From contig JAJZFA010000037.1 in NCBI GenBank assembly GCA_021805565.1, positions 1 to 64,000 on the forward strand: a stretch of 64,000 nt of DNA. Direction: 5' to 3'. Below the pieces are notes generated by a model that worked only from the letters and a program-made list of their open reading frames with translations, ran no database searches and was not told the origin of the DNA. This document shows, piece by piece, positions 1 to 64,000 of the stretch. Position 1 is the first letter of the stretch. Every line of letters starts with the position of its first letter. A program made the translations under genes and the position numbers. Source of the DNA: Pseudomonadota bacterium (lineage in GTDB: Bacteria; Pseudomonadota; Alphaproteobacteria; Acetobacterales; Acetobacteraceae).

Positions 1-504
1 GGGTCCATGAATTACTGCCGTGGAACCTCGCCCAGGTCCGGGAAAGGCTGGATCAGCGGGATGCTGCCTGACAGGGATTATAGCCCCGCCAAAATCTGCC
101 TCCAGGCGGGGATCACCGGACGGTTACGTACTGCCAGAAAGGCCTGGACCATCTCGGACAGGTTTAAACCACGAGATGGGCACGTCACCACGATTTTCAT
201 GAGTTGATCCACATCCAGCCACCACCCTGCCGATTGTAAGGCTTCACCGTCAGGCCAACGAACCTGTCATAACACGTTCCGGGATACAAACCCGTACGGT
301 TAGGATTTCAATCCCGTCATTTCTCTCGACCATCCCGCCGCGGGCCGAGAAGTATGTGTTCGATTCGCCCCAATTGAAGCCCTTGGCAAGCAACAACCAA
401 TGTGGCGTTTCAAACGCCGAGGCGTTGGCATGCAAAGCCACATGCAACCCCGGAAGCCAGATTACGATTCGATAGCAATACATAAAATCGCATCCCGCGC
501 GATA
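1..504. other. No supported gene
   Basis: I see no convincing gene in these bases. Short open frames exist on both strands but none has a recognisable domain. A minus-strand frame at 78-200 (40 codons, start ATG at 200) stays protein-like beyond its stop, which might mean a decayed gene remnant, but I cannot name a family. The 3' end of mfd begins at 505. Confidence 0.4.
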
Positions 505-3500
505 TCACGCCGCCTTCGCCTGCCGTACGATCTGGTCCAGCGACTTCAGCGTATCCCGCGCGAATTTCAGCCGCGTCAACACGTCCATTTCCCGGACGAT
601 CGCCAGCTTATGGTCCGGCCGCAACCGCACCAAACCGCCCTTGCCGGACAGCCACCGTACCAATCCGGCCGGATTGGCGAACGCATTGCCGCGAAACGAA
701 ATCACCATGCCTTTGGGCCCAGCCTCCAGCTTCTCGACTCCCGCCTCCCGGCACGCCCGCTTCAACGCGACAACGCCAAGCAGATTCTCCACCTCTTCCG
801 GCAGTTTGCCGAACCGGTCCACCAGTTCCGCCGCCATGGCATCGGATTCACCGTCGGACGCCAGCGCCCCGATCCGCCGGTACAGACCTAGCCGCACCGG
901 CAAATCGCGGACATAAGCCTCTGGGATCAGCACCGGCAGCCCAAGGGAGATATTCGGTGTCCAGTCGCGTTCCTGCCCAGCCCGCACGCCCTCGCCGGCC
1001 CGGATGTCGGTGACCGCGTCTTCCAGCATCTGCTGATACAACTCGATGCCGACTTCGCGGATATGCCCCGACTGTTCGTCGCCCAGCAGATTGCCGGCGC
1101 CCCGGATATCCAGGTCGTGGGACGCCAAAGTGAACCCGGCGCCCAGCGCGTCCAGTGTTTGCATCACGGTCAACCGTTTCTCCGCCGCGACGGAAAGCCT
1201 GTGGTTGGGCGGCCAGGTCAAATACGCGTATCCGCGCTGCTTGCCGCGGCCGACCCGCCCGCGAAGCTGATACAACTGCCCCAGCCCGAACATATCCGCC
1301 CGGTAGATAACCAGCGTATTGACCGCCGGCATGTCCAAACCGCTCTCCACGATGTTGGTGGACAGCAGAATATCGTATTTGCCGTCGCCGAACTCGGTCA
1401 TCACCCGTTCCAGTTCGGTCGGCGCCAGCCGCCCATGCGCCTGCACGGTCCTCGCGTCCGGCACGATCTCTTTCAACCGGTCGGACATGCGCTGCAAATC
1501 CTCGACCCGGGGCACCACGCAAAAGACCTGCCCGCCGCGAAACCGTTCGCGCTGCAGCGCCTCGCGTATCACTACCGAATCGAACGGCATGATGAAGGTC
1601 CGCACCGCCAGCCGGTCGACCGGCGGCGTCGCGATCACCGACATTTCCCGCACCCCGGTCAGCGCCAGTTGCAGCGTGCGCGGTATCGGCGTGGCGGTCA
1701 GCGTCAGCACATGCACATCCGCCTTCATCGCCTTCAGGCGTTCCTTGTGGGCCACGCCGAAATGCTGTTCCTCATCGACGATCAGCAATCCAAGATCGGA
1801 AAATTCGACCGATTTCGCCAGCAGCGCGTGGGTGCCGACAACGATGTTGATTTCCCCCGATGCAAGGTTGCGCCGGACCTCGTTGGCATCCTTGGCGGTC
1901 ACCATCCGCGACAACTGCCCGATCTTGATCGGCAATCCCGCAAAGCGCGCGGTGAACGTGCGGAAATGCTGCCGGGCGAGCAGCGTCGTCGGCACCACCA
2001 CCGCGACCTGAGACCCCGACATGGCCGCGACAAACGCCGCGCGCAGGGCAACCTCGGTCTTGCCGAAGCCGACATCGCCGCAGATCAACCGGTCCATCGG
2101 CTTGCCGGCGGACAGGTCTTCCAGCACATCGGCGATGGCGCGGGCCTGATCCTCGGTTTCGACAAACTGGAAACGGGCGCAGAATTCGTCCCATGTGCCT
2201 TCCGGGGGAGCCATGGTTTCGGCCTCCCGCATTTTCCGCAACGCCGCGATGCGAATCAGTTCGCCCGCCATGTCGCGGATGCGCTGCTTCATCTTGGCTT
2301 TGCGCGTCTGCCAGCCGGCGCCGCCCAGCTTGTCCAGCGTGGCGCCCTGATGCTCGCTGCCATAGCGCGACAGAACCTCGATATTCTCCACCGGCAGAAA
2401 CAGTTTTTCGCCGCCGTCGTAGATCAGCCGCAGGCAGTCGTGCGGCGCGCCGGTTACGTGCAGCGTGGCCAGCCCGTCATACCGGCCGATCCCGTATTCC
2501 TGATGCACCACCAGATCGCCCTCGGCGATTTCCGTGGCCTCGGCAATGAATTGGTCGGCCCGCTTGCGGCGGCGCGGCGGGCGCGAAATGCGTTCGCCCA
2601 GCAGATCCTGCTCGCCGACCAGCGCCATGCGTTCCGCGACGAAGCCGCGTTCGACACCCAGCACCACAAGCGACACCGAACCGGCGGGCTTGCGGCGAAC
2701 GGCGGCCAGATTGTCTTCCTGCGCGGCGTCCTTGAACCCATGCTCCCGCAGCAGGTTGGTCAGCCGCTCACGCGAGCCGCGTGTCCAGGCGGCGACAACG
2801 ACGCGCCGTCCCTCCGATTTCCAGCGTTCGGCCTGGCCGCGCAATTGATCGAACACGTTGACGCCCGGTCCGGCGGCGGACTGCGCGAACACCGGACCCG
2901 GCCGCCCGCCGCCATCGACGCCGCCCGCCCCGTCCGGCTGAGCAAACGGGCTGAACGCCAGCAAGGGCCCGAACGCCAGCATTTCATCCCAGCCCTCGCG
3001 ATCCAGATACAGCATCGCGGGCGGGACCGGCCGGTACGGCACTTCGCCGTCGCGCGGAATGGCTTTCCGGGCCTGCGCGTGGTCGGCGATCATTTCGAGC
3101 CGAGCGTCCAAAACCTCGGAGGATTGGTTGTCCAGGCTGACGGCGGCGTCGGGCAGGTAATCCAGCAGGTTTTCCATCGTGGGATGGAACAGCGGCACCC
3201 AGTGTTCCATGCCCGGATGGCGCCTGCCGTCGGAAATCGACAGATAGATCGGATCCTTGGCGGCATCCTGACCGAACAGGTCGCGCCATCCGGTGCGGAA
3301 GCGGGCGATCGAGTCTTTACCAAGCGGCACTTCGGACACCGGCCGCAGCGACAGCGATTTGCGCTTGCCGGCGCTCCGCTGGGACGACGGATCGAAGACC
3401 CGGATCGACTCGATGGTGTCGCCGAACAAGTCCAGGCGAACCGGCTCGGGCTCGCCCGACGGGAAAATGTCGATAATCCCCCCGCGCATCGCATATTCGC

Positions 3501-3951
3501 CCGGTTCCATTACCGTACCCGCTCGGCCATACCCATTGGCTTCCAGGTATTCCGCCAGTTTTTCCGGTTTCACCTGACCATCGACGGTCAGGTCCATGCT
3601 AGCCCCGGCGAAAGCCGATCGCGGCGGCACGCGCTGCACCAGCGCGTTCACGGTGGTCAAGACGATGCGCGGCCCGGCCGGCTTTTCCAGCAGGCGTGCC
3701 AGGGTGGCGATGCGTTCGGATACCAACGCCGGGTTCGGCGACACGCGGTCGTAGGGCAGGCAATCCCAGGCCGGAAACCGCAGTATGTCGGCTTCCGGCA
3801 TGACAAACGCCAGCGCCTCGGCCAACCGAGCCATGCGGGAGTCGTCGCGGGCGACGTGAAGGATGCTGCCGGTATGCTCGCGGCGGCGCTGGGCCAGCAG
3901 AAACGCGTCCCAGCCTTCCGGCGCGCCCCATATTTTAATCGGATCGCTCAT
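505..3951 (-). CDS. mfd: Transcription-repair coupling factor Mfd
   Basis: This 1148-residue protein is the normal length for Mfd, the ATP-driven translocase that removes RNA polymerase stalled at DNA lesions and recruits UvrA. The order of parts fits: an N-terminal UvrB-like module, a CarD-like RNA-polymerase-interaction domain near residues 475-560 (GDLVVHQEYGIGRYDG), then the RecG-like helicase motor. The Walker A motif GDVGFGKTE lies near residue 623 and the DEEQHFG Walker B near 724, followed by SAT-like TLTATPIPRTL and the GRVGRGKQRG motif VI. The C-terminal TRCF domain is present. Its ATG overlaps the stop of sdhE by four bases (ATGA), so the two genes are probably translationally coupled. 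Identification is secure. Confidence 0.97.
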   Translation of the reverse strand: MSDPIKIWGAPEGWDAFLLAQRRREHTGSILHVARDDSRMARLAEALAFVMPEADILRFPAWDCLPYDRVSPNPALVSERIATLARLLEKPAGPRIVLTTVNALVQRVPPRSAFAGASMDLTVDGQVKPEKLAEYLEANGYGRAGTVMEPGEYAMRGGIIDIFPSGEPEPVRLDLFGDTIESIRVFDPSSQRSAGKRKSLSLRPVSEVPLGKDSIARFRTGWRDLFGQDAAKDPIYLSISDGRRHPGMEHWVPLFHPTMENLLDYLPDAAVSLDNQSSEVLDARLEMIADHAQARKAIPRDGEVPYRPVPPAMLYLDREGWDEMLAFGPLLAFSPFAQPDGAGGVDGGGRPGPVFAQSAAGPGVNVFDQLRGQAERWKSEGRRVVVAAWTRGSRERLTNLLREHGFKDAAQEDNLAAVRRKPAGSVSLVVLGVERGFVAERMALVGEQDLLGERISRPPRRRKRADQFIAEATEIAEGDLVVHQEYGIGRYDGLATLHVTGAPHDCLRLIYDGGEKLFLPVENIEVLSRYGSEHQGATLDKLGGAGWQTRKAKMKQRIRDMAGELIRIAALRKMREAETMAPPEGTWDEFCARFQFVETEDQARAIADVLEDLSAGKPMDRLICGDVGFGKTEVALRAAFVAAMSGSQVAVVVPTTLLARQHFRTFTARFAGLPIKIGQLSRMVTAKDANEVRRNLASGEINIVVGTHALLAKSVEFSDLGLLIVDEEQHFGVAHKERLKAMKADVHVLTLTATPIPRTLQLALTGVREMSVIATPPVDRLAVRTFIMPFDSVVIREALQRERFRGGQVFCVVPRVEDLQRMSDRLKEIVPDARTVQAHGRLAPTELERVMTEFGDGKYDILLSTNIVESGLDMPAVNTLVIYRADMFGLGQLYQLRGRVGRGKQRGYAYLTWPPNHRLSVAAEKRLTVMQTLDALGAGFTLASHDLDIRGAGNLLGDEQSGHIREVGIELYQQMLEDAVTDIRAGEGVRAGQERDWTPNISLGLPVLIPEAYVRDLPVRLGLYRRIGALASDGESDAMAAELVDRFGKLPEEVENLLGVVALKRACREAGVEKLEAGPKGMVISFRGNAFANPAGLVRWLSGKGGLVRLRPDHKLAIVREMDVLTRLKFARDTLKSLDQIVRQAKAA

Positions 3952-4244
3952 TTTATCTGGAAATCCCGCATGCGGCGGAGCATTGACGTTTCGGCGTCCG
4001 GCGGGATCGGCACGCGGCCGGTCAGCCAGTCGGCCAGATCGGTGTCAGGCAGGTCCATAACGGATTCCAGCGCATCGAGTTCGGTATCGGTCAGGCCGGC
4101 GACGCAGGCGCGCACGAAGCCGCCGATCATCAGGTCGTTTTCGAACGTCCCGCGATGGGTGGACCGGAATAAAAGGCGGCGGCGACGGACATCATGGGTG
4201 TCATGCGACCCCATGGCCGGTACGATTCGATCTGGTTCGGTCAT
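3948..4244 (-). CDS. sdhE: FAD assembly factor SdhE (succinate dehydrogenase assembly factor 2)
   Basis: A 98-residue DUF339/Sdh5 protein. This family helps attach FAD covalently to the flavoprotein subunit of succinate dehydrogenase in the cytoplasm. The family signature RGTFEND (the RGxxE motif) is at about residues 32-38, preceded by the basic RRRRLLFRSTH stretch, and the acidic helix ending DTDLADWLTG is also typical. The gene sits directly upstream of mfd with a 4-base overlap and is divergent from recG, an arrangement seen in other alphaproteobacteria. The start chosen is the ATG at 4244; a second in-frame ATG 10 codons in (MGSHDT) is also possible. Confidence 0.93.
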   Translation of the reverse strand: MTEPDRIVPAMGSHDTHDVRRRRLLFRSTHRGTFENDLMIGGFVRACVAGLTDTELDALESVMDLPDTDLADWLTGRVPIPPDAETSMLRRMRDFQIK

Positions 4245-4287
4245 TGGCAGGTTGTCATATAGCGGTGCCCCGCATAGCTGTCAGCCC

Positions 4288-6345
4288 GTGAACGCCGCAC
4301 AACTCGCCCCACTTTTCGCGCCCCTGACCAGTCTTCGCGGCATAGGACCCGCCGTGGCTGGGCTGATCGCGCGCGCGGCGGGCGGCGACCGGGTGGTGGA
4401 TTTGCTGTTTCACATGCCCGAGTCCTATCTGGACCGCACCGCCAAACCCTCCATCCGCGACGCCAAGTCCGGCACGGTGGCGACGTTGACGGTGGAAGTG
4501 GTGCGCCACGAACGGCCCGCCGCATCCCGCCAGCCATGGCGCATCGTCGTCAAGGACGACACTGGGATGGCCGAAATCGTGTTCTTCCGTTTCACGCGGG
4601 AGGCACAGACCCCGCCGGGCACCCGGATCGCCGTCTCTGGCAAGCTGGACATGTTCAACGGGCGGCTGACCCTCGCGCACCCAGACCATCTTGTTCCGGC
4701 GGATCAGGCTGGCCGCATTCCGGCGATCGAGCCGGTCTGGCCGCTGACCGCAGGGTTGTGGCCCCGGCAGGTGGCGGCGGGGCTGGCGCTGGCGCTGGCG
4801 CTGCTGCCGGATCTTCCCGAATGGCAGGATCCGGCGCTGCTGAAACGGGAAAAATGGCCGGCGTTCGGCGAGGCGATCCGGACGGTCCAGGCGCCGGACA
4901 CCGCGCCACCGGATCGCCGGATGCGAGCCCGTTTGGCATACGACGAACTGCTTGCCGGTCAGGTCGCCACGGCCCTGGTTCGCGGCCGGGTACGCGCGCG
5001 ATCCGGTGTACCGCTGATCGGCGATTCCCGCCTGCGCGACGAAGCAATGCGGCGTTTCGGCTTCGCGATGACCGCGTCGCAGGAAAAGGCGCTGGGGGAG
5101 ATCGACGCCGATCTTGCGTCGCCGCGCCGGATGCTGCGGCTGCTACAAGGCGATGTCGGGTCCGGCAAGACGCTGGTCGCGGTGCTGGCGATGCTGCGCG
5201 CGGTGGAAGCCGGCAAACAGGCGGCGCTGATGGCACCGACCGAGGTGCTGGCCAAACAGCATCACCGTGTGCTGTCGCGGCTTTGCCCGGTTCCTGTCGC
5301 GCTGCTGACCGGTTCGGTCAAGGGGAAGGAGCGCGCTCGTATCCTGCGCGGCATCAAGGATGGGTCGCTGCAAATCGTCGTCGGTACCCATGCGCTGTTC
5401 CAGGACGCGGTGGACTACCGCGACCTGGCCGTCGCCGTGATCGACGAACAGCATCGGTTCGGCGTCAACCAGCGGCTGACCCTGGGGGCGAAAGGCGAAC
5501 GAACCGACGTTTTGATCATGACCGCGACGCCGATTCCGCGGACGCTGCTGCTGACCCAGTGGGGTGAGATGGATGTCAGCCGTCTGACCGAAAAGCCGGC
5601 GGGGCGGCTGCCAGTACGCACCACGCTGCATTCGCTGGGTACGATGCAGACCGTGCTGGAAGGGATCGGCCGCAAGCTGGAAGAAGGCGCTCGGGTGTAT
5701 TGGGTATGCCCGCTGGTCGCCGAAAGCGAAGCGTTGGATGTCGCCGCCGCCCAGGAACGGTTCATCGATTTGCAGCGTTTGTTTGGCGACTGTGTCGGGC
5801 TGGCGCATGGGCAGCAAACGCCGGAAGTGCGGGACGCCGCTTTGGCCGCGTTTGCCGCCGGTACGATCCGGCTGCTGGTCGCGACGACGGTTGTCGAGGT
5901 CGGCGTCGATGTGCCGGAGGCGTCCGTGATGGTGATCGAACACGCCGAACGGTTCGGACTGGCGCAGCTTCATCAGTTGCGCGGGCGCGTCGGGCGCGGC
6001 GCCGATGCCAGTTTCTGCCTGTTGCTGCATGAGGACTGGGTGTCCGAAACCGCTCGCCGCCGGCTGACGCTGCTGCGCGACACCGAAGACGGGTTTTTAA
6101 TCGCCGATGAGGATTTCCGCTTACGCGGCGGCGGCGATGCGCTGGGCACCCGGCAGGCCGGCTTGCCGGGGTATAAACTGGCAGACCCCGATGCGCATGA
6201 ACACCTGTTGCAAATGGCCCATCGCGATGCGGCTGTCCTGCTGTCGCGCGATCCGCGACTGGAAACCCCGCGCGGCCAGGCAGTCCGGTTGCTGCTGCGG
6301 CTGTTCGAGCGGACCGCCGCCATGCGGACGCTCGCGGCCGGCTGA
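4288..6345 (+). CDS. recG: ATP-dependent DNA helicase RecG
   Basis: RecG is the branch-migration helicase that regresses stalled replication forks and processes Holliday junctions. The 685-residue protein has the N-terminal helix-hairpin wedge region (LTSLRGIGPAVAGLIARAAG), an OB-like wedge domain around residues 60-160, Walker A GDVGSGKT near 289-296, the DEQHRFG Walker B near 385-391, MTATPIPRTL, and the motif VI region QLRGRVGRGAD. The frame is open far upstream, antisense to mfd, but similarity to RecG begins at the GTG at 4288 (VNAAQLAPLF), 43 bases from the divergent sdhE start. I therefore take GTG as the start. No ATG is better placed. Confidence 0.95.
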   Translation: MNAAQLAPLFAPLTSLRGIGPAVAGLIARAAGGDRVVDLLFHMPESYLDRTAKPSIRDAKSGTVATLTVEVVRHERPAASRQPWRIVVKDDTGMAEIVFFRFTREAQTPPGTRIAVSGKLDMFNGRLTLAHPDHLVPADQAGRIPAIEPVWPLTAGLWPRQVAAGLALALALLPDLPEWQDPALLKREKWPAFGEAIRTVQAPDTAPPDRRMRARLAYDELLAGQVATALVRGRVRARSGVPLIGDSRLRDEAMRRFGFAMTASQEKALGEIDADLASPRRMLRLLQGDVGSGKTLVAVLAMLRAVEAGKQAALMAPTEVLAKQHHRVLSRLCPVPVALLTGSVKGKERARILRGIKDGSLQIVVGTHALFQDAVDYRDLAVAVIDEQHRFGVNQRLTLGAKGERTDVLIMTATPIPRTLLLTQWGEMDVSRLTEKPAGRLPVRTTLHSLGTMQTVLEGIGRKLEEGARVYWVCPLVAESEALDVAAAQERFIDLQRLFGDCVGLAHGQQTPEVRDAALAAFAAGTIRLLVATTVVEVGVDVPEASVMVIEHAERFGLAQLHQLRGRVGRGADASFCLLLHEDWVSETARRRLTLLRDTEDGFLIADEDFRLRGGGDALGTRQAGLPGYKLADPDAHEHLLQMAHRDAAVLLSRDPRLETPRGQAVRLLLRLFERTAAMRTLAAG

Positions 6346-6499
6346 CGGGGCTTTGGGGTAAACGCGTGGCAGCGTATGCCGGGGTTCGCCCATCGCACGC
6401 GGCTTATCCCGGCGGGTTGCGCCCCGGCGCCGATTTTGCCGCTTGTTGGCCCGCCGGACGTGGCCGTATAGGACAACCCAGGATTGCCGAGAGCGAACA

Positions 6500-7369
6500 A
6501 TGTCTTTCACGGTCGGTATCGGAATTATCACCTATAATCGCGTCGGATTGCTGAGCGACACCATCGACCGGGTGCGGGCGTTAACCCGGACCCCGGATGC
6601 CGCGCTGGTGGTAGCCGACGACGGGTCAACCGACGGCACGCTGGCGATGCTGCGCGACAAGCGGATTCCGGTTGTCACCGGCGTTAACATGGGCATTGCC
6701 TGGAACAAAAACCGAGCCTTGTTTCTGTTGTCGCGCATGCTGGGCTGCGAAACGACGATCTTGCTGGAAGACGATACAAGCCCGGTACGGGCGGGGTGGG
6801 AAACCGAATGGATCAACGCGGTCCGGCGATGGGGGCATGTTAATTTCGCGGGCGGTTGGATGCGCGAACATTTCGTTTCCGGGGCCGGTTCGGCCGCCGA
6901 CCCGGTGCTGTCTTCCATGGTCACGGCGCAATGTTCGGCCTATTCCGCCGATTCGCTGACGTTCGGCGGTTATCTGGACCCACGATTCAAGGGATACGGG
7001 CATGAACACGTGGAACATACGCGCCGCCTGATCCGGGCCGGCTATGGCGGTACGGACGCAGTCATCGATGGCCAGGAGAAGGTGCGGTATTACATGATCG
7101 ACGGCGATCTGGCCGTGGCCCCCAGCAAAAGTTATTTCGACAGCGAGCAAGAGCAGCGCAATCTTCATCTCGCCCGGCGCATCATGGGCGAGCAGGGCTA
7201 CCGAACCCCATGGGGTGCCGATACCGAGATGCGTCAGTTCCGGTCGGAGATCGAAAGCGCCATGAGCGAGGGCCCGGAGCGGTTCCGGCTGACAGCGGCA
7301 TCGGGCACTTCCCGGCCAGGCCAGGCGTCTGCTCCGGGATTGCTGACCCGCCTGTTTCGCCGCACCTAG
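6500..7369 (+). CDS. Glycosyltransferase family 2 protein
   Basis: A 289-residue cytoplasmic-looking GT-A fold glycosyltransferase that probably transfers a sugar from a nucleotide-sugar donor during surface glycan synthesis; donor and acceptor cannot be read from sequence. It opens with the typical first strand VGIGIITYNR, followed by VADDGSTDG (residues 38-46) and the metal-binding-type acidic motif LLEDDTS near 88-94. A GYGHEHVEHTRRL segment near 175 matches the acceptor-side E-x-x-x-H region of the family. The start is the ATG at 6500, since upstream codons (LARRTWPYR) do not belong to the fold. It lies three bases upstream of the next, much larger glycosyltransferase and is probably co-transcribed with it. 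Confidence 0.85.
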   Translation: MSFTVGIGIITYNRVGLLSDTIDRVRALTRTPDAALVVADDGSTDGTLAMLRDKRIPVVTGVNMGIAWNKNRALFLLSRMLGCETTILLEDDTSPVRAGWETEWINAVRRWGHVNFAGGWMREHFVSGAGSAADPVLSSMVTAQCSAYSADSLTFGGYLDPRFKGYGHEHVEHTRRLIRAGYGGTDAVIDGQEKVRYYMIDGDLAVAPSKSYFDSEQEQRNLHLARRIMGEQGYRTPWGADTEMRQFRSEIESAMSEGPERFRLTAASGTSRPGQASAPGLLTRLFRRT

Positions 7370-7372
7370 GCC

Positions 7373-10300
7373 ATGGCGACGCCGGAGCCGGAAGACGTGC
7401 GGGTGACGGCGGCGATGCGGGCGATGGCCGGCTTTTTCGACGCCGCGTGGTACCGGCGGCGGTATCCCGATATCGTCGCCGGCGGCCATGATCCGTTGCG
7501 GCATTTCATCCGCAACGGCCTGGCGGAACAACGCGACCCGAATCCGTTCTTCGACAGCGCCTGGTATGCGCGACATTATCCGGATGCCGCGACGGCGGGG
7601 GCGCATCCGCTGCTGCATTATCTGCAAACCGGCGCTGCCTTGCTGCACAACCCACACCCCGGTTTCGACGCCGCCTGGTATGCCGCGGAACATCCCGGCG
7701 CTGCCGCCAATCCGTTACTCTATCATGTCAAAACCGGGCAGGCGCTCGGTTATACAACCGAAAAATCATTGGATATCCGGAACTATATGCCGTCGGACCA
7801 ACCCAAACGGGCGATGCCGCCGCGGGCGATCGTCGATGTTGTCATTCCGGTCTATCGTGGGCTGGAGGAAACCCGGACCTGTATCGAATCCGTGCTGGCC
7901 GACGCCGGCAAGCCGCTTGGTCGCATCATCGTCATCGACGACTGCTCCCCAGAACCGGTACTGCCGGCCTGGCTTGACGAACTGGCGGCGGCTGGCCGGA
8001 TTCACTTGTTGCGAAATCCGGTAAATCTGGGGTTCGTCGCTTCGGTCAATCGCGGTATGGCGGCCGCCGGCCGGCGCGATGTCGTGCTGCTGAACAGCGA
8101 TACGCGGGTTCCCGCCGGATGGCTGGCCCGCCTGACCGGGCAGGCCTATGCCGCGCCGCGGATCGCGTCGGTCTCGCCCTTTTCCAATAATGCAACGATC
8201 TGCGGATACCCCGGCAACCAGTCCAGTCCGCTGGCATTCGGCCTGACCCTGGCGGCCATCGACGCCGCTTGCCAAACGGCCAATGCCGGCCGCTTCGCGG
8301 ATGTGCCGACGACCGTTGGATTTTGCATGTATATCCGGCGGAAAGCCCTCGACGAGGTTGGCCTGTTCGATGCGGAACGCTTTGGCCTCGGCTACGGCGA
8401 GGAAAACGATTTCTGCCTGCGCGCCACGGCCCTGGGCTGGCAGCATCGTCTCGCCTGCGACACGTTCGTCTATCACAAGGGGTCTGTCAGCTTCGGCGGC
8501 AGCGCGCTTCGGCTGATGCGCCGGGCGATGGCTTTGATACAGGAGCGGTTTCCGGATTATCCCGCCGCTGTCGCCCGGCATGTCAGAGCCGATGCGGTCG
8601 CCCCCTTCCGGTTCGCGGCGACGGCAGAGCTGTTGCGGAAATCGGGGCGGCCGGTGGTGTTGATGGTGGCCGGCGATCCCGGCGGCGGCGTGCGGCGGCC
8701 CATCGCCGATGGGCCTGACCGGGCGCATGTGTTGCTGTTGCGTGCGACCGATCGCGGTGCCGAACTTTCGGTGCCGGCCCTGCCTCATCATCCGGTGCTC
8801 GCCTTGCCGGCCGGCCGGCTGGACGACATGGCAGCGGTACTGCTGTCGATGAACGTGTCGCGGGTACATGTCCACCGTCTTCAGGGTTTCGACATGGATA
8901 TCCGGGCGCTGATCCGGCGGCTGAATGTGCCATTCGACCTGACGGTTCACGATTATGACGCGATCTGTCCGCAAACCTATTTGCTGGCCTTGCCCGATGG
9001 GGTGTATTGCGGCGAGCCCGGAATAGCCGGCTGCAATGCCTGCATCGCCAATCGCGGCGCTCGCGGTGCCAGCGATATCGTGACGTGGCGGGCGGACCGT
9101 GCCTGGCAATTCCGCGATGCCAGCCAGGTGTTTTGTCCCAGCCAGGACGCCATGGACCGGCTGGACCGGTATGGTTTGGCCGCTCGCGCGGTGTTCGCGC
9201 CACCCGGAGAGGCGACGGCCGCGGCCGTCAGGCGGCAGGCCGCACGGCCGGGCCAGGGCAAACTGCGGATCGCCATACTGGGCAGCCTGACCGATCGCGC
9301 CGGGGCACGCACCGTTGCGTCGGTGGCGGAAAATGCCGATCCGTCGGCGATCGAACTGCACCTGATCGGCCGTATCGAAGCCACGGTGTCCCGCCGGGCG
9401 TTGCGGCGGATGACGATCGCCGGGCACTACGACGATGCGGCGCTACCCGCTTCGATCGAAACGATCGCGCCGCATCTGATCTGGTTTCCGGCTGGGTGGC
9501 CGGACCCCTCCGGCGGCACGCTTGACGCGGCGATCGAATCCGGCTGCCCCATCGCCGCGACCGATATCGGCGCGCACACGGAACGACTTGGCGGCCGGCC
9601 CTTGACCTGGCTGGCCGGTTTCGCCACCTCGCCGGCAGCCTGGATCGCCCTGTTCGGGGATATCCGGACAGCGTTGACCGCCGAATCGGCGCGGCGGAAA
9701 GCCGCTCGTGGTCCGGCCATTACCAAAATCCGGGCGACCGGCGGTTTTGTCGCATCGCGCGCTGCCCAGGTCGCGGCGCGGCCGAGCATCGCTATCGTGC
9801 CGGAACGGTTCGATAATGGCGCACCGACACCGTGCGCCTTCATCCGGCTGTTGCAGCCGCTGCATCATCCGGCGATTGCCGGCGGGTTCGATGTGCGGGT
9901 GGAAACAGCGGCAACGATCCTGCATCGTCGGGCTGACATTATCATAACACAACGATTTGCGATGCCCGGTGTCCCGGCGGCGGATCGTCTGGCCGAACAT
10001 GCCAGGGCCATCGGCGCGACCCTGGTGTTCGATCTGGACGACGATCTGCTGCATCTTCCACGCACCCATCCAGACGCCGCCGACCTGCGTCCGAAGGCCG
10101 GCATCGCCCGCCGGATGCTGGGTGCGGCGGATCGTGTTTGGCTGTCCACGCCCGGCCTCGCCGAACGGCTGGCGTCGCTTCGCCCCGACGCCTTGGTAAT
10201 GCCGAACGGTCTGGATGAGCGTATTTGGGCGCTGCCGCCCATGCCATTGCGCGACGAACCGGTGCGGATTCTGTGCATGGGTACAACCACGCATGACCGC

Positions 10301-10831
10301 GATTTCGCGCTGGCCAGCCGGGCGCTGTCTCGCTTGAAGGACGACTACGGAGATCGTGTCGAAATAGACGTGATTGGCATGACCAGCCGGCCGCTTGCCG
10401 CCAGCATCGGCCGGATCGATGTGCCCCAAAGCGCGAGCCTATCCTATCCCGGCTTCGTTAACTGGCTGCGGTCGCGCCAGCCGCGATGGCATATCGGTCT
10501 GGCGCCGTTGCTGGATACGTCCTTCAATCGCTGTAAATCGGCCGTGAAGGCGATGGACTATGCGGCACTGGGTCTGGCTGTGCTGGCGTCCGATACGCCG
10601 GTCTATCGCGGGTCGGTCGCCGATGGTCCGGCCGGGCGGCTTGTGGCGAACACCGATGCCGCCTGGTACGCTGCCCTGGACCGGCTGATCCGCGACCGCG
10701 ACACGCGCCACGACATCGCCGGCCGGGCGCGTGAGGCATTCCTGGCCAGCGCCAGCCTGGCCAGTCAGGCGACGGTTCGGCGGGACGCCCTGTTGCGGCT
10801 TTGCGGCGTGCGGAGCAGCGATGCCGCCTAG
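7373..10831 (+). CDS. Giant multidomain glycosyltransferase, paralogue 1 (intact GT2 and C-terminal GT4-like domains)
   Basis: A 1152-residue protein built as three N-terminal repeats of about 38 residues (starting near 21, 59 and 97; core FDxAWYxxxxPD...HPLLHY), a GT2 domain (154-375), a middle GT4-like domain (about 425-770) and a second GT4-like domain (about 800-1140). The GT2 motifs are intact: VIPVYRG, DDCS (189-192), NSDT (241-244) and GYGEENDFCLRA (340-351). The last domain is also intact: VFDLDDDLLHLP, MPNGLDERIW and NRCKSAVKAMDY with Lys1055. The middle domain looks damaged: its glycine loop reads VAGDPGGGVRRPIADG, shorter than in the paralogue, and the usual Glu of the PETYSFT-type motif is Asp711 (PDPSGG). 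Four cysteines (532, 546, 554, 557) may bind a metal. It starts three bases after the previous gene and overlaps the next by 11 bases. Confidence 0.85.
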   Translation: MATPEPEDVRVTAAMRAMAGFFDAAWYRRRYPDIVAGGHDPLRHFIRNGLAEQRDPNPFFDSAWYARHYPDAATAGAHPLLHYLQTGAALLHNPHPGFDAAWYAAEHPGAAANPLLYHVKTGQALGYTTEKSLDIRNYMPSDQPKRAMPPRAIVDVVIPVYRGLEETRTCIESVLADAGKPLGRIIVIDDCSPEPVLPAWLDELAAAGRIHLLRNPVNLGFVASVNRGMAAAGRRDVVLLNSDTRVPAGWLARLTGQAYAAPRIASVSPFSNNATICGYPGNQSSPLAFGLTLAAIDAACQTANAGRFADVPTTVGFCMYIRRKALDEVGLFDAERFGLGYGEENDFCLRATALGWQHRLACDTFVYHKGSVSFGGSALRLMRRAMALIQERFPDYPAAVARHVRADAVAPFRFAATAELLRKSGRPVVLMVAGDPGGGVRRPIADGPDRAHVLLLRATDRGAELSVPALPHHPVLALPAGRLDDMAAVLLSMNVSRVHVHRLQGFDMDIRALIRRLNVPFDLTVHDYDAICPQTYLLALPDGVYCGEPGIAGCNACIANRGARGASDIVTWRADRAWQFRDASQVFCPSQDAMDRLDRYGLAARAVFAPPGEATAAAVRRQAARPGQGKLRIAILGSLTDRAGARTVASVAENADPSAIELHLIGRIEATVSRRALRRMTIAGHYDDAALPASIETIAPHLIWFPAGWPDPSGGTLDAAIESGCPIAATDIGAHTERLGGRPLTWLAGFATSPAAWIALFGDIRTALTAESARRKAARGPAITKIRATGGFVASRAAQVAARPSIAIVPERFDNGAPTPCAFIRLLQPLHHPAIAGGFDVRVETAATILHRRADIIITQRFAMPGVPAADRLAEHARAIGATLVFDLDDDLLHLPRTHPDAADLRPKAGIARRMLGAADRVWLSTPGLAERLASLRPDALVMPNGLDERIWALPPMPLRDEPVRILCMGTTTHDRDFALASRALSRLKDDYGDRVEIDVIGMTSRPLAASIGRIDVPQSASLSYPGFVNWLRSRQPRWHIGLAPLLDTSFNRCKSAVKAMDYAALGLAVLASDTPVYRGSVADGPAGRLVANTDAAWYAALDRLIRDRDTRHDIAGRAREAFLASASLASQATVRRDALLRLCGVRSSDAA

Positions 10832-13800
10832 GCCGACACCCGTCGCCGGCGCCGTTTCGATGCGCCAGATAGCCGGTGCGATCGACGCGGACTGGTATCG
10901 CGCCCGATATCCCGACAGCGCGGGCCTTGCGCCGCTGGACCATTTCATCCGTTTTGGTGCCGCACAAAACCGGGATCCGAATCAGTTCTTCGACAGCGCG
11001 TGGTATGCCGGACACAATCCCGACGTGGCCGCCGCGGGCCTGATCCCGCTGGTGCATTATATCCAGTCCGGTGCAGCGGAATTGCGCGATCCGCATCCGC
11101 GGTTCGATGCCAGGTACTATGTTGGCCAGCATCCGCGAGCCGCCGCCAATCCGTTGCTGTATCACCTTCAAACCGGGCGGACGCTTGGTTATCTAACCGA
11201 ACGCCCGGTCGCTATCCGCGATTACCTGCCGTCGGCGGGGACTGGCCCGGTCATGCCGGACGGTGTCGTCGCCGACGTTGTCATCGTGGTCCAGGGTGGC
11301 CTGGACGCCACCCAGCGCTGTGTACGGACTTTGCTCGCCGAACGCGGCGCGCCGCTTGGGCGGATCGTCGTCGTCGATGACCGAACGCGGGAACCGGCTT
11401 TGCGGGCGTGGCTGCGGACGCTGGCGGCGGACGGGCATATCGACCTTATCCGCAATCCGGAACGTCTTGGTTTTGCCGCATCGGCCGGCCGCGGCATCGA
11501 AGCCGCCGGGGACCGCGACGTCGTTTTGCTGGATAGCGTTATGGAACCGCCCCCTGGCTGGCTGTCCCGGCTGAGCGCGCATGCCTGGTCGCAACCGGAT
11601 ATCGCCTCGGTGTCGCCGCTGACCGGACCTGTCGCGGTAGCGCCGGGGGAACCACCGGCGGGGATCGATGCGTTATGCCGGTCGGTCAACGCCGGCCGTT
11701 CGGTGGAAACGCCGGATATCTACGGCGCATGCGCCTATATCCGGCGGGCGGCGTTGCAGGCCACCGGGGCGTTCTGTCCCGACACGGCCGAGCAGGGGAA
11801 TTTCTGGCAGCGCTCCGCCGCGGCCGGGTGGCGCCACGTTATTGCCTGCGACATCTTCGTTCCTGGTCCGACGGGTCCGGCCGCGGAAGCCACGGTCGCG
11901 TTCCGGTTCGCGGTGACAGCGGCATCGTTCCGCCGATCCCGACTGCCGGTTATTCTGATGGTCTCGCACGCGCTTGGCGGCGGCGTCAGGCGGCATATCG
12001 ATCTTCTCACGGAACGCTGTCGCGGTTCGGCCCATATTCTATTACTACAAGGAACCGAACGCGGCGCCGCGCTGTTCCTGGCTTCGGCACCGGACCAACC
12101 GGTTGTAACGCTGCCGCCGGATCGGCTCAACGACCTGATTGCGGTTCTGCGCAGCGCCGCCGTTTCGCGCATTCACGTCCATCACCTTATGGATACCGGC
12201 ATCGATGTCCGCCTGCTGATAAGCCGGCTTGGCGTGCCGTTCGACGTAACGATACATGACTATTATGCGCTTTGTCCGCAAATCAATCTGCTGCCCTGGC
12301 CAGATGGACTGTATTGCGGCGAACCCGGACCCGCCGGGTGCAATCGGTGCATCGCCAATCGCGGATCGCATGGCGCCCGCGATATCGTGTCGTGGCGCCG
12401 TGGCCATAATTGGTTGTTCTTGCAGGCGGATCGGGTGATCTGCCCGGCCCTGGATGTGAAAAAGCGCCTGGATCGTTACGGAGTGGGCGACCGGGCGATT
12501 GTGGTTCCCCACGAAGACCAGACCGGATCCGCGTGGCCGATCCGTCGTCCGCCGTTGGCGGGGCCGTTGCTGCGTATTGGTCTTCTGGGCGTGCTGGCCG
12601 ATCACAAGGGCGCGCGTACAGTGGCCGACTTCGCCACCGCGGCGGAGCCTGGAACCGTGGACCTGCATCTGATCGGTCATCTGGAACATAATTTTCCTAA
12701 GCCAGCCGTTCGGTTTATCGAAATAACCGGTGTGTACCAGGACCGCTATCTTCCGGCGATTCTGCAACGGATTGACCCGCATGTTCTGTGGTTTCCGGCG
12801 TCCTGGCCGGAAACCTACAGCTTTACGCTCAGCGCCGCGATCGCCTCGGGGCTACCTATTGCGGCGGCCGATATTGGATCGTTTCAAGAACGGTTAGCCG
12901 GGCGTCCAATGACCTGGCTGGTGGATCACCGATCGGGGCCAAAGGCATGGATGGCGGTATTCGATGAAGTCCGCGTCGCCTTGCGCAACCGAACGCCGGA
13001 TAAGGCGGTGGGCCGTCCGGCCGGTGTTTCGGGATTTTACCCCGGCCGCTATATGGCGCCCGCCGAACCGGTCCGGCCGCCGCGCGGCAAGCCGCCGATC
13101 GCCATCGTGCCGGAACGGGATGCAAACGGCGGCTTGACCGCCGATGCTTATATCCGGCTGCTGCAGCCGCTGGATCATGCGGCCCATAGCAATCGGTTCG
13201 ATATCGTGCTGGCCAATAGCGAGACTGTCTTCGGCAGCGGTGCCGCTATTGTCGTCACGCATGGGCATGCGATCGCCAGCGTGGAGTTGGCGAACCGGCT
13301 CGCCGGCCATTGCCGCGCTTCGGGGGCGAGGTTGGTGTACGATCTGGATGAGGACGAGACCGGTCTTTTAACGACCCATCCGGACACCGTCCCGCGACGG
13401 ACGCTGACCGCCGCGGTCCGGCGGATGCTGACGGTGGCGGATGCGGTCTGGGTCGCGACGCCGGCGCTGGCCGAACGGATCGCGCCGATCCGGCCGGACG
13501 CGATCGCGATCGGCAGCCGGCTGGATGAACGGCTGTGGACCGTCCCGCCTGCCCCCCGTAAAGCGCCCGGAGACCCGGTTCGTATTCTGTGCATGGGTGC
13601 CCCCACGCAGGACCGCGATTTCGCGCTGATCGAGCCAGTGCTGCTGCGGCTTAAGGCGGCGTATGGTGGCCGGATCGAGATCGGCGTGCTGGGCATGACC
13701 AGCGGGATGGACCTGCCGGCGGGGTTGAGTCGTGTCCTTCCGTCTGCCCACGCATTCAGGTCCCACCCTGGATTGGCCGATTGGTCGATATCGGCCCTGC

Positions 13801-14129
13801 CTGGTTGGGATATCGGGCTTGCCCCGCTGGCGGATACGCCGTCGAACCGGACCCGGTCGCCGATTCAGGCCATTCTGTATGCGGCGCTGGGCCTGACTGT
13901 GCTGGCGTCGGATGTGCATGCCTATCGCGGATCGATCGCCGACGGATCGGCCGGACAGCTTGTACCGAACGATCGCAATGCCTGGTATGCCGCATTGGAT
14001 TGGCTGATTCGCGACCCGGCATTGCGTCGGCGCCGGTCGGACGCGGCGCACAGGGCGTTTCTGGCCGGCGGCACGCTGGCCAGTCAGGCCGCACAGCGGC
14101 AGGCCGCCTTGGGGCTTGTGTGGCCCTGA
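10821..14129 (+). CDS. Giant multidomain glycosyltransferase, paralogue 2 (intact middle GT4; degenerate GT2 and C-terminal domains)
   Basis: A 1102-residue tandem paralogue of the preceding gene with the same layout: N-terminal WYxxxxPD repeats (about 21-130), GT2-like region (151-345), middle GT4 (376-740) and C-terminal GT4-like region (about 770-1095). Here the middle domain is the intact one: LMVSHALGGGVRRHIDLL (379-396), HDYYALCPQ, and PETYSFTLSAA with Glu664. The GT2 region has lost its key residues: NSDT has become DSVM (238-241) and GYGEENDFCLRA has become TAEQGNFWQRSA. In the last domain NRCKS has become NRTRS (Arg1012 for Lys) and PNGLDERIW has become GSRLDERLW. The ATG at 10821 overlaps the previous gene by 11 bases; the ATG at 10860 (MRQIAG) is an alternative start. 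Confidence 0.82.
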   Translation: MPPRPTPVAGAVSMRQIAGAIDADWYRARYPDSAGLAPLDHFIRFGAAQNRDPNQFFDSAWYAGHNPDVAAAGLIPLVHYIQSGAAELRDPHPRFDARYYVGQHPRAAANPLLYHLQTGRTLGYLTERPVAIRDYLPSAGTGPVMPDGVVADVVIVVQGGLDATQRCVRTLLAERGAPLGRIVVVDDRTREPALRAWLRTLAADGHIDLIRNPERLGFAASAGRGIEAAGDRDVVLLDSVMEPPPGWLSRLSAHAWSQPDIASVSPLTGPVAVAPGEPPAGIDALCRSVNAGRSVETPDIYGACAYIRRAALQATGAFCPDTAEQGNFWQRSAAAGWRHVIACDIFVPGPTGPAAEATVAFRFAVTAASFRRSRLPVILMVSHALGGGVRRHIDLLTERCRGSAHILLLQGTERGAALFLASAPDQPVVTLPPDRLNDLIAVLRSAAVSRIHVHHLMDTGIDVRLLISRLGVPFDVTIHDYYALCPQINLLPWPDGLYCGEPGPAGCNRCIANRGSHGARDIVSWRRGHNWLFLQADRVICPALDVKKRLDRYGVGDRAIVVPHEDQTGSAWPIRRPPLAGPLLRIGLLGVLADHKGARTVADFATAAEPGTVDLHLIGHLEHNFPKPAVRFIEITGVYQDRYLPAILQRIDPHVLWFPASWPETYSFTLSAAIASGLPIAAADIGSFQERLAGRPMTWLVDHRSGPKAWMAVFDEVRVALRNRTPDKAVGRPAGVSGFYPGRYMAPAEPVRPPRGKPPIAIVPERDANGGLTADAYIRLLQPLDHAAHSNRFDIVLANSETVFGSGAAIVVTHGHAIASVELANRLAGHCRASGARLVYDLDEDETGLLTTHPDTVPRRTLTAAVRRMLTVADAVWVATPALAERIAPIRPDAIAIGSRLDERLWTVPPAPRKAPGDPVRILCMGAPTQDRDFALIEPVLLRLKAAYGGRIEIGVLGMTSGMDLPAGLSRVLPSAHAFRSHPGLADWSISALPGWDIGLAPLADTPSNRTRSPIQAILYAALGLTVLASDVHAYRGSIADGSAGQLVPNDRNAWYAALDWLIRDPALRRRRSDAAHRAFLAGGTLASQAAQRQAALGLVWP

Positions 14130-14184
14130 GCCTGTGTTGAACGGGCAGCTTCATCGGCGTGCTGACCCAGTCATCGCCGATGCC
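14128..14184 (+). repeat. Partial copy (3' half) of the 114-base intergenic repeat
   Basis: This segment matches the 3' half of the full copies at 34292-34404, 40122-40235 and 61785-61898. It carries the leader AGCCTGTGTTGA, then GGGCAGCTTCATCGGCG and the conserved core GGCGTGCTGACCCA. The arms CATCGGCG and CGCCGATG form a perfect 8-base inverted repeat around that core. It begins at the stop codon of the upstream glycosyltransferase. A trace of the 5' half (GGGCTTGTGTGGCCC) may lie inside the gene end, but I do not count it. Confidence 0.65.
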
Positions 14185-14255
14185 GTTCTTGGTTCGGCTT
14201 GCGCCGGATTGGACCATCGTCTTGCGTGACGCCTCTCCCGCGTTAACTATAGGGC

Positions 14256-15071
14256 ATGCTTCAACTCACCCCGTTACCCGATAGAGGCGCGATCGCGATC
14301 GAGGGCGACGACCGCGTGGCGTTCCTGCAAGGCCTGGTGTCCAACGACGTGGAAGCCGTTCGGCCCGGGCACGCGGTCTGGGCCGCGTTGCTGTCTGCTC
14401 AGGGCAAGTGGCAGGCGGATTTCTTCGTATTCAGCGACGGCAACACACTGCTGCTGGATTGCGAGGCCGCGCACATCCCGATGCTGATCCAGCGACTGTC
14501 GCGCTATCGGTTGCGGATGCAGGTCAGCTTGCGTCCCGCCCCTGACCTGCACGTGTATGTCGCTTGGGATGGAATGCCGGATGTGGATGGCGTTATCGCA
14601 CCCGATCCCAGGCTTCCGGACTTTGCATGGCGGATTCTGGCCCGCGACTCGCTGGCCGCGACTGCGTCTGTGGAAGACTGGGACCGTCGGCGGCTGGCGG
14701 CCGGCCTGCCCGACGGATCGAAGGACATGGAGCCAGATCGTAGCGTGCTGCTGGAAGCCGGGTTCGACGAACTGGCCGGGGTGTCGTGGTCGAAAGGCTG
14801 CTATATGGGTCAGGAACTGACCGCCCGGACCAGGTATCGAGGCTTGATCAAGCGCCGCCTGCTGCCGGTGGCGATCAATGGTGCGCTGCCATTGCCGGGA
14901 ACCCCGGTGTTGAAAGCGGGCACCGAAGTCGGGACGATGCGATCGGGCCGCGACAAAATCGGCCTGGCATCGATCCGGCTGGATGCGATCGGTGCGACAC
15001 TGCTTTGCGGGGACGCGACCCTCGTGCCCTTTACGCCCGCCTGGATGCGCCTGCCGGTCGCCGTATCGTAA
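14256..15071 (+). CDS. ygfZ: Folate-binding protein YgfZ (GcvT-like, iron-sulfur cluster maintenance)
   Basis: A 271-residue member of the YgfZ/IBA57 family, tetrahydrofolate-binding relatives of the GcvT aminomethyltransferase that support assembly or repair of certain Fe-S enzymes. The diagnostic motif K-G-C-Y-x-G-Q-E is present as SKGCYMGQELTARTRYRG around residues 179-196, including the conserved Cys. The N-terminal GDDRVAFLQGLVSNDVEAV is also typical. It stands alone on the plus strand, convergent with the minus-strand polysaccharide genes that follow. The start is the ATG at 14256, matching the usual N-terminus of the family. Confidence 0.93.
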   Translation: MLQLTPLPDRGAIAIEGDDRVAFLQGLVSNDVEAVRPGHAVWAALLSAQGKWQADFFVFSDGNTLLLDCEAAHIPMLIQRLSRYRLRMQVSLRPAPDLHVYVAWDGMPDVDGVIAPDPRLPDFAWRILARDSLAATASVEDWDRRRLAAGLPDGSKDMEPDRSVLLEAGFDELAGVSWSKGCYMGQELTARTRYRGLIKRRLLPVAINGALPLPGTPVLKAGTEVGTMRSGRDKIGLASIRLDAIGATLLCGDATLVPFTPAWMRLPVAVS

Positions 15072-15184
15072 CGGCATGTCCGCCGTGGCTGCTGTGGATT
15101 GCGGTGTCCGGCGTGCCCCAAGGCAACGACAAGGGCGACCGGATCGCGCAACGTCGCCCAAGAAGCCTCCGATCGGCGTTGGCC

Positions 15185-16510
15185 TTACAGGCGGCGGGCG
15201 ATCAGCGCCCCAATCTCGTTTTGCCATTGCCAGATCCCGTTGGTCTGGCCGGAAAAGCTTGGCTCGCCGCCGATCGCTTCGGCCGATGCGAAGCCGGCCG
15301 CCAGGCCTATTCCCATTAACCCATCGATGACGGCACCATTCGCGGCGAGAACATTACATTGCTTATCCACCAGCGGCTGCGCGCCGGGTTGCACCGCGAG
15401 CAACGCAACCGGATCGCCCGCCGCGTTCAGGACGGGCAGGGCGCGGGGCCGATATCCGAGCGCGGCCACAATGACGGAGGCGTCATCCAATATGTCCAGC
15501 GCGGCTGGATCGATATCCGGCACCAGCCGGTGCAGCCGTAGCCTGGGTTCGGGTGCCCGGCCAGCTATACCGCGTGCCGACATTGCCAGTTCACGGGAAT
15601 CCAGCCGGAACCCCGCAAAGCGGAAGACGAAGCCGCTCAAGGGACAGATATCGTCCGGGCCGAATTCGTCGTAACCGTCGGCCAGCGCGGCTTCTGCCGA
15701 TGGATAGAAGATTCTCAACGGGCGCCGATGCAGCAGCGTGACGGCCCCGGCACTCAATTCTTGCCCGAAGGGCGCGCGCAGCACCGCGTTGGCGCAGGCC
15801 ATGGAACTGCTCGAACTGCCGACGATGGCAACGCGCCGGGCCGGGCCTGCGTCCAGGCGGCGTCCGATCTCGGTCAGTCCGGCAGCGGTAAGAGCAGCGT
15901 CCGACTGGATCAGTTTGGCGGCATAGGTGGGCAGTAGGGGCACGCCGCCAACACGCTGACTTTCAAGGCATTCGTCTGGCTGATGGCCGCCGGTCGCCAG
16001 GATGACGAACCGCGACTCGATGGTCCGGTGGGAGCCATCGGCTGTACGCCGTACCAGGGTTTGCCATCGGCCATCTTCGCCTTGTCTCGTATGGATTGCT
16101 TCATGCCCGGTCAAAACCGGGTTGCCGCCGGCGGATATATATTCGTGTAGCGCGCCGCCGATCGACGCCATCAATTGTCCGGCCAGCCCCAACGGTACTG
16201 TTCCGTTTCCATGTGCCACGACGGCCACAGTGGCCGGACACTCTGTTAGACCGGCCAGGAACGGGTAGGGGTTTCCGATCACGCAATTAACCAGCGTGTT
16301 GGCGGCGGTGTCCGAATTGATCGCGTACGACCCGATTCGACCGCTGCCGATCGCTGGGCCGCGCTCGACGATTGCCAATCCCGCCGACAGAATACGATCG
16401 AGAATGCCGGCACGGCTCGCGGAAACCAAAGGCGCCAGACCGGCGGGGCCGCCGCCCACAATAAGCGCATTGACGGAGATATCCGGATCGCCGGTCATTG
16501 TTACGATCAT
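15185..16510 (-). CDS. FAD/NAD(P)-binding oxidoreductase, putative flavin monooxygenase
   Basis: A 441-residue flavoprotein with two Rossmann sites. The FAD site is LIVGGGPAGLAPL near residues 16-28, and a second nucleotide site is VAIVGSSSSSMACA at 227-240; FVILATGG near 168-175 is the usual ATG motif. Two dinucleotide folds with a GxSxSS second loop recall single-component flavin monooxygenases, including N-hydroxylating ones, but I cannot assign a substrate. The ATG at 16510 overlaps the stop of the upstream aminotransferase by four bases (ATGA), so the two are coupled and probably act on the same sugar or lipid. The reading frame continues further upstream, but those residues overlap the aminotransferase and do not look like this family. 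Confidence 0.72.
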   Translation of the reverse strand: MIVTMTGDPDISVNALIVGGGPAGLAPLVSASRAGILDRILSAGLAIVERGPAIGSGRIGSYAINSDTAANTLVNCVIGNPYPFLAGLTECPATVAVVAHGNGTVPLGLAGQLMASIGGALHEYISAGGNPVLTGHEAIHTRQGEDGRWQTLVRRTADGSHRTIESRFVILATGGHQPDECLESQRVGGVPLLPTYAAKLIQSDAALTAAGLTEIGRRLDAGPARRVAIVGSSSSSMACANAVLRAPFGQELSAGAVTLLHRRPLRIFYPSAEAALADGYDEFGPDDICPLSGFVFRFAGFRLDSRELAMSARGIAGRAPEPRLRLHRLVPDIDPAALDILDDASVIVAALGYRPRALPVLNAAGDPVALLAVQPGAQPLVDKQCNVLAANGAVIDGLMGIGLAAGFASAEAIGGEPSFSGQTNGIWQWQNEIGALIARRL

Positions 16511-17718
16511 CTCCCGGCCTCCACTGTCGCCAGCTCGGACCGCCCGGCGCGTCGCGATACGGGCCTGGGTCCGCACACCTGCCGGAATATGTCGCTGACA
16601 TGCCCCACATCTTCCACTGTCATGGAATCCGAAATCGGCAGCGCGATCACGCGGCGCGCGATCGTATCGGTTACCGTTAGATCGGCTGCGGTGCAGGTCT
16701 GCTGAAAATAAGGTTGCTGGGCGATATGGGGCACGAAATACCGGCCCGACCCTATGCCGCACCGTTCCAGGCCTGCCGTCGCCTGCTGCACGTTGCCAGC
16801 CATCCGTTCCGGCACGAGCACGGGCACGAACTGATGCGCCGTGCGGTTGCCCGTCATACGTTGAAATGTGAAGTCCGGCAGCAGCGTCCGATAACGCTCA
16901 TACAGGTCGTCGCGATGTTCGGCGATCGCCTCGAAGTCCTTCAGCTTGGTCAGCCCCAGCAGCGCGGTGGTTTCGCTCAGCTTGGAATTGAGCCCCGGCA
17001 TCGTCGCGCACCGGGGTTCGCCAAAGCCGAAATTGCCCATGGCGCGCAACGTGGCGATCAGGTCCCGGTCGGCGCAGTATATCAGGCCGCCTTCCGAGGT
17101 TGCGAACGCCTTGGTGGCATGCAGCGAGAACACCAGGGGAAACCGGCTATCGATACCGAATGCCTTGTCGTTGGCATCGAGGCTTCCCATCGACGCCGCG
17201 GCGTCGATTACCAGCGGAATACCGTATGCGTCCGACAATCTGGCGTAACGATCCAGATCGAGGCAATTGCCGAAGGTCGCGTTCGGCAAAATCACGGCGA
17301 TATCCGAACCGTATTGCTTCAACAAGGCGTCCTCGGCGGCGGCATCGGGCAGCCACGTTTCTGGATCGATGTCGCATAGCAACGGAGTCAGGCCGCACCA
17401 CAGCGCGGCATGCGCCGTGGCGGCGAAGGTAAACGACGGCATCAGCGCGAACCGGCCCCGGGGCTTCCAGCCCACCGCTTGCTTGATCGCCAGCATCAAC
17501 CCGATGGTAGCATTGGCGACCGTGACGCAGTCGCCTTTCGATTCGAATACGGTGGAAGCCACCCTGTCCTCGAAACGCGCATTGACTGGCCCATAGTTGG
17601 AGAAAATGCCGCTATCCTCGATTGCCGCGAGTTCCGGTGTCAGGGTGGACAGCCGGGGCGGATTGGGGCGGATGAACGGGATCGGTCGCTGTCTTCCGGC
17701 GCTGCGGCTATGTGCCAT
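16507..17718 (-). CDS. DegT/DnrJ/EryC1/StrS-family sugar aminotransferase
   Basis: A 403-residue PLP-dependent enzyme of the family that aminates keto-sugars of nucleotide-activated sugars for surface glycans. Visible family marks are FSNYGPVNARFED near the N-terminus, SFTFAATAHAALWCGLTPLLCDID (substrate and PLP loop), VIDAAASMGS near 170-179, and SLHATKAFATSEGG with the expected PLP lysine at Lys203. The start is the ATG at 17718 (MAHSRSAG); upstream codons of the open frame are antisense-like. It follows the FkbM methyltransferase by 25 bases and overlaps the flavin oxidoreductase by four, forming a three-gene module. Confidence 0.85.
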   Translation of the reverse strand: MAHSRSAGRQRPIPFIRPNPPRLSTLTPELAAIEDSGIFSNYGPVNARFEDRVASTVFESKGDCVTVANATIGLMLAIKQAVGWKPRGRFALMPSFTFAATAHAALWCGLTPLLCDIDPETWLPDAAAEDALLKQYGSDIAVILPNATFGNCLDLDRYARLSDAYGIPLVIDAAASMGSLDANDKAFGIDSRFPLVFSLHATKAFATSEGGLIYCADRDLIATLRAMGNFGFGEPRCATMPGLNSKLSETTALLGLTKLKDFEAIAEHRDDLYERYRTLLPDFTFQRMTGNRTAHQFVPVLVPERMAGNVQQATAGLERCGIGSGRYFVPHIAQQPYFQQTCTAADLTVTDTIARRVIALPISDSMTVEDVGHVSDIFRQVCGPRPVSRRAGRSELATVEAGR

Positions 17719-17743
17719 TCGATATGTCCTGGGTGGATCGCTG

Positions 17744-18517
17744 TTACCGGGCATCGAGGTGCCACACACGCTGCAAGAGGGAGAATTTTTGTCGTTGGCC
17801 CGGCGGCAAATCCGGATGCCCCGCTTTGCCGCGGGTGAAATAGGCGTTCGCACAGACCAGATCGCCCTCGAACCCGTCCACCGTTTCGATGCGCCGCAGG
17901 CGCAGGCCGAACGGTGCCAGCAGGGCCACAAGGTCGTGCAATAATTTCTGGTCTTTAAAAACCGGATAGAACCAGGCTTCCGTCTCGATCCCAAGCACGC
18001 CGTGCAGCAGGTCGCCGAATCCGGACAATACCTGATATTCATAGCCTTCGACATCGACTTTTATGACGTCGGGTGCCGGCACGTGTCCGGTTCTGTATAA
18101 CTCGTCGTCGCGGACACAGGCAACCGTGGCTTCTGCTTCCGGCTGGTACAGCGGCGCGATCTTATAGCCGGTTAGCACCGCCGGATCGTGTTCCAACAGC
18201 GACGAACATCCCGGCCAATGTGCCAAATGGAGGGTGTGGGCACCGGCAACCGCCGCCAGGCCGTTCTCCACCACCATCATTCCCGACGGCGACAGGCGCC
18301 GCAGGTTGGCCGCTTCCGCTGGATTGGGTTCGAATAATACGCTCCGCACTTTCCGGTGGTGCCGCCGCCATTTGTCCTGAAGCCCGCCCGCGGACCCCAC
18401 ATCCACGAGAATCAGCCGTCTGTTGTCTTCGGACGGGGCCGGAATATGGAAGTTGAACAAGACAAACCTCCGCGATTGGAATGAAATCGGAATGGACCGG
18501 CGATCTCGCGTCGCCAT
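17744..18517 (-). CDS. FkbM-family methyltransferase
   Basis: A 257-residue SAM-dependent methyltransferase of the FkbM type, which usually O-methylates sugars or polyketides. The SAM site is LVDVGSAGGLQDKW, followed by the acidic strand end VLFEPNPAEAANL, and the second signature PDVIKVDVEGYEYQVLSGF is clear. It heads the three-gene module with the aminotransferase and flavin oxidoreductase. The ATG at 18517 is chosen; a TTG five codons upstream (18532) is possible. About 76 bases separate it from the next upstream gene, the GT4 at 18594. Confidence 0.85.
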   Translation of the reverse strand: MATRDRRSIPISFQSRRFVLFNFHIPAPSEDNRRLILVDVGSAGGLQDKWRRHHRKVRSVLFEPNPAEAANLRRLSPSGMMVVENGLAAVAGAHTLHLAHWPGCSSLLEHDPAVLTGYKIAPLYQPEAEATVACVRDDELYRTGHVPAPDVIKVDVEGYEYQVLSGFGDLLHGVLGIETEAWFYPVFKDQKLLHDLVALLAPFGLRLRRIETVDGFEGDLVCANAYFTRGKAGHPDLPPGQRQKFSLLQRVWHLDAR

Positions 18518-18593
18518 TCGCTCAACGTTCAATAGACCCGAAAGTCTATCCTGTTACACAACATTCTGGCTCAAACAGGCTTTGTTCACGATA

Positions 18594-19646
18594 CTATTTC
18601 GTGATTGATGCGGAGACGATTTGCGCGAGACGATCGCAGTACTGTTCCAGGCCGTACTTGCTTACCATCATGGCCCGCGCCCGCTGGCCCATCGCCGCGG
18701 CTTCGGCCGGGTTTTCCAGTAACTGGATCATGGCTTTTCGCAATCCGGCGACGTCGCCCGGTTCCACGAAGACCCCGGTCACGCCCGGAATAACAAAGTC
18801 CGCAAGTGCGTCCGTCCGCGTTACCACGACCGCCCGTCCCATCGCCATCGCTTCGGCAATGACCGCATAACCGCAGGCGTACCGGGCAGGATATAACGGA
18901 ACTACAACAAAAAGCGAGGTGGCGTACAAATCGCGCAACCTGGCGTAAGATCCATAAGATCGCGCTTCGGCATTGTCCGGCCAATCGACCGATCCGGTTG
19001 CCCCGCCAGGCGGCATCCAGGTGCTGGCGGCGGCGATGCGAACCTGAACGGGCAGGCCGCGAACCGCTTCGGCTAGCGTCGCGAAATCGCGGTTTGCCGC
19101 GCCCGCGCTGGCGATAACGGCCCGCTCCACAATAAAATCTATATCGAAATAATTTGTATCGGCGGCATATCCGGTTGCGTGACACCGCGAAGCGGGGATA
19201 CCGAGCACCGACTGTGTAAGATCGCGTAATGAGGTGGACAGGCAATGAAAATGCAGATTCGGCAAGCGCCGCAACACCGGCGCAAGCAGCCGCAATTTGG
19301 GTGAATCAAGGTGATGTCCGTGAAACATCGTATGAACCGGTGTTCGCGAAAAGCACGACATCGACGCCAGGGCGATGGGGATGCCGATATCCTCGCCAGA
19401 CGCGATGATCGCGTCGAATTCGCCGGCCCGCGACGCAACCAGGCTGGCCAGCGCCATGCGCGGCCGGCCGGCGCGCCTAAACAGGCGGGGTATCGCCGGC
19501 AATGGTCCATCGAGCGCCGTGGCGGATATCAGAGTCCCGCCGAATCGTTCCAAAAAAACGCTGAACTCGGTGCGCGGATCGGTCTGTTGGTTGAGCGGCT
19601 CCGACGGATGGCGGCCTGAAAGAACCCAGGCGTGGCGCAATGACAA
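18594..19646 (-). CDS. Glycosyltransferase family 4 protein
   Basis: A GT-B fold retaining glycosyltransferase of 350 residues. The C-terminal lobe is typical: VVVPLYPARYACGYAVIAEAMAMGRAVV with VTRTDALADFVIPGVTGVFVEPGD behind it. Only the second glutamate of the usual E-x7-E motif is obvious (AEAM); the first position is not Glu. The N-terminal lobe includes HTMFHGHHLDSPKLR. There is no in-frame ATG before residue 63, so the start is taken as the TTG at 19646, with AAGGA ten bases upstream. It follows the polymerase gene by 31 bases and is probably in the same transcript. Confidence 0.8.
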   Translation of the reverse strand: MSLRHAWVLSGRHPSEPLNQQTDPRTEFSVFLERFGGTLISATALDGPLPAIPRLFRRAGRPRMALASLVASRAGEFDAIIASGEDIGIPIALASMSCFSRTPVHTMFHGHHLDSPKLRLLAPVLRRLPNLHFHCLSTSLRDLTQSVLGIPASRCHATGYAADTNYFDIDFIVERAVIASAGAANRDFATLAEAVRGLPVQVRIAAASTWMPPGGATGSVDWPDNAEARSYGSYARLRDLYATSLFVVVPLYPARYACGYAVIAEAMAMGRAVVVTRTDALADFVIPGVTGVFVEPGDVAGLRKAMIQLLENPAEAAAMGQRARAMMVSKYGLEQYCDRLAQIVSASITK

Positions 19647-19677
19647 TTAGGGCTGTCCTTGTGACGGCGGGACGGCG

Positions 19678-21027
19678 CTACTGCCCGGTTCGGAATGGCT
19701 CCGCCGATGCCAGCGCAAGCCTCGCGGTGACGGTTTGATTTCTAATGATTCGCACAGAGCGGGCGTAGTCCGCTCCGTATGCCGCGGCGACGAAAAACAG
19801 GTAGGTCGGCGCCGCGAAGGGATACGGCAAATCCACCTCATCGAATGTACGGCTGATCAAACAAATAACAAGGCCCGCCAGGCAGGCCGTTGCCCATGTC
19901 CGGTTCGCCAGCGCCAGCCGGACGATCCGCTCCAGCACCTGCGCCAGGGTAACAACCAGAAGGGCGGTCCCGATCCAGCCCAGTTCGACCGCGAACTCGA
20001 TAAACGTATCGTGAAACGAAAATCCGGTTCGCGATTCAATGGAAAACTGCCGCCAGATCGATTCAGCCAGAAGGTTGCCCTGAAGCCAGAACGCATAATA
20101 GCCGATGCCCAGAAAGGGCCGCTTGGCGATTTCGGTCAGGGCGATTTGCCACAGCACCGTTCGGCCGGTCAGTGTGGCGTCCTTGCCCAGAACGCCGCTG
20201 ATAAATTCGGTTGCCGCCTGGCCAAGCGTGCCATTGAGCGCGAGCAGCCCGGCGATTACGGTGATCGGAACCGTCACCGCGAACAGTCCGGCCACTATCA
20301 ACAGCCGTTCCCGGGCACGCATCCGGGCGAAGGCGGCGATTGCCAAAAGCGCGGCGAACGAGGCCCCGGTGGTCACGAGCGCGCCCGCCGAGCGGGCCCG
20401 CAGCAACAGCGGGATGCTGAGCACGAACGACAAAACCGCCAGCAAGCGCGACACCGCCGGCTGGCTCTGGTCGGCCAGCAGGCAGGCGGACACGATCGCC
20501 AGGAGCGACATAAACAGCGCCATCGTATTTTTGCTGGCGAAAACCCCCAGGAACACCGTTTCGCCGGTCATGCCATCGACACCGTAGCGGCCGAATGCCA
20601 GGGACAGCACGGCGGCCGCCAGCAAACCGATCGAGATGGCGGAGACGAATGCTCGGGGAGAGACAAAGGCCGCGGTCAACGACGCAATTCCTGCCGTGAC
20701 AGCCAGTTCCGCCGCCGCGCGCAGCGTTGCCGCCGGCGCTTCGGACCAGGTTGCCGACAGCAGTGCGAAAGCTGGGATCAGCCAGAGGCCCGGAGACCGG
20801 ACGAGCGCGGCCAGACAGCGATCGGCGCGCCGTATCGCGATCGGGGCCCACGCCACGATAAACAACACGGCGCCGGCCGCCGATCCTGCCAGCGTCAGGA
20901 TCATACCGAACATGGACAACATGGTCGCGATCCATGCCAATTGGCTGGTGTGCCGCTTGTCGCTGCTTGTCACCGCATCGCGCCAGTACCGGGTAATGAA
21001 GACGTGATCGCGTTGCTCAATTGACAT
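19678..21027 (-). CDS. O-antigen ligase / polysaccharide polymerase family membrane protein
   Basis: A 449-residue inner-membrane protein with about ten hydrophobic segments. The Wzy_C-type core is seen in LTGRTVLWQIALTEIAKRPFLGIGYYAF and, in the long periplasmic loop, FSFHDTFIEFAVELGWIG. Proteins of this family either ligate O-antigen to lipid A-core or polymerise exopolysaccharide (ExoQ-like); sequence alone does not separate these. Together with the GT4 31 bases downstream it supports a polysaccharide export locus. The start is the ATG at 21027 with GGAGACG just upstream. Confidence 0.82.
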   Translation of the reverse strand: MSIEQRDHVFITRYWRDAVTSSDKRHTSQLAWIATMLSMFGMILTLAGSAAGAVLFIVAWAPIAIRRADRCLAALVRSPGLWLIPAFALLSATWSEAPAATLRAAAELAVTAGIASLTAAFVSPRAFVSAISIGLLAAAVLSLAFGRYGVDGMTGETVFLGVFASKNTMALFMSLLAIVSACLLADQSQPAVSRLLAVLSFVLSIPLLLRARSAGALVTTGASFAALLAIAAFARMRARERLLIVAGLFAVTVPITVIAGLLALNGTLGQAATEFISGVLGKDATLTGRTVLWQIALTEIAKRPFLGIGYYAFWLQGNLLAESIWRQFSIESRTGFSFHDTFIEFAVELGWIGTALLVVTLAQVLERIVRLALANRTWATACLAGLVICLISRTFDEVDLPYPFAAPTYLFFVAAAYGADYARSVRIIRNQTVTARLALASAEPFRTGQ

Positions 21028-21291
21028 CGTCTCCGCTGGCGGTGGTCGCTATCCGGCAAATGCGAAACGGTGCTTATGGTTTCATCGGTTGGATGCCAGA
21101 ATCAGTGTCGTCGTTCAAGAAGACATGAATTCACGATAGTGTGCTTGGCGAAGACGCAGCGGCGGCTGAACCAATACAATCGATATCATCCGCACCACGG
21201 TATTGTGTTCCCGATGTAAAAAATTACCACTCAAAATCCGCCCTCGGCCGGAGCATTATTGTTGAACAGGCCAGAGCGAGAAGTATATCCC

Positions 21292-21900
21292 ATGAATCAT
21301 GACAACGGTACAGCCGGCGAAAATCCCGGCTCGTGGTTTCATGCCGAAATAATCTCGGTTTTGCCATCGCTTCGCGTGCAGGCGATGGCTTTGACCCGGC
21401 ATCGCGCCGATGCCGAGGACCTGGTTCAGTCCGCTATCCTCAATGCCCTGGCGGCGCACCGGTCTTTCGAACCAGGAACGAATTTTCGCGCGTGGATCAC
21501 CCGTATCCTTCGCAACCGGTTTTTTTCCAATATCCGGCGCACGCGCGACATGGTGGATCTGGAGGATGCACCGGCCTCTCACCTCGGGCGTAGCGGAAAT
21601 CAGGAAGACTCGATCGATGTTCACGATCTTTGGCGCCATCTGGGGCGATTGCCGGTCGATCAGCGCCTGATCCTGACGATGATTTCGGTGGAAGGCGTTT
21701 CATACGACGAAGCCGCCGTTCGCTTAGGTGTAGCGGTCGGCACACTGAAATGCCGTGTCTTCCGAGCCCGCACCCAGTTGCAGAATTGGATGTTCGGCGA
21801 GGAAGCCGGCGTAGCTTCCGGCGGTGCGCCGATGCGGCGGAAAGCCGGACCGTCGCGCCGGTCCCATTTTGTTTCGAATTCAGATTTAATGACGGTCTGA
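21292..21900 (+). CDS. ECF-type RNA polymerase sigma factor
   Basis: A 202-residue extracytoplasmic-function sigma factor with only regions 2 and 4. Region 2 is seen in DAEDLVQSAILNALAAH and TNFRAWITRILRNRFFS, and region 4 in LPVDQRLILTMISVEGVSYDE followed by the helix-turn-helix AAVRLGVAVGTLKCRVFRAR. It resembles the RpoE/EcfG-like group common in alphaproteobacteria. No anti-sigma gene, NepR or PhyR is adjacent, so its control is unknown. The ATG at 21292 is preferred; an upstream TTG at 21259 would add 11 residues. A C-terminal tail of about 40 residues rich in Arg and Ser lies beyond the usual end. Confidence 0.88.
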   Translation: MNHDNGTAGENPGSWFHAEIISVLPSLRVQAMALTRHRADAEDLVQSAILNALAAHRSFEPGTNFRAWITRILRNRFFSNIRRTRDMVDLEDAPASHLGRSGNQEDSIDVHDLWRHLGRLPVDQRLILTMISVEGVSYDEAAVRLGVAVGTLKCRVFRARTQLQNWMFGEEAGVASGGAPMRRKAGPSRRSHFVSNSDLMTV

Positions 21901-22320
21901 CTTCGCCGTGCATCCGGCTTGCCCGGTGCATGATCGTTCGGTTTTCCGAAAGTATCGGCCGATACCACACCGGAATTGTCAAACCCCGGCAGGACGCGGC
22001 CGGCATATCGCCGATGGGCGGTACCGACAACAGCGCCCGGCAATTTAGTGTTTCGTGTGTGGCGAAGGCGGGGCGGTGGATGCCCCGCCATGTGGCTTTA
22101 ATCTCAAATAAAATATAGTCTAATATAAATATAAAAACATCAATGTCTTGTGGAAGTCGCGCTCAAGACCGGCATCGCGCTTTTAGTAAATTTAATTTTA
22201 AGGTAAATAGCCCATAGGGAAATATAGAGATAATAGATTTATAAATATTAAAAATGATTTTGCTTTTTCCTAGAACAATTTTCTGTGTATCTGGTCACAT
22301 ATCGGTGATCGGAATTTTTC
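21901..22320. other. AT-rich intergenic region before the GH16 gene
   Basis: This 420-base gap carries no gene I can support. From about 22090 to 22265 it is strikingly AT-rich for this genome, with many short A and T tracts, which probably marks the promoter and regulatory region of the glycosidase at 22321. I cannot fix a -35/-10 pair with confidence. Confidence 0.5.
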
Positions 22321-25284
22321 ATGTCCCTCGGCGCCATTATCAATACCGCGACGCTGAACCCCACTTTCAGCGGAACCTTCGGCGATGGTTTCGTCAGTTC
22401 GCCGGACGGTTCCACCGGTCTTTGGCAAACCAGCCTGGCCAACCGCAACCGCACCCTCGGCGGCAACGGCGAACAGGAATATTATTCGGACGGCTCGGTG
22501 GGGGTGAACCCGTTCAGCGTGAACAATGGGGTTCTGGACATTACCGCCACACCGGGCAGCAACGCATTGGGATTGCCATATAATTCAGGCGTCATCACCA
22601 CCCAGGGATCGTTCAACCAGCTCTACGGTTATTTCGAAATCGATGCGAAATTGCCGGCGGGGCAGGGGCTGTGGCCGGCCTTCTGGTTGCTGCCAGCCAG
22701 CGGCGCCTGGCCACCAGAACTCGATGTGTTCGAAGTGCTCGGCAACAATCCCAACACATTGTATTTCTCGACCCATTCGAAAGTTCAGGCGACCCAGGGC
22801 ACGGTGCTCAACGTACCGAACGTGTCGGCCGGATTTAATCTGTATGGCGTGATGTGGGGACCGCAAACCGTCAATCTGTATATCAACAACATCGAAGTGG
22901 CCTCCATGCCAACGCCGGCCGATATGAACGTGCCGATGTACATGCTTGCCAACCTCGCTGTCGGCGGCTACTGGCCTGGTAACCCAAACAGCACAACGCC
23001 GTTTCCGGCCACTATGGGGATCGCCTACGTGAAGGCATTCGCATATCCGGGCACTACCGGTGGCACTGTTTACGATACGTTGCCATCGCAAAATATCGGC
23101 GCCGCGGCGTCCGCGCCGTCGATTTCGGCACCGTCCACGATCCAGGTTACGTCCGGCGTCGCCGGCGCCGTCCGCGGTGTGTCGGTCGCAGCCAACTGGC
23201 CGGGCGGCAATTTCACCGTGACGATCAGCGATACGCAGGGTTTGCTGCAGACCAGTACGACCGCCGATGTCTTCACCTCTGGCGAAGGCACAAGCACGAT
23301 TACCCTGACCGGCAATCTGGCACCGATCGATACCGCCCTGGCCACCTTGACCTATCAGGCCAGCGTGGCGGGTTCCGAAAATATCTGGATATCGGCTACC
23401 GATCCGCAAGGCCAGCAGACTTTGCTGTCTATCGTCGCCAAAAATCTCGCGCAAGCCGCACCACCCCCGCCGTCCACGATAGGGGAAGCGCCGCCGGCCG
23501 CTGCCGCCGTTGTAAACGCCCCGGCCAGCGTCAGCGTGATCGCGGGGTCTGCGTCCGCACTACCCGGACTAGGCTTCACCGATAGCCAAACCGATGGCAC
23601 CTTCACCGCGACGGTCAGCGACAGCACGGGCTTGCTGGCGACCGCCGCCAGCGAGGGTGTGACCGGCACCGGTCAAAACACCACGAGGCTGACTCTGACC
23701 GGCGGGTTCGCCGCCGTGAACGCCGCGCTGGCCACCCTGACCTATCAAGGCGCCGCATCGGTTTCCAGTGACTGGTTATGGGTGTCCGCAACTGACCCAA
23801 AGGGCGTCCAATCGTTGAATCATACCGTCGTGACGGTCGATCCGGCACCGGCCCCGCCGCCGCCCGTGGTCGCCGCGGCCGTAATCGCCCCGGCCAACGT
23901 CAGCATGACAGCAGGACTCGCCTGCGCCTTGTCCGGAATAAGCATCGCGGACAGCCAAACGACCGGAATATTCACCGCGACGGTCAGCGACAGCAAGGGC
24001 GTGCTGGCAACAACCGTCACCGCCGGAGTGGCCAGCACGGGCGAAGACACCACGCGCCTGATCCTGACTGGCGGCATCGGCGCGTTGAACGCCGCGCTTG
24101 CCAGCCTGACCTATCAGGGTGCGTCGCCCGCGACCGACTGGCTGTGGGTGTCGGCCAACGATCCACAGGGCACGCAATCGCTCAATCACACGGTCGTCAC
24201 GGTCGATCCGCCGCCAATCCCGAAACCGGCCCCGCCCGTGGCCGTGGCAACCATTCTTGCCCCCGCCACCGAGCGTTTCACCGCCGGTAGCGCGGGCGCC
24301 TTGTCCGGCGTCAGCGTGACGGACAGCCAAACGACTGGCACCATGACCGTCATGGTCAGCGACAGCGCCGGCTTGCTGAGCACGGGCGTGGCCGCCGGCG
24401 TAACCGCACAAGGCGAAGGTTCGGCCGCGCTGACCCTGACCGGCAGCGTGGACGCTATAAACACCGATCTCGCCACCCTGACGTATCAGGCCGCCGCGGC
24501 GCGCGGGGCAGACTGGCTTTGGATCTCCGCCAATACCACGCTTGGCAATCAGGTGCTCGCTCATACGGTCGTAACCGTGACGCCGGCGCCAGCGTTCGCT
24601 CCCCCAGTGGTCAAAACGCCCGCCGGTTTCACCATTGGCGCCGGCGGCGCGAGCCTTCTGACAGGGGTGAGCGTAACCGACAGTCAGGCCAGCCCGAATT
24701 TAAGCGTCACCGTCAGCGATAGTACGGGTTTGCTGCAAACCAGTGCCGTCGGTGGCGTGACGACGCAGGGAGAAGCCACGACATCCCTGACCCTGACCGG
24801 CAGCGCCGCGGCGATCGATACCGGCCTTGCAAGCCTAACGTACCGGGCGGGTGCTTCGGTGGGAACCGACTGGCTTTGGGTGTCCGGGACGGATCCAAAT
24901 GGAATGCAAGGCGTCAGTCCGGTCGTGGTGACCGTCCAATCGGCGCCGACGCCCCCAACAATATCCCTGTCCAGTGTCATGCTCGGTCTTTCCGATATCG
25001 CAACATTTGTCCGCGCGACCGTGTCAGACCAGTACGGCTTGCTGGCAACTACCCCCCAAACGGGGATTAGCGCGACAGGCGAAGGGTCGGCGAGCCTTGT
25101 TCTGCAAGGCATTGCGTCGCAGGTCAGCGCGGAACTCGCGACATTGACTTACACCGGCGACGCGGGTGTTTTGTCGTCTGGCTCCGGCGACCACCTTACC
25201 GTCAACGTCCAGGGAATGACCGGCGTTCATCTCGCGATATCGGCATTAACCCTGCTGCACGGACACCTTGCCACCCCATCGTGA
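22321..25284 (+). CDS. Glycoside hydrolase family 16 protein with C-terminal tandem repeats
   Basis: A 987-residue secreted-type glycanase. Residues 1-245 form a GH16 beta-jelly-roll domain (beta-1,3/1,4-glucanase or related); the catalytic motif ExDxxE is intact as ELDVFE with Glu133, Asp135 and Glu138, preceded by YGYFEIDAKLPAGQGLWPAF. From about 265 onward come six repeats of 103-129 residues, each with SDS.GLL, LTLTG, LATLTYQ and WLWVS blocks, separated by Pro/Ala linkers; the last repeat is shorter. There is no N-terminal signal peptide, which with such repeats suggests type I secretion, but no exporter is present here. Its place next to polysaccharide genes suggests it trims the cell's own polymer; this is inference. 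Confidence 0.85.
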   Translation: MSLGAIINTATLNPTFSGTFGDGFVSSPDGSTGLWQTSLANRNRTLGGNGEQEYYSDGSVGVNPFSVNNGVLDITATPGSNALGLPYNSGVITTQGSFNQLYGYFEIDAKLPAGQGLWPAFWLLPASGAWPPELDVFEVLGNNPNTLYFSTHSKVQATQGTVLNVPNVSAGFNLYGVMWGPQTVNLYINNIEVASMPTPADMNVPMYMLANLAVGGYWPGNPNSTTPFPATMGIAYVKAFAYPGTTGGTVYDTLPSQNIGAAASAPSISAPSTIQVTSGVAGAVRGVSVAANWPGGNFTVTISDTQGLLQTSTTADVFTSGEGTSTITLTGNLAPIDTALATLTYQASVAGSENIWISATDPQGQQTLLSIVAKNLAQAAPPPPSTIGEAPPAAAAVVNAPASVSVIAGSASALPGLGFTDSQTDGTFTATVSDSTGLLATAASEGVTGTGQNTTRLTLTGGFAAVNAALATLTYQGAASVSSDWLWVSATDPKGVQSLNHTVVTVDPAPAPPPPVVAAAVIAPANVSMTAGLACALSGISIADSQTTGIFTATVSDSKGVLATTVTAGVASTGEDTTRLILTGGIGALNAALASLTYQGASPATDWLWVSANDPQGTQSLNHTVVTVDPPPIPKPAPPVAVATILAPATERFTAGSAGALSGVSVTDSQTTGTMTVMVSDSAGLLSTGVAAGVTAQGEGSAALTLTGSVDAINTDLATLTYQAAAARGADWLWISANTTLGNQVLAHTVVTVTPAPAFAPPVVKTPAGFTIGAGGASLLTGVSVTDSQASPNLSVTVSDSTGLLQTSAVGGVTTQGEATTSLTLTGSAAAIDTGLASLTYRAGASVGTDWLWVSGTDPNGMQGVSPVVVTVQSAPTPPTISLSSVMLGLSDIATFVRATVSDQYGLLATTPQTGISATGEGSASLVLQGIASQVSAELATLTYTGDAGVLSSGSGDHLTVNVQGMTGVHLAISALTLLHGHLATPS

Positions 25285-25353
25285 AGCGTTTGCCGCTTGC
25301 CGCCATGGGTCCGGAGGGACATAGTTTCGGTGCGGTAGGAGACGATTCTCACC

Positions 25354-25887
25354 ATGGCCTTTCGTCCGCTGTGCCTTACGGTTTTGCTCTGCCCTGCGCT
25401 TCTTCTCTTTGCATGCGGGAGTACGCGCCAGCAACGTACGGCGCGGCTGCTGGAGCATCGGCTGGAAGACCGGCTGGCCCCCGACATCGCGGCCGGTCGC
25501 GCCGTTCTGCAACCCATTCCAGGGGGCGCGCGGGTTACGCTTCTTGGGGCGTCCGCGGCCCCCAACGGTAAACCGGCGGCGGACGACAAATCGTTCGCTT
25601 CTCGAGCAAGTGTTGTCGAAGGACTGCTGGACCCGAGTCTGATGCGGATTGCGGTTACGGATACCACCACGTTGCCGGACAGCCAGCGGGAGCAGCGGGT
25701 TCGCGATGTCAGGCATTATTTCGAGGATTTCGGTCTCGGAGCGACGCTGGAACCCGATTCGGCAATAGAGGTAGCGCAGGCTGGCGCGGTGCCCGCCGGC
25801 CTGACGATCACGATCGGCGTGGTTTGCCCGTACCGGCATGACGGGGCGGGGTATGGTAGCGGCAGGGTCAAGCCGGCCTGCTACTGA
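25354..25887 (+). CDS. Putative lipoprotein of unknown function
   Basis: A 177-residue protein with a lipoprotein signal: a hydrophobic N-terminus ending LLLFACGS, with Cys21 as the likely lipidated residue. The rest is soluble and has no motif I recognise; the segment REQRVRDVRHYFEDFGLGATLEP might be a small alpha/beta domain. AGGAG lies 11 bases before the ATG. It follows the GH16 gene by 69 bases on the same strand and may be co-expressed with it. Confidence 0.6.
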   Translation: MAFRPLCLTVLLCPALLLFACGSTRQQRTARLLEHRLEDRLAPDIAAGRAVLQPIPGGARVTLLGASAAPNGKPAADDKSFASRASVVEGLLDPSLMRIAVTDTTTLPDSQREQRVRDVRHYFEDFGLGATLEPDSAIEVAQAGAVPAGLTITIGVVCPYRHDGAGYGSGRVKPACY

Positions 25888-25983
25888 CTGACTCGCTACT
25901 GGCCGAATTGCCGAACCGCGATTTGCCCGCCCGGACGGCATTGAGTATTGCCGTGGCAGCAAACGTCCTGGGAAGATCGATCG

Positions 25984-27039
25984 ATGGCGCCGAATACCAA
26001 GCGGGTTTTCTACGTAAACAATGTCGCCGCCGCCGTGTATCTGGAGATCCTGGCCAAACGGCCCGACATTCAGGTTGACCGGCTGGAAAATGCATCCCCG
26101 GAGTCAGAACTGGAGCCGGTTCTGACCCATGCGCATGCCTATCAGATCGGCAGCAGCCGTCAGGAATTGGCGAAGGGACTCCAAGGCTACGCTCCGTTGT
26201 TCCGCCGCTGCCCCAACCTACTGGTCCTGTCCACCAGCGGTGCCGGTTTCGATACGGTCAGCCTGGACGACGCGACGGCCGCCGGAATCGCCGTGGTTAA
26301 TCAGGCCGGCGGCAACAAGGAAGCTGTCGCCGAACACGTAATGGCGATGATGCTGGCGTTGTCCAAGCGCATCGTCATGTCCGATCACGCAATGCGGGCC
26401 GGCACAGCTTATAAGCGGCAGGATTTCATGGGCGACGACATCCAGGGGCGCACGATCGGCATCGTCGGCATCGGGCATGTGGGGGCGCGAGTGGCGGAAC
26501 TCTGTCGCGGCCTGTTCCGGATGCGGGTGATCGCCTACGATCCGTATCGAACCTTCGACGATATTGCCGCACTTGGGGCCGAAAAGGCTGCCACACTGGA
26601 CGACCTGCTGCGGCAGGCCGATTACGTGTCGGTCAACTGCCCGCATACCGCGGAAACGCGCGGCATGATCGGCGCGGCTCAGTTCGCCGCGATGCAGCCG
26701 CACGCTTATTTCATCACCACCGCGCGCGGCGGTATCCACGATGAAGCCGCGCTCGCCGCCGCGCTGACCGCTCGGCAGATCGCCGGGGCCGGACTGGACG
26801 TCTGGGAGGACGAACCGCCGCCGGCTTCGCATCCGCTGCTGCGGTTCGACACTGTTCTTGTCAGTCCGCACACGGCCGGCGTCACGCGGCAGGCGCGTCA
26901 TAACATCGCCCGGATCGCCGCTGAGCAAATGGTGGATATCCTGGACGGCAAAAAACCGCCCAGGCTGCTGAACCCCGAAGTCTGGCCGGCCTACCGCGAC
27001 CGGTTCTGCCAAATTTTGGGATTCCGGCCGCGGGAGTAG
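25984..27039 (+). CDS. D-isomer-specific 2-hydroxyacid dehydrogenase family protein
   Basis: A 351-residue NAD(P)-dependent dehydrogenase of the family that interconverts 2-hydroxy and 2-keto acids. The nucleotide-binding loop is GRTIGIVGIGHVGARVAEL, and the catalytic trio is recognisable: Arg in FITTARGG, Glu in GLDVWEDEPPP and His in LVSPHTAGVT. The substrate cannot be read out. The ATG at 25984 is the chosen start, giving the N-terminus MAPNTKRVFYVNN. It is convergent with the hydrolase genes that follow and may belong with them functionally. Confidence 0.88.
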   Translation: MAPNTKRVFYVNNVAAAVYLEILAKRPDIQVDRLENASPESELEPVLTHAHAYQIGSSRQELAKGLQGYAPLFRRCPNLLVLSTSGAGFDTVSLDDATAAGIAVVNQAGGNKEAVAEHVMAMMLALSKRIVMSDHAMRAGTAYKRQDFMGDDIQGRTIGIVGIGHVGARVAELCRGLFRMRVIAYDPYRTFDDIAALGAEKAATLDDLLRQADYVSVNCPHTAETRGMIGAAQFAAMQPHAYFITTARGGIHDEAALAAALTARQIAGAGLDVWEDEPPPASHPLLRFDTVLVSPHTAGVTRQARHNIARIAAEQMVDILDGKKPPRLLNPEVWPAYRDRFCQILGFRPRE

Positions 27040-27064
27040 AGAACCGATCCGGCGCCGGGGCTGG

Positions 27065-27934
27065 TTACCGCACAAATCGGTAATCGAACCCGTCGCCCGA
27101 TGCTTCCACCAGCCCCAGGGTCGGGCTGGGGAAATGGATCGGCAGAATCAGGGTTCCGGTGCCGGCGACGTCGCCCAGGAAGCGCCGTCGCGACCGTTCC
27201 GCCTCTTTCGCGTCCCAGTCGAAAATCGTGGACCAGCCGGGTTCGCGCACCTGCAACGCGTGGTGCATCAAATCGCCCGTCACCACCGCGCGCTGCCCGC
27301 CCGACTTTATGTTGACACAGCAATGGCACGGCGAGTGCCCCGGCGTGGGCGTCAGCCAAATCGTATCGTCGAGCGTATAGTCGTCATCGACCAGCAGTGC
27401 CTGTCCGGCCTCCACGATCGGTTCGCAGTTGAAACGCCAGACATTGCCCGGAGGCTGCTTGCCTTCCTTCGACGCTTGCTCCCACGCCGCGTATTCGCGC
27501 TTGTGAAACACATACTTCGCATTGGGAAAGGTCGGCACCCAGCGGCCGTCGCGCAGCACCGTGTTCCAGCCGCAGTGATCGATGTGCAGATGGGTGCAGA
27601 ACACATAGTCGATCGTGTCGAACGAAAGCCCGGCCGCCTTGAATTCATCGAGGTACCGCTGCTTGGGAAAATCCATCGGCGCGGGGTAGCTTTTGTCCTC
27701 GCCCGTGCACGTATCGACCAGGATGGTATGATGCGGCGTGCGCACCACGAATGTCTGGTAAGTAATGTACATCATGCCGGACGCCGGATCGAACACCACG
27801 GGATCGAGCGTCTTCAAATGCCGGGCGGCAATGTCTGGATCGTAGGCTGGGAACATGTCGGCGGGTTTGCGCCATGGGCCGTCCCGTTCGACGATACTCG
27901 TGATCGTTACGTCACCGATTTTAAGGGTTTGCAT
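27065..27934 (-). CDS. MBL-fold metallo-hydrolase
   Basis: A 289-residue metallo-beta-lactamase fold hydrolase. The metal motif HxHxDH is present as THLHIDHCGW (His115, His117, Asp119, His120), with further ligands at His200 (TPTPGHSPCH) and Asp221 (VTGDLMHH). The overall pattern fits the lactonase / methyl-parathion-hydrolase-like branch, but the substrate is unknown. It follows the amidohydrolase by 12 bases on the minus strand and is probably part of the same transcript. Confidence 0.87.
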   Translation of the reverse strand: MQTLKIGDVTITSIVERDGPWRKPADMFPAYDPDIAARHLKTLDPVVFDPASGMMYITYQTFVVRTPHHTILVDTCTGEDKSYPAPMDFPKQRYLDEFKAAGLSFDTIDYVFCTHLHIDHCGWNTVLRDGRWVPTFPNAKYVFHKREYAAWEQASKEGKQPPGNVWRFNCEPIVEAGQALLVDDDYTLDDTIWLTPTPGHSPCHCCVNIKSGGQRAVVTGDLMHHALQVREPGWSTIFDWDAKEAERSRRRFLGDVAGTGTLILPIHFPSPTLGLVEASGDGFDYRFVR

Positions 27935-27946
27935 CGATGCGATCCT

Positions 27947-28987
27947 TCAAAGTTCGAGACGATAAAAGCGGGTGGCCGTGCCGCTGAACAGATCTGTCTT
28001 CTCCGCCGCCGAGGCATCCTTCGCCAGTATCTTGCAGGCGTTCCAAAACGGCACGTACCCGTACGATCCCTTATCCACCGGGAAATTGCTCTCGAACATG
28101 CAGCGCGATGCACCGAACGCTTCTATGCAGGTTTCTACATAAGGTTTCCAGGCGGCGGCGAGTTCCGCGGAAGACGGCGGTTCCGCTTTCGTATGGAAAT
28201 CCCAGCCATTGATCGCCATTGCCATGCCGCCGAGTTTTACCGAAACGTTCGGGCATGCGGCCAGTGTGCGGATGGACCGGGACCACTCCGCGAAAACCTC
28301 CGCCCGTTTGCCGCGATACGCGCCGGTTCCCAACGGGCCGCCGACATGATTGAGGCAGATCGCCGTTTCCGGAAACGCCCGAGCCAGGTCCGTTACGTCA
28401 CCAATTTGAGGATGATACAGCCACGCATCGAATGACAGCTTCAGCGGCGCCAGACAGGCAAAGCCTTTCCGGAATGTTTCGTCGTACATCAACCTCGGCG
28501 GCGGCGCATAGGCCGGGTTCATCAGGGCCGGATCGGGGTCGTAGGCCGTAATATGCCGGATTCCCTTGAACCGGTCTCCGCCGGCTCGGATATGTGCTTC
28601 GAGCACCGCCCACGTATCGGCCCCGCTCCGCAAATCGGCATGCCCGACGATACCGGCACAGATTTTCGCCGGCCCATAGCCGCCGGACGCGCTCATGGCC
28701 GCCACACCGTTGACGAATTCCGTCTCGCCAACCGGCTTGAAAGCTTCCGGCCCCGATGCCCGGTGCATCGACCGGCACTGCACGAACACGGTTCCGACGA
28801 TGTTGTGCCCGCTGTTGGTATCCGCCAGCAGGTCGGCGAGCATATAGAGCCAGTCGGGGCGGTCCCATAGATGGTGGTGCGGATCGACGATCGGCAGGTC
28901 CGGTTCAAGAATCGTTTCTGTCCGGCGCGCCAGCCATGCGTCGCGCACCGGCAGATAATGGCTGGAGGTCGTGGTGGAGATGCTCAT
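27947..28987 (-). CDS. Amidohydrolase family 2 (TIM-barrel metal-dependent hydrolase)
   Basis: A 346-residue enzyme of the amidohydrolase_2 group, which includes lactonases and decarboxylases acting on carboxylic acids. The metal motif after strand 1 reads LPIVDPHHHLWDRPDW (His37 and His39), LNHVGGPLG gives a conserved histidine, and MFESNFPVDK near the C-terminus resembles the conserved Asp region. AAGGAAAC lies before the ATG at 28987. It is 12 bases upstream of the MBL-fold gene and 92 bases downstream of the dihydroorotase-like gene, suggesting one catabolic operon. Confidence 0.85.
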   Translation of the reverse strand: MSISTTTSSHYLPVRDAWLARRTETILEPDLPIVDPHHHLWDRPDWLYMLADLLADTNSGHNIVGTVFVQCRSMHRASGPEAFKPVGETEFVNGVAAMSASGGYGPAKICAGIVGHADLRSGADTWAVLEAHIRAGGDRFKGIRHITAYDPDPALMNPAYAPPPRLMYDETFRKGFACLAPLKLSFDAWLYHPQIGDVTDLARAFPETAICLNHVGGPLGTGAYRGKRAEVFAEWSRSIRTLAACPNVSVKLGGMAMAINGWDFHTKAEPPSSAELAAAWKPYVETCIEAFGASRCMFESNFPVDKGSYGYVPFWNACKILAKDASAAEKTDLFSGTATRFYRLEL

Positions 28988-29079
28988 TGCGACGTTTCCT
29001 TATAGGCCCGACGCATTGTTTCCCGCCGCGCGGCGGATGCCAAGTCCCGGCCACCCCGCCGGCTGCCGCCGGAATTGTG

Positions 29080-30405
29080 TCAGCCCAGGAATTTCACCAG
29101 CTTGCCCGAGGGTGCGCCCAATACCTCATCGTCGCGCATGACGATCTGGCCGCGGATGATGGTTGCCACCGGCCAGCCTTTTATCCACATCCCCGCGAAC
29201 GGCGTCCATCCGCAGGGCGAGGCGATCCAGGATTCCTCGATCCGCCGTTCCCGCTTCATATCCACCAGGGTAAAGTCGCCGTCGTATCCGGCGGCCAGCC
29301 GGCCTTTGCCGATCGCGCCATAGACACGGGCCGGGCCGGCGGACATCAGATCGGCCATCCGGCCCAGCGACAACCGGCCGGCGTTGACGTGGTCCAGCAT
29401 GATCGGCACCAGCGTTTGCACCCCGGTCAGGCCGGCGGGGCAATCGGGCCATGGCAGCAGCTTCTTGTCGCGTGGGTGCGGGGCGTGGTCCGACCCGATC
29501 GTATCCACGGTGCCGTCGGCGATCGCCCGCCATGCCGCGTCGCGGTGAGCCTGCCCGCGGATCGGCGGGTTCATGACCCCAAACCCCTCCAAACGCTCAT
29601 AGCAATCGGGCGCGACTTGCGTCAGGTGATTGACCAGTACCTCGCATGTCGCGATATCTTGAAAATCCTTGAGATAATCGAGTTCCTGTGCCGTCGAGAC
29701 GTGCAGGATATGGGCTGGGCGCCCGGTCTTCCGAGCGAGGGCCATCAGCCTGCGGGTGCCCAGGAAGGCGCATTCCTCATCGCGCCAGACCATGTGGCTG
29801 GCGTACGGATCGCCCGATTTGAACATGGGTTTGCGCGCTTGCAGGCGGTATTCGTCCTCGCTGTGAAAGGCGATCCGCCGCCGGCCGGATCGCATTGCCA
29901 TTTCGAGGTGTTCGTCGTCCTCGATCATTAGGTCGCCGGTTGAACTGCCGGCGAAAATCTTTATCCCGCAGACACCGCGCCCGCTTTCAAGCGTGGGCAG
30001 TCCGGGGATATTCGTTTTCGTTCCACCGACGTACAGCCCCATGTCGCACCACGCGGCGGTTTCGGCATAGGCCTGCTTCCAGTTAAGCTGTTCGGCACCG
30101 GTAATGGCCGGGCTGGTGTTCGGCATGTCGAACACCGCCGTCAGGCCGCCGAGGATCGCGCCCCTGGTGCCGGTGGGGATGGATTCCACAGCCTTGTCGC
30201 CCGGATCGCGCAGATGCACATGCGGATCGATCAGGCCGGGCAGGACATGCAGGCCGGTGGCGTCCAGCACCGTATCGGCGGTCGCGTCCGGTCCGGCGCC
30301 CAGCGCGGCGATCCGGCCATCCCGCACGCCGGCGTCGATGGCCTCCGCCCCCCATGGCAGCACGCAGGTGCCGTTGCGGATCAGAAGATCGAAATGCGCC
30401 GCCAT
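29080..30405 (-). CDS. Dihydroorotase-like cyclic amidohydrolase
   Basis: A 441-residue type I dihydroorotase/hydantoinase-family enzyme that opens cyclic amide rings. Metal and active-site features are all visible: PGLIDPHVHLRDPG (His62, His64), FDMPNTSPA (93-100), the carboxylated lysine in GIKIFAGSSTG (Lys149), FHSEDE (His181), ILHVSTAQE and SDHAPH. No other pyrimidine gene is nearby, so it could be a true dihydroorotase or a relative acting on hydantoin-type or other rings. The start is the ATG at 30405 (MAAHFDLL), with GTGGAG upstream; the open frame continues but is not family-like. Confidence 0.85.
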   Translation of the reverse strand: MAAHFDLLIRNGTCVLPWGAEAIDAGVRDGRIAALGAGPDATADTVLDATGLHVLPGLIDPHVHLRDPGDKAVESIPTGTRGAILGGLTAVFDMPNTSPAITGAEQLNWKQAYAETAAWCDMGLYVGGTKTNIPGLPTLESGRGVCGIKIFAGSSTGDLMIEDDEHLEMAMRSGRRRIAFHSEDEYRLQARKPMFKSGDPYASHMVWRDEECAFLGTRRLMALARKTGRPAHILHVSTAQELDYLKDFQDIATCEVLVNHLTQVAPDCYERLEGFGVMNPPIRGQAHRDAAWRAIADGTVDTIGSDHAPHPRDKKLLPWPDCPAGLTGVQTLVPIMLDHVNAGRLSLGRMADLMSAGPARVYGAIGKGRLAAGYDGDFTLVDMKRERRIEESWIASPCGWTPFAGMWIKGWPVATIIRGQIVMRDDEVLGAPSGKLVKFLG

Positions 30406-30795
30406 CGGGGGGGGTGTCTCCACGTTCCCGGCGATGCTATCATCTCGGTTGCGAGCGGTCATCCAGATGATCGGCGCGCTGCAAGGCGCTGAAGCCATGC
30501 GCGGACGAGCAAGTCCAAAGTGGCGCGGCGTTTGTGCGGCACATCGATGCCTGGATGACCCGGATTTTTCCGGCGGGATCGATGGGCGATGCAAATCCCC
30601 GGAGTTGATTTTAAATTCGTCTTAAAATATATTATATATATCATTAAATTTGTAAAATATCAAATAAAATGTAATAGATAACAAAATAGCAATTCTATCT
30701 CAGATTCGTGTTGACCCCATTGTGAATTGATATTAATAACATCGTACACTGGGGAACAGTGACTGTGGGAAATGGCTAATTTTGGGGGACTATCA
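30406..30795. other. Intergenic region with AT-rich stretch
   Basis: No gene is supported here. The half next to the plus-strand gene, about 30605-30770, is very AT-rich (runs of alternating A and T around 30625-30660), against a GC-rich genome. It likely contains the promoter for the PEP-CTERM-like gene at 30796 and, on the other side, that of the minus-strand dihydroorotase-like gene. Confidence 0.45.
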
Positions 30796-31395
30796 ATGCA
30801 AAAAATGTCGGTGAAAACCATGCCGCGCATGATCGTCAAAACCTTCGTTGGGGGCGCCTTGACGGCGTGTCTTGTCATTTTTCAACCCGAATCCGGGAGC
30901 GCTACCGCCATCAGCCCGCCGGGCAACCCGGGCAGCTCGGCCATCAACCCGCTGGTTGTCACGCCCGGCAGCGGTGGCACTTACACGTTTACCAACCCAA
31001 CCTCCGGCCTTTGGTACGACCCCCCTTTTGTGAACGGGTTCATTTACTCCGTGACCGGGACGACCTTTACCTCCGTAACGACGCCGCCGAGTAACCTTGG
31101 CTTCGGACCGGTTGACTTAATTGTCGGCGGTTCAAATCTGGGTCCTATCCCGACAAGCGGCTCATCCACGGGTGTTGGTGGTGCGTCAACGTTTGAACTT
31201 CTTGGAATTAGCCCCGCCCTGGATCAGACGGCCACGAATTTTTCCTCCGCTTATCCGGTGCAGCTTTCCTTTCTGGGACCTGCTTCTACGCTCATAATTA
31301 CGCCCGTTCCGGCGCCGGAACCCCTGTCGATTTCGTTGTTTGCTGGCGCATTGGGTCTTCTGGCAGTCGCTCGGCGGTCACGCGCCAAAGATTGA
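30796..31395 (+). CDS. PEP-CTERM-like exported protein
   Basis: A 199-residue exported protein with an N-terminal signal segment (KTFVGGALTACLVIF, cut near SGSATA) and a low-complexity Gly/Ser/Thr/Pro body. The C-terminus has the three-part sorting signal: PAPEPLS, a hydrophobic stretch ISLFAGALGLLAVA and a basic end RRSRAKD. Such tails are recognised by an exosortase, which anchors or releases the protein, often with an exopolysaccharide; no exosortase gene lies in the window. The start ATG 30796 has GGGGGA seven bases upstream; the ATG at 30772 is an alternative. Confidence 0.65.
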   Translation: MQKMSVKTMPRMIVKTFVGGALTACLVIFQPESGSATAISPPGNPGSSAINPLVVTPGSGGTYTFTNPTSGLWYDPPFVNGFIYSVTGTTFTSVTTPPSNLGFGPVDLIVGGSNLGPIPTSGSSTGVGGASTFELLGISPALDQTATNFSSAYPVQLSFLGPASTLIITPVPAPEPLSISLFAGALGLLAVARRSRAKD

Positions 31396-31615
31396 ACGGC
31401 AGCCCTGGGCGTGACCCATATGCCGTCCATGCCAGCGCATATCCAGCGCATATAATGCCGTAACCCGCACCTCCGCCGACAGAAAATACTGTTCTGTCCG
31501 GCGGGGGGCGGTCCCTTCGCCGGATGGGAATGCCGCGTGCGGATGTATAGCCCATCGATAGGCGCATGGCACCTGTCGATACCGTCGCGGCGTGCCGGGG
31601 CCGTCCTACCTCAAT

Positions 31616-32731
31616 CTATTCTGCCGGTGCATGTACCAGCACATCCCCCAGCTTGCCCAACAAATAATCGGCGTCTCCTTGATCGACGCTTTCCACCAGG
31701 GTCAGCACGCGGCTGATCACCCGAGCGCGAAACCGTTCCAGATCGCGCGGCTCGCCGTCGAACCCGGTCTCATCGACGACATCGACCGCCGCCCGCACCG
31801 CGACAAACAATGAATCCGGCATTTCCGCCTTCCGGTACAACGCGGTCAGGCCGCGGCGGCTGGGTTCATGGATCAGAATTTGCGCGTTATCCAGCGGCAC
31901 ATCGCTCTTGGCGGCCATGCCGGCCTCGAAGAAAGCGATATCGCCAGTACATAATGCCCGAAGTATCAGCGACGGCGTGAGCCGCCCGTTGCGCTGCATT
32001 TGCGTGACCATTTGGCGCAAATCCTCGTCCGAGGCGCCCAAACTCAGATGAACGATCGCATGTTCGCGCGCGGTCAGAACAATATCCGCCGCCGTCGCTG
32101 GTTCCAGATCGTGCGCCTGCACCAGATGGGCCTGCAATGCCTTCGATACCATGGTCACCAGCCGTTCGGCGACCGCGATGGGCAGCTTGTCCCGCAGCAC
32201 CATTGCCTCTTTCACCCTGTTGCTGCCCGCGAACCGCGTGACCGCCAGGTTGAAGCTGTCGTCGGCGATGGATGCCGTGTTGTTGGCCATCAACACGACG
32301 ATGGCCGGTTCGTCGCCGAACGCGATCAGCGCGTCGGACACCGAAGCCGCAAGATTGTTCCGGCTGGCGATCACTTCCTGCTTCATCGGCGAACCATTAC
32401 GAACGATCCCGATCAGATCCTCATCGGTCAAAACCAGCGAATCCGCCAGCATCGGCAGGGCGATATCGTCGATATCGTCCGCCAGCCGCAGCGCCACATC
32501 GCGCGGCAGGTTCGGCGAATGCCGCAATCCGCGCGACAATGACATCCGGACATTTTCCGCCACATCGCGCGCCAGGACACGGACAATGTCCTGCGCCATC
32601 CGGACCTCGGCGATGGTCAGCCCATTACCGGACAGATCGGCGGCGAGCTTGCCCGCCAGTTCGGCGCGCATATCGGGCGACGGTTCGGATATCAGCCGCG
32701 ACACGTCGTGCGCGGACAGGGAGGCGGGCAT
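31616..32731 (-). CDS. DUF2336 domain-containing protein
   Basis: A 371-residue all-helical protein of the DUF2336 family, common in alphaproteobacteria, with no established function. The typical opening is SAHDVSRLISEPSPDMRAELAGKLA, and the middle shows HEAT-like helix pairs, with phrases such as DVAENVRMSLSRGLRHSPNLP and ALPMLADSLVLTDEDLI. No catalytic motif is seen. GAGG precedes the ATG at 32731. It lies 85 bases downstream of phoB on the same strand, so it may be read through from the phosphate regulon. Confidence 0.83.
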   Translation of the reverse strand: MPASLSAHDVSRLISEPSPDMRAELAGKLAADLSGNGLTIAEVRMAQDIVRVLARDVAENVRMSLSRGLRHSPNLPRDVALRLADDIDDIALPMLADSLVLTDEDLIGIVRNGSPMKQEVIASRNNLAASVSDALIAFGDEPAIVVLMANNTASIADDSFNLAVTRFAGSNRVKEAMVLRDKLPIAVAERLVTMVSKALQAHLVQAHDLEPATAADIVLTAREHAIVHLSLGASDEDLRQMVTQMQRNGRLTPSLILRALCTGDIAFFEAGMAAKSDVPLDNAQILIHEPSRRGLTALYRKAEMPDSLFVAVRAAVDVVDETGFDGEPRDLERFRARVISRVLTLVESVDQGDADYLLGKLGDVLVHAPAE

Positions 32732-32816
32732 TAGGAAACCTCGCGGAGTGACTTCGAACCGCGAGATTGGCCAGGAAAGATGAATAAAGCGTTAAGACGC
32801 GAACGATTTATCCGGC

Positions 32817-33533
32817 CTACAAAGGTTCGGTATCCAGCGCGTAGCCGGCCGTCCGCACGGTTCGTACCACATCGAGTTCGTCCGGCCCGTTGATCGACTT
32901 CCGCAGCCGCCGGATATGCACATCCACCGTTCGCGGTTCGACATGGATATCGGCGCCCCACACCGCATCGAGCAGTTCCTCGCGGGAAAAGACCCGGCGC
33001 GGATGCTGCATGAAGAATTCCAGCAGCCGGAACTCGGTTGGCCCAAGATGCACGCGGCGCGTATTGCGGGTTACCCGGTGCGACGCCAAATCCATTTCGA
33101 TATCGTGGAACTCAAGCTGGCCCTTGACGGGTACGGCGTTGGACCTGCGCAACAGCGCCCGCATACGGGCCAGCAGCGCCTCGATATTGAACGGTTTCGT
33201 AATGTAATCGTCCGCGCCGGTGTTCAGTCCGCGCACGGCGTCCTGATCCTCGGTTCGGGCACTGACCATGATGACCGGCAAATCCCGGGTCGCTGCCTTG
33301 CGGCGGATCTGCCGGCAGACCTCGATGCCCGACATGACCGGCAGCATCCAGTCCAGCAGCACCAGGTCCGGCTGAGTCTCGGCGATGCGCGTCAGCGCTT
33401 CCTGGCCGTCGCCGGCTTCCTCCACCCGGAAGCCCTGCTTCTCCAGATTGTAACGCAACATTGTCGCCAGCGCGGCTTCGTCTTCCACCACCAGAATAAG
33501 CGGCTTGGGCGTGCTGGATATACTATCGAGCAT
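32817..33533 (-). CDS. phoB: Phosphate regulon response regulator PhoB
   Basis: A 238-residue OmpR/PhoB-class response regulator. The receiver domain holds the acidic pocket VVEDEA (Glu17-Asp18 region) and the phosphoacceptor Asp61 in LVLLDWMLPVMSG, with the switch lysine in DDYITKPF. The winged-helix DNA-binding domain covers about 130-235 (LGPTEFRLLEFFMQHPRRVFSREELLD). PhoB activates Pho-box promoters in phosphate starvation; such a box lies upstream of pstS at 38218. AGGAG precedes the ATG. The usual partner kinase phoR is not adjacent and not in this window. Confidence 0.93.
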   Translation of the reverse strand: MLDSISSTPKPLILVVEDEAALATMLRYNLEKQGFRVEEAGDGQEALTRIAETQPDLVLLDWMLPVMSGIEVCRQIRRKAATRDLPVIMVSARTEDQDAVRGLNTGADDYITKPFNIEALLARMRALLRRSNAVPVKGQLEFHDIEMDLASHRVTRNTRRVHLGPTEFRLLEFFMQHPRRVFSREELLDAVWGADIHVEPRTVDVHIRRLRKSINGPDELDVVRTVRTAGYALDTEPL

Positions 33534-33548
33534 CGTTTTCTCCTAAGA

Positions 33549-34268
33549 TTATTCCTGAGGCCGGACGACAGCGTATGCGGACGTATCGCCCTTGGGACGG
33601 ACATCCCGGATAATCTCGCCCTCGACAGCATAATAAACCGTCTCGGCGATATTCGTCGTGTGGTCGCCGATCCGTTCCAGGTTCTTCGCTATAAACAGCA
33701 AATGGGTGCAGGGCGTGATATTGCGCGGATCTTCCATCATATAAGTAATCAATTCGCGGAACAGGGCGTTATAGATGTCGTCCACCACCCGGTCGGATCG
33801 CCAGACCTCGATCGCCTTGGCGGTGTCGTTACTGCCAACCGCGTCGATAATCGACTTCAACTGCTCCTGCACCAGATCGGCCATGTGGCCCAGGCCGGCC
33901 AACGAATAGGGCAGGGTGTACTGACCCAGCACGATGCTGCGCTTGGCGACGTTGGCGGCATAATCGCCAATCCGCTCGAGGTCGCTGGTGATCTTCAGGG
34001 CGCCGACAATGCGCCGCAAATCGCCCGCCATCGGCTGGCGCAACGCCAGCATGCGAATAACGAACTGTTCGATCTCGTGCTCCAGCGCATCGACCTTGGG
34101 GTCTTCTTCCACCGCGCGCATCGCGGCCGCACTGTCGCGGTTGAGAATCGCCTCGGCGGCCATCGCAAGCTGACCTTCAACAATGCCGCCCATCTGTGTC
34201 AGCATGTCGCGCAGCCGTTTCAGATCGTTGTCGAAACTCTTGACCAGATGGTCCGCGGGTTCGGTCAT
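33549..34268 (-). CDS. phoU: Phosphate signalling accessory protein PhoU
   Basis: A 239-residue protein with two PhoU helical repeats, which links the Pst transporter to PhoR and dampens PhoB activity when phosphate is plentiful. Conserved stretches include VEGQLAMAAEAILNRDSAAA and the metal-binding-type ERIGDYAANVAKR and LERIGDHTTNIAE, one in each repeat. A good ribosome site, AGGAAGG, precedes the ATG. It lies 15 bases upstream of phoB and 132 bases downstream of pstB; that gap contains a copy of the 114-base repeat. Confidence 0.95.
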   Translation of the reverse strand: MTEPADHLVKSFDNDLKRLRDMLTQMGGIVEGQLAMAAEAILNRDSAAAMRAVEEDPKVDALEHEIEQFVIRMLALRQPMAGDLRRIVGALKITSDLERIGDYAANVAKRSIVLGQYTLPYSLAGLGHMADLVQEQLKSIIDAVGSNDTAKAIEVWRSDRVVDDIYNALFRELITYMMEDPRNITPCTHLLFIAKNLERIGDHTTNIAETVYYAVEGEIIRDVRPKGDTSAYAVVRPQE

Positions 34269-34291
34269 GTTTATGATCCTTCCTGTCTTAG

Positions 34292-34404
34292 GGCAGCACC
34301 GGCCAAAAATGCGTTAGCACGCCTGTAAAGCTGGCCGGTCAAACAATGGCTTGCGCCTTGTCCGGCGGCCCGATCCGAGGCGGCGATCGCCAAACATGCC
34401 TCAG
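34292..34404 (-). repeat. Full copy of the 114-base intergenic repeat, between pstB and phoU
   Basis: Read on the minus strand, this copy begins at the TGA stop of pstB (TGAGGCATGTTTGG), passes through GCAAGCCATTGTTTGACCGG and ends with CAGGCGTGCTAACGCA flanked by arms ACCGGCC and GGCCGGT. The same order of blocks is found at 40122-40235 (minus) and 61785-61898 (plus). It sits inside the pst-phoU operon and may fold in the transcript between pstB and phoU. Confidence 0.65.
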
Positions 34405-35243
34405 CCGAACCGGCCAGTGACGTATTCCTGCGTTCGCTTTTGTTTCGGCGACGTGAATATTTGCGAGGCTGGGCCGCATTCCACCATTTCCCCAAGGTAG
34501 AAAAATGCCACCCTGTCGGCGCAACGGGCAGCTTGCTGCATGTTGTGGGTGACGATGACGATGGTAAAATCGTCCTTTAGTTCATCGATCAGTTCCTCGA
34601 TTTTCAGTGTGCTGATCGGATCCAGCGCGCTGGTCGGTTCATCCAGTAAAATGACCTCCGGCCGTACCGCGATGGTGCGGGCGATGCACAATCTTTGCTG
34701 CTGTCCGCCGGACAATCCTGTTGCCGAAGCATTCAGGCGGTCCTTCACCTCCGGCCACAGGGCTGCTCGGGTCAGCGACCATTCCACCCGTTCGTCCATC
34801 GCGGCCTTGTTGAGCTTTTCATACAGTTTCACGCCGAACGCGACGTTGTCATAGACCGACATGGGAAACGGTGTCGGCTTCTGAAACACCATGCCGATGC
34901 GAGATCGCAGCACGCTGACATCGATATCGCTGTCGATCAGGTTTTGTCCGTCCATCATGACCGTCCCGGTCGCGCGTTGTCCGGGATATAGATCGTACAT
35001 GCGGTTCAACACGCGCAACAGCGTCGATTTGCCGCAACCCGACGGCCCGATCATGGCGCTGACCTTCCGATCCGGAAGGTCGAAATCGATCGCCTTTAAC
35101 GCCTGGTTCCGGCCATAAAAGAAGTCGAGATTACGGATCGCGATCCTGGTGTCCTTGGGTACCGGCGGCGAAACGACAACCGCCGCGTCCAGCGTGTCCA
35201 GTGCATCCTGGTTTGGCATCGTGGCCGGTCTTTCCATGTTCAA
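34401..35243 (-). CDS. pstB: Phosphate ABC transporter ATP-binding protein PstB
   Basis: The 280-residue cytoplasmic ATPase of the high-affinity phosphate importer. All ABC motifs are present: Walker [13 protein letters not shown], the Q-loop [14 protein letters not shown], the signature [13 protein letters not shown], Walker [14 protein letters not shown], and the switch His in [11 protein letters not shown]. The start is uncertain: TTG at 35243 overlaps the pstA stop as TTGA with AGGG at good spacing, while ATG at 35237 or 35219 (MPNQDALD) is also possible. The last codons and stop run into the 114-base repeat. Confidence 0.94.
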
Positions 35244-36103
35244 CGTTTGCCCTTCAATGCGGCACGCGCCAAGACGCTGGTCGTCAGCACCAGCAACGTC
35301 ATAATCAAGGCGCCCGCCCAGGCTAGGCTGTGCCAGTCTTCGTAGGGACTGAGTGCGTACTGGAAAATCACCACGGGAATATTCGCCATGGGATTGGCGG
35401 GGTTGGCGGTCCAGTACTGATTATTCAGCGCCGTGAACAACAGCGGAGCGGTTTCGCCGCTGATACGTGCCACCGCCAGCAGGATGCCCGTGGTAATGCC
35501 GGTGCGCGCCGCCGGCCACAGGATCGCAGTGACCATGCGCCAGCGCGGCGCCCCCAGCGCCAGCGTCGCTTCCCGCAGCGAAACCGGAATCAGCCGCAAC
35601 GTTTCATCGCTGGTCCGCACGACAACTGGCAACAAGATCAAAGCCAGCGCGATGCCGCCAGCATAGCCGGAAAAATGGCCCGATGTCCGCACCACCAGTT
35701 CGTAAACGAACAGGCCGATGACGATCGATGGTGCAGACAGCAAAATATCGTTAACGAATCGGATGATTCCGGCGATGGGCGTGCCATGCCGGTACTCGGC
35801 GAGCCATGTGCCGGCCATCACGCCGACCGGGGTGCCGGTCACGACCCCGATAACGATCATGACCGCGCTGCCGAACAGGGCATTCAGCAAACCGCCGGAT
35901 GCGCCGGGCGCCGGGGTCATTTGAGTGAACAGTTTCGGACTCAATGCGGAAAACCCGAAATACAGGGTCGTGCCAAGAATCCAAACGAGCCAGAACAGCC
36001 CGAACAGCGTGGCGCACGCAGCGAAGGTCAGACCGATCAGATTCACGATCTTGCGCCGGCGGATCAGGCCCGGCGCATGTGCGGCGGGGACGGCAACGCT
36101 CAT
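35240..36103 (-). CDS. pstA: Phosphate ABC transporter permease PstA
   Basis: A 287-residue inner-membrane permease with about six transmembrane helices and the binding-protein-dependent transport signature [20 protein letters not shown] facing PstB. Near the C-terminus [14 protein letters not shown] is typical of PstA. The start is the ATG at 36103, which overlaps the pstC stop by four bases (ATGA); the long open frame upstream is only antisense to pstC's frame and not part of the protein. It forms the membrane channel with PstC. Confidence 0.94.
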
Positions 36104-37080
36104 GACGTGCGTCCGTCCCGGCGGGCCAGTCGCAACAGCATCAGCTTGGCCGCGGCGAGGACGATGAACGTGACCACGAACAGCAAAAAACCGAGCGCTA
36201 TGAGGGCGGAGAGATAGAGATCGGAATCGGCTTCGGTGAATTCGTTGGCGATCGCCGCCGAAATGGAATTGCCCGGCATCAGCAACGACAGGCTGAAATC
36301 GTGTGCGTTCCCCAGCACGAACGTTACCGCCATCGTCTCCCCCAGCGCTCTGCCCAGTCCGAGAAACACTCCACCGACAACGGCCGTTCTGGTGTACGGC
36401 AGCACCACCTTGCGAACCACTTCCCAGCGGGTGGCGCCCAGGGCGAACGACGCTTCCCGTAGTTGTGGGGGCACCAGCATGAAGACGTCGCGCATGACCG
36501 AAGAAATGAACGGAATGATCATGATGCCCAGGATAATCCCGGCGGTCAGCATGCCGATGCCCAGCGGTGGCCCAGAAAACAACGGGCCGACCAGGGGCAG
36601 GGCGCCCAGGCTGCTGGTAAGCCAGGGTTCGATCGTGTCGGACATGACCGGCACGAACACGAACAGACCCCACATGCCATAGATAATCGATGGCACGCCG
36701 GCGAGTAGTTCGATGGCCGCGGCCACGACGGGCCGCACCCGAGCCGGGGCGACTTCGGTCAGGAACACGGCGATGCCGAAGCTGACCGGAACGGCGAGCA
36801 GCATGGCGATCGCCGAAGACACCAGCGTGCCGTAAATCGCGACCCCGGCCCCGAATTGCCTGGTGACTGGATTCCAGTCGGTGCTGAAGATAAAGCCGAA
36901 ACCGAACCGGCGTAGGGCAGGTAGCCCGCCCCACAGCATCGATAGGGCCGCCATGCCGAGAACAATCAGAACGAGCCATGCCGCGGACGCCGCCGCGGCA
37001 TGAAACATTCCGTCCGCCCAGTGTGCACCACGGCGCCGCGCCGGGGCCGGTATTCTGCTTTCAACAGTCGAGGTCGTCAC
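36100..37080 (-). CDS. pstC: Phosphate ABC transporter permease PstC
   Basis: A 326-residue permease with about six transmembrane helices, partner of PstA. The family stretch PSIIYGMWGLFVFVPVM, the EAA-type loop LREASFALGATRWEVVRKV, and LGRALGETMAVTFVLGN near the C-terminus are all characteristic. It follows pstS by 58 bases and overlaps pstA by four, in the order pstS-pstC-pstA-pstB-phoU-phoB. Confidence 0.94.
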   Translation of the reverse strand: MTTSTVESRIPAPARRRGAHWADGMFHAAAASAAWLVLIVLGMAALSMLWGGLPALRRFGFGFIFSTDWNPVTRQFGAGVAIYGTLVSSAIAMLLAVPVSFGIAVFLTEVAPARVRPVVAAAIELLAGVPSIIYGMWGLFVFVPVMSDTIEPWLTSSLGALPLVGPLFSGPPLGIGMLTAGIILGIMIIPFISSVMRDVFMLVPPQLREASFALGATRWEVVRKVVLPYTRTAVVGGVFLGLGRALGETMAVTFVLGNAHDFSLSLLMPGNSISAAIANEFTEADSDLYLSALIALGFLLFVVTFIVLAAAKLMLLRLARRDGRTS

Positions 37081-37138
37081 CGGATATCGCCTTTCAAGGC
37101 ATCACGGAGTGGACAACCGAATAACCGCCTTGCCAGGG

Positions 37139-38140
37139 TCAATGGAACTGTGCCTGCCAGTAAGCCTCGATCTGGATCACCAGGGGCGGCGGCAGCGGTA
37201 CGTAATCCAGGCTTTGCGCTTGCGCTTGACCATGTTCCAGCGCCCAGCCGAAGAATGCCAGGGCTGTTTTGCTATGCGCTGGATCCTTGGGCGTTTTGTG
37301 CATCAGCACGAAGGTGGTGGCGGCGATCGGATAAGCCCCCTTACCGGGTGCATTGGTCATGACAAGGTCGAAATCCTCGGCATGCGACCAGTCGGCCGAA
37401 CCAGCGGCATCCTGGAACGCTTTGATACTGGGCGCCATGAACTCGCCTGCCGCGTTTTGCAGCAATGCGAACGTCATCTTGTTCTGCATGACGTAGGCGT
37501 ATTCATTGTAGCCGATCGATCCCTTGATCCGCTCCACATAGGCGGCCACGCCTTCGTTGCCCTTGCCGCCGACACCTGCCGGCCATGAAACCGAGGTTCC
37601 GACGCCGACGCCGGCTTTCCAGGCCGGACTGACCTTGGACAGGTAATCGACGAAATTATACGTGGTGCCCGATCCGTCGGAACGATGCACCACCGTGATC
37701 GGCAGGTTCGGCAGTTTCAGGTCCGGGTTCAATGTGGCGATTTCCGGCGCGTCCCACGCCTTGATCTTTCCGAGGTAGATGTCCGCCAGGACCGCGCCCG
37801 TAAGCTTGAGCTGCCCGGCAGCGACGTTCGGCACGTTGATCACCGGCGCAATGCCACCGATCACGACCGGAAACTGCATCAGTCCGGCGACCGTCAGCTC
37901 GGCGGGGGTCAAAGGCGCATCGGATGCCCCGAAATCGACTGTACCGGCCTTGATTTGGGCGATGCCGCCGCCGGAACCGATCGACTGATAATTTACCTGG
38001 ACGCCGTTGTCCTTGCTATAATCGGCGGACCATTTGGACAGGATCGGGTAAACGAATGTCGAACCGGCGCCGGTGATCTGCTGTGCCTGTGCGGCACCGG
38101 CAAAGCTGGCCAGGGCCAGGGCCATGACGGCGAGTCTCAT
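37139..38140 (-). CDS. pstS: Phosphate-binding periplasmic protein PstS
   Basis: A 333-residue periplasmic phosphate receptor. It has a Sec signal peptide (MRLAVMALALASFAGAAQA, cut before QQITG) and the phosphate-contact segments GAGSTFVYPILSKW, SIGSGGGIAQIKAGTVDFGASD and HRSDGSGTTYNFVDYL. As first gene of the operon it has a strong ribosome site (AAGGAG) and a Pho box centred about 85 bases upstream of the ATG. Expression should rise in phosphate starvation. Confidence 0.95.
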   Translation of the reverse strand: MRLAVMALALASFAGAAQAQQITGAGSTFVYPILSKWSADYSKDNGVQVNYQSIGSGGGIAQIKAGTVDFGASDAPLTPAELTVAGLMQFPVVIGGIAPVINVPNVAAGQLKLTGAVLADIYLGKIKAWDAPEIATLNPDLKLPNLPITVVHRSDGSGTTYNFVDYLSKVSPAWKAGVGVGTSVSWPAGVGGKGNEGVAAYVERIKGSIGYNEYAYVMQNKMTFALLQNAAGEFMAPSIKAFQDAAGSADWSHAEDFDLVMTNAPGKGAYPIAATTFVLMHKTPKDPAHSKTALAFFGWALEHGQAQAQSLDYVPLPPPLVIQIEAYWQAQFH

Positions 38141-38217
38141 TGGTCAATCTCCTTAGCGGGCGCCTCACCGGCTCGCGGCATAATAGGTAGCCGGGGTGAT
38201 TGTCATATTTCACTTTT

Positions 38218-38235
38218 ATGACATTTAGATGACAG
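38218..38235 (-). promoter_or_regulatory. Pho box (PhoB-binding site) upstream of pstS
   Basis: On the minus strand the sequence is CTGTCATCTAAATGTCAT: two 7-base half sites, CTGTCAT and ATGTCAT, separated by four bases, which is the classical 11-base-period direct repeat bound by PhoB. It lies 77 bases before the pstS ATG. It supports PhoB control of the whole pst-phoU-phoB operon. Confidence 0.85.
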
Positions 38236-38429
38236 TCGATACCCGCGCCTGCCACCCGCGCCCGTCAGACGCGACGGTGAACCGCCGTTCGCGAACATCA
38301 TGCCGGCCAAGGCACAGTCGCGCCGCGGGCATGAAGTCGCGTTGGCCCACAGGACAGACCCGTTCCGCGACGATGGCCACGCTGGTGCGCTGGTTGGCGA
38401 CAATGCCGGATTGGCGGATATCCGCCCCC

Positions 38430-39677
38430 TTATCCGGTGTATTCCATGATATACAGTCCGACCGAAAAATCCGTGCTGTAAACAAGGCCATTGCGGTCCA
38501 CCGCGACATCGGCCGAATGCAGCACCCTCGGCCGATTCGGCCTTGGATCGACCAGTTTCGTGGGCGGCGGCGGCACGCAGGCGCCTACTTCCACCGGCCG
38601 GAATTTGTCGCGGATATCGTAAACCCGTACCCCGGCATTTTGATACGTCGCGAAAATAAGGTCCTCGCTGACGAAATTATCCGGCCGGTTTTCATACACG
38701 TTATGCGGTCCGAAATGGCCGCCGACCTTCAAATAATCGGTGTCGTTGGGTTCGGGAAAGGTGGCGATGCTGATGGGGTTGGACTTTACCCGGTTGTCGA
38801 ACACCCAGATCGGCTTTTCGCCATCCTCGCGATTATCCAGCACCGTTTCGTCCACCACGATCAGCAATTCGCGGTTTGGCAGTGGCAGCGCATTATGGGT
38901 ACCGCCGCCGAATGGCGGAGCCCACATCTTGTGCGCGATTAGCTTCGGCGCGAACCGGTCGGCGACATCGACCACCGCGAGGCAGGCATCGCGCCAACTG
39001 CAATAGGCGATATCGCCATGCACGATGGGGTGATGCAGGCCATACCGTCCAACCTCGCTGGGCCAGTGCGCCACCTCGCCGGCCGCGACGTTCATGCCGG
39101 GCAGCCAGAACTTGCCGGCGACGAAAGGCTTGGCCGGGTCCGCCATGTCGATCGTGATCAGGATATAATCGGAGAACCCGTCCAGCAGAGCGGATGCATA
39201 GGCCCAGCGGCCGCCCACGTACCATACGCGATGCAACCCGCCGCCCTGGACCGGCATGAACCCGATTTGCCTGGGCGCTTCAGGTTTGCCGACATCGTAA
39301 ACCGCCAAGCCTGCCGACCAGGTCTGGCCGCGCCCGCTGTCGCCCGTGGCCGCGATCTTTCCTTTGTAATAATTTTTTTCGTCCGCGAGTTCCGGCTGGG
39401 CAAACATATCCTTGGCGTGAACCACCAGCAGCAGGTCGTCGGCCTGCTGCAAATGCAGCGACCACGTGTTCGGCGGCGCGGCGATATAGCCAACCGGCCT
39501 CGGGTTCCGCGGATCGCGCACGTCGATGACCGAAAAGCCCTTGGAGAAAATATGCCCGACATAGGCATATCCCTTGTGGATCATTAACTGGACGCCGTCG
39601 GCGCGTCCGCCCCCCTGATCGGTGTGGCCAATAATTCGCATATTATGGGCATGGGTTGGTGTCATCGGGTCGGTCAC
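38430..39677 (-). CDS. LVIVD-repeat (beta-propeller-like) protein of unknown function
   Basis: A 415-residue protein with at least four LVIVD-type repeats, for example GFSVIDVRDPRNPRPVG, GLAVYDVGKPEAPRQIG, CLAVVDVADRFAPKLIA and GVRVYDIRDKFRPVEVG, which suggests a beta-propeller. No signal peptide or catalytic motif is visible, so it is probably a soluble scaffold or an unrecognised enzyme. The start is GTG at 39677, with GGAG eleven bases upstream; the ATG at 39665 is an alternative. It is not in the pst operon: 289 bases including the Pho box separate it from pstS. Confidence 0.7.
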   Translation of the reverse strand: MTDPMTPTHAHNMRIIGHTDQGGGRADGVQLMIHKGYAYVGHIFSKGFSVIDVRDPRNPRPVGYIAAPPNTWSLHLQQADDLLLVVHAKDMFAQPELADEKNYYKGKIAATGDSGRGQTWSAGLAVYDVGKPEAPRQIGFMPVQGGGLHRVWYVGGRWAYASALLDGFSDYILITIDMADPAKPFVAGKFWLPGMNVAAGEVAHWPSEVGRYGLHHPIVHGDIAYCSWRDACLAVVDVADRFAPKLIAHKMWAPPFGGGTHNALPLPNRELLIVVDETVLDNREDGEKPIWVFDNRVKSNPISIATFPEPNDTDYLKVGGHFGPHNVYENRPDNFVSEDLIFATYQNAGVRVYDIRDKFRPVEVGACVPPPPTKLVDPRPNRPRVLHSADVAVDRNGLVYSTDFSVGLYIMEYTG

Positions 39678-40660
39678 GCGGCGTCTCCGGTCGTTGATCG
39701 CGGTTCGCGTTATCGTAAGCTGTCAGGTCCGGTTGTCGATGCCCTGTTGAACAACGCGCGCCGTCGCGGTTCGCGGGGGCCACGATAAACGTCTAATTTC
39801 AATTCAGTGAATGGGTCGGCCAAGCGCGGTTTGAACCATGCGCCTGGCGTAACGCGGCTCAATTGCTTGCTGGTCCGGTCGCTGGCCGCATGCTGTTGAC
39901 CGATAACGCTCGCACGAGATTTTGGATCGAAAGCAGAATCTGAGCGATAAAATTCGCGACCGGGTCACGCGGGCCGTTTGTCCACGGGTCGGTTCTCCAC
40001 GGGCCGGTTGCCCTCCGCGGCACGCCGTGGCGATACATCCGGCATCGGGCCAGGACCAGTTTGGGTGGCCACTGGATTCGCCCCTTGCAGGGCTTTCGCG
40101 TCGTGTGGCGCGGTTTAAGCGCGGCATCGGCAATAAATGCGTCGGCACGCCAATGAAGCTGCCCCCCTCAAACAAAGGCTTCGGGCTTGTTCGGCGCCGC
40201 GGCTCGAAGCGATCATTGTCGAACAAGCCTCAAGGACTTGCCAGGTTGTTCCGTCCTCCCCCCAGCAGCAGGATATTGCCGTCATGTAACCAGATTTTGA
40301 TTATATGCCATGTTGGAATCCTGCGTATTACGGGATCAAGAAACAAACATTGGAAACGATCGTCGTCAATCCGGTCGGTCGTCAGGGTATTGGTTTCGGC
40401 TGCACGCCTTTCGATCGGGCATGGTTCGGGTGACGTAAACTCATGTTTGGCTGCACGGCCTGACACAGCTTTCCGCCGAACGCTCGGCGGTCTGTTTATC
40501 GTCTCGCCGATCCTGCGGCGCGACCGGTCCGGCCACCCAGCGCCACGATGGATCAAGATAATGGCACTGGTTGGCTGATCGGTACGATGGCTCCTCGATC
40601 CTGCTTGCAAGGGTCCTGTGGCTCGCCGGATCGTTAATACATCGCACTTCTGGAGGCTTT
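39678..40660. other. Long intergenic region without a supported gene
   Basis: Nearly 1 kb between the divergent LVIVD-repeat gene and the DJ-1/PfpI gene. Open frames on both strands are low-complexity and have no recognisable domain. It contains a full copy of the 114-base repeat at 40122-40235 and, around 39970-40020, a short imperfect tandem duplication of CCACGGG(T/C)CGGTT. The rest, including a less GC-rich stretch near 40280-40360, shows nothing I can assign. Confidence 0.5.
40122..40235 (-). repeat. Full copy of the 114-base intergenic repeat
   Basis: On the minus strand the 5' part is a hairpin: CGAACAAGCC and GGCTTGTTCG are perfect 10-base arms around GACAATGATCGCTTCGAGCC-like sequence. 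Then follow AAGCCTTTGTTTGA, GGGCAGCTTCATTGGC and the core GGCGTGCCGACGCA, ending GCCGATGCCG. The block order and length match the copies at 34292-34404 and 61785-61898. Confidence 0.7.
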
Positions 40661-41359
40661 ATGAAGATTTTAATGGTGCTAACGTCGCACGACCGGCTGG
40701 GCGACACAGGACAGAAGACCGGCTTCTGGCTGGAAGAGTTCACCGCACCGTATTTTATCCTGCAGGATGCGGGGGCCACGGTCACGCTGGCATCCCCGCT
40801 GGGCGGGCAGCCGCCGCTGGACCCGAAGAGCGATACACCGGATGCGCAGACCGACAGCACGCGGCGGTTCAAGGCCGACCCCGGCGCCCAGAAGGCTCTC
40901 GCCAGCACCGTGAGACTATCAACCGTTTTGCCCGATGAATTCGATGCGGTGTTTTATCCGGGTGGCCATGGGCCCCTGTGGGACCTGGCCGAGGACCCGC
41001 GGTCGATCGCGCTGATCCAGGCGCTGTCCGCAGCCGGGAAGCCTGTCGCGGCGGTCTGCCACGCGCCTGGCGTCTTTCGCCACGTCAAGAACCCTGACGG
41101 CACCCCGCTCGTGAAAGGAAAGCAGGTGACGGGTTTCACCAACACCGAAGAAGCGGCGGCCGGACTAACGAAAATCGTGCCGTTCCTGGTGGAAGATGCG
41201 CTGAAAACCAATGGCGGGCTTTATTCCAAGGGGCCGGACTGGTCGTCTTATGTACGTACCGACGGAACACTGATCACCGGCCAGAACCCGGCCTCCTCGA
41301 TCGAGGCAGCGCAAGTGTTGATCCGGCTGTTGCTGCATCCAGCCGGCAATGCCGCCTGA
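40661..41359 (+). CDS. Type 1 glutamine amidotransferase-like protein, DJ-1/PfpI family
   Basis: A 232-residue protein of the DJ-1/PfpI superfamily, in the Hsp31/YajL-like branch that includes glyoxalases and chaperone-deglycases. The nucleophile elbow AAVCHAPGVF gives Cys133 followed by His134, and the N-terminal TGFWLEEFTAPY holds the conserved glutamate (Glu25 or Glu26) that tunes the cysteine. The strand FDAVFYPGGHGPLWDL is typical. TGGAGG precedes the ATG at 40661. It stands alone before the sugar ABC operon, 140 bases upstream, and may protect against reactive aldehydes. Confidence 0.88.
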   Translation: MKILMVLTSHDRLGDTGQKTGFWLEEFTAPYFILQDAGATVTLASPLGGQPPLDPKSDTPDAQTDSTRRFKADPGAQKALASTVRLSTVLPDEFDAVFYPGGHGPLWDLAEDPRSIALIQALSAAGKPVAAVCHAPGVFRHVKNPDGTPLVKGKQVTGFTNTEEAAAGLTKIVPFLVEDALKTNGGLYSKGPDWSSYVRTDGTLITGQNPASSIEAAQVLIRLLLHPAGNAA

Positions 41360-41499
41360 ACGAACAGGATTCATGAACGGGCCGTATCGGTTTTGCCTCT
41401 TGTCAAAATAAATGACCGTGTTACTTGGCTTCAACACGAATTGCCGTTCCATCCCGGACGTTCGTAACTCTATTCGGATCGTCCGCCAGGGAGGCCAGC

Positions 41500-43041
41500 A
41501 TGTCCGGATCGCCTGACGCCAAACCGATTCTACAAATGCGCAACGTGTCGAAGACGTTCCCTGGGGTGAAAGCCCTGCGCAACGTGGAATTGACGATCTA
41601 TCCGGGCGAGGTGCATTCGCTGATGGGCGAAAACGGCGCCGGTAAATCGACGCTGATGAAGATACTCTCCGGCGCGTACATTCCCGATGCGGGAGCCGAG
41701 ATTACCATCGACGGCCGCACCGTTCACATCGACGGCCCGCTGACCGCCAAGGCATTGGGTATCGCCATCATCTACCAGGAACTGGCGCTGTCGCCCAACC
41801 TGACGGTCGCCGAGAACATCTATCTTGGCCGCGAGGCCCGTCGCGGCCCGGCGATCGATCGCCGGGCGATGTTGGCGGGATGCGAGGAGATTTTGGGCAA
41901 TCTCGGTGCGACCTTCGAACCGCAAACCATCGTAGGCGACCTGTCCATCGCTGAACAGCAGATGGTCGAAGTCGCCCGCGCGATCCATGCTCGGTCGCGC
42001 ATATTGGTCATGGACGAGCCCACCACCGCGTTGTCCAGCCGCGAAACCGAACGGCTGTTCGCGGTTATCCGCCGGCTGAAGGCCGAAGGGCTCGCCATCG
42101 TCTATATCTCCCACCGCATGGCCGAGGTGTATGAACTGTCCGAACGGGTGTCCGTCCTGCGCGACGGTGGCTATGTGGGCACGCTGGACCGGAACGAGAT
42201 CGATCCGGAAAGCATCGTCCGCATGATGGTCGGCCGCGATTTGTCGTCGTTTTACAAGAAGGAACACCGGCCCGGCGGTGCGACCACGCCAGTGCTGGAG
42301 GTCACCGGACTGACCGACGGCAAGCGCGTCAAGAACGCCAGTTTCACGCTGCACGCGGGGGAGGTTTTGGGGCTCGCAGGGCTTGTCGGCGCGGGCCGCA
42401 CGGAACTCGCGCGGCTAATCTATGGCGCCGAACCCCGGACCGGGGGAACCGTATCGCTGGAAGGCAAACCGGTGCATTTCGGCACGCCGGCGGCGGCGAT
42501 CGACGGCGGCGTGGTCTATCTGACCGAGGACCGCAAGGCACTGGGCTTGTTTCTGGACATGACGGTTGGCGACAATATCAACCTGGGCGTGATCGGCCGC
42601 GATGCCAAACCTGGCGGGTGGCTCGACCGGGCGCGGGCGCGGATGCGATCGCTGGATGCCATCGAGGCCATGAATATCCGGGTGCCGGGACCGGAAATGC
42701 CGGTCGGCGCCTTGTCGGGCGGCAATCAGCAGAAAGTATTGCTGTCGCGGCTGCTGGAAACGAAGCCGAAAGTGCTGATCCTGGACGAACCGACACGCGG
42801 CGTGGATATCGGCGCCAAATCGGAAATTTACCGCATTATCGACCGGCTCGCGCAAAGCGGCGCGGCGGTGCTGGTTATCAGTTCCGAACTGCCCGAGGTG
42901 GTGGGAATCGCCGACCGGGTGGTGGTGATGCGCGAGGGCGAGACCCGGGGCGAAGTCGGCGCCGGCACCGGTGTCGCCATTACGGAAGAAACCATCATGG
43001 CGTTGGCAACCGGCGTAACAATCGAGAGGGCGGCGGCATGA
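41500..43041 (+). CDS. Sugar ABC transporter ATP-binding protein (tandem ABC domains)
   Basis: A 513-residue ATPase of the RbsA/MglA class with two fused ABC domains. The first has Walker [10 protein letters not shown] and Walker [14 protein letters not shown]. The second has a diverged P-loop region [16 protein letters not shown], signature [15 protein letters not shown] and [16 protein letters not shown]. Such proteins power uptake of pentoses or similar sugars. The ATG at 41500 has GGGAGG upstream; the frame is open further back but does not match. It overlaps the permease gene by four bases (ATGA). Confidence 0.92.
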
Positions 43042-44060
43042 GCGATCTCGCAAGCGACACGAAAACCGCCGGACAACGGGCGAACAAGGCCCGGATGCGC
43101 GGACTGGTCCGGTCGGTCGGAATGCTGCCGGTGCTGATCGTGCTGGGCCTTCTGGTTCAGTTCGGCGGCATTTATTTTACCGGCGAGGGCCGCTTCCTGA
43201 GTTGGCAGAACATTTCGATCGTGGCGCAGCAGGCGTCGATCAATGCGGTGCTGGGCGCGGGCATGACGTTCGTGATCCTGACTGGCGGCATCGATTTGTC
43301 GGTGGGGTCCATCCTGGCCGCGGCCGCCGTGGTCGGGCTGCTGGTGTCGCAGACGCTGGGCGACCTTGGCATTGTCGCGGCGCTGTTGACCGGGCTGGCG
43401 ATCGGCCTGGGCAACGGCGTGCTGATCGCGTTTTTGCGGCTGCCGCCGTTTATCGTGACGCTGGGTTCGCTGACCGCGGTGCGCGGACTGGCGCGTTTGC
43501 TGGGCAACGACACGACGGTCTTCAATCCCGACCTGCCGTTCGCCTTCATCGGCAACGGCGCGCTGCACCTGGGCAGTTTCGTCGCCGTGCCCTGGCTGGT
43601 GGTCATCGCGTTTCTGGTCATTTTCGGATCGTGGTTGATCCTGCGCCGCACCGTGCTTGGGGTGCATATCTACGCGGTTGGCGGCAACGATAACGCGGCC
43701 CGTTTGTCCGGTATCAAGGTCTGGGCCGTGCTGTTGTTTGTCTATGGCATGTCCGGGTTGCTGGCCGGCCTGGGCGGCGTGATGCAGGCGGCGAGGCTGT
43801 ATGCCGCGAACGGACTGCAACTGGGGCAATCGTACGAACTCGACGCGATCGCCGCCGTGATTCTGGGAGGCACCAGTTTTGTCGGCGGCATCGGCAGTAT
43901 CTGGGGCACGCTGATCGGCGCGCTGATTATTGCTGTTTTGACCAACGGCCTGATCTTGCTTGGCGTCACCGATGTCTGGCAATACATCGCCAAGGGCGCG
44001 GTCATTATTGGTGCGGTGGCACTCGACCGTTACCGGTTGCGCGGGTCCGCCCGCACCTGA
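43038..44060 (+). CDS. Sugar ABC transporter permease (RbsC-like)
   Basis: A 340-residue inner-membrane permease with about nine or ten hydrophobic helices. Typical RbsC-family stretches are [54 protein letters not shown] and [20 protein letters not shown]. The ATG overlaps the ATPase stop. With one permease gene it probably acts as a homodimer. The substrate is not determined by the sequence. Confidence 0.92.
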
Positions 44061-44144
44061 CCGCCGCCCGATTATCCTTGCGGCCGCCATCGCCGGGCAG
44101 GTGGCCGCGGGGCTTCGAATAATGCGCCGGAAGGGACGGAAACC

Positions 44145-45080
44145 ATGCTTAAAAAGATACTGCTCGCCGGCGTCGCACTTGCCGTTACGGCGAATGTGGC
44201 CAGCGCCAAGGAACTGAAATCGATCGGTATTTCGCTGGGGTCGATGGGTAATCCGTTCTTCGTCGCGCTGTCCAAAGGCGCCGAGTTCGAGGCGAAAAAG
44301 ACCAATCCGAACGTCAAGGTTATTACGGTCGGTTACGACTACGACCTTGGCAAGCAGAACACCCAGATCGATAACTTCATCGCCGCCGGCGTGGATTTGA
44401 TCTTGCTGAATCCCGGCGATCCGAATGCGATCGAACCGGCGATTCGCCGAGCGCAGGCGGCCGGCATTATCGTTGTCGCGGTGGATACCGCGGCGAAGGG
44501 CGCCAATGCCACGGTCGAGACGAACAACCTGCAAGCCGGAACGATCGCCTGTCAGTATCTGATCGACAAAATGGGCGGCAAGGGCGACATGATCATCCTG
44601 AACGGCCCGCAAGTGTCGTCGGTGATCGAACGGGTGAACGGCTGCAAGGAAGTCATCGCCAAGCATCCGCAGGTGAAGCTTTTGTCGTCCGATCAGGACG
44701 CCAAGGGATCGCGCGACGGCGGTCTGGCGGTGATGCAGTCGCTGTTGACGCGCTATACCAAGGTGGATGGCGTGTTCGCGATCAACGATCCGACCGGAAT
44801 CGGCGGCGAACTGGCGGCCAAGCAGATGCAGCGCACGGCCTTTCCGATAACGGGCGTGGACGGTGCGCCGGATGCGGAAACCGCGCTGAAGGACGCGAAG
44901 TCGCCGCAGTTCATGGCTTCGGCCAGCCAGGATCCGTTCATGATGGCACGTCTTGCGGTGCAGGAAGGCGTCGGACTGCTGAACGGAAAAAAGCCGGCGC
45001 AGGATCCGCTGCTGATGGATAGCAAGCTGGTCACGCGCGAAAACGTGGGCGATTACAAGGGCTGGACGTCGGCGCGATAG
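44145..45080 (+). CDS. Sugar ABC transporter substrate-binding protein
   Basis: A 311-residue periplasmic binding protein of the ribose/galactose type (PBP1 fold). The signal peptide MLKKILLAGVALAVTANVASA precedes the mature KELKSIGIS. Characteristic features are MGNPFFVALSKGAEFEAKK, the two-domain repeat pattern and INDPTGIGGELAAKQMQR. AGGGACGGAA lies before the ATG. It is third in the operon, 84 bases after the permease; no kinase or regulator follows, so the sugar is unknown. Confidence 0.9.
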   Translation: MLKKILLAGVALAVTANVASAKELKSIGISLGSMGNPFFVALSKGAEFEAKKTNPNVKVITVGYDYDLGKQNTQIDNFIAAGVDLILLNPGDPNAIEPAIRRAQAAGIIVVAVDTAAKGANATVETNNLQAGTIACQYLIDKMGGKGDMIILNGPQVSSVIERVNGCKEVIAKHPQVKLLSSDQDAKGSRDGGLAVMQSLLTRYTKVDGVFAINDPTGIGGELAAKQMQRTAFPITGVDGAPDAETALKDAKSPQFMASASQDPFMMARLAVQEGVGLLNGKKPAQDPLLMDSKLVTRENVGDYKGWTSAR

Positions 45081-45098
45081 GGGGCGCGACGGCCGTTT

Positions 45099-45126
45099 GG
45101 GGCTTTTCCCCGGTGGGGATAGCCCC
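45099..45126. terminator. Probable hairpin terminator between convergent operons
   Basis: GGGGCT and AGCCCC form outer arms around an inner hairpin TCCCC-GGT-GGGGA, with a short T run (GGGTTTTCC) a few bases beyond. It lies between the end of the sugar ABC operon (plus) and the end of the tad operon (minus) and could stop transcription from both. No long T tract is present, so Rho-independent function is likely but not certain. Confidence 0.5.
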
Positions 45127-45151
45127 GGACGGGTTTTCCGGCTGTGCCGTA

Positions 45152-45577
45152 TCATGTGTTGTTGGGGAAACAGGCAGAGGTCGGTACCGCGAAACCGTTG
45201 GCAAGCGAGGTCGCCAGCGATGGCGCGACCGTCGCGAACCGGTAATCGATCGAAACCCGCGAAAATCCGCTCGCGCCGCCGCAGGTCGCGCCGTTATCCA
45301 GCGTGACTGCGGAGGCGTCGATGGTTACGCCCCGTGTCGCGGCCAGCGCGACAACGAACGCGGTGGTGTTGCCGGCACTGAAAGCGCCGGACGATGCGCA
45401 TGCGGTGGCGCGCAGGCCCATGCAGCGTGCGCCCTCGGCGGCGGATTCCTGCAAGACCTCGAACGTCCAGACCAGCCGTCCGAATTCCATAAATCCGACG
45501 ACGATCAGCACCATCGCCATTGCGCAGACGGCGAATTCCACGGCGGTGGCCGCTCGTCGCGACCGGCGGTTTTTCAT
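45152..45577 (-). CDS. TadE/TadF-like pilus assembly protein (last gene of tad locus)
   Basis: A 141-residue pseudopilin-like protein. The N-terminus RRSRRAATAVEFAVCAMAMV carries the TadE-type motif: a positively charged leader followed by a hydrophobic helix with the conserved glutamate (VEFA). The C-terminal periplasmic part has four cysteines. It overlaps the previous gene by four bases (ATGA). TadE and TadF are minor pseudopilins processed by TadV and needed for pilus assembly. Confidence 0.75.
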   Translation of the reverse strand: MKNRRSRRAATAVEFAVCAMAMVLIVVGFMEFGRLVWTFEVLQESAAEGARCMGLRATACASSGAFSAGNTTAFVVALAATRGVTIDASAVTLDNGATCGGASGFSRVSIDYRFATVAPSLATSLANGFAVPTSACFPNNT

Positions 45578-46122
45578 TGGGTTTGCACGATCGTGCCCTG
45601 ATGCAGCGTGCGGCTGCCGATCAGGCCATAATCCCCAAAGATGGCGGTAAAGGCCCGGGTTCCGTCGATAGCCACGAATTTGCCCGCCAGCGTGCCCTCC
45701 TCGCAGTTGGTGCCGCAGGCCGCCGCTTCGCCCCAGGTCACGCTGCCCGGCGAGCCCGACGGGCACCAGCAGCTATCCGCGTTCGCCGCCGTACCGCTGG
45801 ATGCGGACGAGCCGCCGTTCACCGCGCTGGTGGCGCCATCGTTGACAACGACGGTCGCGCCGGCCCAGGCGGAGCCGTTGCTGTTGGCGACGATTCCGCT
45901 GAGGGTCGCGGCCAGAGTCGCGGCGCCGGCGGATGAGACGTTCGATGCGTTGAGCAGCGCGTATTCGGCGGCAGCGGCAACGGCGGCGGACAGCGCGACT
46001 TCCTCATAAAACGCTCGGCTGAAATCGATGATTCCGGCCAACAGTATCAGCAGCACGGGTGTGACCAATGCCATTTCCACCGCGGCCGAACCAGACTGGC
46101 GGCGTTTCGGTCGGCTGGTCAT
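45574..46122 (-). CDS. TadE-like minor pseudopilin
   Basis: A 182-residue protein with a TadE-type N-terminus (RRQSGSAAVEMALVTPVLLILLAG; the conserved Glu follows AAV) and a Ser/Ala/Gly-rich periplasmic region with four cysteines around CWCPSGS and CGTNCEEG. It starts at the ATG at 46122, overlapping tadG by four bases and followed by the second TadE/F-like gene with another four-base overlap. It is expected to be cleaved by the prepilin peptidase TadV. Confidence 0.75.
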   Translation of the reverse strand: MTSRPKRRQSGSAAVEMALVTPVLLILLAGIIDFSRAFYEEVALSAAVAAAAEYALLNASNVSSAGAATLAATLSGIVANSNGSAWAGATVVVNDGATSAVNGGSSASSGTAANADSCWCPSGSPGSVTWGEAAACGTNCEEGTLAGKFVAIDGTRAFTAIFGDYGLIGSRTLHQGTIVQTQ

Positions 46123-47978
46123 TGCACCAGCACCACCGTTCCGCCGGAGGCGGTACCGCCAAGCCCGGGACAAGTGGAAGCCAGCGCCGATCCGCCCGAC
46201 AGTGTGACAGTGGCGCCGATCGCCTCCAGGCACTGGCCGGGACCGTTGCCCACATTGCCAGCGCCGCTGAGGCTGATCGGCGCGTTCGGAAAATACAAAG
46301 CACCGGACAATGAATTGCCGCTGGCGCCTTGGGAGAAACTGGCGCCGGCAGGCCCGTTGCCGGCGACGGCGATGTTTTGTAGCGGACCCGATGCGGGGCT
46401 GGTCAGCGTGACGCTGTTATATCCCGCTGCCACACTGAAGGCGTCGGCCACGATCAGGCTGACTCCGGTACCGCTGACACTGCCCCCGCCGCCGCCATTG
46501 CCGAACGCGATGTTGCCGGCAACGGAATAGGTTCCGGCCCCCAGCGTGGCGCTGCCAGCGAGGTTGAAATTGCCGTTGATATCGAACGCCGGTGCCGCAC
46601 CGAAAGCAAGCGTGCTGCCGCCGCCGGACGCAATCTGCCCGGCCACCTGGAACGTGCCCGCCGACATACCGCCAAAACTCGTGTTCGAACCGCCGCTTGC
46701 CTGGATGGCATAGCCGCTGCTGCCGGCACCGATGGCGAAACTGTTGGCGCTGCTGCCCGCGCCCAGGCTGAGCGCCGCGCCGCCGCCATTGTAGATACCG
46801 CCGCTAATGGCGAAGTTCGCGGCGCCGAACGACAGCGATGAGCCGGTGTTGCAGATGCTGTAATATGCTCCGTTACAACCGAGCGTGCCGTCGCCGACGG
46901 TATAGCTGCCGGTGGAAAATGTTGTCGTCGTGCCGCCGCCTGTGACGATTCCGCCGGCGACGGTGTAGGTGCCCGGCCCGAAATTCGCCGCCGATCCGGT
47001 CAGAGCGAGCGCGCCGCTGAATTGATAGGTATTCGATGCCGAACCGCCGGGTGCAAATTGCAGGTTGATTCCGCCCGCGACCGAGAGTGCGCCGAACTTG
47101 TAGGTTCCTCCCGGTGGACACGAGACAGTCCAGGTCTGGGAGGCGAAGGTGCCCGAGCAGCCGGCCGCGGACAATTGCGACTGGGTGGCGCCGGGGTTGT
47201 AGCCGAAGGCGATATCGGTGCCGGACGTTGTTTCCGGTTCGGGGGGGCCGGACAGCTCCGCCACGCTGGCCAGATGCTCGAAGGCGCCGGCGACGGCTTC
47301 GTTGCCGCTTAATGGATTGGCCGTCGTGGCTTTGACGATGTTGACCGCGGACGTTCCGTTCGGTGGTTGGACGCCGCCGCAGGGCTGGGAGGGGGCGGCG
47401 GCAGCATTATAGTCCAGCGTTTTCGTCACGATCGAGGTTCCGCAGGGGACGGATACGGTGCTGTTGGACGCGACGGTGCAGCCGGGGGCATCGACAGCGG
47501 TGCCGCCGCTGAGCGTGACACCGGACGATCCGGGTTGCAGTGCGATGATACAGGCGGGGGCGTTGGGCCTGACCTCCGCATAGGCGGTCGCCGAAACGGA
47601 TAGTTTGGCGTCGCTTCGTATTATCTTGGCCATGTACATCGGCACGGAGGTGGTAACCGTTACCTGCACCGCGCTGTTGCCGTCGCCAGTGGGGGACGCG
47701 CCCATGACCGAGGCGATACTTTCCTCTGGTAGGCCATTCAGCGTGGCGAGGCTGCGGGCCGCCGACTTCATGGCGTTGGCGGAGTTGGCTGCGTTATACG
47801 CCAGCCCGCCGGCATAAGCGGCGCTGTCGGCGGCGCGCTGATCGGCCACTTTGGCGAGATAAGCCGAACCTAGGTCGATTGACACGCCCGCCATGGTGGC
47901 GAGCGTTGCGATGACCGCCGCGGCCACCAGGGCGATGCTGGCGCGGCGGGGGTTATCGCGGCGACGCATCGAGCGCAT
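46119..47978 (-). CDS. tadG: TadG-like pilus assembly protein with long Gly/Ser-rich beta-repeat region
   Basis: A 619-residue membrane-anchored protein. The N-terminus fits TadG: basic RRRDNPRRASIA, one transmembrane helix, then SIDLGSAYLAKVADQRAADSAAYAGGLAY. A very unusual feature is the region around residues 290-540, rich in Gly, Ser and Ala and made of loosely repeated FGAGTYTVAGGI-type units, which looks like a beta-helix or beta-solenoid. The C-terminus ends GGTASGGTVVLVQ. The start is uncertain: ATG 47978 is used, with 48005 and 47969 as alternatives, all overlapping tadD. Confidence 0.68.
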   Translation of the reverse strand: MRSMRRRDNPRRASIALVAAAVIATLATMAGVSIDLGSAYLAKVADQRAADSAAYAGGLAYNAANSANAMKSAARSLATLNGLPEESIASVMGASPTGDGNSAVQVTVTTSVPMYMAKIIRSDAKLSVSATAYAEVRPNAPACIIALQPGSSGVTLSGGTAVDAPGCTVASNSTVSVPCGTSIVTKTLDYNAAAAPSQPCGGVQPPNGTSAVNIVKATTANPLSGNEAVAGAFEHLASVAELSGPPEPETTSGTDIAFGYNPGATQSQLSAAGCSGTFASQTWTVSCPPGGTYKFGALSVAGGINLQFAPGGSASNTYQFSGALALTGSAANFGPGTYTVAGGIVTGGGTTTTFSTGSYTVGDGTLGCNGAYYSICNTGSSLSFGAANFAISGGIYNGGGAALSLGAGSSANSFAIGAGSSGYAIQASGGSNTSFGGMSAGTFQVAGQIASGGGSTLAFGAAPAFDINGNFNLAGSATLGAGTYSVAGNIAFGNGGGGGSVSGTGVSLIVADAFSVAAGYNSVTLTSPASGPLQNIAVAGNGPAGASFSQGASGNSLSGALYFPNAPISLSGAGNVGNGPGQCLEAIGATVTLSGGSALASTCPGLGGTASGGTVVLVQ

Positions 47979-48687
47979 GGTATCCCGCCAGTGCGGCCGC
48001 GGCATCGCCGGGCGACAGATCGACCAAAAGCAGTTTTTCCGCCGCTTGCGGATTTCCCGACAGCGCCAGCGCCACCGCGAGATCCTGACGCACGCGGGGT
48101 GTCGCGTCCGGCCGCGAACCCGGGCCTTGCAGCATCGCCGCCGACGTGCCGGGCTGGCCGCTGAGCGAGAGCGACAAGGCCAGATTGACCGATGCCGCGT
48201 GGTTATCCGGGGCGGTCCGCAACAGGTCGGTGTAGATTTTCTGCGCGGCGTCGTGGTGCCCCTGAAGGTCGCGCGCGACGCCCAGGTTATTCATCGCGAC
48301 GGGGTCGTTGGGGGCGATGGCGGACAGGCGAGCGAAGCTGCTTTCCGCATCCGCCGCATGGCCGGCCGACAGCTGCAGGCGTCCAAGACCGAGCAGGGCG
48401 GGGGCGTTGAGCGGGTCGGATGCCAGGGCGCGACGGTATGCCTCCATCGCGGCATCGGGCTGGTTCATTTGCGCCAGCGCGGCGCCCTGGCGGACAAGGG
48501 CGCCGGCATCGTTCGGATGGCTTTCCAGGATAGAGCGGGTGACGTTCAGCGCGGTTTGCGGCATGCCGCTTTCCAGCGCGGCATCGGCGGTCCTTATACC
48601 GCGCTCGCTTGTTTGCGGGCCGGGCGATCCGGGACCGGAACACCCTGCCAGCATTATGACAAGACAGGTCAGCGCTCGGGCGTTCAT
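47953..48687 (-). CDS. tadD: TadD-like TPR lipoprotein
   Basis: A 244-residue outer-membrane lipoprotein (lipobox VIMLAGCSG, Cys16) with tetratricopeptide repeats, for example DAALESGMPQTALNVTRSIL, QGAALAQMNQPDAAMEAYRR and NLGVARDLQGHHDAAQKIYT. TadD helps assembly or placement of the RcpA/CpaC secretin. The ATG at 48687 overlaps the tadC stop by four bases. The frame remains open upstream, but that part is antisense shadow. Confidence 0.8.
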   Translation of the reverse strand: MNARALTCLVIMLAGCSGPGSPGPQTSERGIRTADAALESGMPQTALNVTRSILESHPNDAGALVRQGAALAQMNQPDAAMEAYRRALASDPLNAPALLGLGRLQLSAGHAADAESSFARLSAIAPNDPVAMNNLGVARDLQGHHDAAQKIYTDLLRTAPDNHAASVNLALSLSLSGQPGTSAAMLQGPGSRPDATPRVRQDLAVALALSGNPQAAEKLLLVDLSPGDAAAALAGYHALDASPR

Positions 48688-49607
48688 TTCATCATTGTCC
48701 TGTAAACATCGACCATCGCCGGACCGGCGACGATCAGGAACACGCATGGCAGAATGAAAACGATCATGGGCAGCGTTAGCAGCACGGGCAGGCGCCCGGC
48801 CTTCGCCTCGAACCGCGACAGCATCTGCTGGCGTTGTTCGGCCGATAAGGTGCGCAGCGCCTGTGACAGGGCGGTGCCGTACTGCATCGACTGGATCAGA
48901 ACCGTGGCCAGCCGGCGGGCGCTGTCCAGGCCGGTGCGCTGGCCCAGGTTCACCAAAGCTGTTCTGGTGTCGGCGTTCACCTGCATTTCGTGTGCGGTGC
49001 GCGTCAGTTCCTCGGCCACGGCGGAGTGGGCGTAACGAATTTCGATCCCTACCCGTTCGATCGTGGCTTCCATGCCGAGGCCGGCCTGGCTGCAGATGAC
49101 CATCATGTCCAGCGCGTCGGGCATGCCTGATTCCAGGTCGCGCAGGTAGCGTTTGCGGCGGTGCTGCACCACTTTGTCGGGGGTCAGCATGCCGATAAAG
49201 GCCGCGGCTGGCAGGACGATGCCGCGATGCGGCGCCGCCCGCCCGAACAGGCCAGGGACTGCCCATACCAGAAATGGCAGTCCGGCCATCAGTAAAAGCT
49301 TGGTCCCGACGAACAGATTGAGACCATGGTTGCCTTTAAAGCCCGCGACGTGCAGCGTCTGGCGCAACTCGTCCAGTGTGGTTTTGGACAGGGCGCCGCT
49401 GCGGGCAATGAACGCGCCGACCTGGCCCACGGCGCGCAACAGGACCGGCACACCGTCGCCGGCGCTAAATCCGGCCGGTTCGGCGGCCGCGAGGCGTAAG
49501 CGGGCGGATAAACGTTCGGTCTGGCGCACGTCGCGATACAGCATTGCCGCAACGGCCAGGACGGCGGCGAAAGCGGCAATCGGGGCAAGAATCAACCATG
49601 CGTTCAT
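48684..49607 (-). CDS. tadC: Tad pilus inner-membrane platform protein TadC
   Basis: A 307-residue T2SF-domain membrane protein, one of the two platform proteins of the Flp pilus motor. It has N-terminal hydrophobic segments and the GspF-type core: LESGMPDALDMMVICSQAGLGMEA, ERVGIEIRYAHSAVAEEL and LIQSMQYGTALSQALRTLSAEQ. It overlaps TadB by four bases and tadD by four. Interaction with TadB and the TadA ATPase is expected. Confidence 0.88.
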   Translation of the reverse strand: MNAWLILAPIAAFAAVLAVAAMLYRDVRQTERLSARLRLAAAEPAGFSAGDGVPVLLRAVGQVGAFIARSGALSKTTLDELRQTLHVAGFKGNHGLNLFVGTKLLLMAGLPFLVWAVPGLFGRAAPHRGIVLPAAAFIGMLTPDKVVQHRRKRYLRDLESGMPDALDMMVICSQAGLGMEATIERVGIEIRYAHSAVAEELTRTAHEMQVNADTRTALVNLGQRTGLDSARRLATVLIQSMQYGTALSQALRTLSAEQRQQMLSRFEAKAGRLPVLLTLPMIVFILPCVFLIVAGPAMVDVYRTMMK

Positions 49608-50569
49608 GACAGCGCCTTGCGGATCATGCCGCGCATTGTCAGCAGGCCGGTACTCAGCATGACGATCGCGGCGATCAGCACTTTTTTGCAGCCCGGTTCC
49701 GAGAACAGGCGGCCGACGTAATGCGGGTTCAGAACCGCCAGCGCGCCGCCCGCCACGAAGGGCAGGGATGCCAGGATGATGATGGAAGTCTTCGCCTCCG
49801 CCGCCAGGGCCTCGCCGCGGGCTTTCAGCGCAAGGCGGCGACGGATGACATCGGCTAATCCGTCTAGTGCCTCGGCCAATCCGCCGCCGGTCTGGCTTTG
49901 CAGCGCAAGCGCGGTGGCGAAGAAACGATATTCGGGAACCTTGTTGCGTCCCGCCATTTCCCGCAGGGCGTCTTCCAGCGTGACGCCCATTGCCACCCTG
50001 TCGTACAGCATGGCGAATTCGGGCTGGGTCGGTGCGGCGGCTTCACGGGCCACGGTCCGGATGCCCTCGCCCAGCGGGATGCCGACACGCACGGCGCGTA
50101 CGATCATGGCCAGGGCGTCGGGAAATTGTTCGTACAGCGCGGTGTAGCGGCGATGCTCGCTCCAGTTGAAGACCATGCGGCTGAGCATCGGCCACGCGAC
50201 TGGGACGATCGCCAACGATGCGGGACCTGTAACGGCGGCCGCTATCAATGCCAGCAGGCGCGCCCCCGCCAGGGCGACGGCCAGAACGATCCACCACCGG
50301 AACGGGTAATAGGCGGCGTGGACTGGATTATAGCCGAACAGGCGCGCGGCGGCGGCCACCGCCCGCGTGAAGGATGCCGGGCGTTCAGCGCCGGCGCGTC
50401 CCATTTCGGCCAGCGCGCTGACACGCATGTAGGGCACCGCAACCTGTACCACCCGTTCGCGAAAGCGGCGGCGCTGTTTCTGTTCATGGACGATCGCACC
50501 CGCGCCCAATACCGTTGCACCCAACAGACAGCCGCCCCCGGCCAGCAATTGCAGGAAAACCGGGCTCAT
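49604..50569 (-). CDS. tadB: Tad pilus inner-membrane platform protein TadB
   Basis: A 321-residue T2SF-family protein, partner of TadC. Visible core: YEQFPDALAMIVRAVRVGIPLGEGI and ATALALQSQTGGGLAEALDGLADVIRRR, plus several transmembrane helices at both ends. The overlap with cpaF upstream is four bases (ATGA). Together with TadC it forms the membrane base on which the Flp pilus is assembled. Confidence 0.88.
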   Translation of the reverse strand: MSPVFLQLLAGGGCLLGATVLGAGAIVHEQKQRRRFRERVVQVAVPYMRVSALAEMGRAGAERPASFTRAVAAAARLFGYNPVHAAYYPFRWWIVLAVALAGARLLALIAAAVTGPASLAIVPVAWPMLSRMVFNWSEHRRYTALYEQFPDALAMIVRAVRVGIPLGEGIRTVAREAAAPTQPEFAMLYDRVAMGVTLEDALREMAGRNKVPEYRFFATALALQSQTGGGLAEALDGLADVIRRRLALKARGEALAAEAKTSIIILASLPFVAGGALAVLNPHYVGRLFSEPGCKKVLIAAIVMLSTGLLTMRGMIRKALS

Positions 50570-51930
50570 GGATCGGTATCCTCCAGCGCGGTGTTCCAGG
50601 CCCGGTCCAGGCCAAAATAGGTCAGCCGGCGGTGGAAACTGGGCCTTGCCCGGTTGACCCGGTAGCGCCCGACCAACCCGCCGGCCTGCGTCTCGCCCTC
50701 TACCTGGAAGTTGAAGATGTCATTCAGGATGACGGTTTCGCCTTCCTGGCCACAGACGTCGGTTACCTGTGTCACTCGCCGCTTGCCGTCGCGATGGCGC
50801 TCCACCTGGATAATAAGATCGACGGCGCCGACGATTTGGGTACGGATCGCACTGCCGGGCAATCCCATATTGCCCATCTGGACCATGTTCTCGATCCGGG
50901 TCACCGCGTCGCGGGTGGTGTTGGCGTGAACGGTGGACATGCTGCCGTCATGGCCGGTGTTCATGGCTTGCAGCATGTCGAACGCCTCCGCCCCGCGCAC
51001 CTCGCCGACGATGATGCGGTCGGGCCGCATGCGAAGCGCGTTGCGGATCAAGTCGCGCTGGGTCACCTCGCCCCGCCCTTCCAGGCTGGACGGGCGGGTT
51101 TCCATCCGTACCACATGCGGCTGCTGCAATTGCAGTTCGGCGGCGTCCTCCACCGTAACCACCCGCTCGCCATGGTCGATCAGCCGCGACATGGCGTTCA
51201 TCAGGGTGGTTTTGCCGGAACCGGTGCCGCCGGAAATGATTACGTTCAGGCGGCAGCGTCCGGCGACTTCCAGCACGCGGGCGACCTGCGGGGTTAACGA
51301 GCCGAATGCGACCAGTTTGGCGAAATCGATCTGCCGGCGGGAGAATTTGCGGATCGACAAATAAGGGCCGTCGAGCGCGAGCGGCGGGAAAACGATATTG
51401 ACGCGCGATCCGTCTTTCAGGCGGGCGTCCACCATTGGGCTGGATTCGTCGATGCGCCGGCCGATGGCCGAGGCGATGCGCTGGGAAATATTGGCGACAT
51501 GCGCGGAGTCGCGAAATTTGATATCGGACAGCGTGACCTTGCCGCCGCGCTCGATGAACACCCGGTTCGGGCCGTTCACCATGATGTCGGTGATGTTGTC
51601 GTCTTCCAGAAGCGGTTCCAGCGGCCCCAGACCCAGCATGTCGTTGACAAGCTCGCCGGCGAGCAGGCGTTGTTCGCGGGCGTTCAGTTGAAAATGCCGT
51701 TCGGTCGCGATTTCGGAGAGTACGCGCTCAACTTCCAGCGCCAGCCGGTCGGGTGGCATGTTGGCGATTACGGCGGGATCGAGTTGGGCGAGGCAGGCCA
51801 TCCGCAACTGGATCGCGGGCGCGGGTTGTTCCGGTGGCGCGGTTTGCGGCGGCGGCGCGGCCGGCCGTGCGGGCGCGGTGGGTTTCGGCTGCGCGCTGAG
51901 GCGACCGAAGGTGGGTGTCACGACGCTCAT
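50566..51930 (-). CDS. cpaF: Tad pilus assembly ATPase CpaF/TadA
   Basis: A 454-residue secretion ATPase of the GspE/VirB11 superfamily that powers Flp pilus extension and retraction. A proline-rich N-terminus (to about residue 40) precedes the conserved part. Walker A is [16 protein letters not shown] near residue 233 and the Asp/Glu boxes are followed by Walker [19 protein letters not shown]. The His box [12 protein letters not shown] is also clear. It overlaps both neighbours by four bases. Confidence 0.93.
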
Positions 51931-53183
51931 GCTCGCGGCCCCAGCAGGCGGCGCAGCCGCCCGAACCGGCTTTTGACCGGTGTCTCACCCGGTGCGGCCC
52001 CATCGAGCAACCGCACGAAGGCCACTTCGCGGGCCAACCGCAGCATCGCGGTCCGGAAGCCGCCGCGACCGGTCATGGCCACCTCCCCCATGCTCGCCGC
52101 CCGCACCACCAGTTTCGGCATGTCGGGAATCACGATGTCGGGCTTCATTTTAAGCCCTTCGTCCAATTGACGCCGGTTCAGGCCGCCTTGCATGGCATCG
52201 CGGTTTAGCACCAGCACGCCGCGGGTTGGCTGCGCGTCACCCTTGGGCAAGGCCAGCAGCCGGAGCGTATCGCGCACGGACGCCAGCGTGGGGTCCATGA
52301 CCACCACGCGCTGATGGGCCAGCATTAGCAGGTCGGCATGCAGCGGCAGCGACGACCAGGGCACGTCGATTACCACGAAATTGTAGCGCTTCCGTAGGGA
52401 CGCAACCAATTGCGCGGCGGCGTCCGGCGTGTACTGGACGGTGTCGGTCAGCTTTTCCTCGCCGGCCAGGACATGCAGCCGTTTGGCGACCGGCTGCGCG
52501 GCGCGCTCGACGAACAATTCGTCGATGCGGTCTGGCGATTCCAGTGCCGTGCGCAGGCCTGGGCTGGCTTTGGCGCCGAGTTGCATCGCCGCCGTGCCCC
52601 GGTGCAAATCGGCGTCCAGCAGAACCGTGTGTCGCTTTGCCTCGACGCCGAAATACCAGGCCAGGTTGGCGGCGACGGTGCTGGCGCCGGCACCGCCGCG
52701 CGCGCCGGTTACGGTGACGACCCGGCCGCCCAGCAACGGTTCGGCCGACGGAACGCCGTGCTGGATCAGTGGCCCGAAATGCCGGGCAACCATGTCGCGC
52801 ATCAGGGGCTGGTAAAGGTATTCCAGTACACCGAGGCCGCGGGTCACCTGACGGTAAAAATTGAGGTCGTCGCGGTCGCCGACGACCAGAACCCGCACAT
52901 CGGGTTCCACGACGCTGGACAACTCGCTCAACGCCGACAGCGGTTGGTCCTCGCCGCTGACATCGACGATCAGCATGTGCGGGGTGGGCATTTTTTGCAG
53001 CGCCGCCATGGCGGTTCGGATATTGCCCTGTTGGATTTTGAAGCCTTGCGGAATGGCTTCGGCCAGGCCTTCCCGCAGGGCGGCCTCGGTTTCCTTGCTG
53101 GCGGCGAAGGCGACCAGCCGCGGACGGTCTGGCCGTTCTGTCGCGGCGGGCGGCGTGTCGGACAGAACGATATCGTTGGGCAT
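51927..53183 (-). CDS. cpaE: Pilus localisation ATPase CpaE/TadZ
   Basis: A 418-residue protein with an N-terminal atypical receiver-like domain (HMLIVDVSGEDQPLSAL) and a C-terminal MinD/ParA-like ATPase. The deviant Walker A TGARGGAGASTVAANLAWYF lies near residues 162-181, and FVVIDVPWSSLPLHADLLM gives the switch strand. CpaE/TadZ places the pilus machine at the pole. It follows cpaD by two bases and overlaps cpaF by four. Confidence 0.88.
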   Translation of the reverse strand: MPNDIVLSDTPPAATERPDRPRLVAFAASKETEAALREGLAEAIPQGFKIQQGNIRTAMAALQKMPTPHMLIVDVSGEDQPLSALSELSSVVEPDVRVLVVGDRDDLNFYRQVTRGLGVLEYLYQPLMRDMVARHFGPLIQHGVPSAEPLLGGRVVTVTGARGGAGASTVAANLAWYFGVEAKRHTVLLDADLHRGTAAMQLGAKASPGLRTALESPDRIDELFVERAAQPVAKRLHVLAGEEKLTDTVQYTPDAAAQLVASLRKRYNFVVIDVPWSSLPLHADLLMLAHQRVVVMDPTLASVRDTLRLLALPKGDAQPTRGVLVLNRDAMQGGLNRRQLDEGLKMKPDIVIPDMPKLVVRAASMGEVAMTGRGGFRTAMLRLAREVAFVRLLDGAAPGETPVKSRFGRLRRLLGPRA

Positions 53184-53185
53184 GG

Positions 53186-53515
53186 TCAGTTGCCGCCGTT
53201 CGGGGACGACGGTGCCATGGCCTGCGGCGCGGCCGACCCGGTACCCACCGCCGCGATTTGGGCGACGCCGCTGTCGGGCAGGGCGCGCACGCGATCATAG
53301 CGGAGCCGGCGCACGGCATCCGCGGTCAATCCGCCATCCGCGGGACTGGCCGGCGCCGCGATCGCGAGATCGGACGGCACCGCGATCATGGCGCGCAGAT
53401 TGGCCTCATTGGACTTGTTGGGCCGCCAGGCCCCTTCGCGCGTATAGGGGTCGGTTTCGGCGCAACCGCACAGCATCGCAAGCAGGCACACGCAGCGGAG
53501 CAGGGTTCCGGTCAT
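53186..53515 (-). CDS. cpaD: Short CpaD-like pilus assembly lipoprotein
   Basis: A 109-residue lipoprotein (lipobox AMLCGCAE, Cys18). The segment WRPNKSNEANLRAMIAVPSDL and the final RLRYDRVRALPDSGVAQIA match the end of the CpaD family, which is usually about 200 residues, so this is a shortened version. The start at 53515 avoids overlap with the cpaC stop at 53517. It lies between cpaC and cpaE, as expected of cpaD. Confidence 0.68.
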   Translation of the reverse strand: MTGTLLRCVCLLAMLCGCAETDPYTREGAWRPNKSNEANLRAMIAVPSDLAIAAPASPADGGLTADAVRRLRYDRVRALPDSGVAQIAAVGTGSAAPQAMAPSSPNGGN

Positions 53516-53516
53516 T

Positions 53517-54923
53517 TTATTGCACCAGGAAGCCGGCATCGCCGGGGATGTGCGGCGGGACGCCGGCAATTGCCGAACCGCGTGCGCTCTGACGCAGCAG
53601 CAGCAGGCGTTCCAGGTCGCTGGGCGGCTTCCAGTCGTCGGTGGGCAGCCTGATCTGGCCTGGATTGGCCGCGCCGGCGACCAGATAGGGCGTGACCACG
53701 ATTACCAGTTCGGTTTCGTTGCGCTGGAATCCGTCGGAACGGAACAACGCGCCCAGGATCGGCAGTTCGCCGATACCTGGCAGGGCGTTGCCCGTGAGTG
53801 TGGTGTTGTCCTGCAACAACCCGGCGATCGCGAAGCTCTGGCCGCTGGCCAGTTCCACGGTTGTCTCCGCCCTGCGCACGGTCAGCGCGGGCACCTGTAT
53901 GGTGCTGTTGCCGGCGCCCATCTGCACCGCGCCCTGGTTGGATAACGCGCTGACCTCGGGCCGCACTTTCATGTTGATCCGTCCGCCGGATATGACGGTC
54001 GGGACGAATGCCAAACTGACGCCGTATTGCTTGAACTCGATGGTGACCTGATTGTTTTGTTGTCCCACCGGGATCGGGAATTCGCCGCCGACCAGGAAGC
54101 TGGCGGTTTCCCCGCTCATGGCCGTCAGGTTCGGTTCGGCCAGCACATGCACAAGTTCGTCCTGTGCCATCGCGTCGATGACGGTGTTGATGTCCCTGGC
54201 GTGCCCGGCGGTCGGAAAATTATAACCGGCGTTCCCGGTGCTGGGAGCGATCGTGGTGTTGGCCAGGGGATTGGCCGTGGCCACCCCGAATGCGGCATAG
54301 GCGCCCAGGCTGGCCATGCCGGTCCAGTTGATACCGAGCTGACGGATGACGTTGCGGCTGACTTCGGCGATCCGCACGCGCAGGTTCACTTGCTGGCTGC
54401 TGAGGACGGCGAGGCGGCTTTCCACCGTCTGGCCGTTGCCGGCGAAGTCGCGCGCGGTTTGCATGGCCTGATCCGCCTCCGCCGCCGATTGCACGGCACC
54501 GGTCACCACCAGCCCATTGGGTCGGGTCGCGACATGGACCTGATGGCCCGGCAGTTGTTTGGCTATGGCGCTTTCGGCCTGCGCGGCGGCGAAGCTGGAT
54601 GGCTGCACGATCACGTCGTACTGGGCAATGGCCCTGCCATTTTCATCGATCGCCGCGATCGTTGTCCGGCCCGCGGCGATGCCGAGCACGAACAGCGACG
54701 TGGGGGACGCCGGCCGTACTTCCGCCACATGCGGATCCGCCGCGAAAACGCTTGCCGCCACCGTCCCCAGCGAAACGATGCGCCCGGTGCCGGCTTCCAG
54801 CGCCATTGTTTGCGGATGGGGCACGGCCACGGTTTGCACCGGTGTCTGGGCATCGGCAGCACTGCCGGGGGTTAGCCAAAATACCAGTGCCAGACAGGCA
54901 GTCGCCAATAGTTGCCGGATCAT
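53517..54923 (-). CDS. cpaC: Flp pilus outer-membrane secretin CpaC/RcpA
   Basis: A 468-residue secretin that forms the outer-membrane pore for the pilus. It has a signal peptide (MIRQLLATACLALVFWLTPGSAADA), an N-terminal BON-like domain and the secretin core: VHVLAEPNLTAMSGETASFLVGGEFPIP, KQYGVSLAFVPTV and ELVIVVTPYLVAG. Its start overlaps the cpaB stop by four bases. Confidence 0.92.
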   Translation of the reverse strand: MIRQLLATACLALVFWLTPGSAADAQTPVQTVAVPHPQTMALEAGTGRIVSLGTVAASVFAADPHVAEVRPASPTSLFVLGIAAGRTTIAAIDENGRAIAQYDVIVQPSSFAAAQAESAIAKQLPGHQVHVATRPNGLVVTGAVQSAAEADQAMQTARDFAGNGQTVESRLAVLSSQQVNLRVRIAEVSRNVIRQLGINWTGMASLGAYAAFGVATANPLANTTIAPSTGNAGYNFPTAGHARDINTVIDAMAQDELVHVLAEPNLTAMSGETASFLVGGEFPIPVGQQNNQVTIEFKQYGVSLAFVPTVISGGRINMKVRPEVSALSNQGAVQMGAGNSTIQVPALTVRRAETTVELASGQSFAIAGLLQDNTTLTGNALPGIGELPILGALFRSDGFQRNETELVIVVTPYLVAGAANPGQIRLPTDDWKPPSDLERLLLLRQSARGSAIAGVPPHIPGDAGFLVQ

Positions 54924-55771
54924 TGGAAGCGTAACTCCTGGCCGGTGGATGTTCCTTGATAGACATGCATGACGCGGCCGGCCGCGCGCCCCTGGTTCAG
55001 CGCGGGCGAGACATCGCCGCCCCAGGTTGTCGCCGGTTTCGGTTCGGCGTTGCCTGCCGCCGGTTCGGCTGCCCGGACGATCAGCGACAAATGGCCAAGA
55101 CGGGCCGCGAGCGCCAGGCGTTCGGCCTGCGCTTCGGTCACCTCTAGCGTGACCGTGTGCGTGGTGCCCGGTTCGGTTCCAGACCCGGATCCGGTGGCGC
55201 CCTGCATCAACTGCTGGTCGATCGCGATCACCCGCGCATCGGTCATGACCGTTTCGGCCGAGGCGCGATGCGACGCGGGCAGCGCCTTGTCGTCGCTTAT
55301 CTGTGTCAGGATCGCGTCCACGTGGTCACCGGGCCAGATCAGGCCGGCCGTGCCGCTGACGGCGTCCACGCCCACGGTGGTCGCGCGCATCCCCGCCTGC
55401 AATACGGCCGCCAGGAAGCCTCGATCGCCCGGCCGCAGCAAATCGGCCGGTAACAAAACGTCCAGCGGTTGCAGACCCCGGCGGATCATCGATCCAGCCA
55501 ATTCCGCCCTTGCGGCCGGCGTATCGATACGGGCGCCCGCATGCACGTCCGACGCGAGCACTTCGCGCGGCTGAATGTCGTCGAATTTTAACAGGCTGCC
55601 GGCCCGCAGCGGATGTGCCGCGACCAGGATTTGCACCTTGGGTTCGGCAACCGGAGCCGCCGTCATCGCGGCGGCCGGTTTCGGCGGAAGCTGCGCGCCG
55701 ATCCAGCCGACGATACCCAACCCTCCCAGGCCCAGGATGACGGCTGCCATCAATGCGGTGCGAAGCGACAT
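54920..55771 (-). CDS. cpaB: Flp pilus assembly protein CpaB/RcpC
   Basis: A 283-residue periplasmic protein anchored by one N-terminal helix (ALMAAVILGLGGLGIVGWIG). It contains the SAF-type domain: VAAHPLRAGSLLKFDDIQPREV and VLLPADLLRPGDRGFLAAVLQAGMRATTV. CpaB helps stabilise the secretin and the pilus. The ATG at 55771 gives no overlap with tadV; a TTG at 55792 in the same frame is possible but would overlap tadV. Confidence 0.85.
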   Translation of the reverse strand: MSLRTALMAAVILGLGGLGIVGWIGAQLPPKPAAAMTAAPVAEPKVQILVAAHPLRAGSLLKFDDIQPREVLASDVHAGARIDTPAARAELAGSMIRRGLQPLDVLLPADLLRPGDRGFLAAVLQAGMRATTVGVDAVSGTAGLIWPGDHVDAILTQISDDKALPASHRASAETVMTDARVIAIDQQLMQGATGSGSGTEPGTTHTVTLEVTEAQAERLALAARLGHLSLIVRAAEPAAGNAEPKPATTWGGDVSPALNQGRAAGRVMHVYQGTSTGQELRFQ

Positions 55772-55778
55772 GGCGGGA

Positions 55779-56297
55779 TTATCCGAAACCAACAGGTGCG
55801 TACAGCGTCAGCACCGCACCCGCGGCGATCGCGCACGCATACGGCAATGACAGGCCGCGCCGGATGCGCCTCTGTTCCGCACGCCATATCCGCCCAAGCC
55901 GATGCGACGGACGCGGCGGCAGAGTGCTCGGCAGCAACCTGGCCGCCCCGAGGTACACCAAAGCCAGCACGCCGCCGGCCAGGGCGGTGGTCAGGATCAA
56001 TTCGGGCACCGATGCCGGCCGCACCAGCAATGTGCACGCCGTCAGCAATTTGACGTCGCCGCCGCCAAGCCAGCCACGACGCCAGAATTGCCAGATGACG
56101 GCGAATACCAGCCCACTGCCGAACACCGCCGCGGCCAATTGACCGTCCAGCGCGTTCAATCCCGTCCCTGCCGCGGCCACGACCGCCGGCACACCGTTCG
56201 GGACGATGCGGGCGGCTACATCGTACGCCGTCGCGATCAGCAGCGCCGTCGCGGCGACGAACAAAAGCGTGGCTTGCAGCAGGGCGGGATTGGTCAT
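55779..56297 (-). CDS. cpaA: Prepilin peptidase TadV/CpaA
   Basis: A 172-residue A24-family aspartic peptidase that processes Flp and the TadE/TadF pseudopilins. The first catalytic Asp is Asp26 in TAYDVAARIVPN, and the second is Asp81 in the GxGD-like motif WLGGGDVKLLTA. It has about five or six transmembrane helices and lacks the methylase domain, as is normal for TadV. It follows flp by 18 bases. Confidence 0.92.
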   Translation of the reverse strand: MTNPALLQATLLFVAATALLIATAYDVAARIVPNGVPAVVAAAGTGLNALDGQLAAAVFGSGLVFAVIWQFWRRGWLGGGDVKLLTACTLLVRPASVPELILTTALAGGVLALVYLGAARLLPSTLPPRPSHRLGRIWRAEQRRIRRGLSLPYACAIAAGAVLTLYAPVGFG

Positions 56298-56315
56298 CGG
56301 CCGGCGAACCTTTGC

Positions 56316-56489
56316 TTACGGCAGGGCGGCGCTGATGGACGTGAACGTCGAGGTCAGTTTTGTGCCAAGGGCCGTCACCGACGTGACGATCACCACCGCC
56401 ACAAGGCCTGCGATCAGTCCGTATTCCAGCGCCGTGACGCCGCGCTCGTCCTTGGCCAGCGCACCGAGCCGATTGAAAAACGTAAGCAT
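56316..56489 (-). CDS. flp: Flp/Fap-type pilin
   Basis: A 57-residue Flp pilin. The class IVb cleavage site is clear: basic leader ...KDERG, then cleavage after Gly17, followed by VTALEYGLIAG with Glu22-Tyr23 and a hydrophobic helix to the end. A very strong ribosome site, AAGGAGG, lies five bases before the ATG, fitting a highly expressed structural protein. It is the first gene of the tad operon and is preceded by a CtrA box at 56685-56700. The reading frame is open further upstream but not part of the gene. Confidence 0.93.
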   Translation of the reverse strand: MLTFFNRLGALAKDERGVTALEYGLIAGLVAVVIVTSVTALGTKLTSTFTSISAALP

Positions 56490-56818
56490 CTTTACCTCCT
56501 TGGTGTTGATGCGCCGCGCCGATTGACGCTGTCGCGCGAAGCTGGGTCGATGGATGCCTGCATTTTGCCGGCCGGCTGACGGACACTTCGCCTTGCGGTT
56601 CCGCCTCGGAGACTGGCAACCCCGGCTATCGATTGCCGGTTTCTGTCTGTCGTCCCGCATGAGAACGAATGTAGACTGCACTGGTTAACGGAAAGTTAAC
56701 GGCACCCGATTTTTTCAATTTTTATTAAGAATACAAACGTGTTGCACCTAACGGCAGGTCCGGATCGGTCAGAACAAACACTGTCCACCGGCCGGCGCAT
56801 TGCCCCAGTCCCCAGCCC
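56490..56818. other. Divergent promoter region of flp and nudC
   Basis: A 329-base gap between flp (minus) and nudC (plus) with no gene. It holds the CtrA box at 56685-56700 and an AT-rich stretch about 56708-56750 that may carry the core promoter of flp. A leader of up to about 190 bases would then precede flp. I cannot fix the transcription start. Confidence 0.55.
56685..56700. promoter_or_regulatory. CtrA-binding site upstream of the flp/tad operon
   Basis: The sequence TTAACGGAAAGTTAAC fits the alphaproteobacterial CtrA full site TTAA-N7-TTAAC exactly. It lies about 196 bases upstream of the flp ATG and 119 bases upstream of nudC. In Caulobacter the pilin gene is activated by CtrA, so control of flp is the more likely role. 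Confidence 0.7.
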
Positions 56819-57799
56819 ATGCCACGGTCCTGCGATGTCGTTACCCATGAACCCTGGAAGCCATCCGCCGTGACCCTGATCCTGGCCAGCCGTCCGAACG
56901 TTTATTCGTCGTCTCCGCTCGACCGAATCGCCGCGCGGCGGGAAGAACCCGCCTGGATCGCGGAAAAGCTCGCCGATCCGGAAACGCTGTTCGTCCCGGT
57001 CTGGCGCAGCCGGAATCTGGTCCGCGATGCGCGCGGCGGGTCCCCCGAGGCTGTTTATATCTCAGGCCGGATGGCCCACACTCTGCGCATGGAGCACGAA
57101 GGCCCCTGGGCTTTTCTTGGCATTCTCGACGACAGGGCGGTGTTCGCGCTGGACATTTCCGCTACCGGCGATCCGGTGCCGCTGCTCCCCGAAACCCTTG
57201 GCACCTTCGTCGATCTGCGTTCGGTCGGATGGGGCGTACCGCGTCCCGAAGCGTCGGTCCTCGCCCATGCGCGCGGCCTGATGCACTGGCGCCAGCGCCA
57301 CAAATTCTGCAGCCTGTGCGGCAACCCCAACGAGGTGAAAAGCGCCGGCCATGTGTTGCAATGCCTGGTCTGCGGCACTCAGCATTTTCCGCGTACCGAT
57401 CCCGCCGTCATCATGCTTGTTCATCGTAACGACAAGGCGCTGCTGGGGCATTCGTCGCGGTTTCCAACATCGACGATGTATTCCACCCTGGCGGGTTTCG
57501 TCGAACCGGGTGAAACGCTGGAAGAAGCCGTCCGACGGGAGGTTCTGGAAGAATCCGCCATCCGGGTGGGCGCGGTTCATTACCATTCCAGTCAACCCTG
57601 GCCGTTTCCCGGCAACATCATGCTAGGTTTTTACGCCGAGGGCCTGACCGAGGAAATCGCGATCGACACCGAAGAACTGAAGGATGCCCGCTGGTTCAGC
57701 CGCGACGAAATGCGCAACTGCGACAAGTTCGGGTTCGCACTACCCCGCGAAGACAGCATCGCGCGCCGCCTGATCGAGGACTGGCTGGCCCACGGTTGA
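56819..57799 (+). CDS. nudC: NAD(+) diphosphatase / NADH pyrophosphatase NudC
   Basis: A 326-residue Nudix hydrolase that cleaves NADH and removes NAD caps from RNA. It has the zinc ribbon FCSLCGNPNE...CLVCGTQHFPRTDP, the Nudix box GFVEPGETLEEAVRREVLEE, and the NudC-specific SQPWPFPGNIMLGF after it. The ATG at 56819 is used; a GTG at 56870 (VTLILASRP) is a plausible alternative since the first residues are not typical. It precedes the DUF488 gene with a one-base TGATG overlap. Confidence 0.93.
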   Translation: MPRSCDVVTHEPWKPSAVTLILASRPNVYSSSPLDRIAARREEPAWIAEKLADPETLFVPVWRSRNLVRDARGGSPEAVYISGRMAHTLRMEHEGPWAFLGILDDRAVFALDISATGDPVPLLPETLGTFVDLRSVGWGVPRPEASVLAHARGLMHWRQRHKFCSLCGNPNEVKSAGHVLQCLVCGTQHFPRTDPAVIMLVHRNDKALLGHSSRFPTSTMYSTLAGFVEPGETLEEAVRREVLEESAIRVGAVHYHSSQPWPFPGNIMLGFYAEGLTEEIAIDTEELKDARWFSRDEMRNCDKFGFALPREDSIARRLIEDWLAHG

Positions 57800-58269
57800 T
57801 GCCCACGCCGGCACTGGCCACCATCGGCTATCAAGGCACCACCATCGATGCGGTGGTGGCTGCATTGCGCGACGCTAACGTCGCCCTGCTGATCGACGTG
57901 CGCGCGGTGCCGCGATCGCGGAAGCCAGGATTTTCCAAGCGGCAGCTTGCAGCCTCGCTCGACCAATCCGGCATCGCCTATATCCACCTCCAGGCGCTCG
58001 GTACGCCCAAAGCGGGCCGGGACGCCGTTCGTGCCGGCCACCCGGAGCGTATGGCGGTCATTTTCCGCGAACATATGAAATCGGATCGTTCCCAGGCAGA
58101 ACTGGCACAGGCAACGCGGTTGGCCCGCGAACGCCCCGCCTGCCTGCTGTGCTTCGAACGCGACCACTCAACGTGCCATCGCCATCTGCTTGCGGAGTCG
58201 ATTGCCGCCGAAACCGGTCAGCCCGTGGTTCATCTGGAAGTGTTTGACGGCCCAGCCGCCAACCGTTAG
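57799..58269 (+). CDS. DUF488 family protein
   Basis: A 156-residue DUF488 protein. Typical phrases are ATIGYQGTTIDAVVAALR, LLIDVRAVPRSRKPGFSK and ACLLCFERDHSTCHRHLLAE, where the conserved CFE and CHR motifs include Cys residues. Biochemical function of the family is not settled. Its ATG shares one base with the stop of nudC (TGATG), so the two are translationally coupled. Confidence 0.9.
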   Translation: MPTPALATIGYQGTTIDAVVAALRDANVALLIDVRAVPRSRKPGFSKRQLAASLDQSGIAYIHLQALGTPKAGRDAVRAGHPERMAVIFREHMKSDRSQAELAQATRLARERPACLLCFERDHSTCHRHLLAESIAAETGQPVVHLEVFDGPAANR

Positions 58270-58407
58270 CGGCTACCGGTCCAGGCTGCGTCTTTTCAGG
58301 TGCCAGGGCGCAACCGATATGCGGCGCGGAACATGCCCCGAGCGGTTGTTGGCGCGGATGGCTTTCCCGGCCTGTCGGCGCACCTGTCGCCGATGCTGCT
58401 CTCCGGC

Positions 58408-60051
58408 CTATTCCTTTCCGTTGCTCACGAGTTCCGAATAAACGCGCTCGCTGAATTCGTCTAACCGCTCCACTTTTTGCCGCCCGGACAGGGTTGTGTC
58501 CTGCCGTACGATGGGACAGTAAGCGGCCGCCAGACCGTTCACGATATCGGCTTGCGAAGCATGGGGCACCGCGGCCTTTAATGTCGTCACGGCCTGTTCG
58601 GCAATCTGCAGGATGTTGCCCTCCGTTATGGCGTGCAGCCGGTTGGCGATATCCAGTTTCGGATCGGATACCGCGGCCGCCACATCCGCCGGAGCAGGCG
58701 GCGGGCACGGGCCGGACGTTTGGCCAAAGAAGGTCGCCGGTGTGCGTCCACGCAGATCCGCAACCATGCCGCCGCCCGCGTTTGGCGGGGCCGTGTTCCC
58801 CCAGGCCTGTCGCACATAGTTGACGACATCCGCCACCTGCCGATCCGTCATGCCCTCGCCAGCGGCGGGCATCGGTGCATCGGTGCCCTTCGCCGGAAGA
58901 CCGCCCAACACGACCCGGATCACGTCCTGCGGCCCGCCCGCCAGAACGGTGCCGTTGCCGGCCAGGGACGCAATCGAACCCTTTAGTCCCCTACCATCGC
59001 GCTGATGACAGGACACGCAGTTGTTCAGATAAACATCCCGGCCCTCCGGTTGCGGCCCGGTGTAGGCGGATCGTTGTGTGGCGCTGTAGCTGGCTTCTGG
59101 CGGTGTCGATTTCAGATACGCGGCGATCGCGTGCAGGTCGGCGTCGTTCAGTTTGCTCAGGCTGTCATGAATCGTTTGCGCCATCGGGCCGGCGACCGCG
59201 CCCATGCCGGGGGCCTGTCCGGTCTTCAGGTAGGCGACAAGCTGGTCGCCGGAGTATTTGCCGATGCCTTCGCGCACATCCGATGTCAGATTCGGCGCAT
59301 ACCAGCCCTGGATTTCGCCGCCGCGCAACGGTTCGGCGGCGGTTCCGGCACCAAGCATGACATGTCCGTTATGGCATTCCCCGCAGTGACCGAGGCCTTC
59401 GACCAGATAAGCGCCACGATTGATTTCGGCAGACTGCTTCGGATCCGGCTTGAACGTGCCTTCGTGGAAAAACGCCTCATTCCAGGCGAGCAAACCGATC
59501 CGGATATTGAACGGAAACGTCATTCTGTTCGGCTCGCGCGGCGCATGCACGGGTTTTACCGACGCGAGATAGGTCCGGATCGCCATTGCGTCGTCGCGCG
59601 TAACCTTGGTGTACCAGGGGAACGGCATTGCGGGATAAAGATATTCGCCGCCCTTGCCGATACCGGCGTGCAGAACGCGGTAAAACTGATCGCCGGTCCA
59701 GGTGCCGATGCCGGTTTCGTTGTCCGGCGTGATGTTGGGGGTGGACAGTTGTCCGAACGGTGTTTTGAGGTACAGGCCACCTGCGAAAGCCTCGCCGCCG
59801 GGCTTGGTGTGGCAGGCTACGCAGTCGCCCGCATCGGTCAGATATTTGCCCCGGGCGATGGCATCGCCGCCGGATGGTTGCGTTTCCAGTCCGCTGGGGT
59901 CGGTTCGCGACGCGTCGTTGGATCCGGGCCTGCGTGCGGCCTGAATGGATGACGGTGCCAGAACAGCCAGTATCGCCGCAGCGACTATGGCAACCCGGAC
60001 CCGCACTGGCGCGGGTTTGCGCGATGCCTGTCCACCTTGTTGCTTCGTCAT
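58408..60051 (-). CDS. Tri-haem cytochrome c family protein
   Basis: A 547-residue exported cytochrome with a signal segment (VAIVAAAILAVLAPSSIQA) and three CxxCH haem sites: CVACH at 77-81, CGECH near 222 and CVSCH near 344. This three-domain layout is that of the cytochrome subunit of membrane alcohol or gluconate-type dehydrogenases of acetic acid bacteria, which pass electrons to quinone. No dehydrogenase subunit is adjacent, and the C-terminal ~120 residues have no haem. A good ribosome site (CAGGAG) precedes the ATG. Confidence 0.88.
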   Translation of the reverse strand: MTKQQGGQASRKPAPVRVRVAIVAAAILAVLAPSSIQAARRPGSNDASRTDPSGLETQPSGGDAIARGKYLTDAGDCVACHTKPGGEAFAGGLYLKTPFGQLSTPNITPDNETGIGTWTGDQFYRVLHAGIGKGGEYLYPAMPFPWYTKVTRDDAMAIRTYLASVKPVHAPREPNRMTFPFNIRIGLLAWNEAFFHEGTFKPDPKQSAEINRGAYLVEGLGHCGECHNGHVMLGAGTAAEPLRGGEIQGWYAPNLTSDVREGIGKYSGDQLVAYLKTGQAPGMGAVAGPMAQTIHDSLSKLNDADLHAIAAYLKSTPPEASYSATQRSAYTGPQPEGRDVYLNNCVSCHQRDGRGLKGSIASLAGNGTVLAGGPQDVIRVVLGGLPAKGTDAPMPAAGEGMTDRQVADVVNYVRQAWGNTAPPNAGGGMVADLRGRTPATFFGQTSGPCPPPAPADVAAAVSDPKLDIANRLHAITEGNILQIAEQAVTTLKAAVPHASQADIVNGLAAAYCPIVRQDTTLSGRQKVERLDEFSERVYSELVSNGKE

Positions 60052-60267
60052 CCGGTCTCCTGAAGGTCGCCGTGCCGCACAGATTTAGCCCCAATGCGGC
60101 ACGGTCGCCAGCGTTTCGATGTCAACGCCGGTTCACGTTAACTTTTATGGCAGTGTCTAAAAGCTGGCTATCGAACCCAGAGGACGGACACTCGGTACGG
60201 CCTGGTGCCCAGACCCGCGATCCCTTCTTGCTGGTTGGGTCGATCGGTTCGATCCGGCTGACCTGGC

Positions 60268-61755
60268 TCAGACGTCGTCCTGGCCCGTTGCCGGCCGGTC
60301 CGGCCAGGACGGCACCCGCACAATGCGCAAAAGCCCAGCGGCGCTCGACAGGCTTTGGACCGATCGCCGGGCTTCCAGCAGGAAATGGCGCACCAGCAGG
60401 GGATCGGTCGTTCCGGCGGTTTCCCGCACGAAGGACAGCCGGTGCAGCGAAAACAGCCCGATAGCCGATGCCAGGCCGAACAGAAACGTCCAGGCATGGA
60501 AATCCAGCACCTGCATGGTCACCGGGTCCGCGCTTCCTTTCCAGGTAAACCCAAGGCTGAGATCGCGGGCCGAGAAAAAATCCGCCAGAAATCCGCCAAG
60601 GATCGGCGCGGCCGCGGCGAAGGTTGCGCTGACAACGCTGTTTGCCGCCAGAAAGGCGGTCGCCTGACCGGGCGGCGACAGTTTCATCGCGATATTGCCG
60701 GACGCGAGCGCGACACCGGCCGTGGCAATGCCCATCGAGACATGAATTCCCAGCAGCACGAAGAACACGACGGGCTGAAGCCAGCCAAGCCCGGTGAAGC
60801 TCCACGCCAGCGTGGACAGCAGGAACAGAGGCGCGGCGATCCGCAGCACCGCTTTGTTGCTGAACCGGTCGATCAGAGTACCCCACACGCCGACGGCGGC
60901 CAGATTGCTGAGTTGGCTGGCGGTGGTCAGCAGGATAATGGTGCCCATCCTGTAGCCCATGGTCTTCAGCATGTAGATCGCGAAAAACGGCGCGGCGAGG
61001 TTGGCGGCGAAGTTCCACGATGCCAGGAACATCATCAGTTGCCGGAAGTTGCTGTCGCGGAACGGCATCGCCAGCAAGGTCCGCGTCCGGGGCCGTTCGG
61101 GCGCCGGCGGCATCGGCTTATCCGGGGTGATGGACAGCAGCCACACGCCGTAAAACCCGATCGCCGCGCTGGCCATGAACAAGCAGGAATACACATAGGC
61201 CGGGTGGTCCGGCAGCGTCGCTGTCCAGCGGTCGATCAGCACTCCGCAGAGCAATGCCAACGCTGTCGCAAGCGCCGTGGTCGCCATCGCACGGCGGCCG
61301 AAAAAGCGTCCGAACTCGGTTTCGGGCACAAGGTCGCGCATCCAGGAATTCCAGGAACAGCCGGCGACCGCTGCCGCCGCCTGGTTTAGCGCGACCGCCG
61401 CGATCAAAAGCAAGACCCCCCACCGGGGGCCGAGGAACGGCGCGCAGGCGGCGGCGATCAGGAACAGCCGGCCGATCGCCGCGGCCCAGGTGCAAATAGC
61501 GCGCCTTGAGCGCAGCCGTTCCACCAGCACAACGGCCGGCAGTTGCAGGAACTGCACGGCGAACGGCACCGCCGCCAGCACGCCGATGGCCATGTTGCTG
61601 GCCCCGAGATCGACCAGAAAGCCAGCCAGAAACACGCCTGTCGTCAGCGTGCTCATCGCCTCGCTGGCAAGGGCGTCATACAGGACAAGGCGGAACGTTC
61701 TGTCCGTGCCGGCCGGGGGTGGGCCAGCGGAGGCCGTGCGCCAGGGACGTTTCAT
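60268..61755 (-). CDS. Major facilitator superfamily transporter
   Basis: A 495-residue membrane protein with about twelve hydrophobic helices in two halves, joined by a loop near residues 210-230 (SITPDKPMPPAPERPRTRT). The N-terminal helix region STLTTGVFLAGFLVDLGASNMAIGVLAA and VVLVERLRSRRAIC, with the MFS A-like basic loop, support the family. The transported compound cannot be deduced. It is 216 bases from the cytochrome gene on the same strand, and its own ribosome site is weak. Confidence 0.85.
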   Translation of the reverse strand: MKRPWRTASAGPPPAGTDRTFRLVLYDALASEAMSTLTTGVFLAGFLVDLGASNMAIGVLAAVPFAVQFLQLPAVVLVERLRSRRAICTWAAAIGRLFLIAAACAPFLGPRWGVLLLIAAVALNQAAAAVAGCSWNSWMRDLVPETEFGRFFGRRAMATTALATALALLCGVLIDRWTATLPDHPAYVYSCLFMASAAIGFYGVWLLSITPDKPMPPAPERPRTRTLLAMPFRDSNFRQLMMFLASWNFAANLAAPFFAIYMLKTMGYRMGTIILLTTASQLSNLAAVGVWGTLIDRFSNKAVLRIAAPLFLLSTLAWSFTGLGWLQPVVFFVLLGIHVSMGIATAGVALASGNIAMKLSPPGQATAFLAANSVVSATFAAAAPILGGFLADFFSARDLSLGFTWKGSADPVTMQVLDFHAWTFLFGLASAIGLFSLHRLSFVRETAGTTDPLLVRHFLLEARRSVQSLSSAAGLLRIVRVPSWPDRPATGQDDV

Positions 61756-61784
61756 GGGCGATATCCAGATGCGGCGGCGCTTGG

Positions 61785-61898
61785 CTTAGGGCTTGCTCGA
61801 CAATAACCGCTGCAAGCGGCAGCGTCGAGCAAGCCCTAAGTTTATGTTTTGCAGGACAACTTGCTGGCGTGCTGACGCACTTATTTGCCAGCGTTGCC
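61785..61898 (+). repeat. Full copy of the 114-base intergenic repeat with perfect 17-base inverted arms
   Basis: The 5' part is a hairpin with perfect 17-base arms: CTTAGGGCTTGCTCGAC (61785-61801) and its complement (61824-61840), with a second small hairpin CCGCT-GCA-AGCGG in the loop. TTTATGTTTT follows, so it may also act as a terminator. The 3' part holds GCTGGCGTGCTGACGCAC and GCCAGC arms. It lies between the MFS gene (minus) and the vapBC pair (plus). Confidence 0.72.
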
Positions 61899-61985
61899 TT
61901 AGCCGGTCTTCCGGAGTCTGGTGCTGCTTTTGGTGGTTCGGTGGGTACGGACCCCCAGGATACGCGTCGATCCGCCCGGAAATGC

Positions 61986-62014
61986 TTGTGATCTCGAGAA
62001 TGAGGTGCTATAAG
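61986..62014 (+). promoter_or_regulatory. Probable sigma-70 promoter of the vapBC-type operon
   Basis: A -35 TTGTGA (61986-61991) and a -10 TATAAG (62009-62014) are separated by 17 bases, close to the sigma-70 consensus. It lies 30 bases upstream of the antitoxin ATG at 62044. No operator palindrome was confirmed. Confidence 0.55.
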
Positions 62015-62043
62015 TGACTAGGTTGTTGGTCAGGAAAATGCAT

Positions 62044-62280
62044 ATGGGTCACATAAACCTCGCCGAGGCAAAAGCCCATCTAAGCGACCTGGTCGCGCGC
62101 GTGGAGGCCGGGGAGGCAATCCAGATCAGCCGCCGCGGCAGGCCGGTGGTCCAGATCACCCGCATCGACCAGCCGCGCAAGCCCATCGACGTGGCCGGAC
62201 TGCGCGCCGTCATCGACACCATGTCCAGAAGTCCGGCTGGCAGTGTCGTGCGGGCGATGCGCGATGAGGCACGCTACTGA
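62044..62280 (+). CDS. Phd/YefM-type antitoxin (prevent-host-death family)
   Basis: A 78-residue antitoxin. The N-terminus MGHINLAEAKAHLSDLVARV is the Phd/YefM DNA-binding fold, and GEAIQISRRGRPVVQI is the typical second strand pair. The C-terminal part would neutralise the toxin. The ATG at 62044 has AGGAAA seven bases upstream; ATG 62038 and GTG 62014 are in frame. Its stop overlaps the toxin start in CTGA. Antitoxins of this kind usually repress their own promoter. Confidence 0.88.
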   Translation: MGHINLAEAKAHLSDLVARVEAGEAIQISRRGRPVVQITRIDQPRKPIDVAGLRAVIDTMSRSPAGSVVRAMRDEARY

Positions 62281-62702
62281 CGCGGTATCTGGACACCTCG
62301 CTGCTGGTTTCGGCGCTAACCGGAGAGGATGCGACGGATCGGGTTCTGGCTTGGCTGACCGATCTCGGTTCGGCGGATATTACGATCAGCGATTGGGTGG
62401 TGACGGAATTTGCGTCTGCGCTTTCCATGAAGATACGGATGGGCCAGTTGCGCGTCGAAGACCGGGCGAAATCGGCGGGTTTGTTCAAGCAGCTACAGGC
62501 GGATTCGCTGATCGTGGTGCCGCTGACGCGGGGTCATTTCCAGGCCGCCGCCCGGTTCGCGGCGCAATCCGGTATCGGGTTGCGGGCAGGCGACGCATTG
62601 CATGTCGCGGTCGCGGCGGACCTGGGCGCGACACTCTGCACGCTGGACAAGCGCCTTGCCGAGGCGGCTGTCGTGCTTGGGGTGGGTGTGGAGGTGGTGT
62701 AA
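62277..62702 (+). CDS. VapC-type PIN-domain ribonuclease toxin with CTG start codon
   Basis: A 141-residue PIN-domain toxin, expected to cut RNA. All four acidic active-site positions are seen: Asp in RYLDTSLLVSAL, Glu in DWVVTEFASAL, Asp in LRAGDALHVAVA and Asp in TLCTLDKRLAE. The first of these lies before any in-frame ATG, GTG or TTG; the frame is closed by a TGA at 62265, so the only usable start near the antitoxin end is CTG at 62277, overlapping its stop as CTGA. GAGG lies seven bases upstream of it. A GTG at 62397 would give a 101-residue truncated protein. Confidence 0.8.
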   Translation: MTRYLDTSLLVSALTGEDATDRVLAWLTDLGSADITISDWVVTEFASALSMKIRMGQLRVEDRAKSAGLFKQLQADSLIVVPLTRGHFQAAARFAAQSGIGLRAGDALHVAVAADLGATLCTLDKRLAEAAVVLGVGVEVV

Positions 62703-62753
62703 TCGCGCCGTTGCTTGGCGCGACCAACCTCCAGGCCACCGGCCGACGGGCTG

Positions 62754-62770
62754 TTAAGGCTTGGTTAACC
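62754..62770. promoter_or_regulatory. CtrA-binding site upstream of an FkbM methyltransferase
   Basis: TTAAGGCTTGGTTAACC matches TTAA-N7-TTAAC exactly. It ends 21 bases before the ATG of the FkbM methyltransferase and begins 51 bases after the vapC-type stop. Its closeness to the start suggests CtrA acts at or near the -35 region, with a very short leader. Confidence 0.65.
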
Positions 62771-62791
62771 TTCATCCGCTACGCTGCGCCC

Positions 62792-63490
62792 ATGCAAAAG
62801 CATGTCTTCGGGTTCATGGGCCGGCGGGTCGAACTCTGGACGCATCCAGAGCCGGACCATACGGGCCGGGTGATCCGGCACACCGGTCAGTTCTATGAGA
62901 CGGATGTGTTGATGAAGTGCCGGGAGCGGTACTGGCCCGGTACCGCGATCATCGATGCCGGCGCCAATATCGGCAACCATGCGGTATTTTTCGGGGCCAT
63001 TCTGAACGCTCCGGTCTATGCGTTCGAGCCTTACAAGCCCAACCATGATTTGCTTGAAATGAATATCGCCGCCAATGGCCTGGACGGTCAGGTGCTGGCG
63101 ACCTGCTGTGCGATCGGCGCCGTGGACGGAACCGGATCGCTGCAACCGGGGCCGTCGAGCAATCCCGGCACCACGGTTGTGTCATTCGGGGCTGGGCCGG
63201 TGCCGGTTCGCAGTCTGGACAGCCTTGCCATTCCTGGGCGGATCGGGCTGCTGAAGGTGGACGTGGAAGGGGCCGAATCCGCCGTCCTGATGGGGGCGAC
63301 GGCACTGATCCAGACCTGGCGGCCGGACATCGTTGTCGAGGCTGGAACGACCGCCGCATTTGCAGCCGTCGCCACGATCCTCGCCGGCCTCGGTTATGTG
63401 CCGCAGGGGCGATTTGCCGATACCCCGACATACTTGTTCGTCGCCATCGATCAACCGGCGCGGATGCAGGCTTTCCTGGCCGGCGCCTGA
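62792..63490 (+). CDS. FkbM-family methyltransferase
   Basis: A 232-residue SAM-dependent methyltransferase, with the SAM motif IIDAGANIGNHAVFFGAI, the acidic strand end VYAFEPYKPNHDLLEMNI, and the family signature LLKVDVEGAESAVLMGAT. It is a second FkbM protein in this window, more compact than that at 17744. The start is the ATG at 62792; the open frame upstream overlaps the toxin in another frame. The CtrA box just upstream suggests cell-cycle control. Confidence 0.87.
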   Translation: MQKHVFGFMGRRVELWTHPEPDHTGRVIRHTGQFYETDVLMKCRERYWPGTAIIDAGANIGNHAVFFGAILNAPVYAFEPYKPNHDLLEMNIAANGLDGQVLATCCAIGAVDGTGSLQPGPSSNPGTTVVSFGAGPVPVRSLDSLAIPGRIGLLKVDVEGAESAVLMGATALIQTWRPDIVVEAGTTAAFAAVATILAGLGYVPQGRFADTPTYLFVAIDQPARMQAFLAGA

Positions 63491-63559
63491 CCAGCCCCTC
63501 CGGCCGAGGAGCGCTCGGCGCTTCCTTCGCGGCCCTGTCACGTGCTACCGGGCGCGGCA

Positions 63560-64000
63560 ATGAAATCCCTGCTGCGAACCCCCCAGGCCCAGACCATGCT
63601 GGCGGCCGCGACGAGCGCCTATCTGGCGTTTGCCCTGCGCACCACGCGGTGGACGCTGGACGGGCAGACGCATTTCCGTCCGTTCGGGGCCGGTGCACCC
63701 GCGGTTTTCGCGTTTTGGCATGAATTCCTGCCGCTGATGCCGGCGTTTTCGCTGATCGCTCGCAAGTTGCCGTTCTATCGCGAGACCCCGATCCACACGC
63801 TGGTCAGCCAGCACCGGGACGGGCGTTTCATCGGCGAAGTGGTGCGCCGCTTCGGCATTCAGCCCATCCATGGCTCATCGTCGCGCGGCGGTGCCGCCGG
63901 CCTTCGCAACCTTCTGGCAGTGCTCAAGCGCGGCGAGATGATCGGTATAACGCCGGACGGCCCAAGGGGACCGAGCCGTCAGGCCGCTGCCGGCGTCGCG
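63560..64000 (+). CDS. DUF374 lysophospholipid acyltransferase-family protein (partial)
   Basis: The first 147 codons of a protein cut by the window edge. Family marks are FAFWHEFLPLMPAF near residues 51-64, where the HE pair may be the acyltransferase dyad, GIQPIHGSSSRGGAAGLRNL, and ITPDGPRGPSRQA. These match the DUF374 group, related to lysophospholipid and Kdo2-lipid acyltransferases acting on membrane lipids. The ATG at 63560 follows the FkbM gene by 69 bases, so the two may be co-transcribed. The C-terminus is not seen. Confidence 0.85.
   Translation, partial: MKSLLRTPQAQTMLAAATSAYLAFALRTTRWTLDGQTHFRPFGAGAPAVFAFWHEFLPLMPAFSLIARKLPFYRETPIHTLVSQHRDGRFIGEVVRRFGIQPIHGSSSRGGAAGLRNLLAVLKRGEMIGITPDGPRGPSRQAAAGVA

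Follow-up and report, generated by a model that had tools for sequence, protein, structure and literature searches.

Organization of the locus

The window, by which we mean the whole 64,000-nucleotide stretch of DNA analysed, carries two adjacent genes for large homologous glycosyltransferases; these and all other features given here with positions lie on the + strand. Copy 1 (7373..10831) encodes 1152 amino acids comprising repeats, a GT2 domain, a middle GT4 domain and a C-terminal GT4-like domain. Copy 2 (10821..14129) encodes its 1102-amino-acid paralogue, which is 49% identical to it across 1132 columns and has the same domain order, repeats included. This bears out an earlier note on this DNA, which had described adjacent homologues with these three transferase domains each. 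The ATG of copy 2 overlaps the stop of copy 1 in the sequence (10821..10831), and a start at ATG 10821 yields the residue numbering that places Glu664 in copy 2. An ATG of copy 2 overlaps the end of copy 1 in five of the six genomes that carry the tandem, and in the sixth the ATG lies 19 bases past it.

A small GT2 glycosyltransferase gene (6500..7369; Pfam GT2, E 5.8e-8), whose start codon is uncertain, comes first in the apparent operon, with 3 bases separating its stop from the start of copy 1. A homologue of this gene adjoins the three-domain family in 15 of 37 G-numbered loci and is absent beside others, e.g. L125 and L132-L137. The right-hand neighbour, 3' of copy 2, is a gene for a ygfZ-like folate-binding protein (14256..15071). 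It follows copy 2 in five of the six tandem genomes, the contig of the sixth ending earlier, and among the 24 genomes of the genus with a single copy it lies behind that copy in 8, none being seen in the pieces examined from the other 16. A partial paralogue with GT2 and middle domains (34% identity to copy 1) lies at another place in the genome. Scans gave 2 promoter and 4 terminator sites, where shuffled sequence gave 1.5 and 6.2.

Intact and degenerate sites in the two copies

We defined a loss as a change at a column that is invariant across 35 single-copy rows. The underlying 46-row alignment comprised frames of at least 500 bits and left out loci repeating a G-numbered contig; because of this threshold, weaker homologues (e.g. 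L064, L070 and L078) lie outside the counts. At least 80 homologous loci were listed, and 24 of these, together with the 37 G-numbered loci and the window, were taken for the comparison of loci.

By this definition copy 1 retains all 53 invariant positions of its GT2 domain (7823..8557; Pfam PF00535, E 8.5e-17) and all 31 of its C-terminal domain (9776..10777), which agrees with the earlier note that both are intact. The Asp of NSDT (residue 241; 8093-8104), which we take to be metal-binding, and the EEND-type motif within GYGEENDF (residue 340; 8390-8413), presumably the acidic site of a GT2 (GT-A) domain, are both present, as is NRCKS (residue 1052; 10526-10540) in the C-terminal domain. The middle domain (8645..9667) has lost 6 of 38 positions (H434G, H611P, A640T, K643A, E711D and T712P). 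Pro, Ala and Asp stand in place of the loop His, the lysine of the KG motif and the first Glu of EX7E. K643A (9299..9301) removes the lysine of the HKG motif, which is aligned to the KG of PimA and is Lys in 35 of 35 single-copy rows. E711D-T712P (9503..9508) affects a Glu aligned to the first Glu of EX7E (PimA E274); E711D is weak on its own, since (E/D)X7(E/D) is accepted in the GT4 family in the excerpts of the literature consulted. The earlier note had held that the glycine loop was lost along with this Glu. Asp711 is indeed there, but the loop glycines are kept (GGGVRRP, 8681..8701); what has gone is His443, a His in 33 of 35 single-copy rows, and four residues just behind it. A sequencing or frameshift artefact was ruled out: the copy 1 changes consist of dispersed substitutions and a single gap of four residues that keeps the frame, which stays open with no stops. 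In the AlphaFold2 model of copy 1 (mean pLDDT 87.2), mean confidence is lower for the middle domain (83.7) than for the C-terminal (92.4) and GT2 (92.6) domains, and pLDDT falls below 50 at residues 436-439, by the glycine loop.

Copy 2 has the opposite distribution. Its middle domain (11943..12986) has lost none of the 38 positions and keeps the glycine loop with its His (GGGVRRH, residue 386; 11976-11996), the KG lysine (HKGAR, 12603-12617) and the first Glu of EX7E (Glu664 in PETYS, residue 663; 12807-12821). The GT2 domain (11262..11870) is still recognized by Pfam PF00535 (E 3.2e-10) and has lost 22 of 53 positions. It carries DSVM (residue 238; 11532-11543), AEQGNF (residue 323; 11787-11804) and a loop deletion, and both the metal-binding Asp and the EEND-type motif are missing (D243V, E344Q, D346N). 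In the C-terminal domain (13089..14105) 11 of 31 positions are lost, with NRTRS (residue 1009; 13845-13859) and a D-to-L change (13875-13877). The description of copy 2 as intact only in the middle thus stands, and every motif quoted for either copy was found once, in its place. The AlphaFold2 model of copy 2 has a mean pLDDT of 88.4.

Losses in copy 1 are confined to the middle domain (6/38 vs 0/84 elsewhere; Fisher p = 7e-4) and those in copy 2 to the rest of the protein (0/38 vs 33/84; p = 4e-7), p values that are descriptive only because positions are not independent events. When each of the 35 single-copy rows was left out in turn and scored, 28 rows had no middle-domain loss, three had one, three had two and the Nitrosomonas outgroup had 4. 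GT2 losses appeared in 11 rows (maximum 4/57) and C-terminal losses in 8 (maximum 7/38, in the Solibacter outgroup). This control and the Fisher tests rule out chance or misalignment as the source of the pattern. K643, E711, D243, E343 and E344 are kept in 35 of 35 single-copy rows, which excludes single-copy relatives sharing the same motif losses. The alignment with single-copy homologues, which the earlier note had proposed as a guide to ancestral residues, thus finds the sites present in them and, because they are retained there, points to an ancestor complete at all three.

Some features of EX7E are absent from the whole family. Position 719, that of the second Glu in the middle domain, is occupied by A, T, R or V throughout the 35 single-copy rows; the motif is therefore incomplete even in intact middle domains. 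In the C-terminal domain, position 1054, assigned by spacing to the first Glu, is S, C, A or G in 34 covering rows, and for this reason we assume, rather than deduce, that this domain is itself active. Its second acid, D/E1062, is kept in all covering rows except copy 2 of the window.

Stages of decay within one genus

The tandem is present in 6 of 33 genomes of the genus. A cultured carrier of it is Acidisphaera sp. S103. The GT2 site of copy 2 is decayed in all six, its C-terminal site in four (G022 and G025 keep it), and the middle site of copy 1 is lost in one of the five that are readable, namely the window's species. As far as residues can tell, then, reciprocal loss is complete only in the window's species among the readable tandem genomes. 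Six GT2 positions (N218, N241, T313, N345, H368 and F374) are lost in 6/6 copies 2 and 0/5 copies 1, so the loss of the copy 2 GT2 site looks old. D243 and D346 remain in copy 2 of G012, G022, G025 and G010, and the GT2 domain might for this reason not be fully dead there. Division of labour is not the sole outcome, since copy 2 of G002 carries losses in all three domains (16/53 GT2, 5/38 middle, 11/31 C-terminal). Every one of the five readable copy 1 middle domains differs at A640, as does copy 2 of G002, whereas the five main-clade copies 2 are unchanged there. In the comparison of loci, GT2-decayed copies were seen only beside a whole or partial copy 1. Decayed GT2 frames are open.

Phylogeny and rates

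The sequences of copy 2 group in one clade (UFBoot 100) and those of copy 1 in a second (UFBoot 99). G034 was counted for losses and kept outside the trees; the middle-domain tree was made without copy 1 of the window and G002, and the tree of the N-terminal plus C-terminal parts without G002, G014, copy 1 of G022 and low-coverage rows. The full and middle-domain trees group copy 1 with several single-copy lineages to the exclusion of copy 2, an arrangement that would imply subsequent losses of copy 2. A joint clade of both copies is not rejected (AU p 0.11 for the middle domain, 0.45 for the N-terminal plus C-terminal parts). The trees conflict on whether the C-terminal site of copy 2 was lost twice or more often. 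Gene conversion behind the intact C-terminal sites of G022 and G025 copy 2 is not favoured, as both sequences remain within the copy 2 clade (99) in the tree of the N-terminal plus C-terminal parts. The proposal of duplication followed by complementary loss is supported for the window's species, which has complete single-copy relatives and two copy clades, but this was neither one reciprocal event nor general, as the counts across the tandem genomes and G002 attest.

Domain rates were estimated for 41 of 45 rows, four partial rows being left out. The copy 2 GT2 domain is fast, with a rate ratio of 1.45-1.90 from the copy 2 ancestor and 2.20 on the stem. The copy 2 middle domain evolves slowly in three genomes (0.58-0.61 in the window, G022 and G025), the values for G012 and G010 being 0.83 and 1.03. 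The decayed GT2 domains still show constraint, with dN/dS of 0.19, 0.28, 0.32, 0.34 and 0.43 in five copy 2 pairs (the last for G022/G025), against 0.14-0.21 in seven pairs of intact GT2; these values are rough because GT2 dS between copies 2 is 0.7-1.5. The middle domain of copy 1 of the window, at 1.31, is not an outlier among single-copy rows (0.54-1.49).

Interpretation of the paired genes

Duplication-degeneration-complementation denotes reciprocal loss of parts after duplication, with both copies then retained. Judged by their sequences, the genes of the window are such a case, with complete single-copy relatives and reciprocal losses; the case departs from the general scheme in that the lost parts are catalytic domains of one polypeptide, the host is bacterial and the stages are preserved. 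A three-domain glycosyltransferase, probably a surface-glycan enzyme, would have undergone a head-to-tail duplication in a Rhodopila/Acidisphaera-like lineage. The sequences show that copy 2 lost its GT2 site in all six tandem genomes and that its C-terminal site decayed in four of them; in the window's species the middle site is gone from copy 1, and copy 2 retains every invariant middle position. Both genes may now be needed there, GT2 and C-terminal transfers coming from copy 1 and the middle transfer from copy 2. A single message, translated in a coupled way, probably yields both proteins. The dead domains may be retained as folding partners, docking sites or activators of the live ones, for which a heteromer would be the simplest arrangement.

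We consider it probable that the pair represents domain-by-domain subfunctionalisation of co-translated partners, with dead domains kept for folding or docking. From this we infer a physical complex of copy 1 and copy 2, of which the gene overlap and the constraint on dead domains are only suggestive signs. A bolder version, which we put forward tentatively, is that the proteins could form an obligate six-domain heteromer in which the dead domains of each chain dock to or activate the live ones of the other, and that the genus may still display the successive stages: a self-sufficient three-headed enzyme, a redundant duplicate in which one domain is dead, and a mutually dependent pair. This would be a stepwise bacterial counterpart of EXT1-EXT2.

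Labour might instead be divided without a complex, by separate enzymes working in sequence on the same lipid-linked glycan, the dead domains being slowly decaying leftovers. Separate chains can carry such jobs: Microvirga vignae (L078) has the GT2 plus middle part and the C-terminal part in two neighbouring frames, and in many distant relatives the match covers GT2 plus middle only. The decayed GT2 domain also evolves faster than the intact one, and its dN/dS is 0.43 in the G022/G025 copy 2 pair. However, the 0.19 of the G012/G010 pair is near that of its intact middle domain (0.16) and of the intact copy 1 GT2 (0.15), and none of the six tandem genomes has dispensed with a decayed domain entirely. 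We regard this alternative as unlikely. It is more improbable still that the altered domains, rather than being dead, use a different donor or acceptor or now serve to bind sugars. The parallel A640 changes in copy 1 and the mostly confident models of degenerate domains would suit such a new function, as would WsaF, which in the consulted part of its description is active although the first Glu of EX7E seems to be absent from its motif PHPSYPPLE; the losses nevertheless fall at K643, the His that follows the glycine loop, D243 and the GYGEEND loop, all of them generic nucleotide-sugar sites. That copy 2 is a pseudogene in the making, the middle activity being no longer needed and the loss in copy 1 unrelated, is very improbable: G002 copy 2 has losses in each domain and the partial paralogue could back up the function, but copy 2 of the window keeps 38/38 middle positions while losing 33/84 elsewhere, the middle is its slowest part, and many single-copy relatives with an intact middle domain are likewise listed with similar GT2 plus middle paralogues.

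Comparison with known systems

If subfunctionalisation is the right reading, the nearest likeness is the EXT1-EXT2 heparan sulfate polymerase, a tight heterodimer of multi-domain paralogues in which the pseudo-GlcA-T of EXT2 is dead (PMC9675754, in the part consulted). Both systems have paralogous multi-transferase partners with complementary or pseudo domains, here by sequence. Unlike our pair, the EXT proteins are animal enzymes of other families, EXT1 can carry out both reactions and the loss is one-sided. In the same excerpt its authors found no EXT2 with ancestral aspartates (PMC9675754), and the origin of animal transferase pairs with one dead partner is hard to trace where intermediates have vanished, as stated there for EXT2; by contrast, bacterial intermediates survive here within one genus, and the complex is a putative one. 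Chondroitin synthases also combine a multi-domain transferase, CHSY, with a mainly stabilising partner, CHPF; there, in the excerpt consulted (PMC12748766), activity is reported for one partner and inactivity for the other, whereas here each keeps what the other lost. The same case was not found in the open-access literature, among the matches listed.

Single-copy, partly decayed and reciprocally decayed states thus coexist in one bacterial genus, and these intermediates make a self-sufficient enzyme's growing dependence on its own duplicate directly testable by comparing or exchanging genes between relatives. Either copy, read alone, would resemble a broken enzyme.

In fold and motifs the middle and C-terminal domains resemble the retaining GT4 transferases PimA, MshA and GlgM (2gej, 3c4q, 6tvp), which differ in being chains of 361-393 residues with one transferase each; this family differs from them in having Ala, Thr, Arg or Val for the second Glu (middle) and no first Glu (C-terminal). 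The GT2 domains of the pair gave Foldseek matches to GT-A enzymes, the nearest solved being polypeptide GalNAc-transferases and GlfT2, at a low identity of 13-21% that gives no substrate. A PHROGs comparison matched two glycosyltransferase families.

Results

Copy 1 (7373-10831, + strand) and copy 2 (10821-14129, + strand) lie in an apparent operon opened by a small GT2 gene (6500-7369, + strand), which ends three bases before copy 1 starts. A possible start of copy 2 is an ATG overlapping the copy 1 stop, and a ygfZ-like gene (14256-15071) follows. Upstream of the tandem, positions 505-6345 hold long opposed frames: mfd (505-3951, − strand) and, facing it, a + frame in which the real gene, recG, seems to start only about 1000 codons in. 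No recG was seen in the other loci fetched.

The two proteins share one domain order: a repeat region of about 150 residues and then, by Pfam, GT2, middle GT4 and C-terminal GT4-like domains. The repeats form three units of the type FDxxWYxxxYPDxxxxGxxPLxHF (7373-7822 and 10821-11261), without a Pfam match in either copy. Another part of the same genome has similar repeats, in a frame of 1129 aa (G000:C62:48976-49770). AlphaFold2 models were good (mean pLDDT 87.2 for copy 1 and 88.4 for copy 2) and match GT-A enzymes together with PimA/MshA/GlgM-like GT-B enzymes. The copies are 49% identical; after copy 2, the genome's closest match to copy 1 is a paralogue with GT2+middle (34%).

Many Acetobacteraceae have proteins built in this way. 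Among 33 genomes of the genus, including the window's own, the tandem occurs in six (G000, G025, G012, G010, G022 and G002) and one copy in 24, while three were unreadable (G013, G019, G026). Contig ends truncate copy 1 in G022 and G002; in G002 its last 137 residues alone are visible. Whole-genome searches with copy 2 gave no second strong match in the single-copy genomes, where several copies lie near contig ends. In 5 of the 6 tandem genomes and 8 of the 24 with a single copy, the next gene after the family is ygfZ; the fetched pieces of the rest do not contain it. Copy 1 of G010 (locus L120) has an in-frame TAG ahead of the residue aligned with position 54; its N-terminal repeats may therefore be cut, or it may start later.

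Residue loss was scored at columns invariant in 35 single-copy rows, 24 from the genus and 11 from outside; the 11 outside rows count as single when their fetched piece carries one copy. These columns number 53 in GT2, 38 in the middle domain and 31 in the C-terminal domain. The window's copy 1 has lost 0, 6 and 0 of them, respectively, and its copy 2 has lost 22, 0 and 11. Complementary motif loss, as observed in the earlier note, is right and stronger than could be known there; every motif quoted there was located in its place. In leave-one-out controls, losses appeared in 11 of 35 rows for GT2 (at most 4/57), in 7 of 35 for the middle domain (three rows with one, three with two, and the outgroup Nitrosomonas with four) and in 8 of 35 for the C-terminal domain (at most 7/38, in Solibacter). 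Three single-copy rows (G011, G021 and palsa) have middle-domain branches as long as that of the window's copy 1 (0.41-0.42) and zero middle losses.

HMMER alignments pair three middle-domain residues with motifs of PimA: His443, which follows the glycine loop, with the PimA glycine loop (a match that is weak by itself), Lys643 with the KG lysine, and Glu711 with the first Glu of EX7E. PMC3898925 gives the EX7E glutamates of PimA as E274/E282. Positions 443/643/711 read P, A and D in copy 1 and H, K and E in copy 2. The GT2 of copy 2 lacks Asp243, Asp346, His368 and some of the GYGEEND loop; missing from its C-terminal domain are Lys1055, Lys1059 and the acidic residue at 1062.

Copy 1 of G025, G012, G010 and G022 (partial) has lost no GT2, one middle and 0-1 C-terminal positions each. 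Copy 2 outside the window and G002 has lost 17-24 GT2 and 0-1 middle positions, with C-terminal losses of 0 (G022, G025), 5 (G012) and 8 (G010). Copy 2 of G002 (L145:1496-5074) has lost 16/53, 5/38 and 11/31, yet keeps an open 1193-aa frame; it is possibly a whole pseudoenzyme retained as a partner.

Because six GT2 positions are gone from every copy 2, G002 included, the GT2 site of copy 2 appears to have decayed first, perhaps in a single event. Five copy 2 sequences, all but that of G002, share a loop deletion ahead of GEEND, with approximate ends. At the C-terminal site, copy 2 shows decay in G012/G010, G002 and the window and none in G022/G025, and the copy 2 trees indicate that this site was lost more than once, unless regained; trees from different protein parts conflict on this history. 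Decay of the middle site in copy 1 is confined to one of five readable cases, the window. As one residue of this site, Ala640, is changed in all five readable copy 1 middle domains, copy 1 may have been drifting earlier; Ala640 is also changed in copy 2 of G002. The division of labour proposed in the earlier note holds in outline for the window's species; it is the final stage in a stepwise history rather than the general state of the tandem. The duplication may predate the tandem clade, in which case copies were lost elsewhere, or may be no older, an AU test being compatible with both.

With the tree kept fixed, a rate ratio was computed for each domain. Within copy 2 the quickly evolving domain is GT2, with ratios of 1.45-1.90 counted from the copy 2 ancestor and 2.20 along the stem. 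The copy 2 middle domain evolves slowly in G022, G025 and the window (0.58-0.61) and at an ordinary rate in G012 (0.83) and G010 (1.03). The middle domain of the window's copy 1 is mildly raised at 1.31; since this lies within the single-copy range (0.54-1.49), the case for copy 1 rests less on rate than on what kind of residue has gone. Rough dN/dS values for decayed GT2 (dS 0.7-1.5) were 0.19 (G012/G010), 0.43 (G022/G025) and, for the window against G012, G025 and G002, 0.28, 0.34 and 0.32; intact GT2 gave 0.14-0.21 (seven pairs). The decayed-domain values all fall far below 1, and none of these domains is wholly missing or interrupted by a stop; this is the chief ground for supposing that the dead domains retain some mechanical role.

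Discussion

We favour a heteromer of copy 1 and copy 2 in view of their probable coupled translation and their paralogy, as duplication would convert an ancestral homomer into a heteromer. Both proteins would be made from one message. In the window's species, the GT2 and C-terminal transfers would fall to copy 1, the middle transfer to copy 2; the homomeric ancestor is a guess.

Among the matches listed in the open-access literature, none described this locus or reciprocal domain loss in a pair of bacterial transferases. The nearest functional likeness is EXT1-EXT2 (PMC9675754): EXT2 carries a dead domain, and the authors found none with the ancestral residues. CHSY-CHPF (PMC12748766) is a further likeness. 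Both belong to different families and are alike in principle alone.

Neighbouring polysaccharide genes, all on the − strand, encode a DegT aminotransferase (16507-18054), a GT4 (18594-19646) and a Wzy_C ligase-like protein (19678-21027), and, by position alone, they point to a surface glycan. In Microvirga vignae (locus L078), GT2+middle (6636-10037) and the C-terminal domain (10025-11077) are two adjacent frames; these parts may thus be able to work on separate chains.
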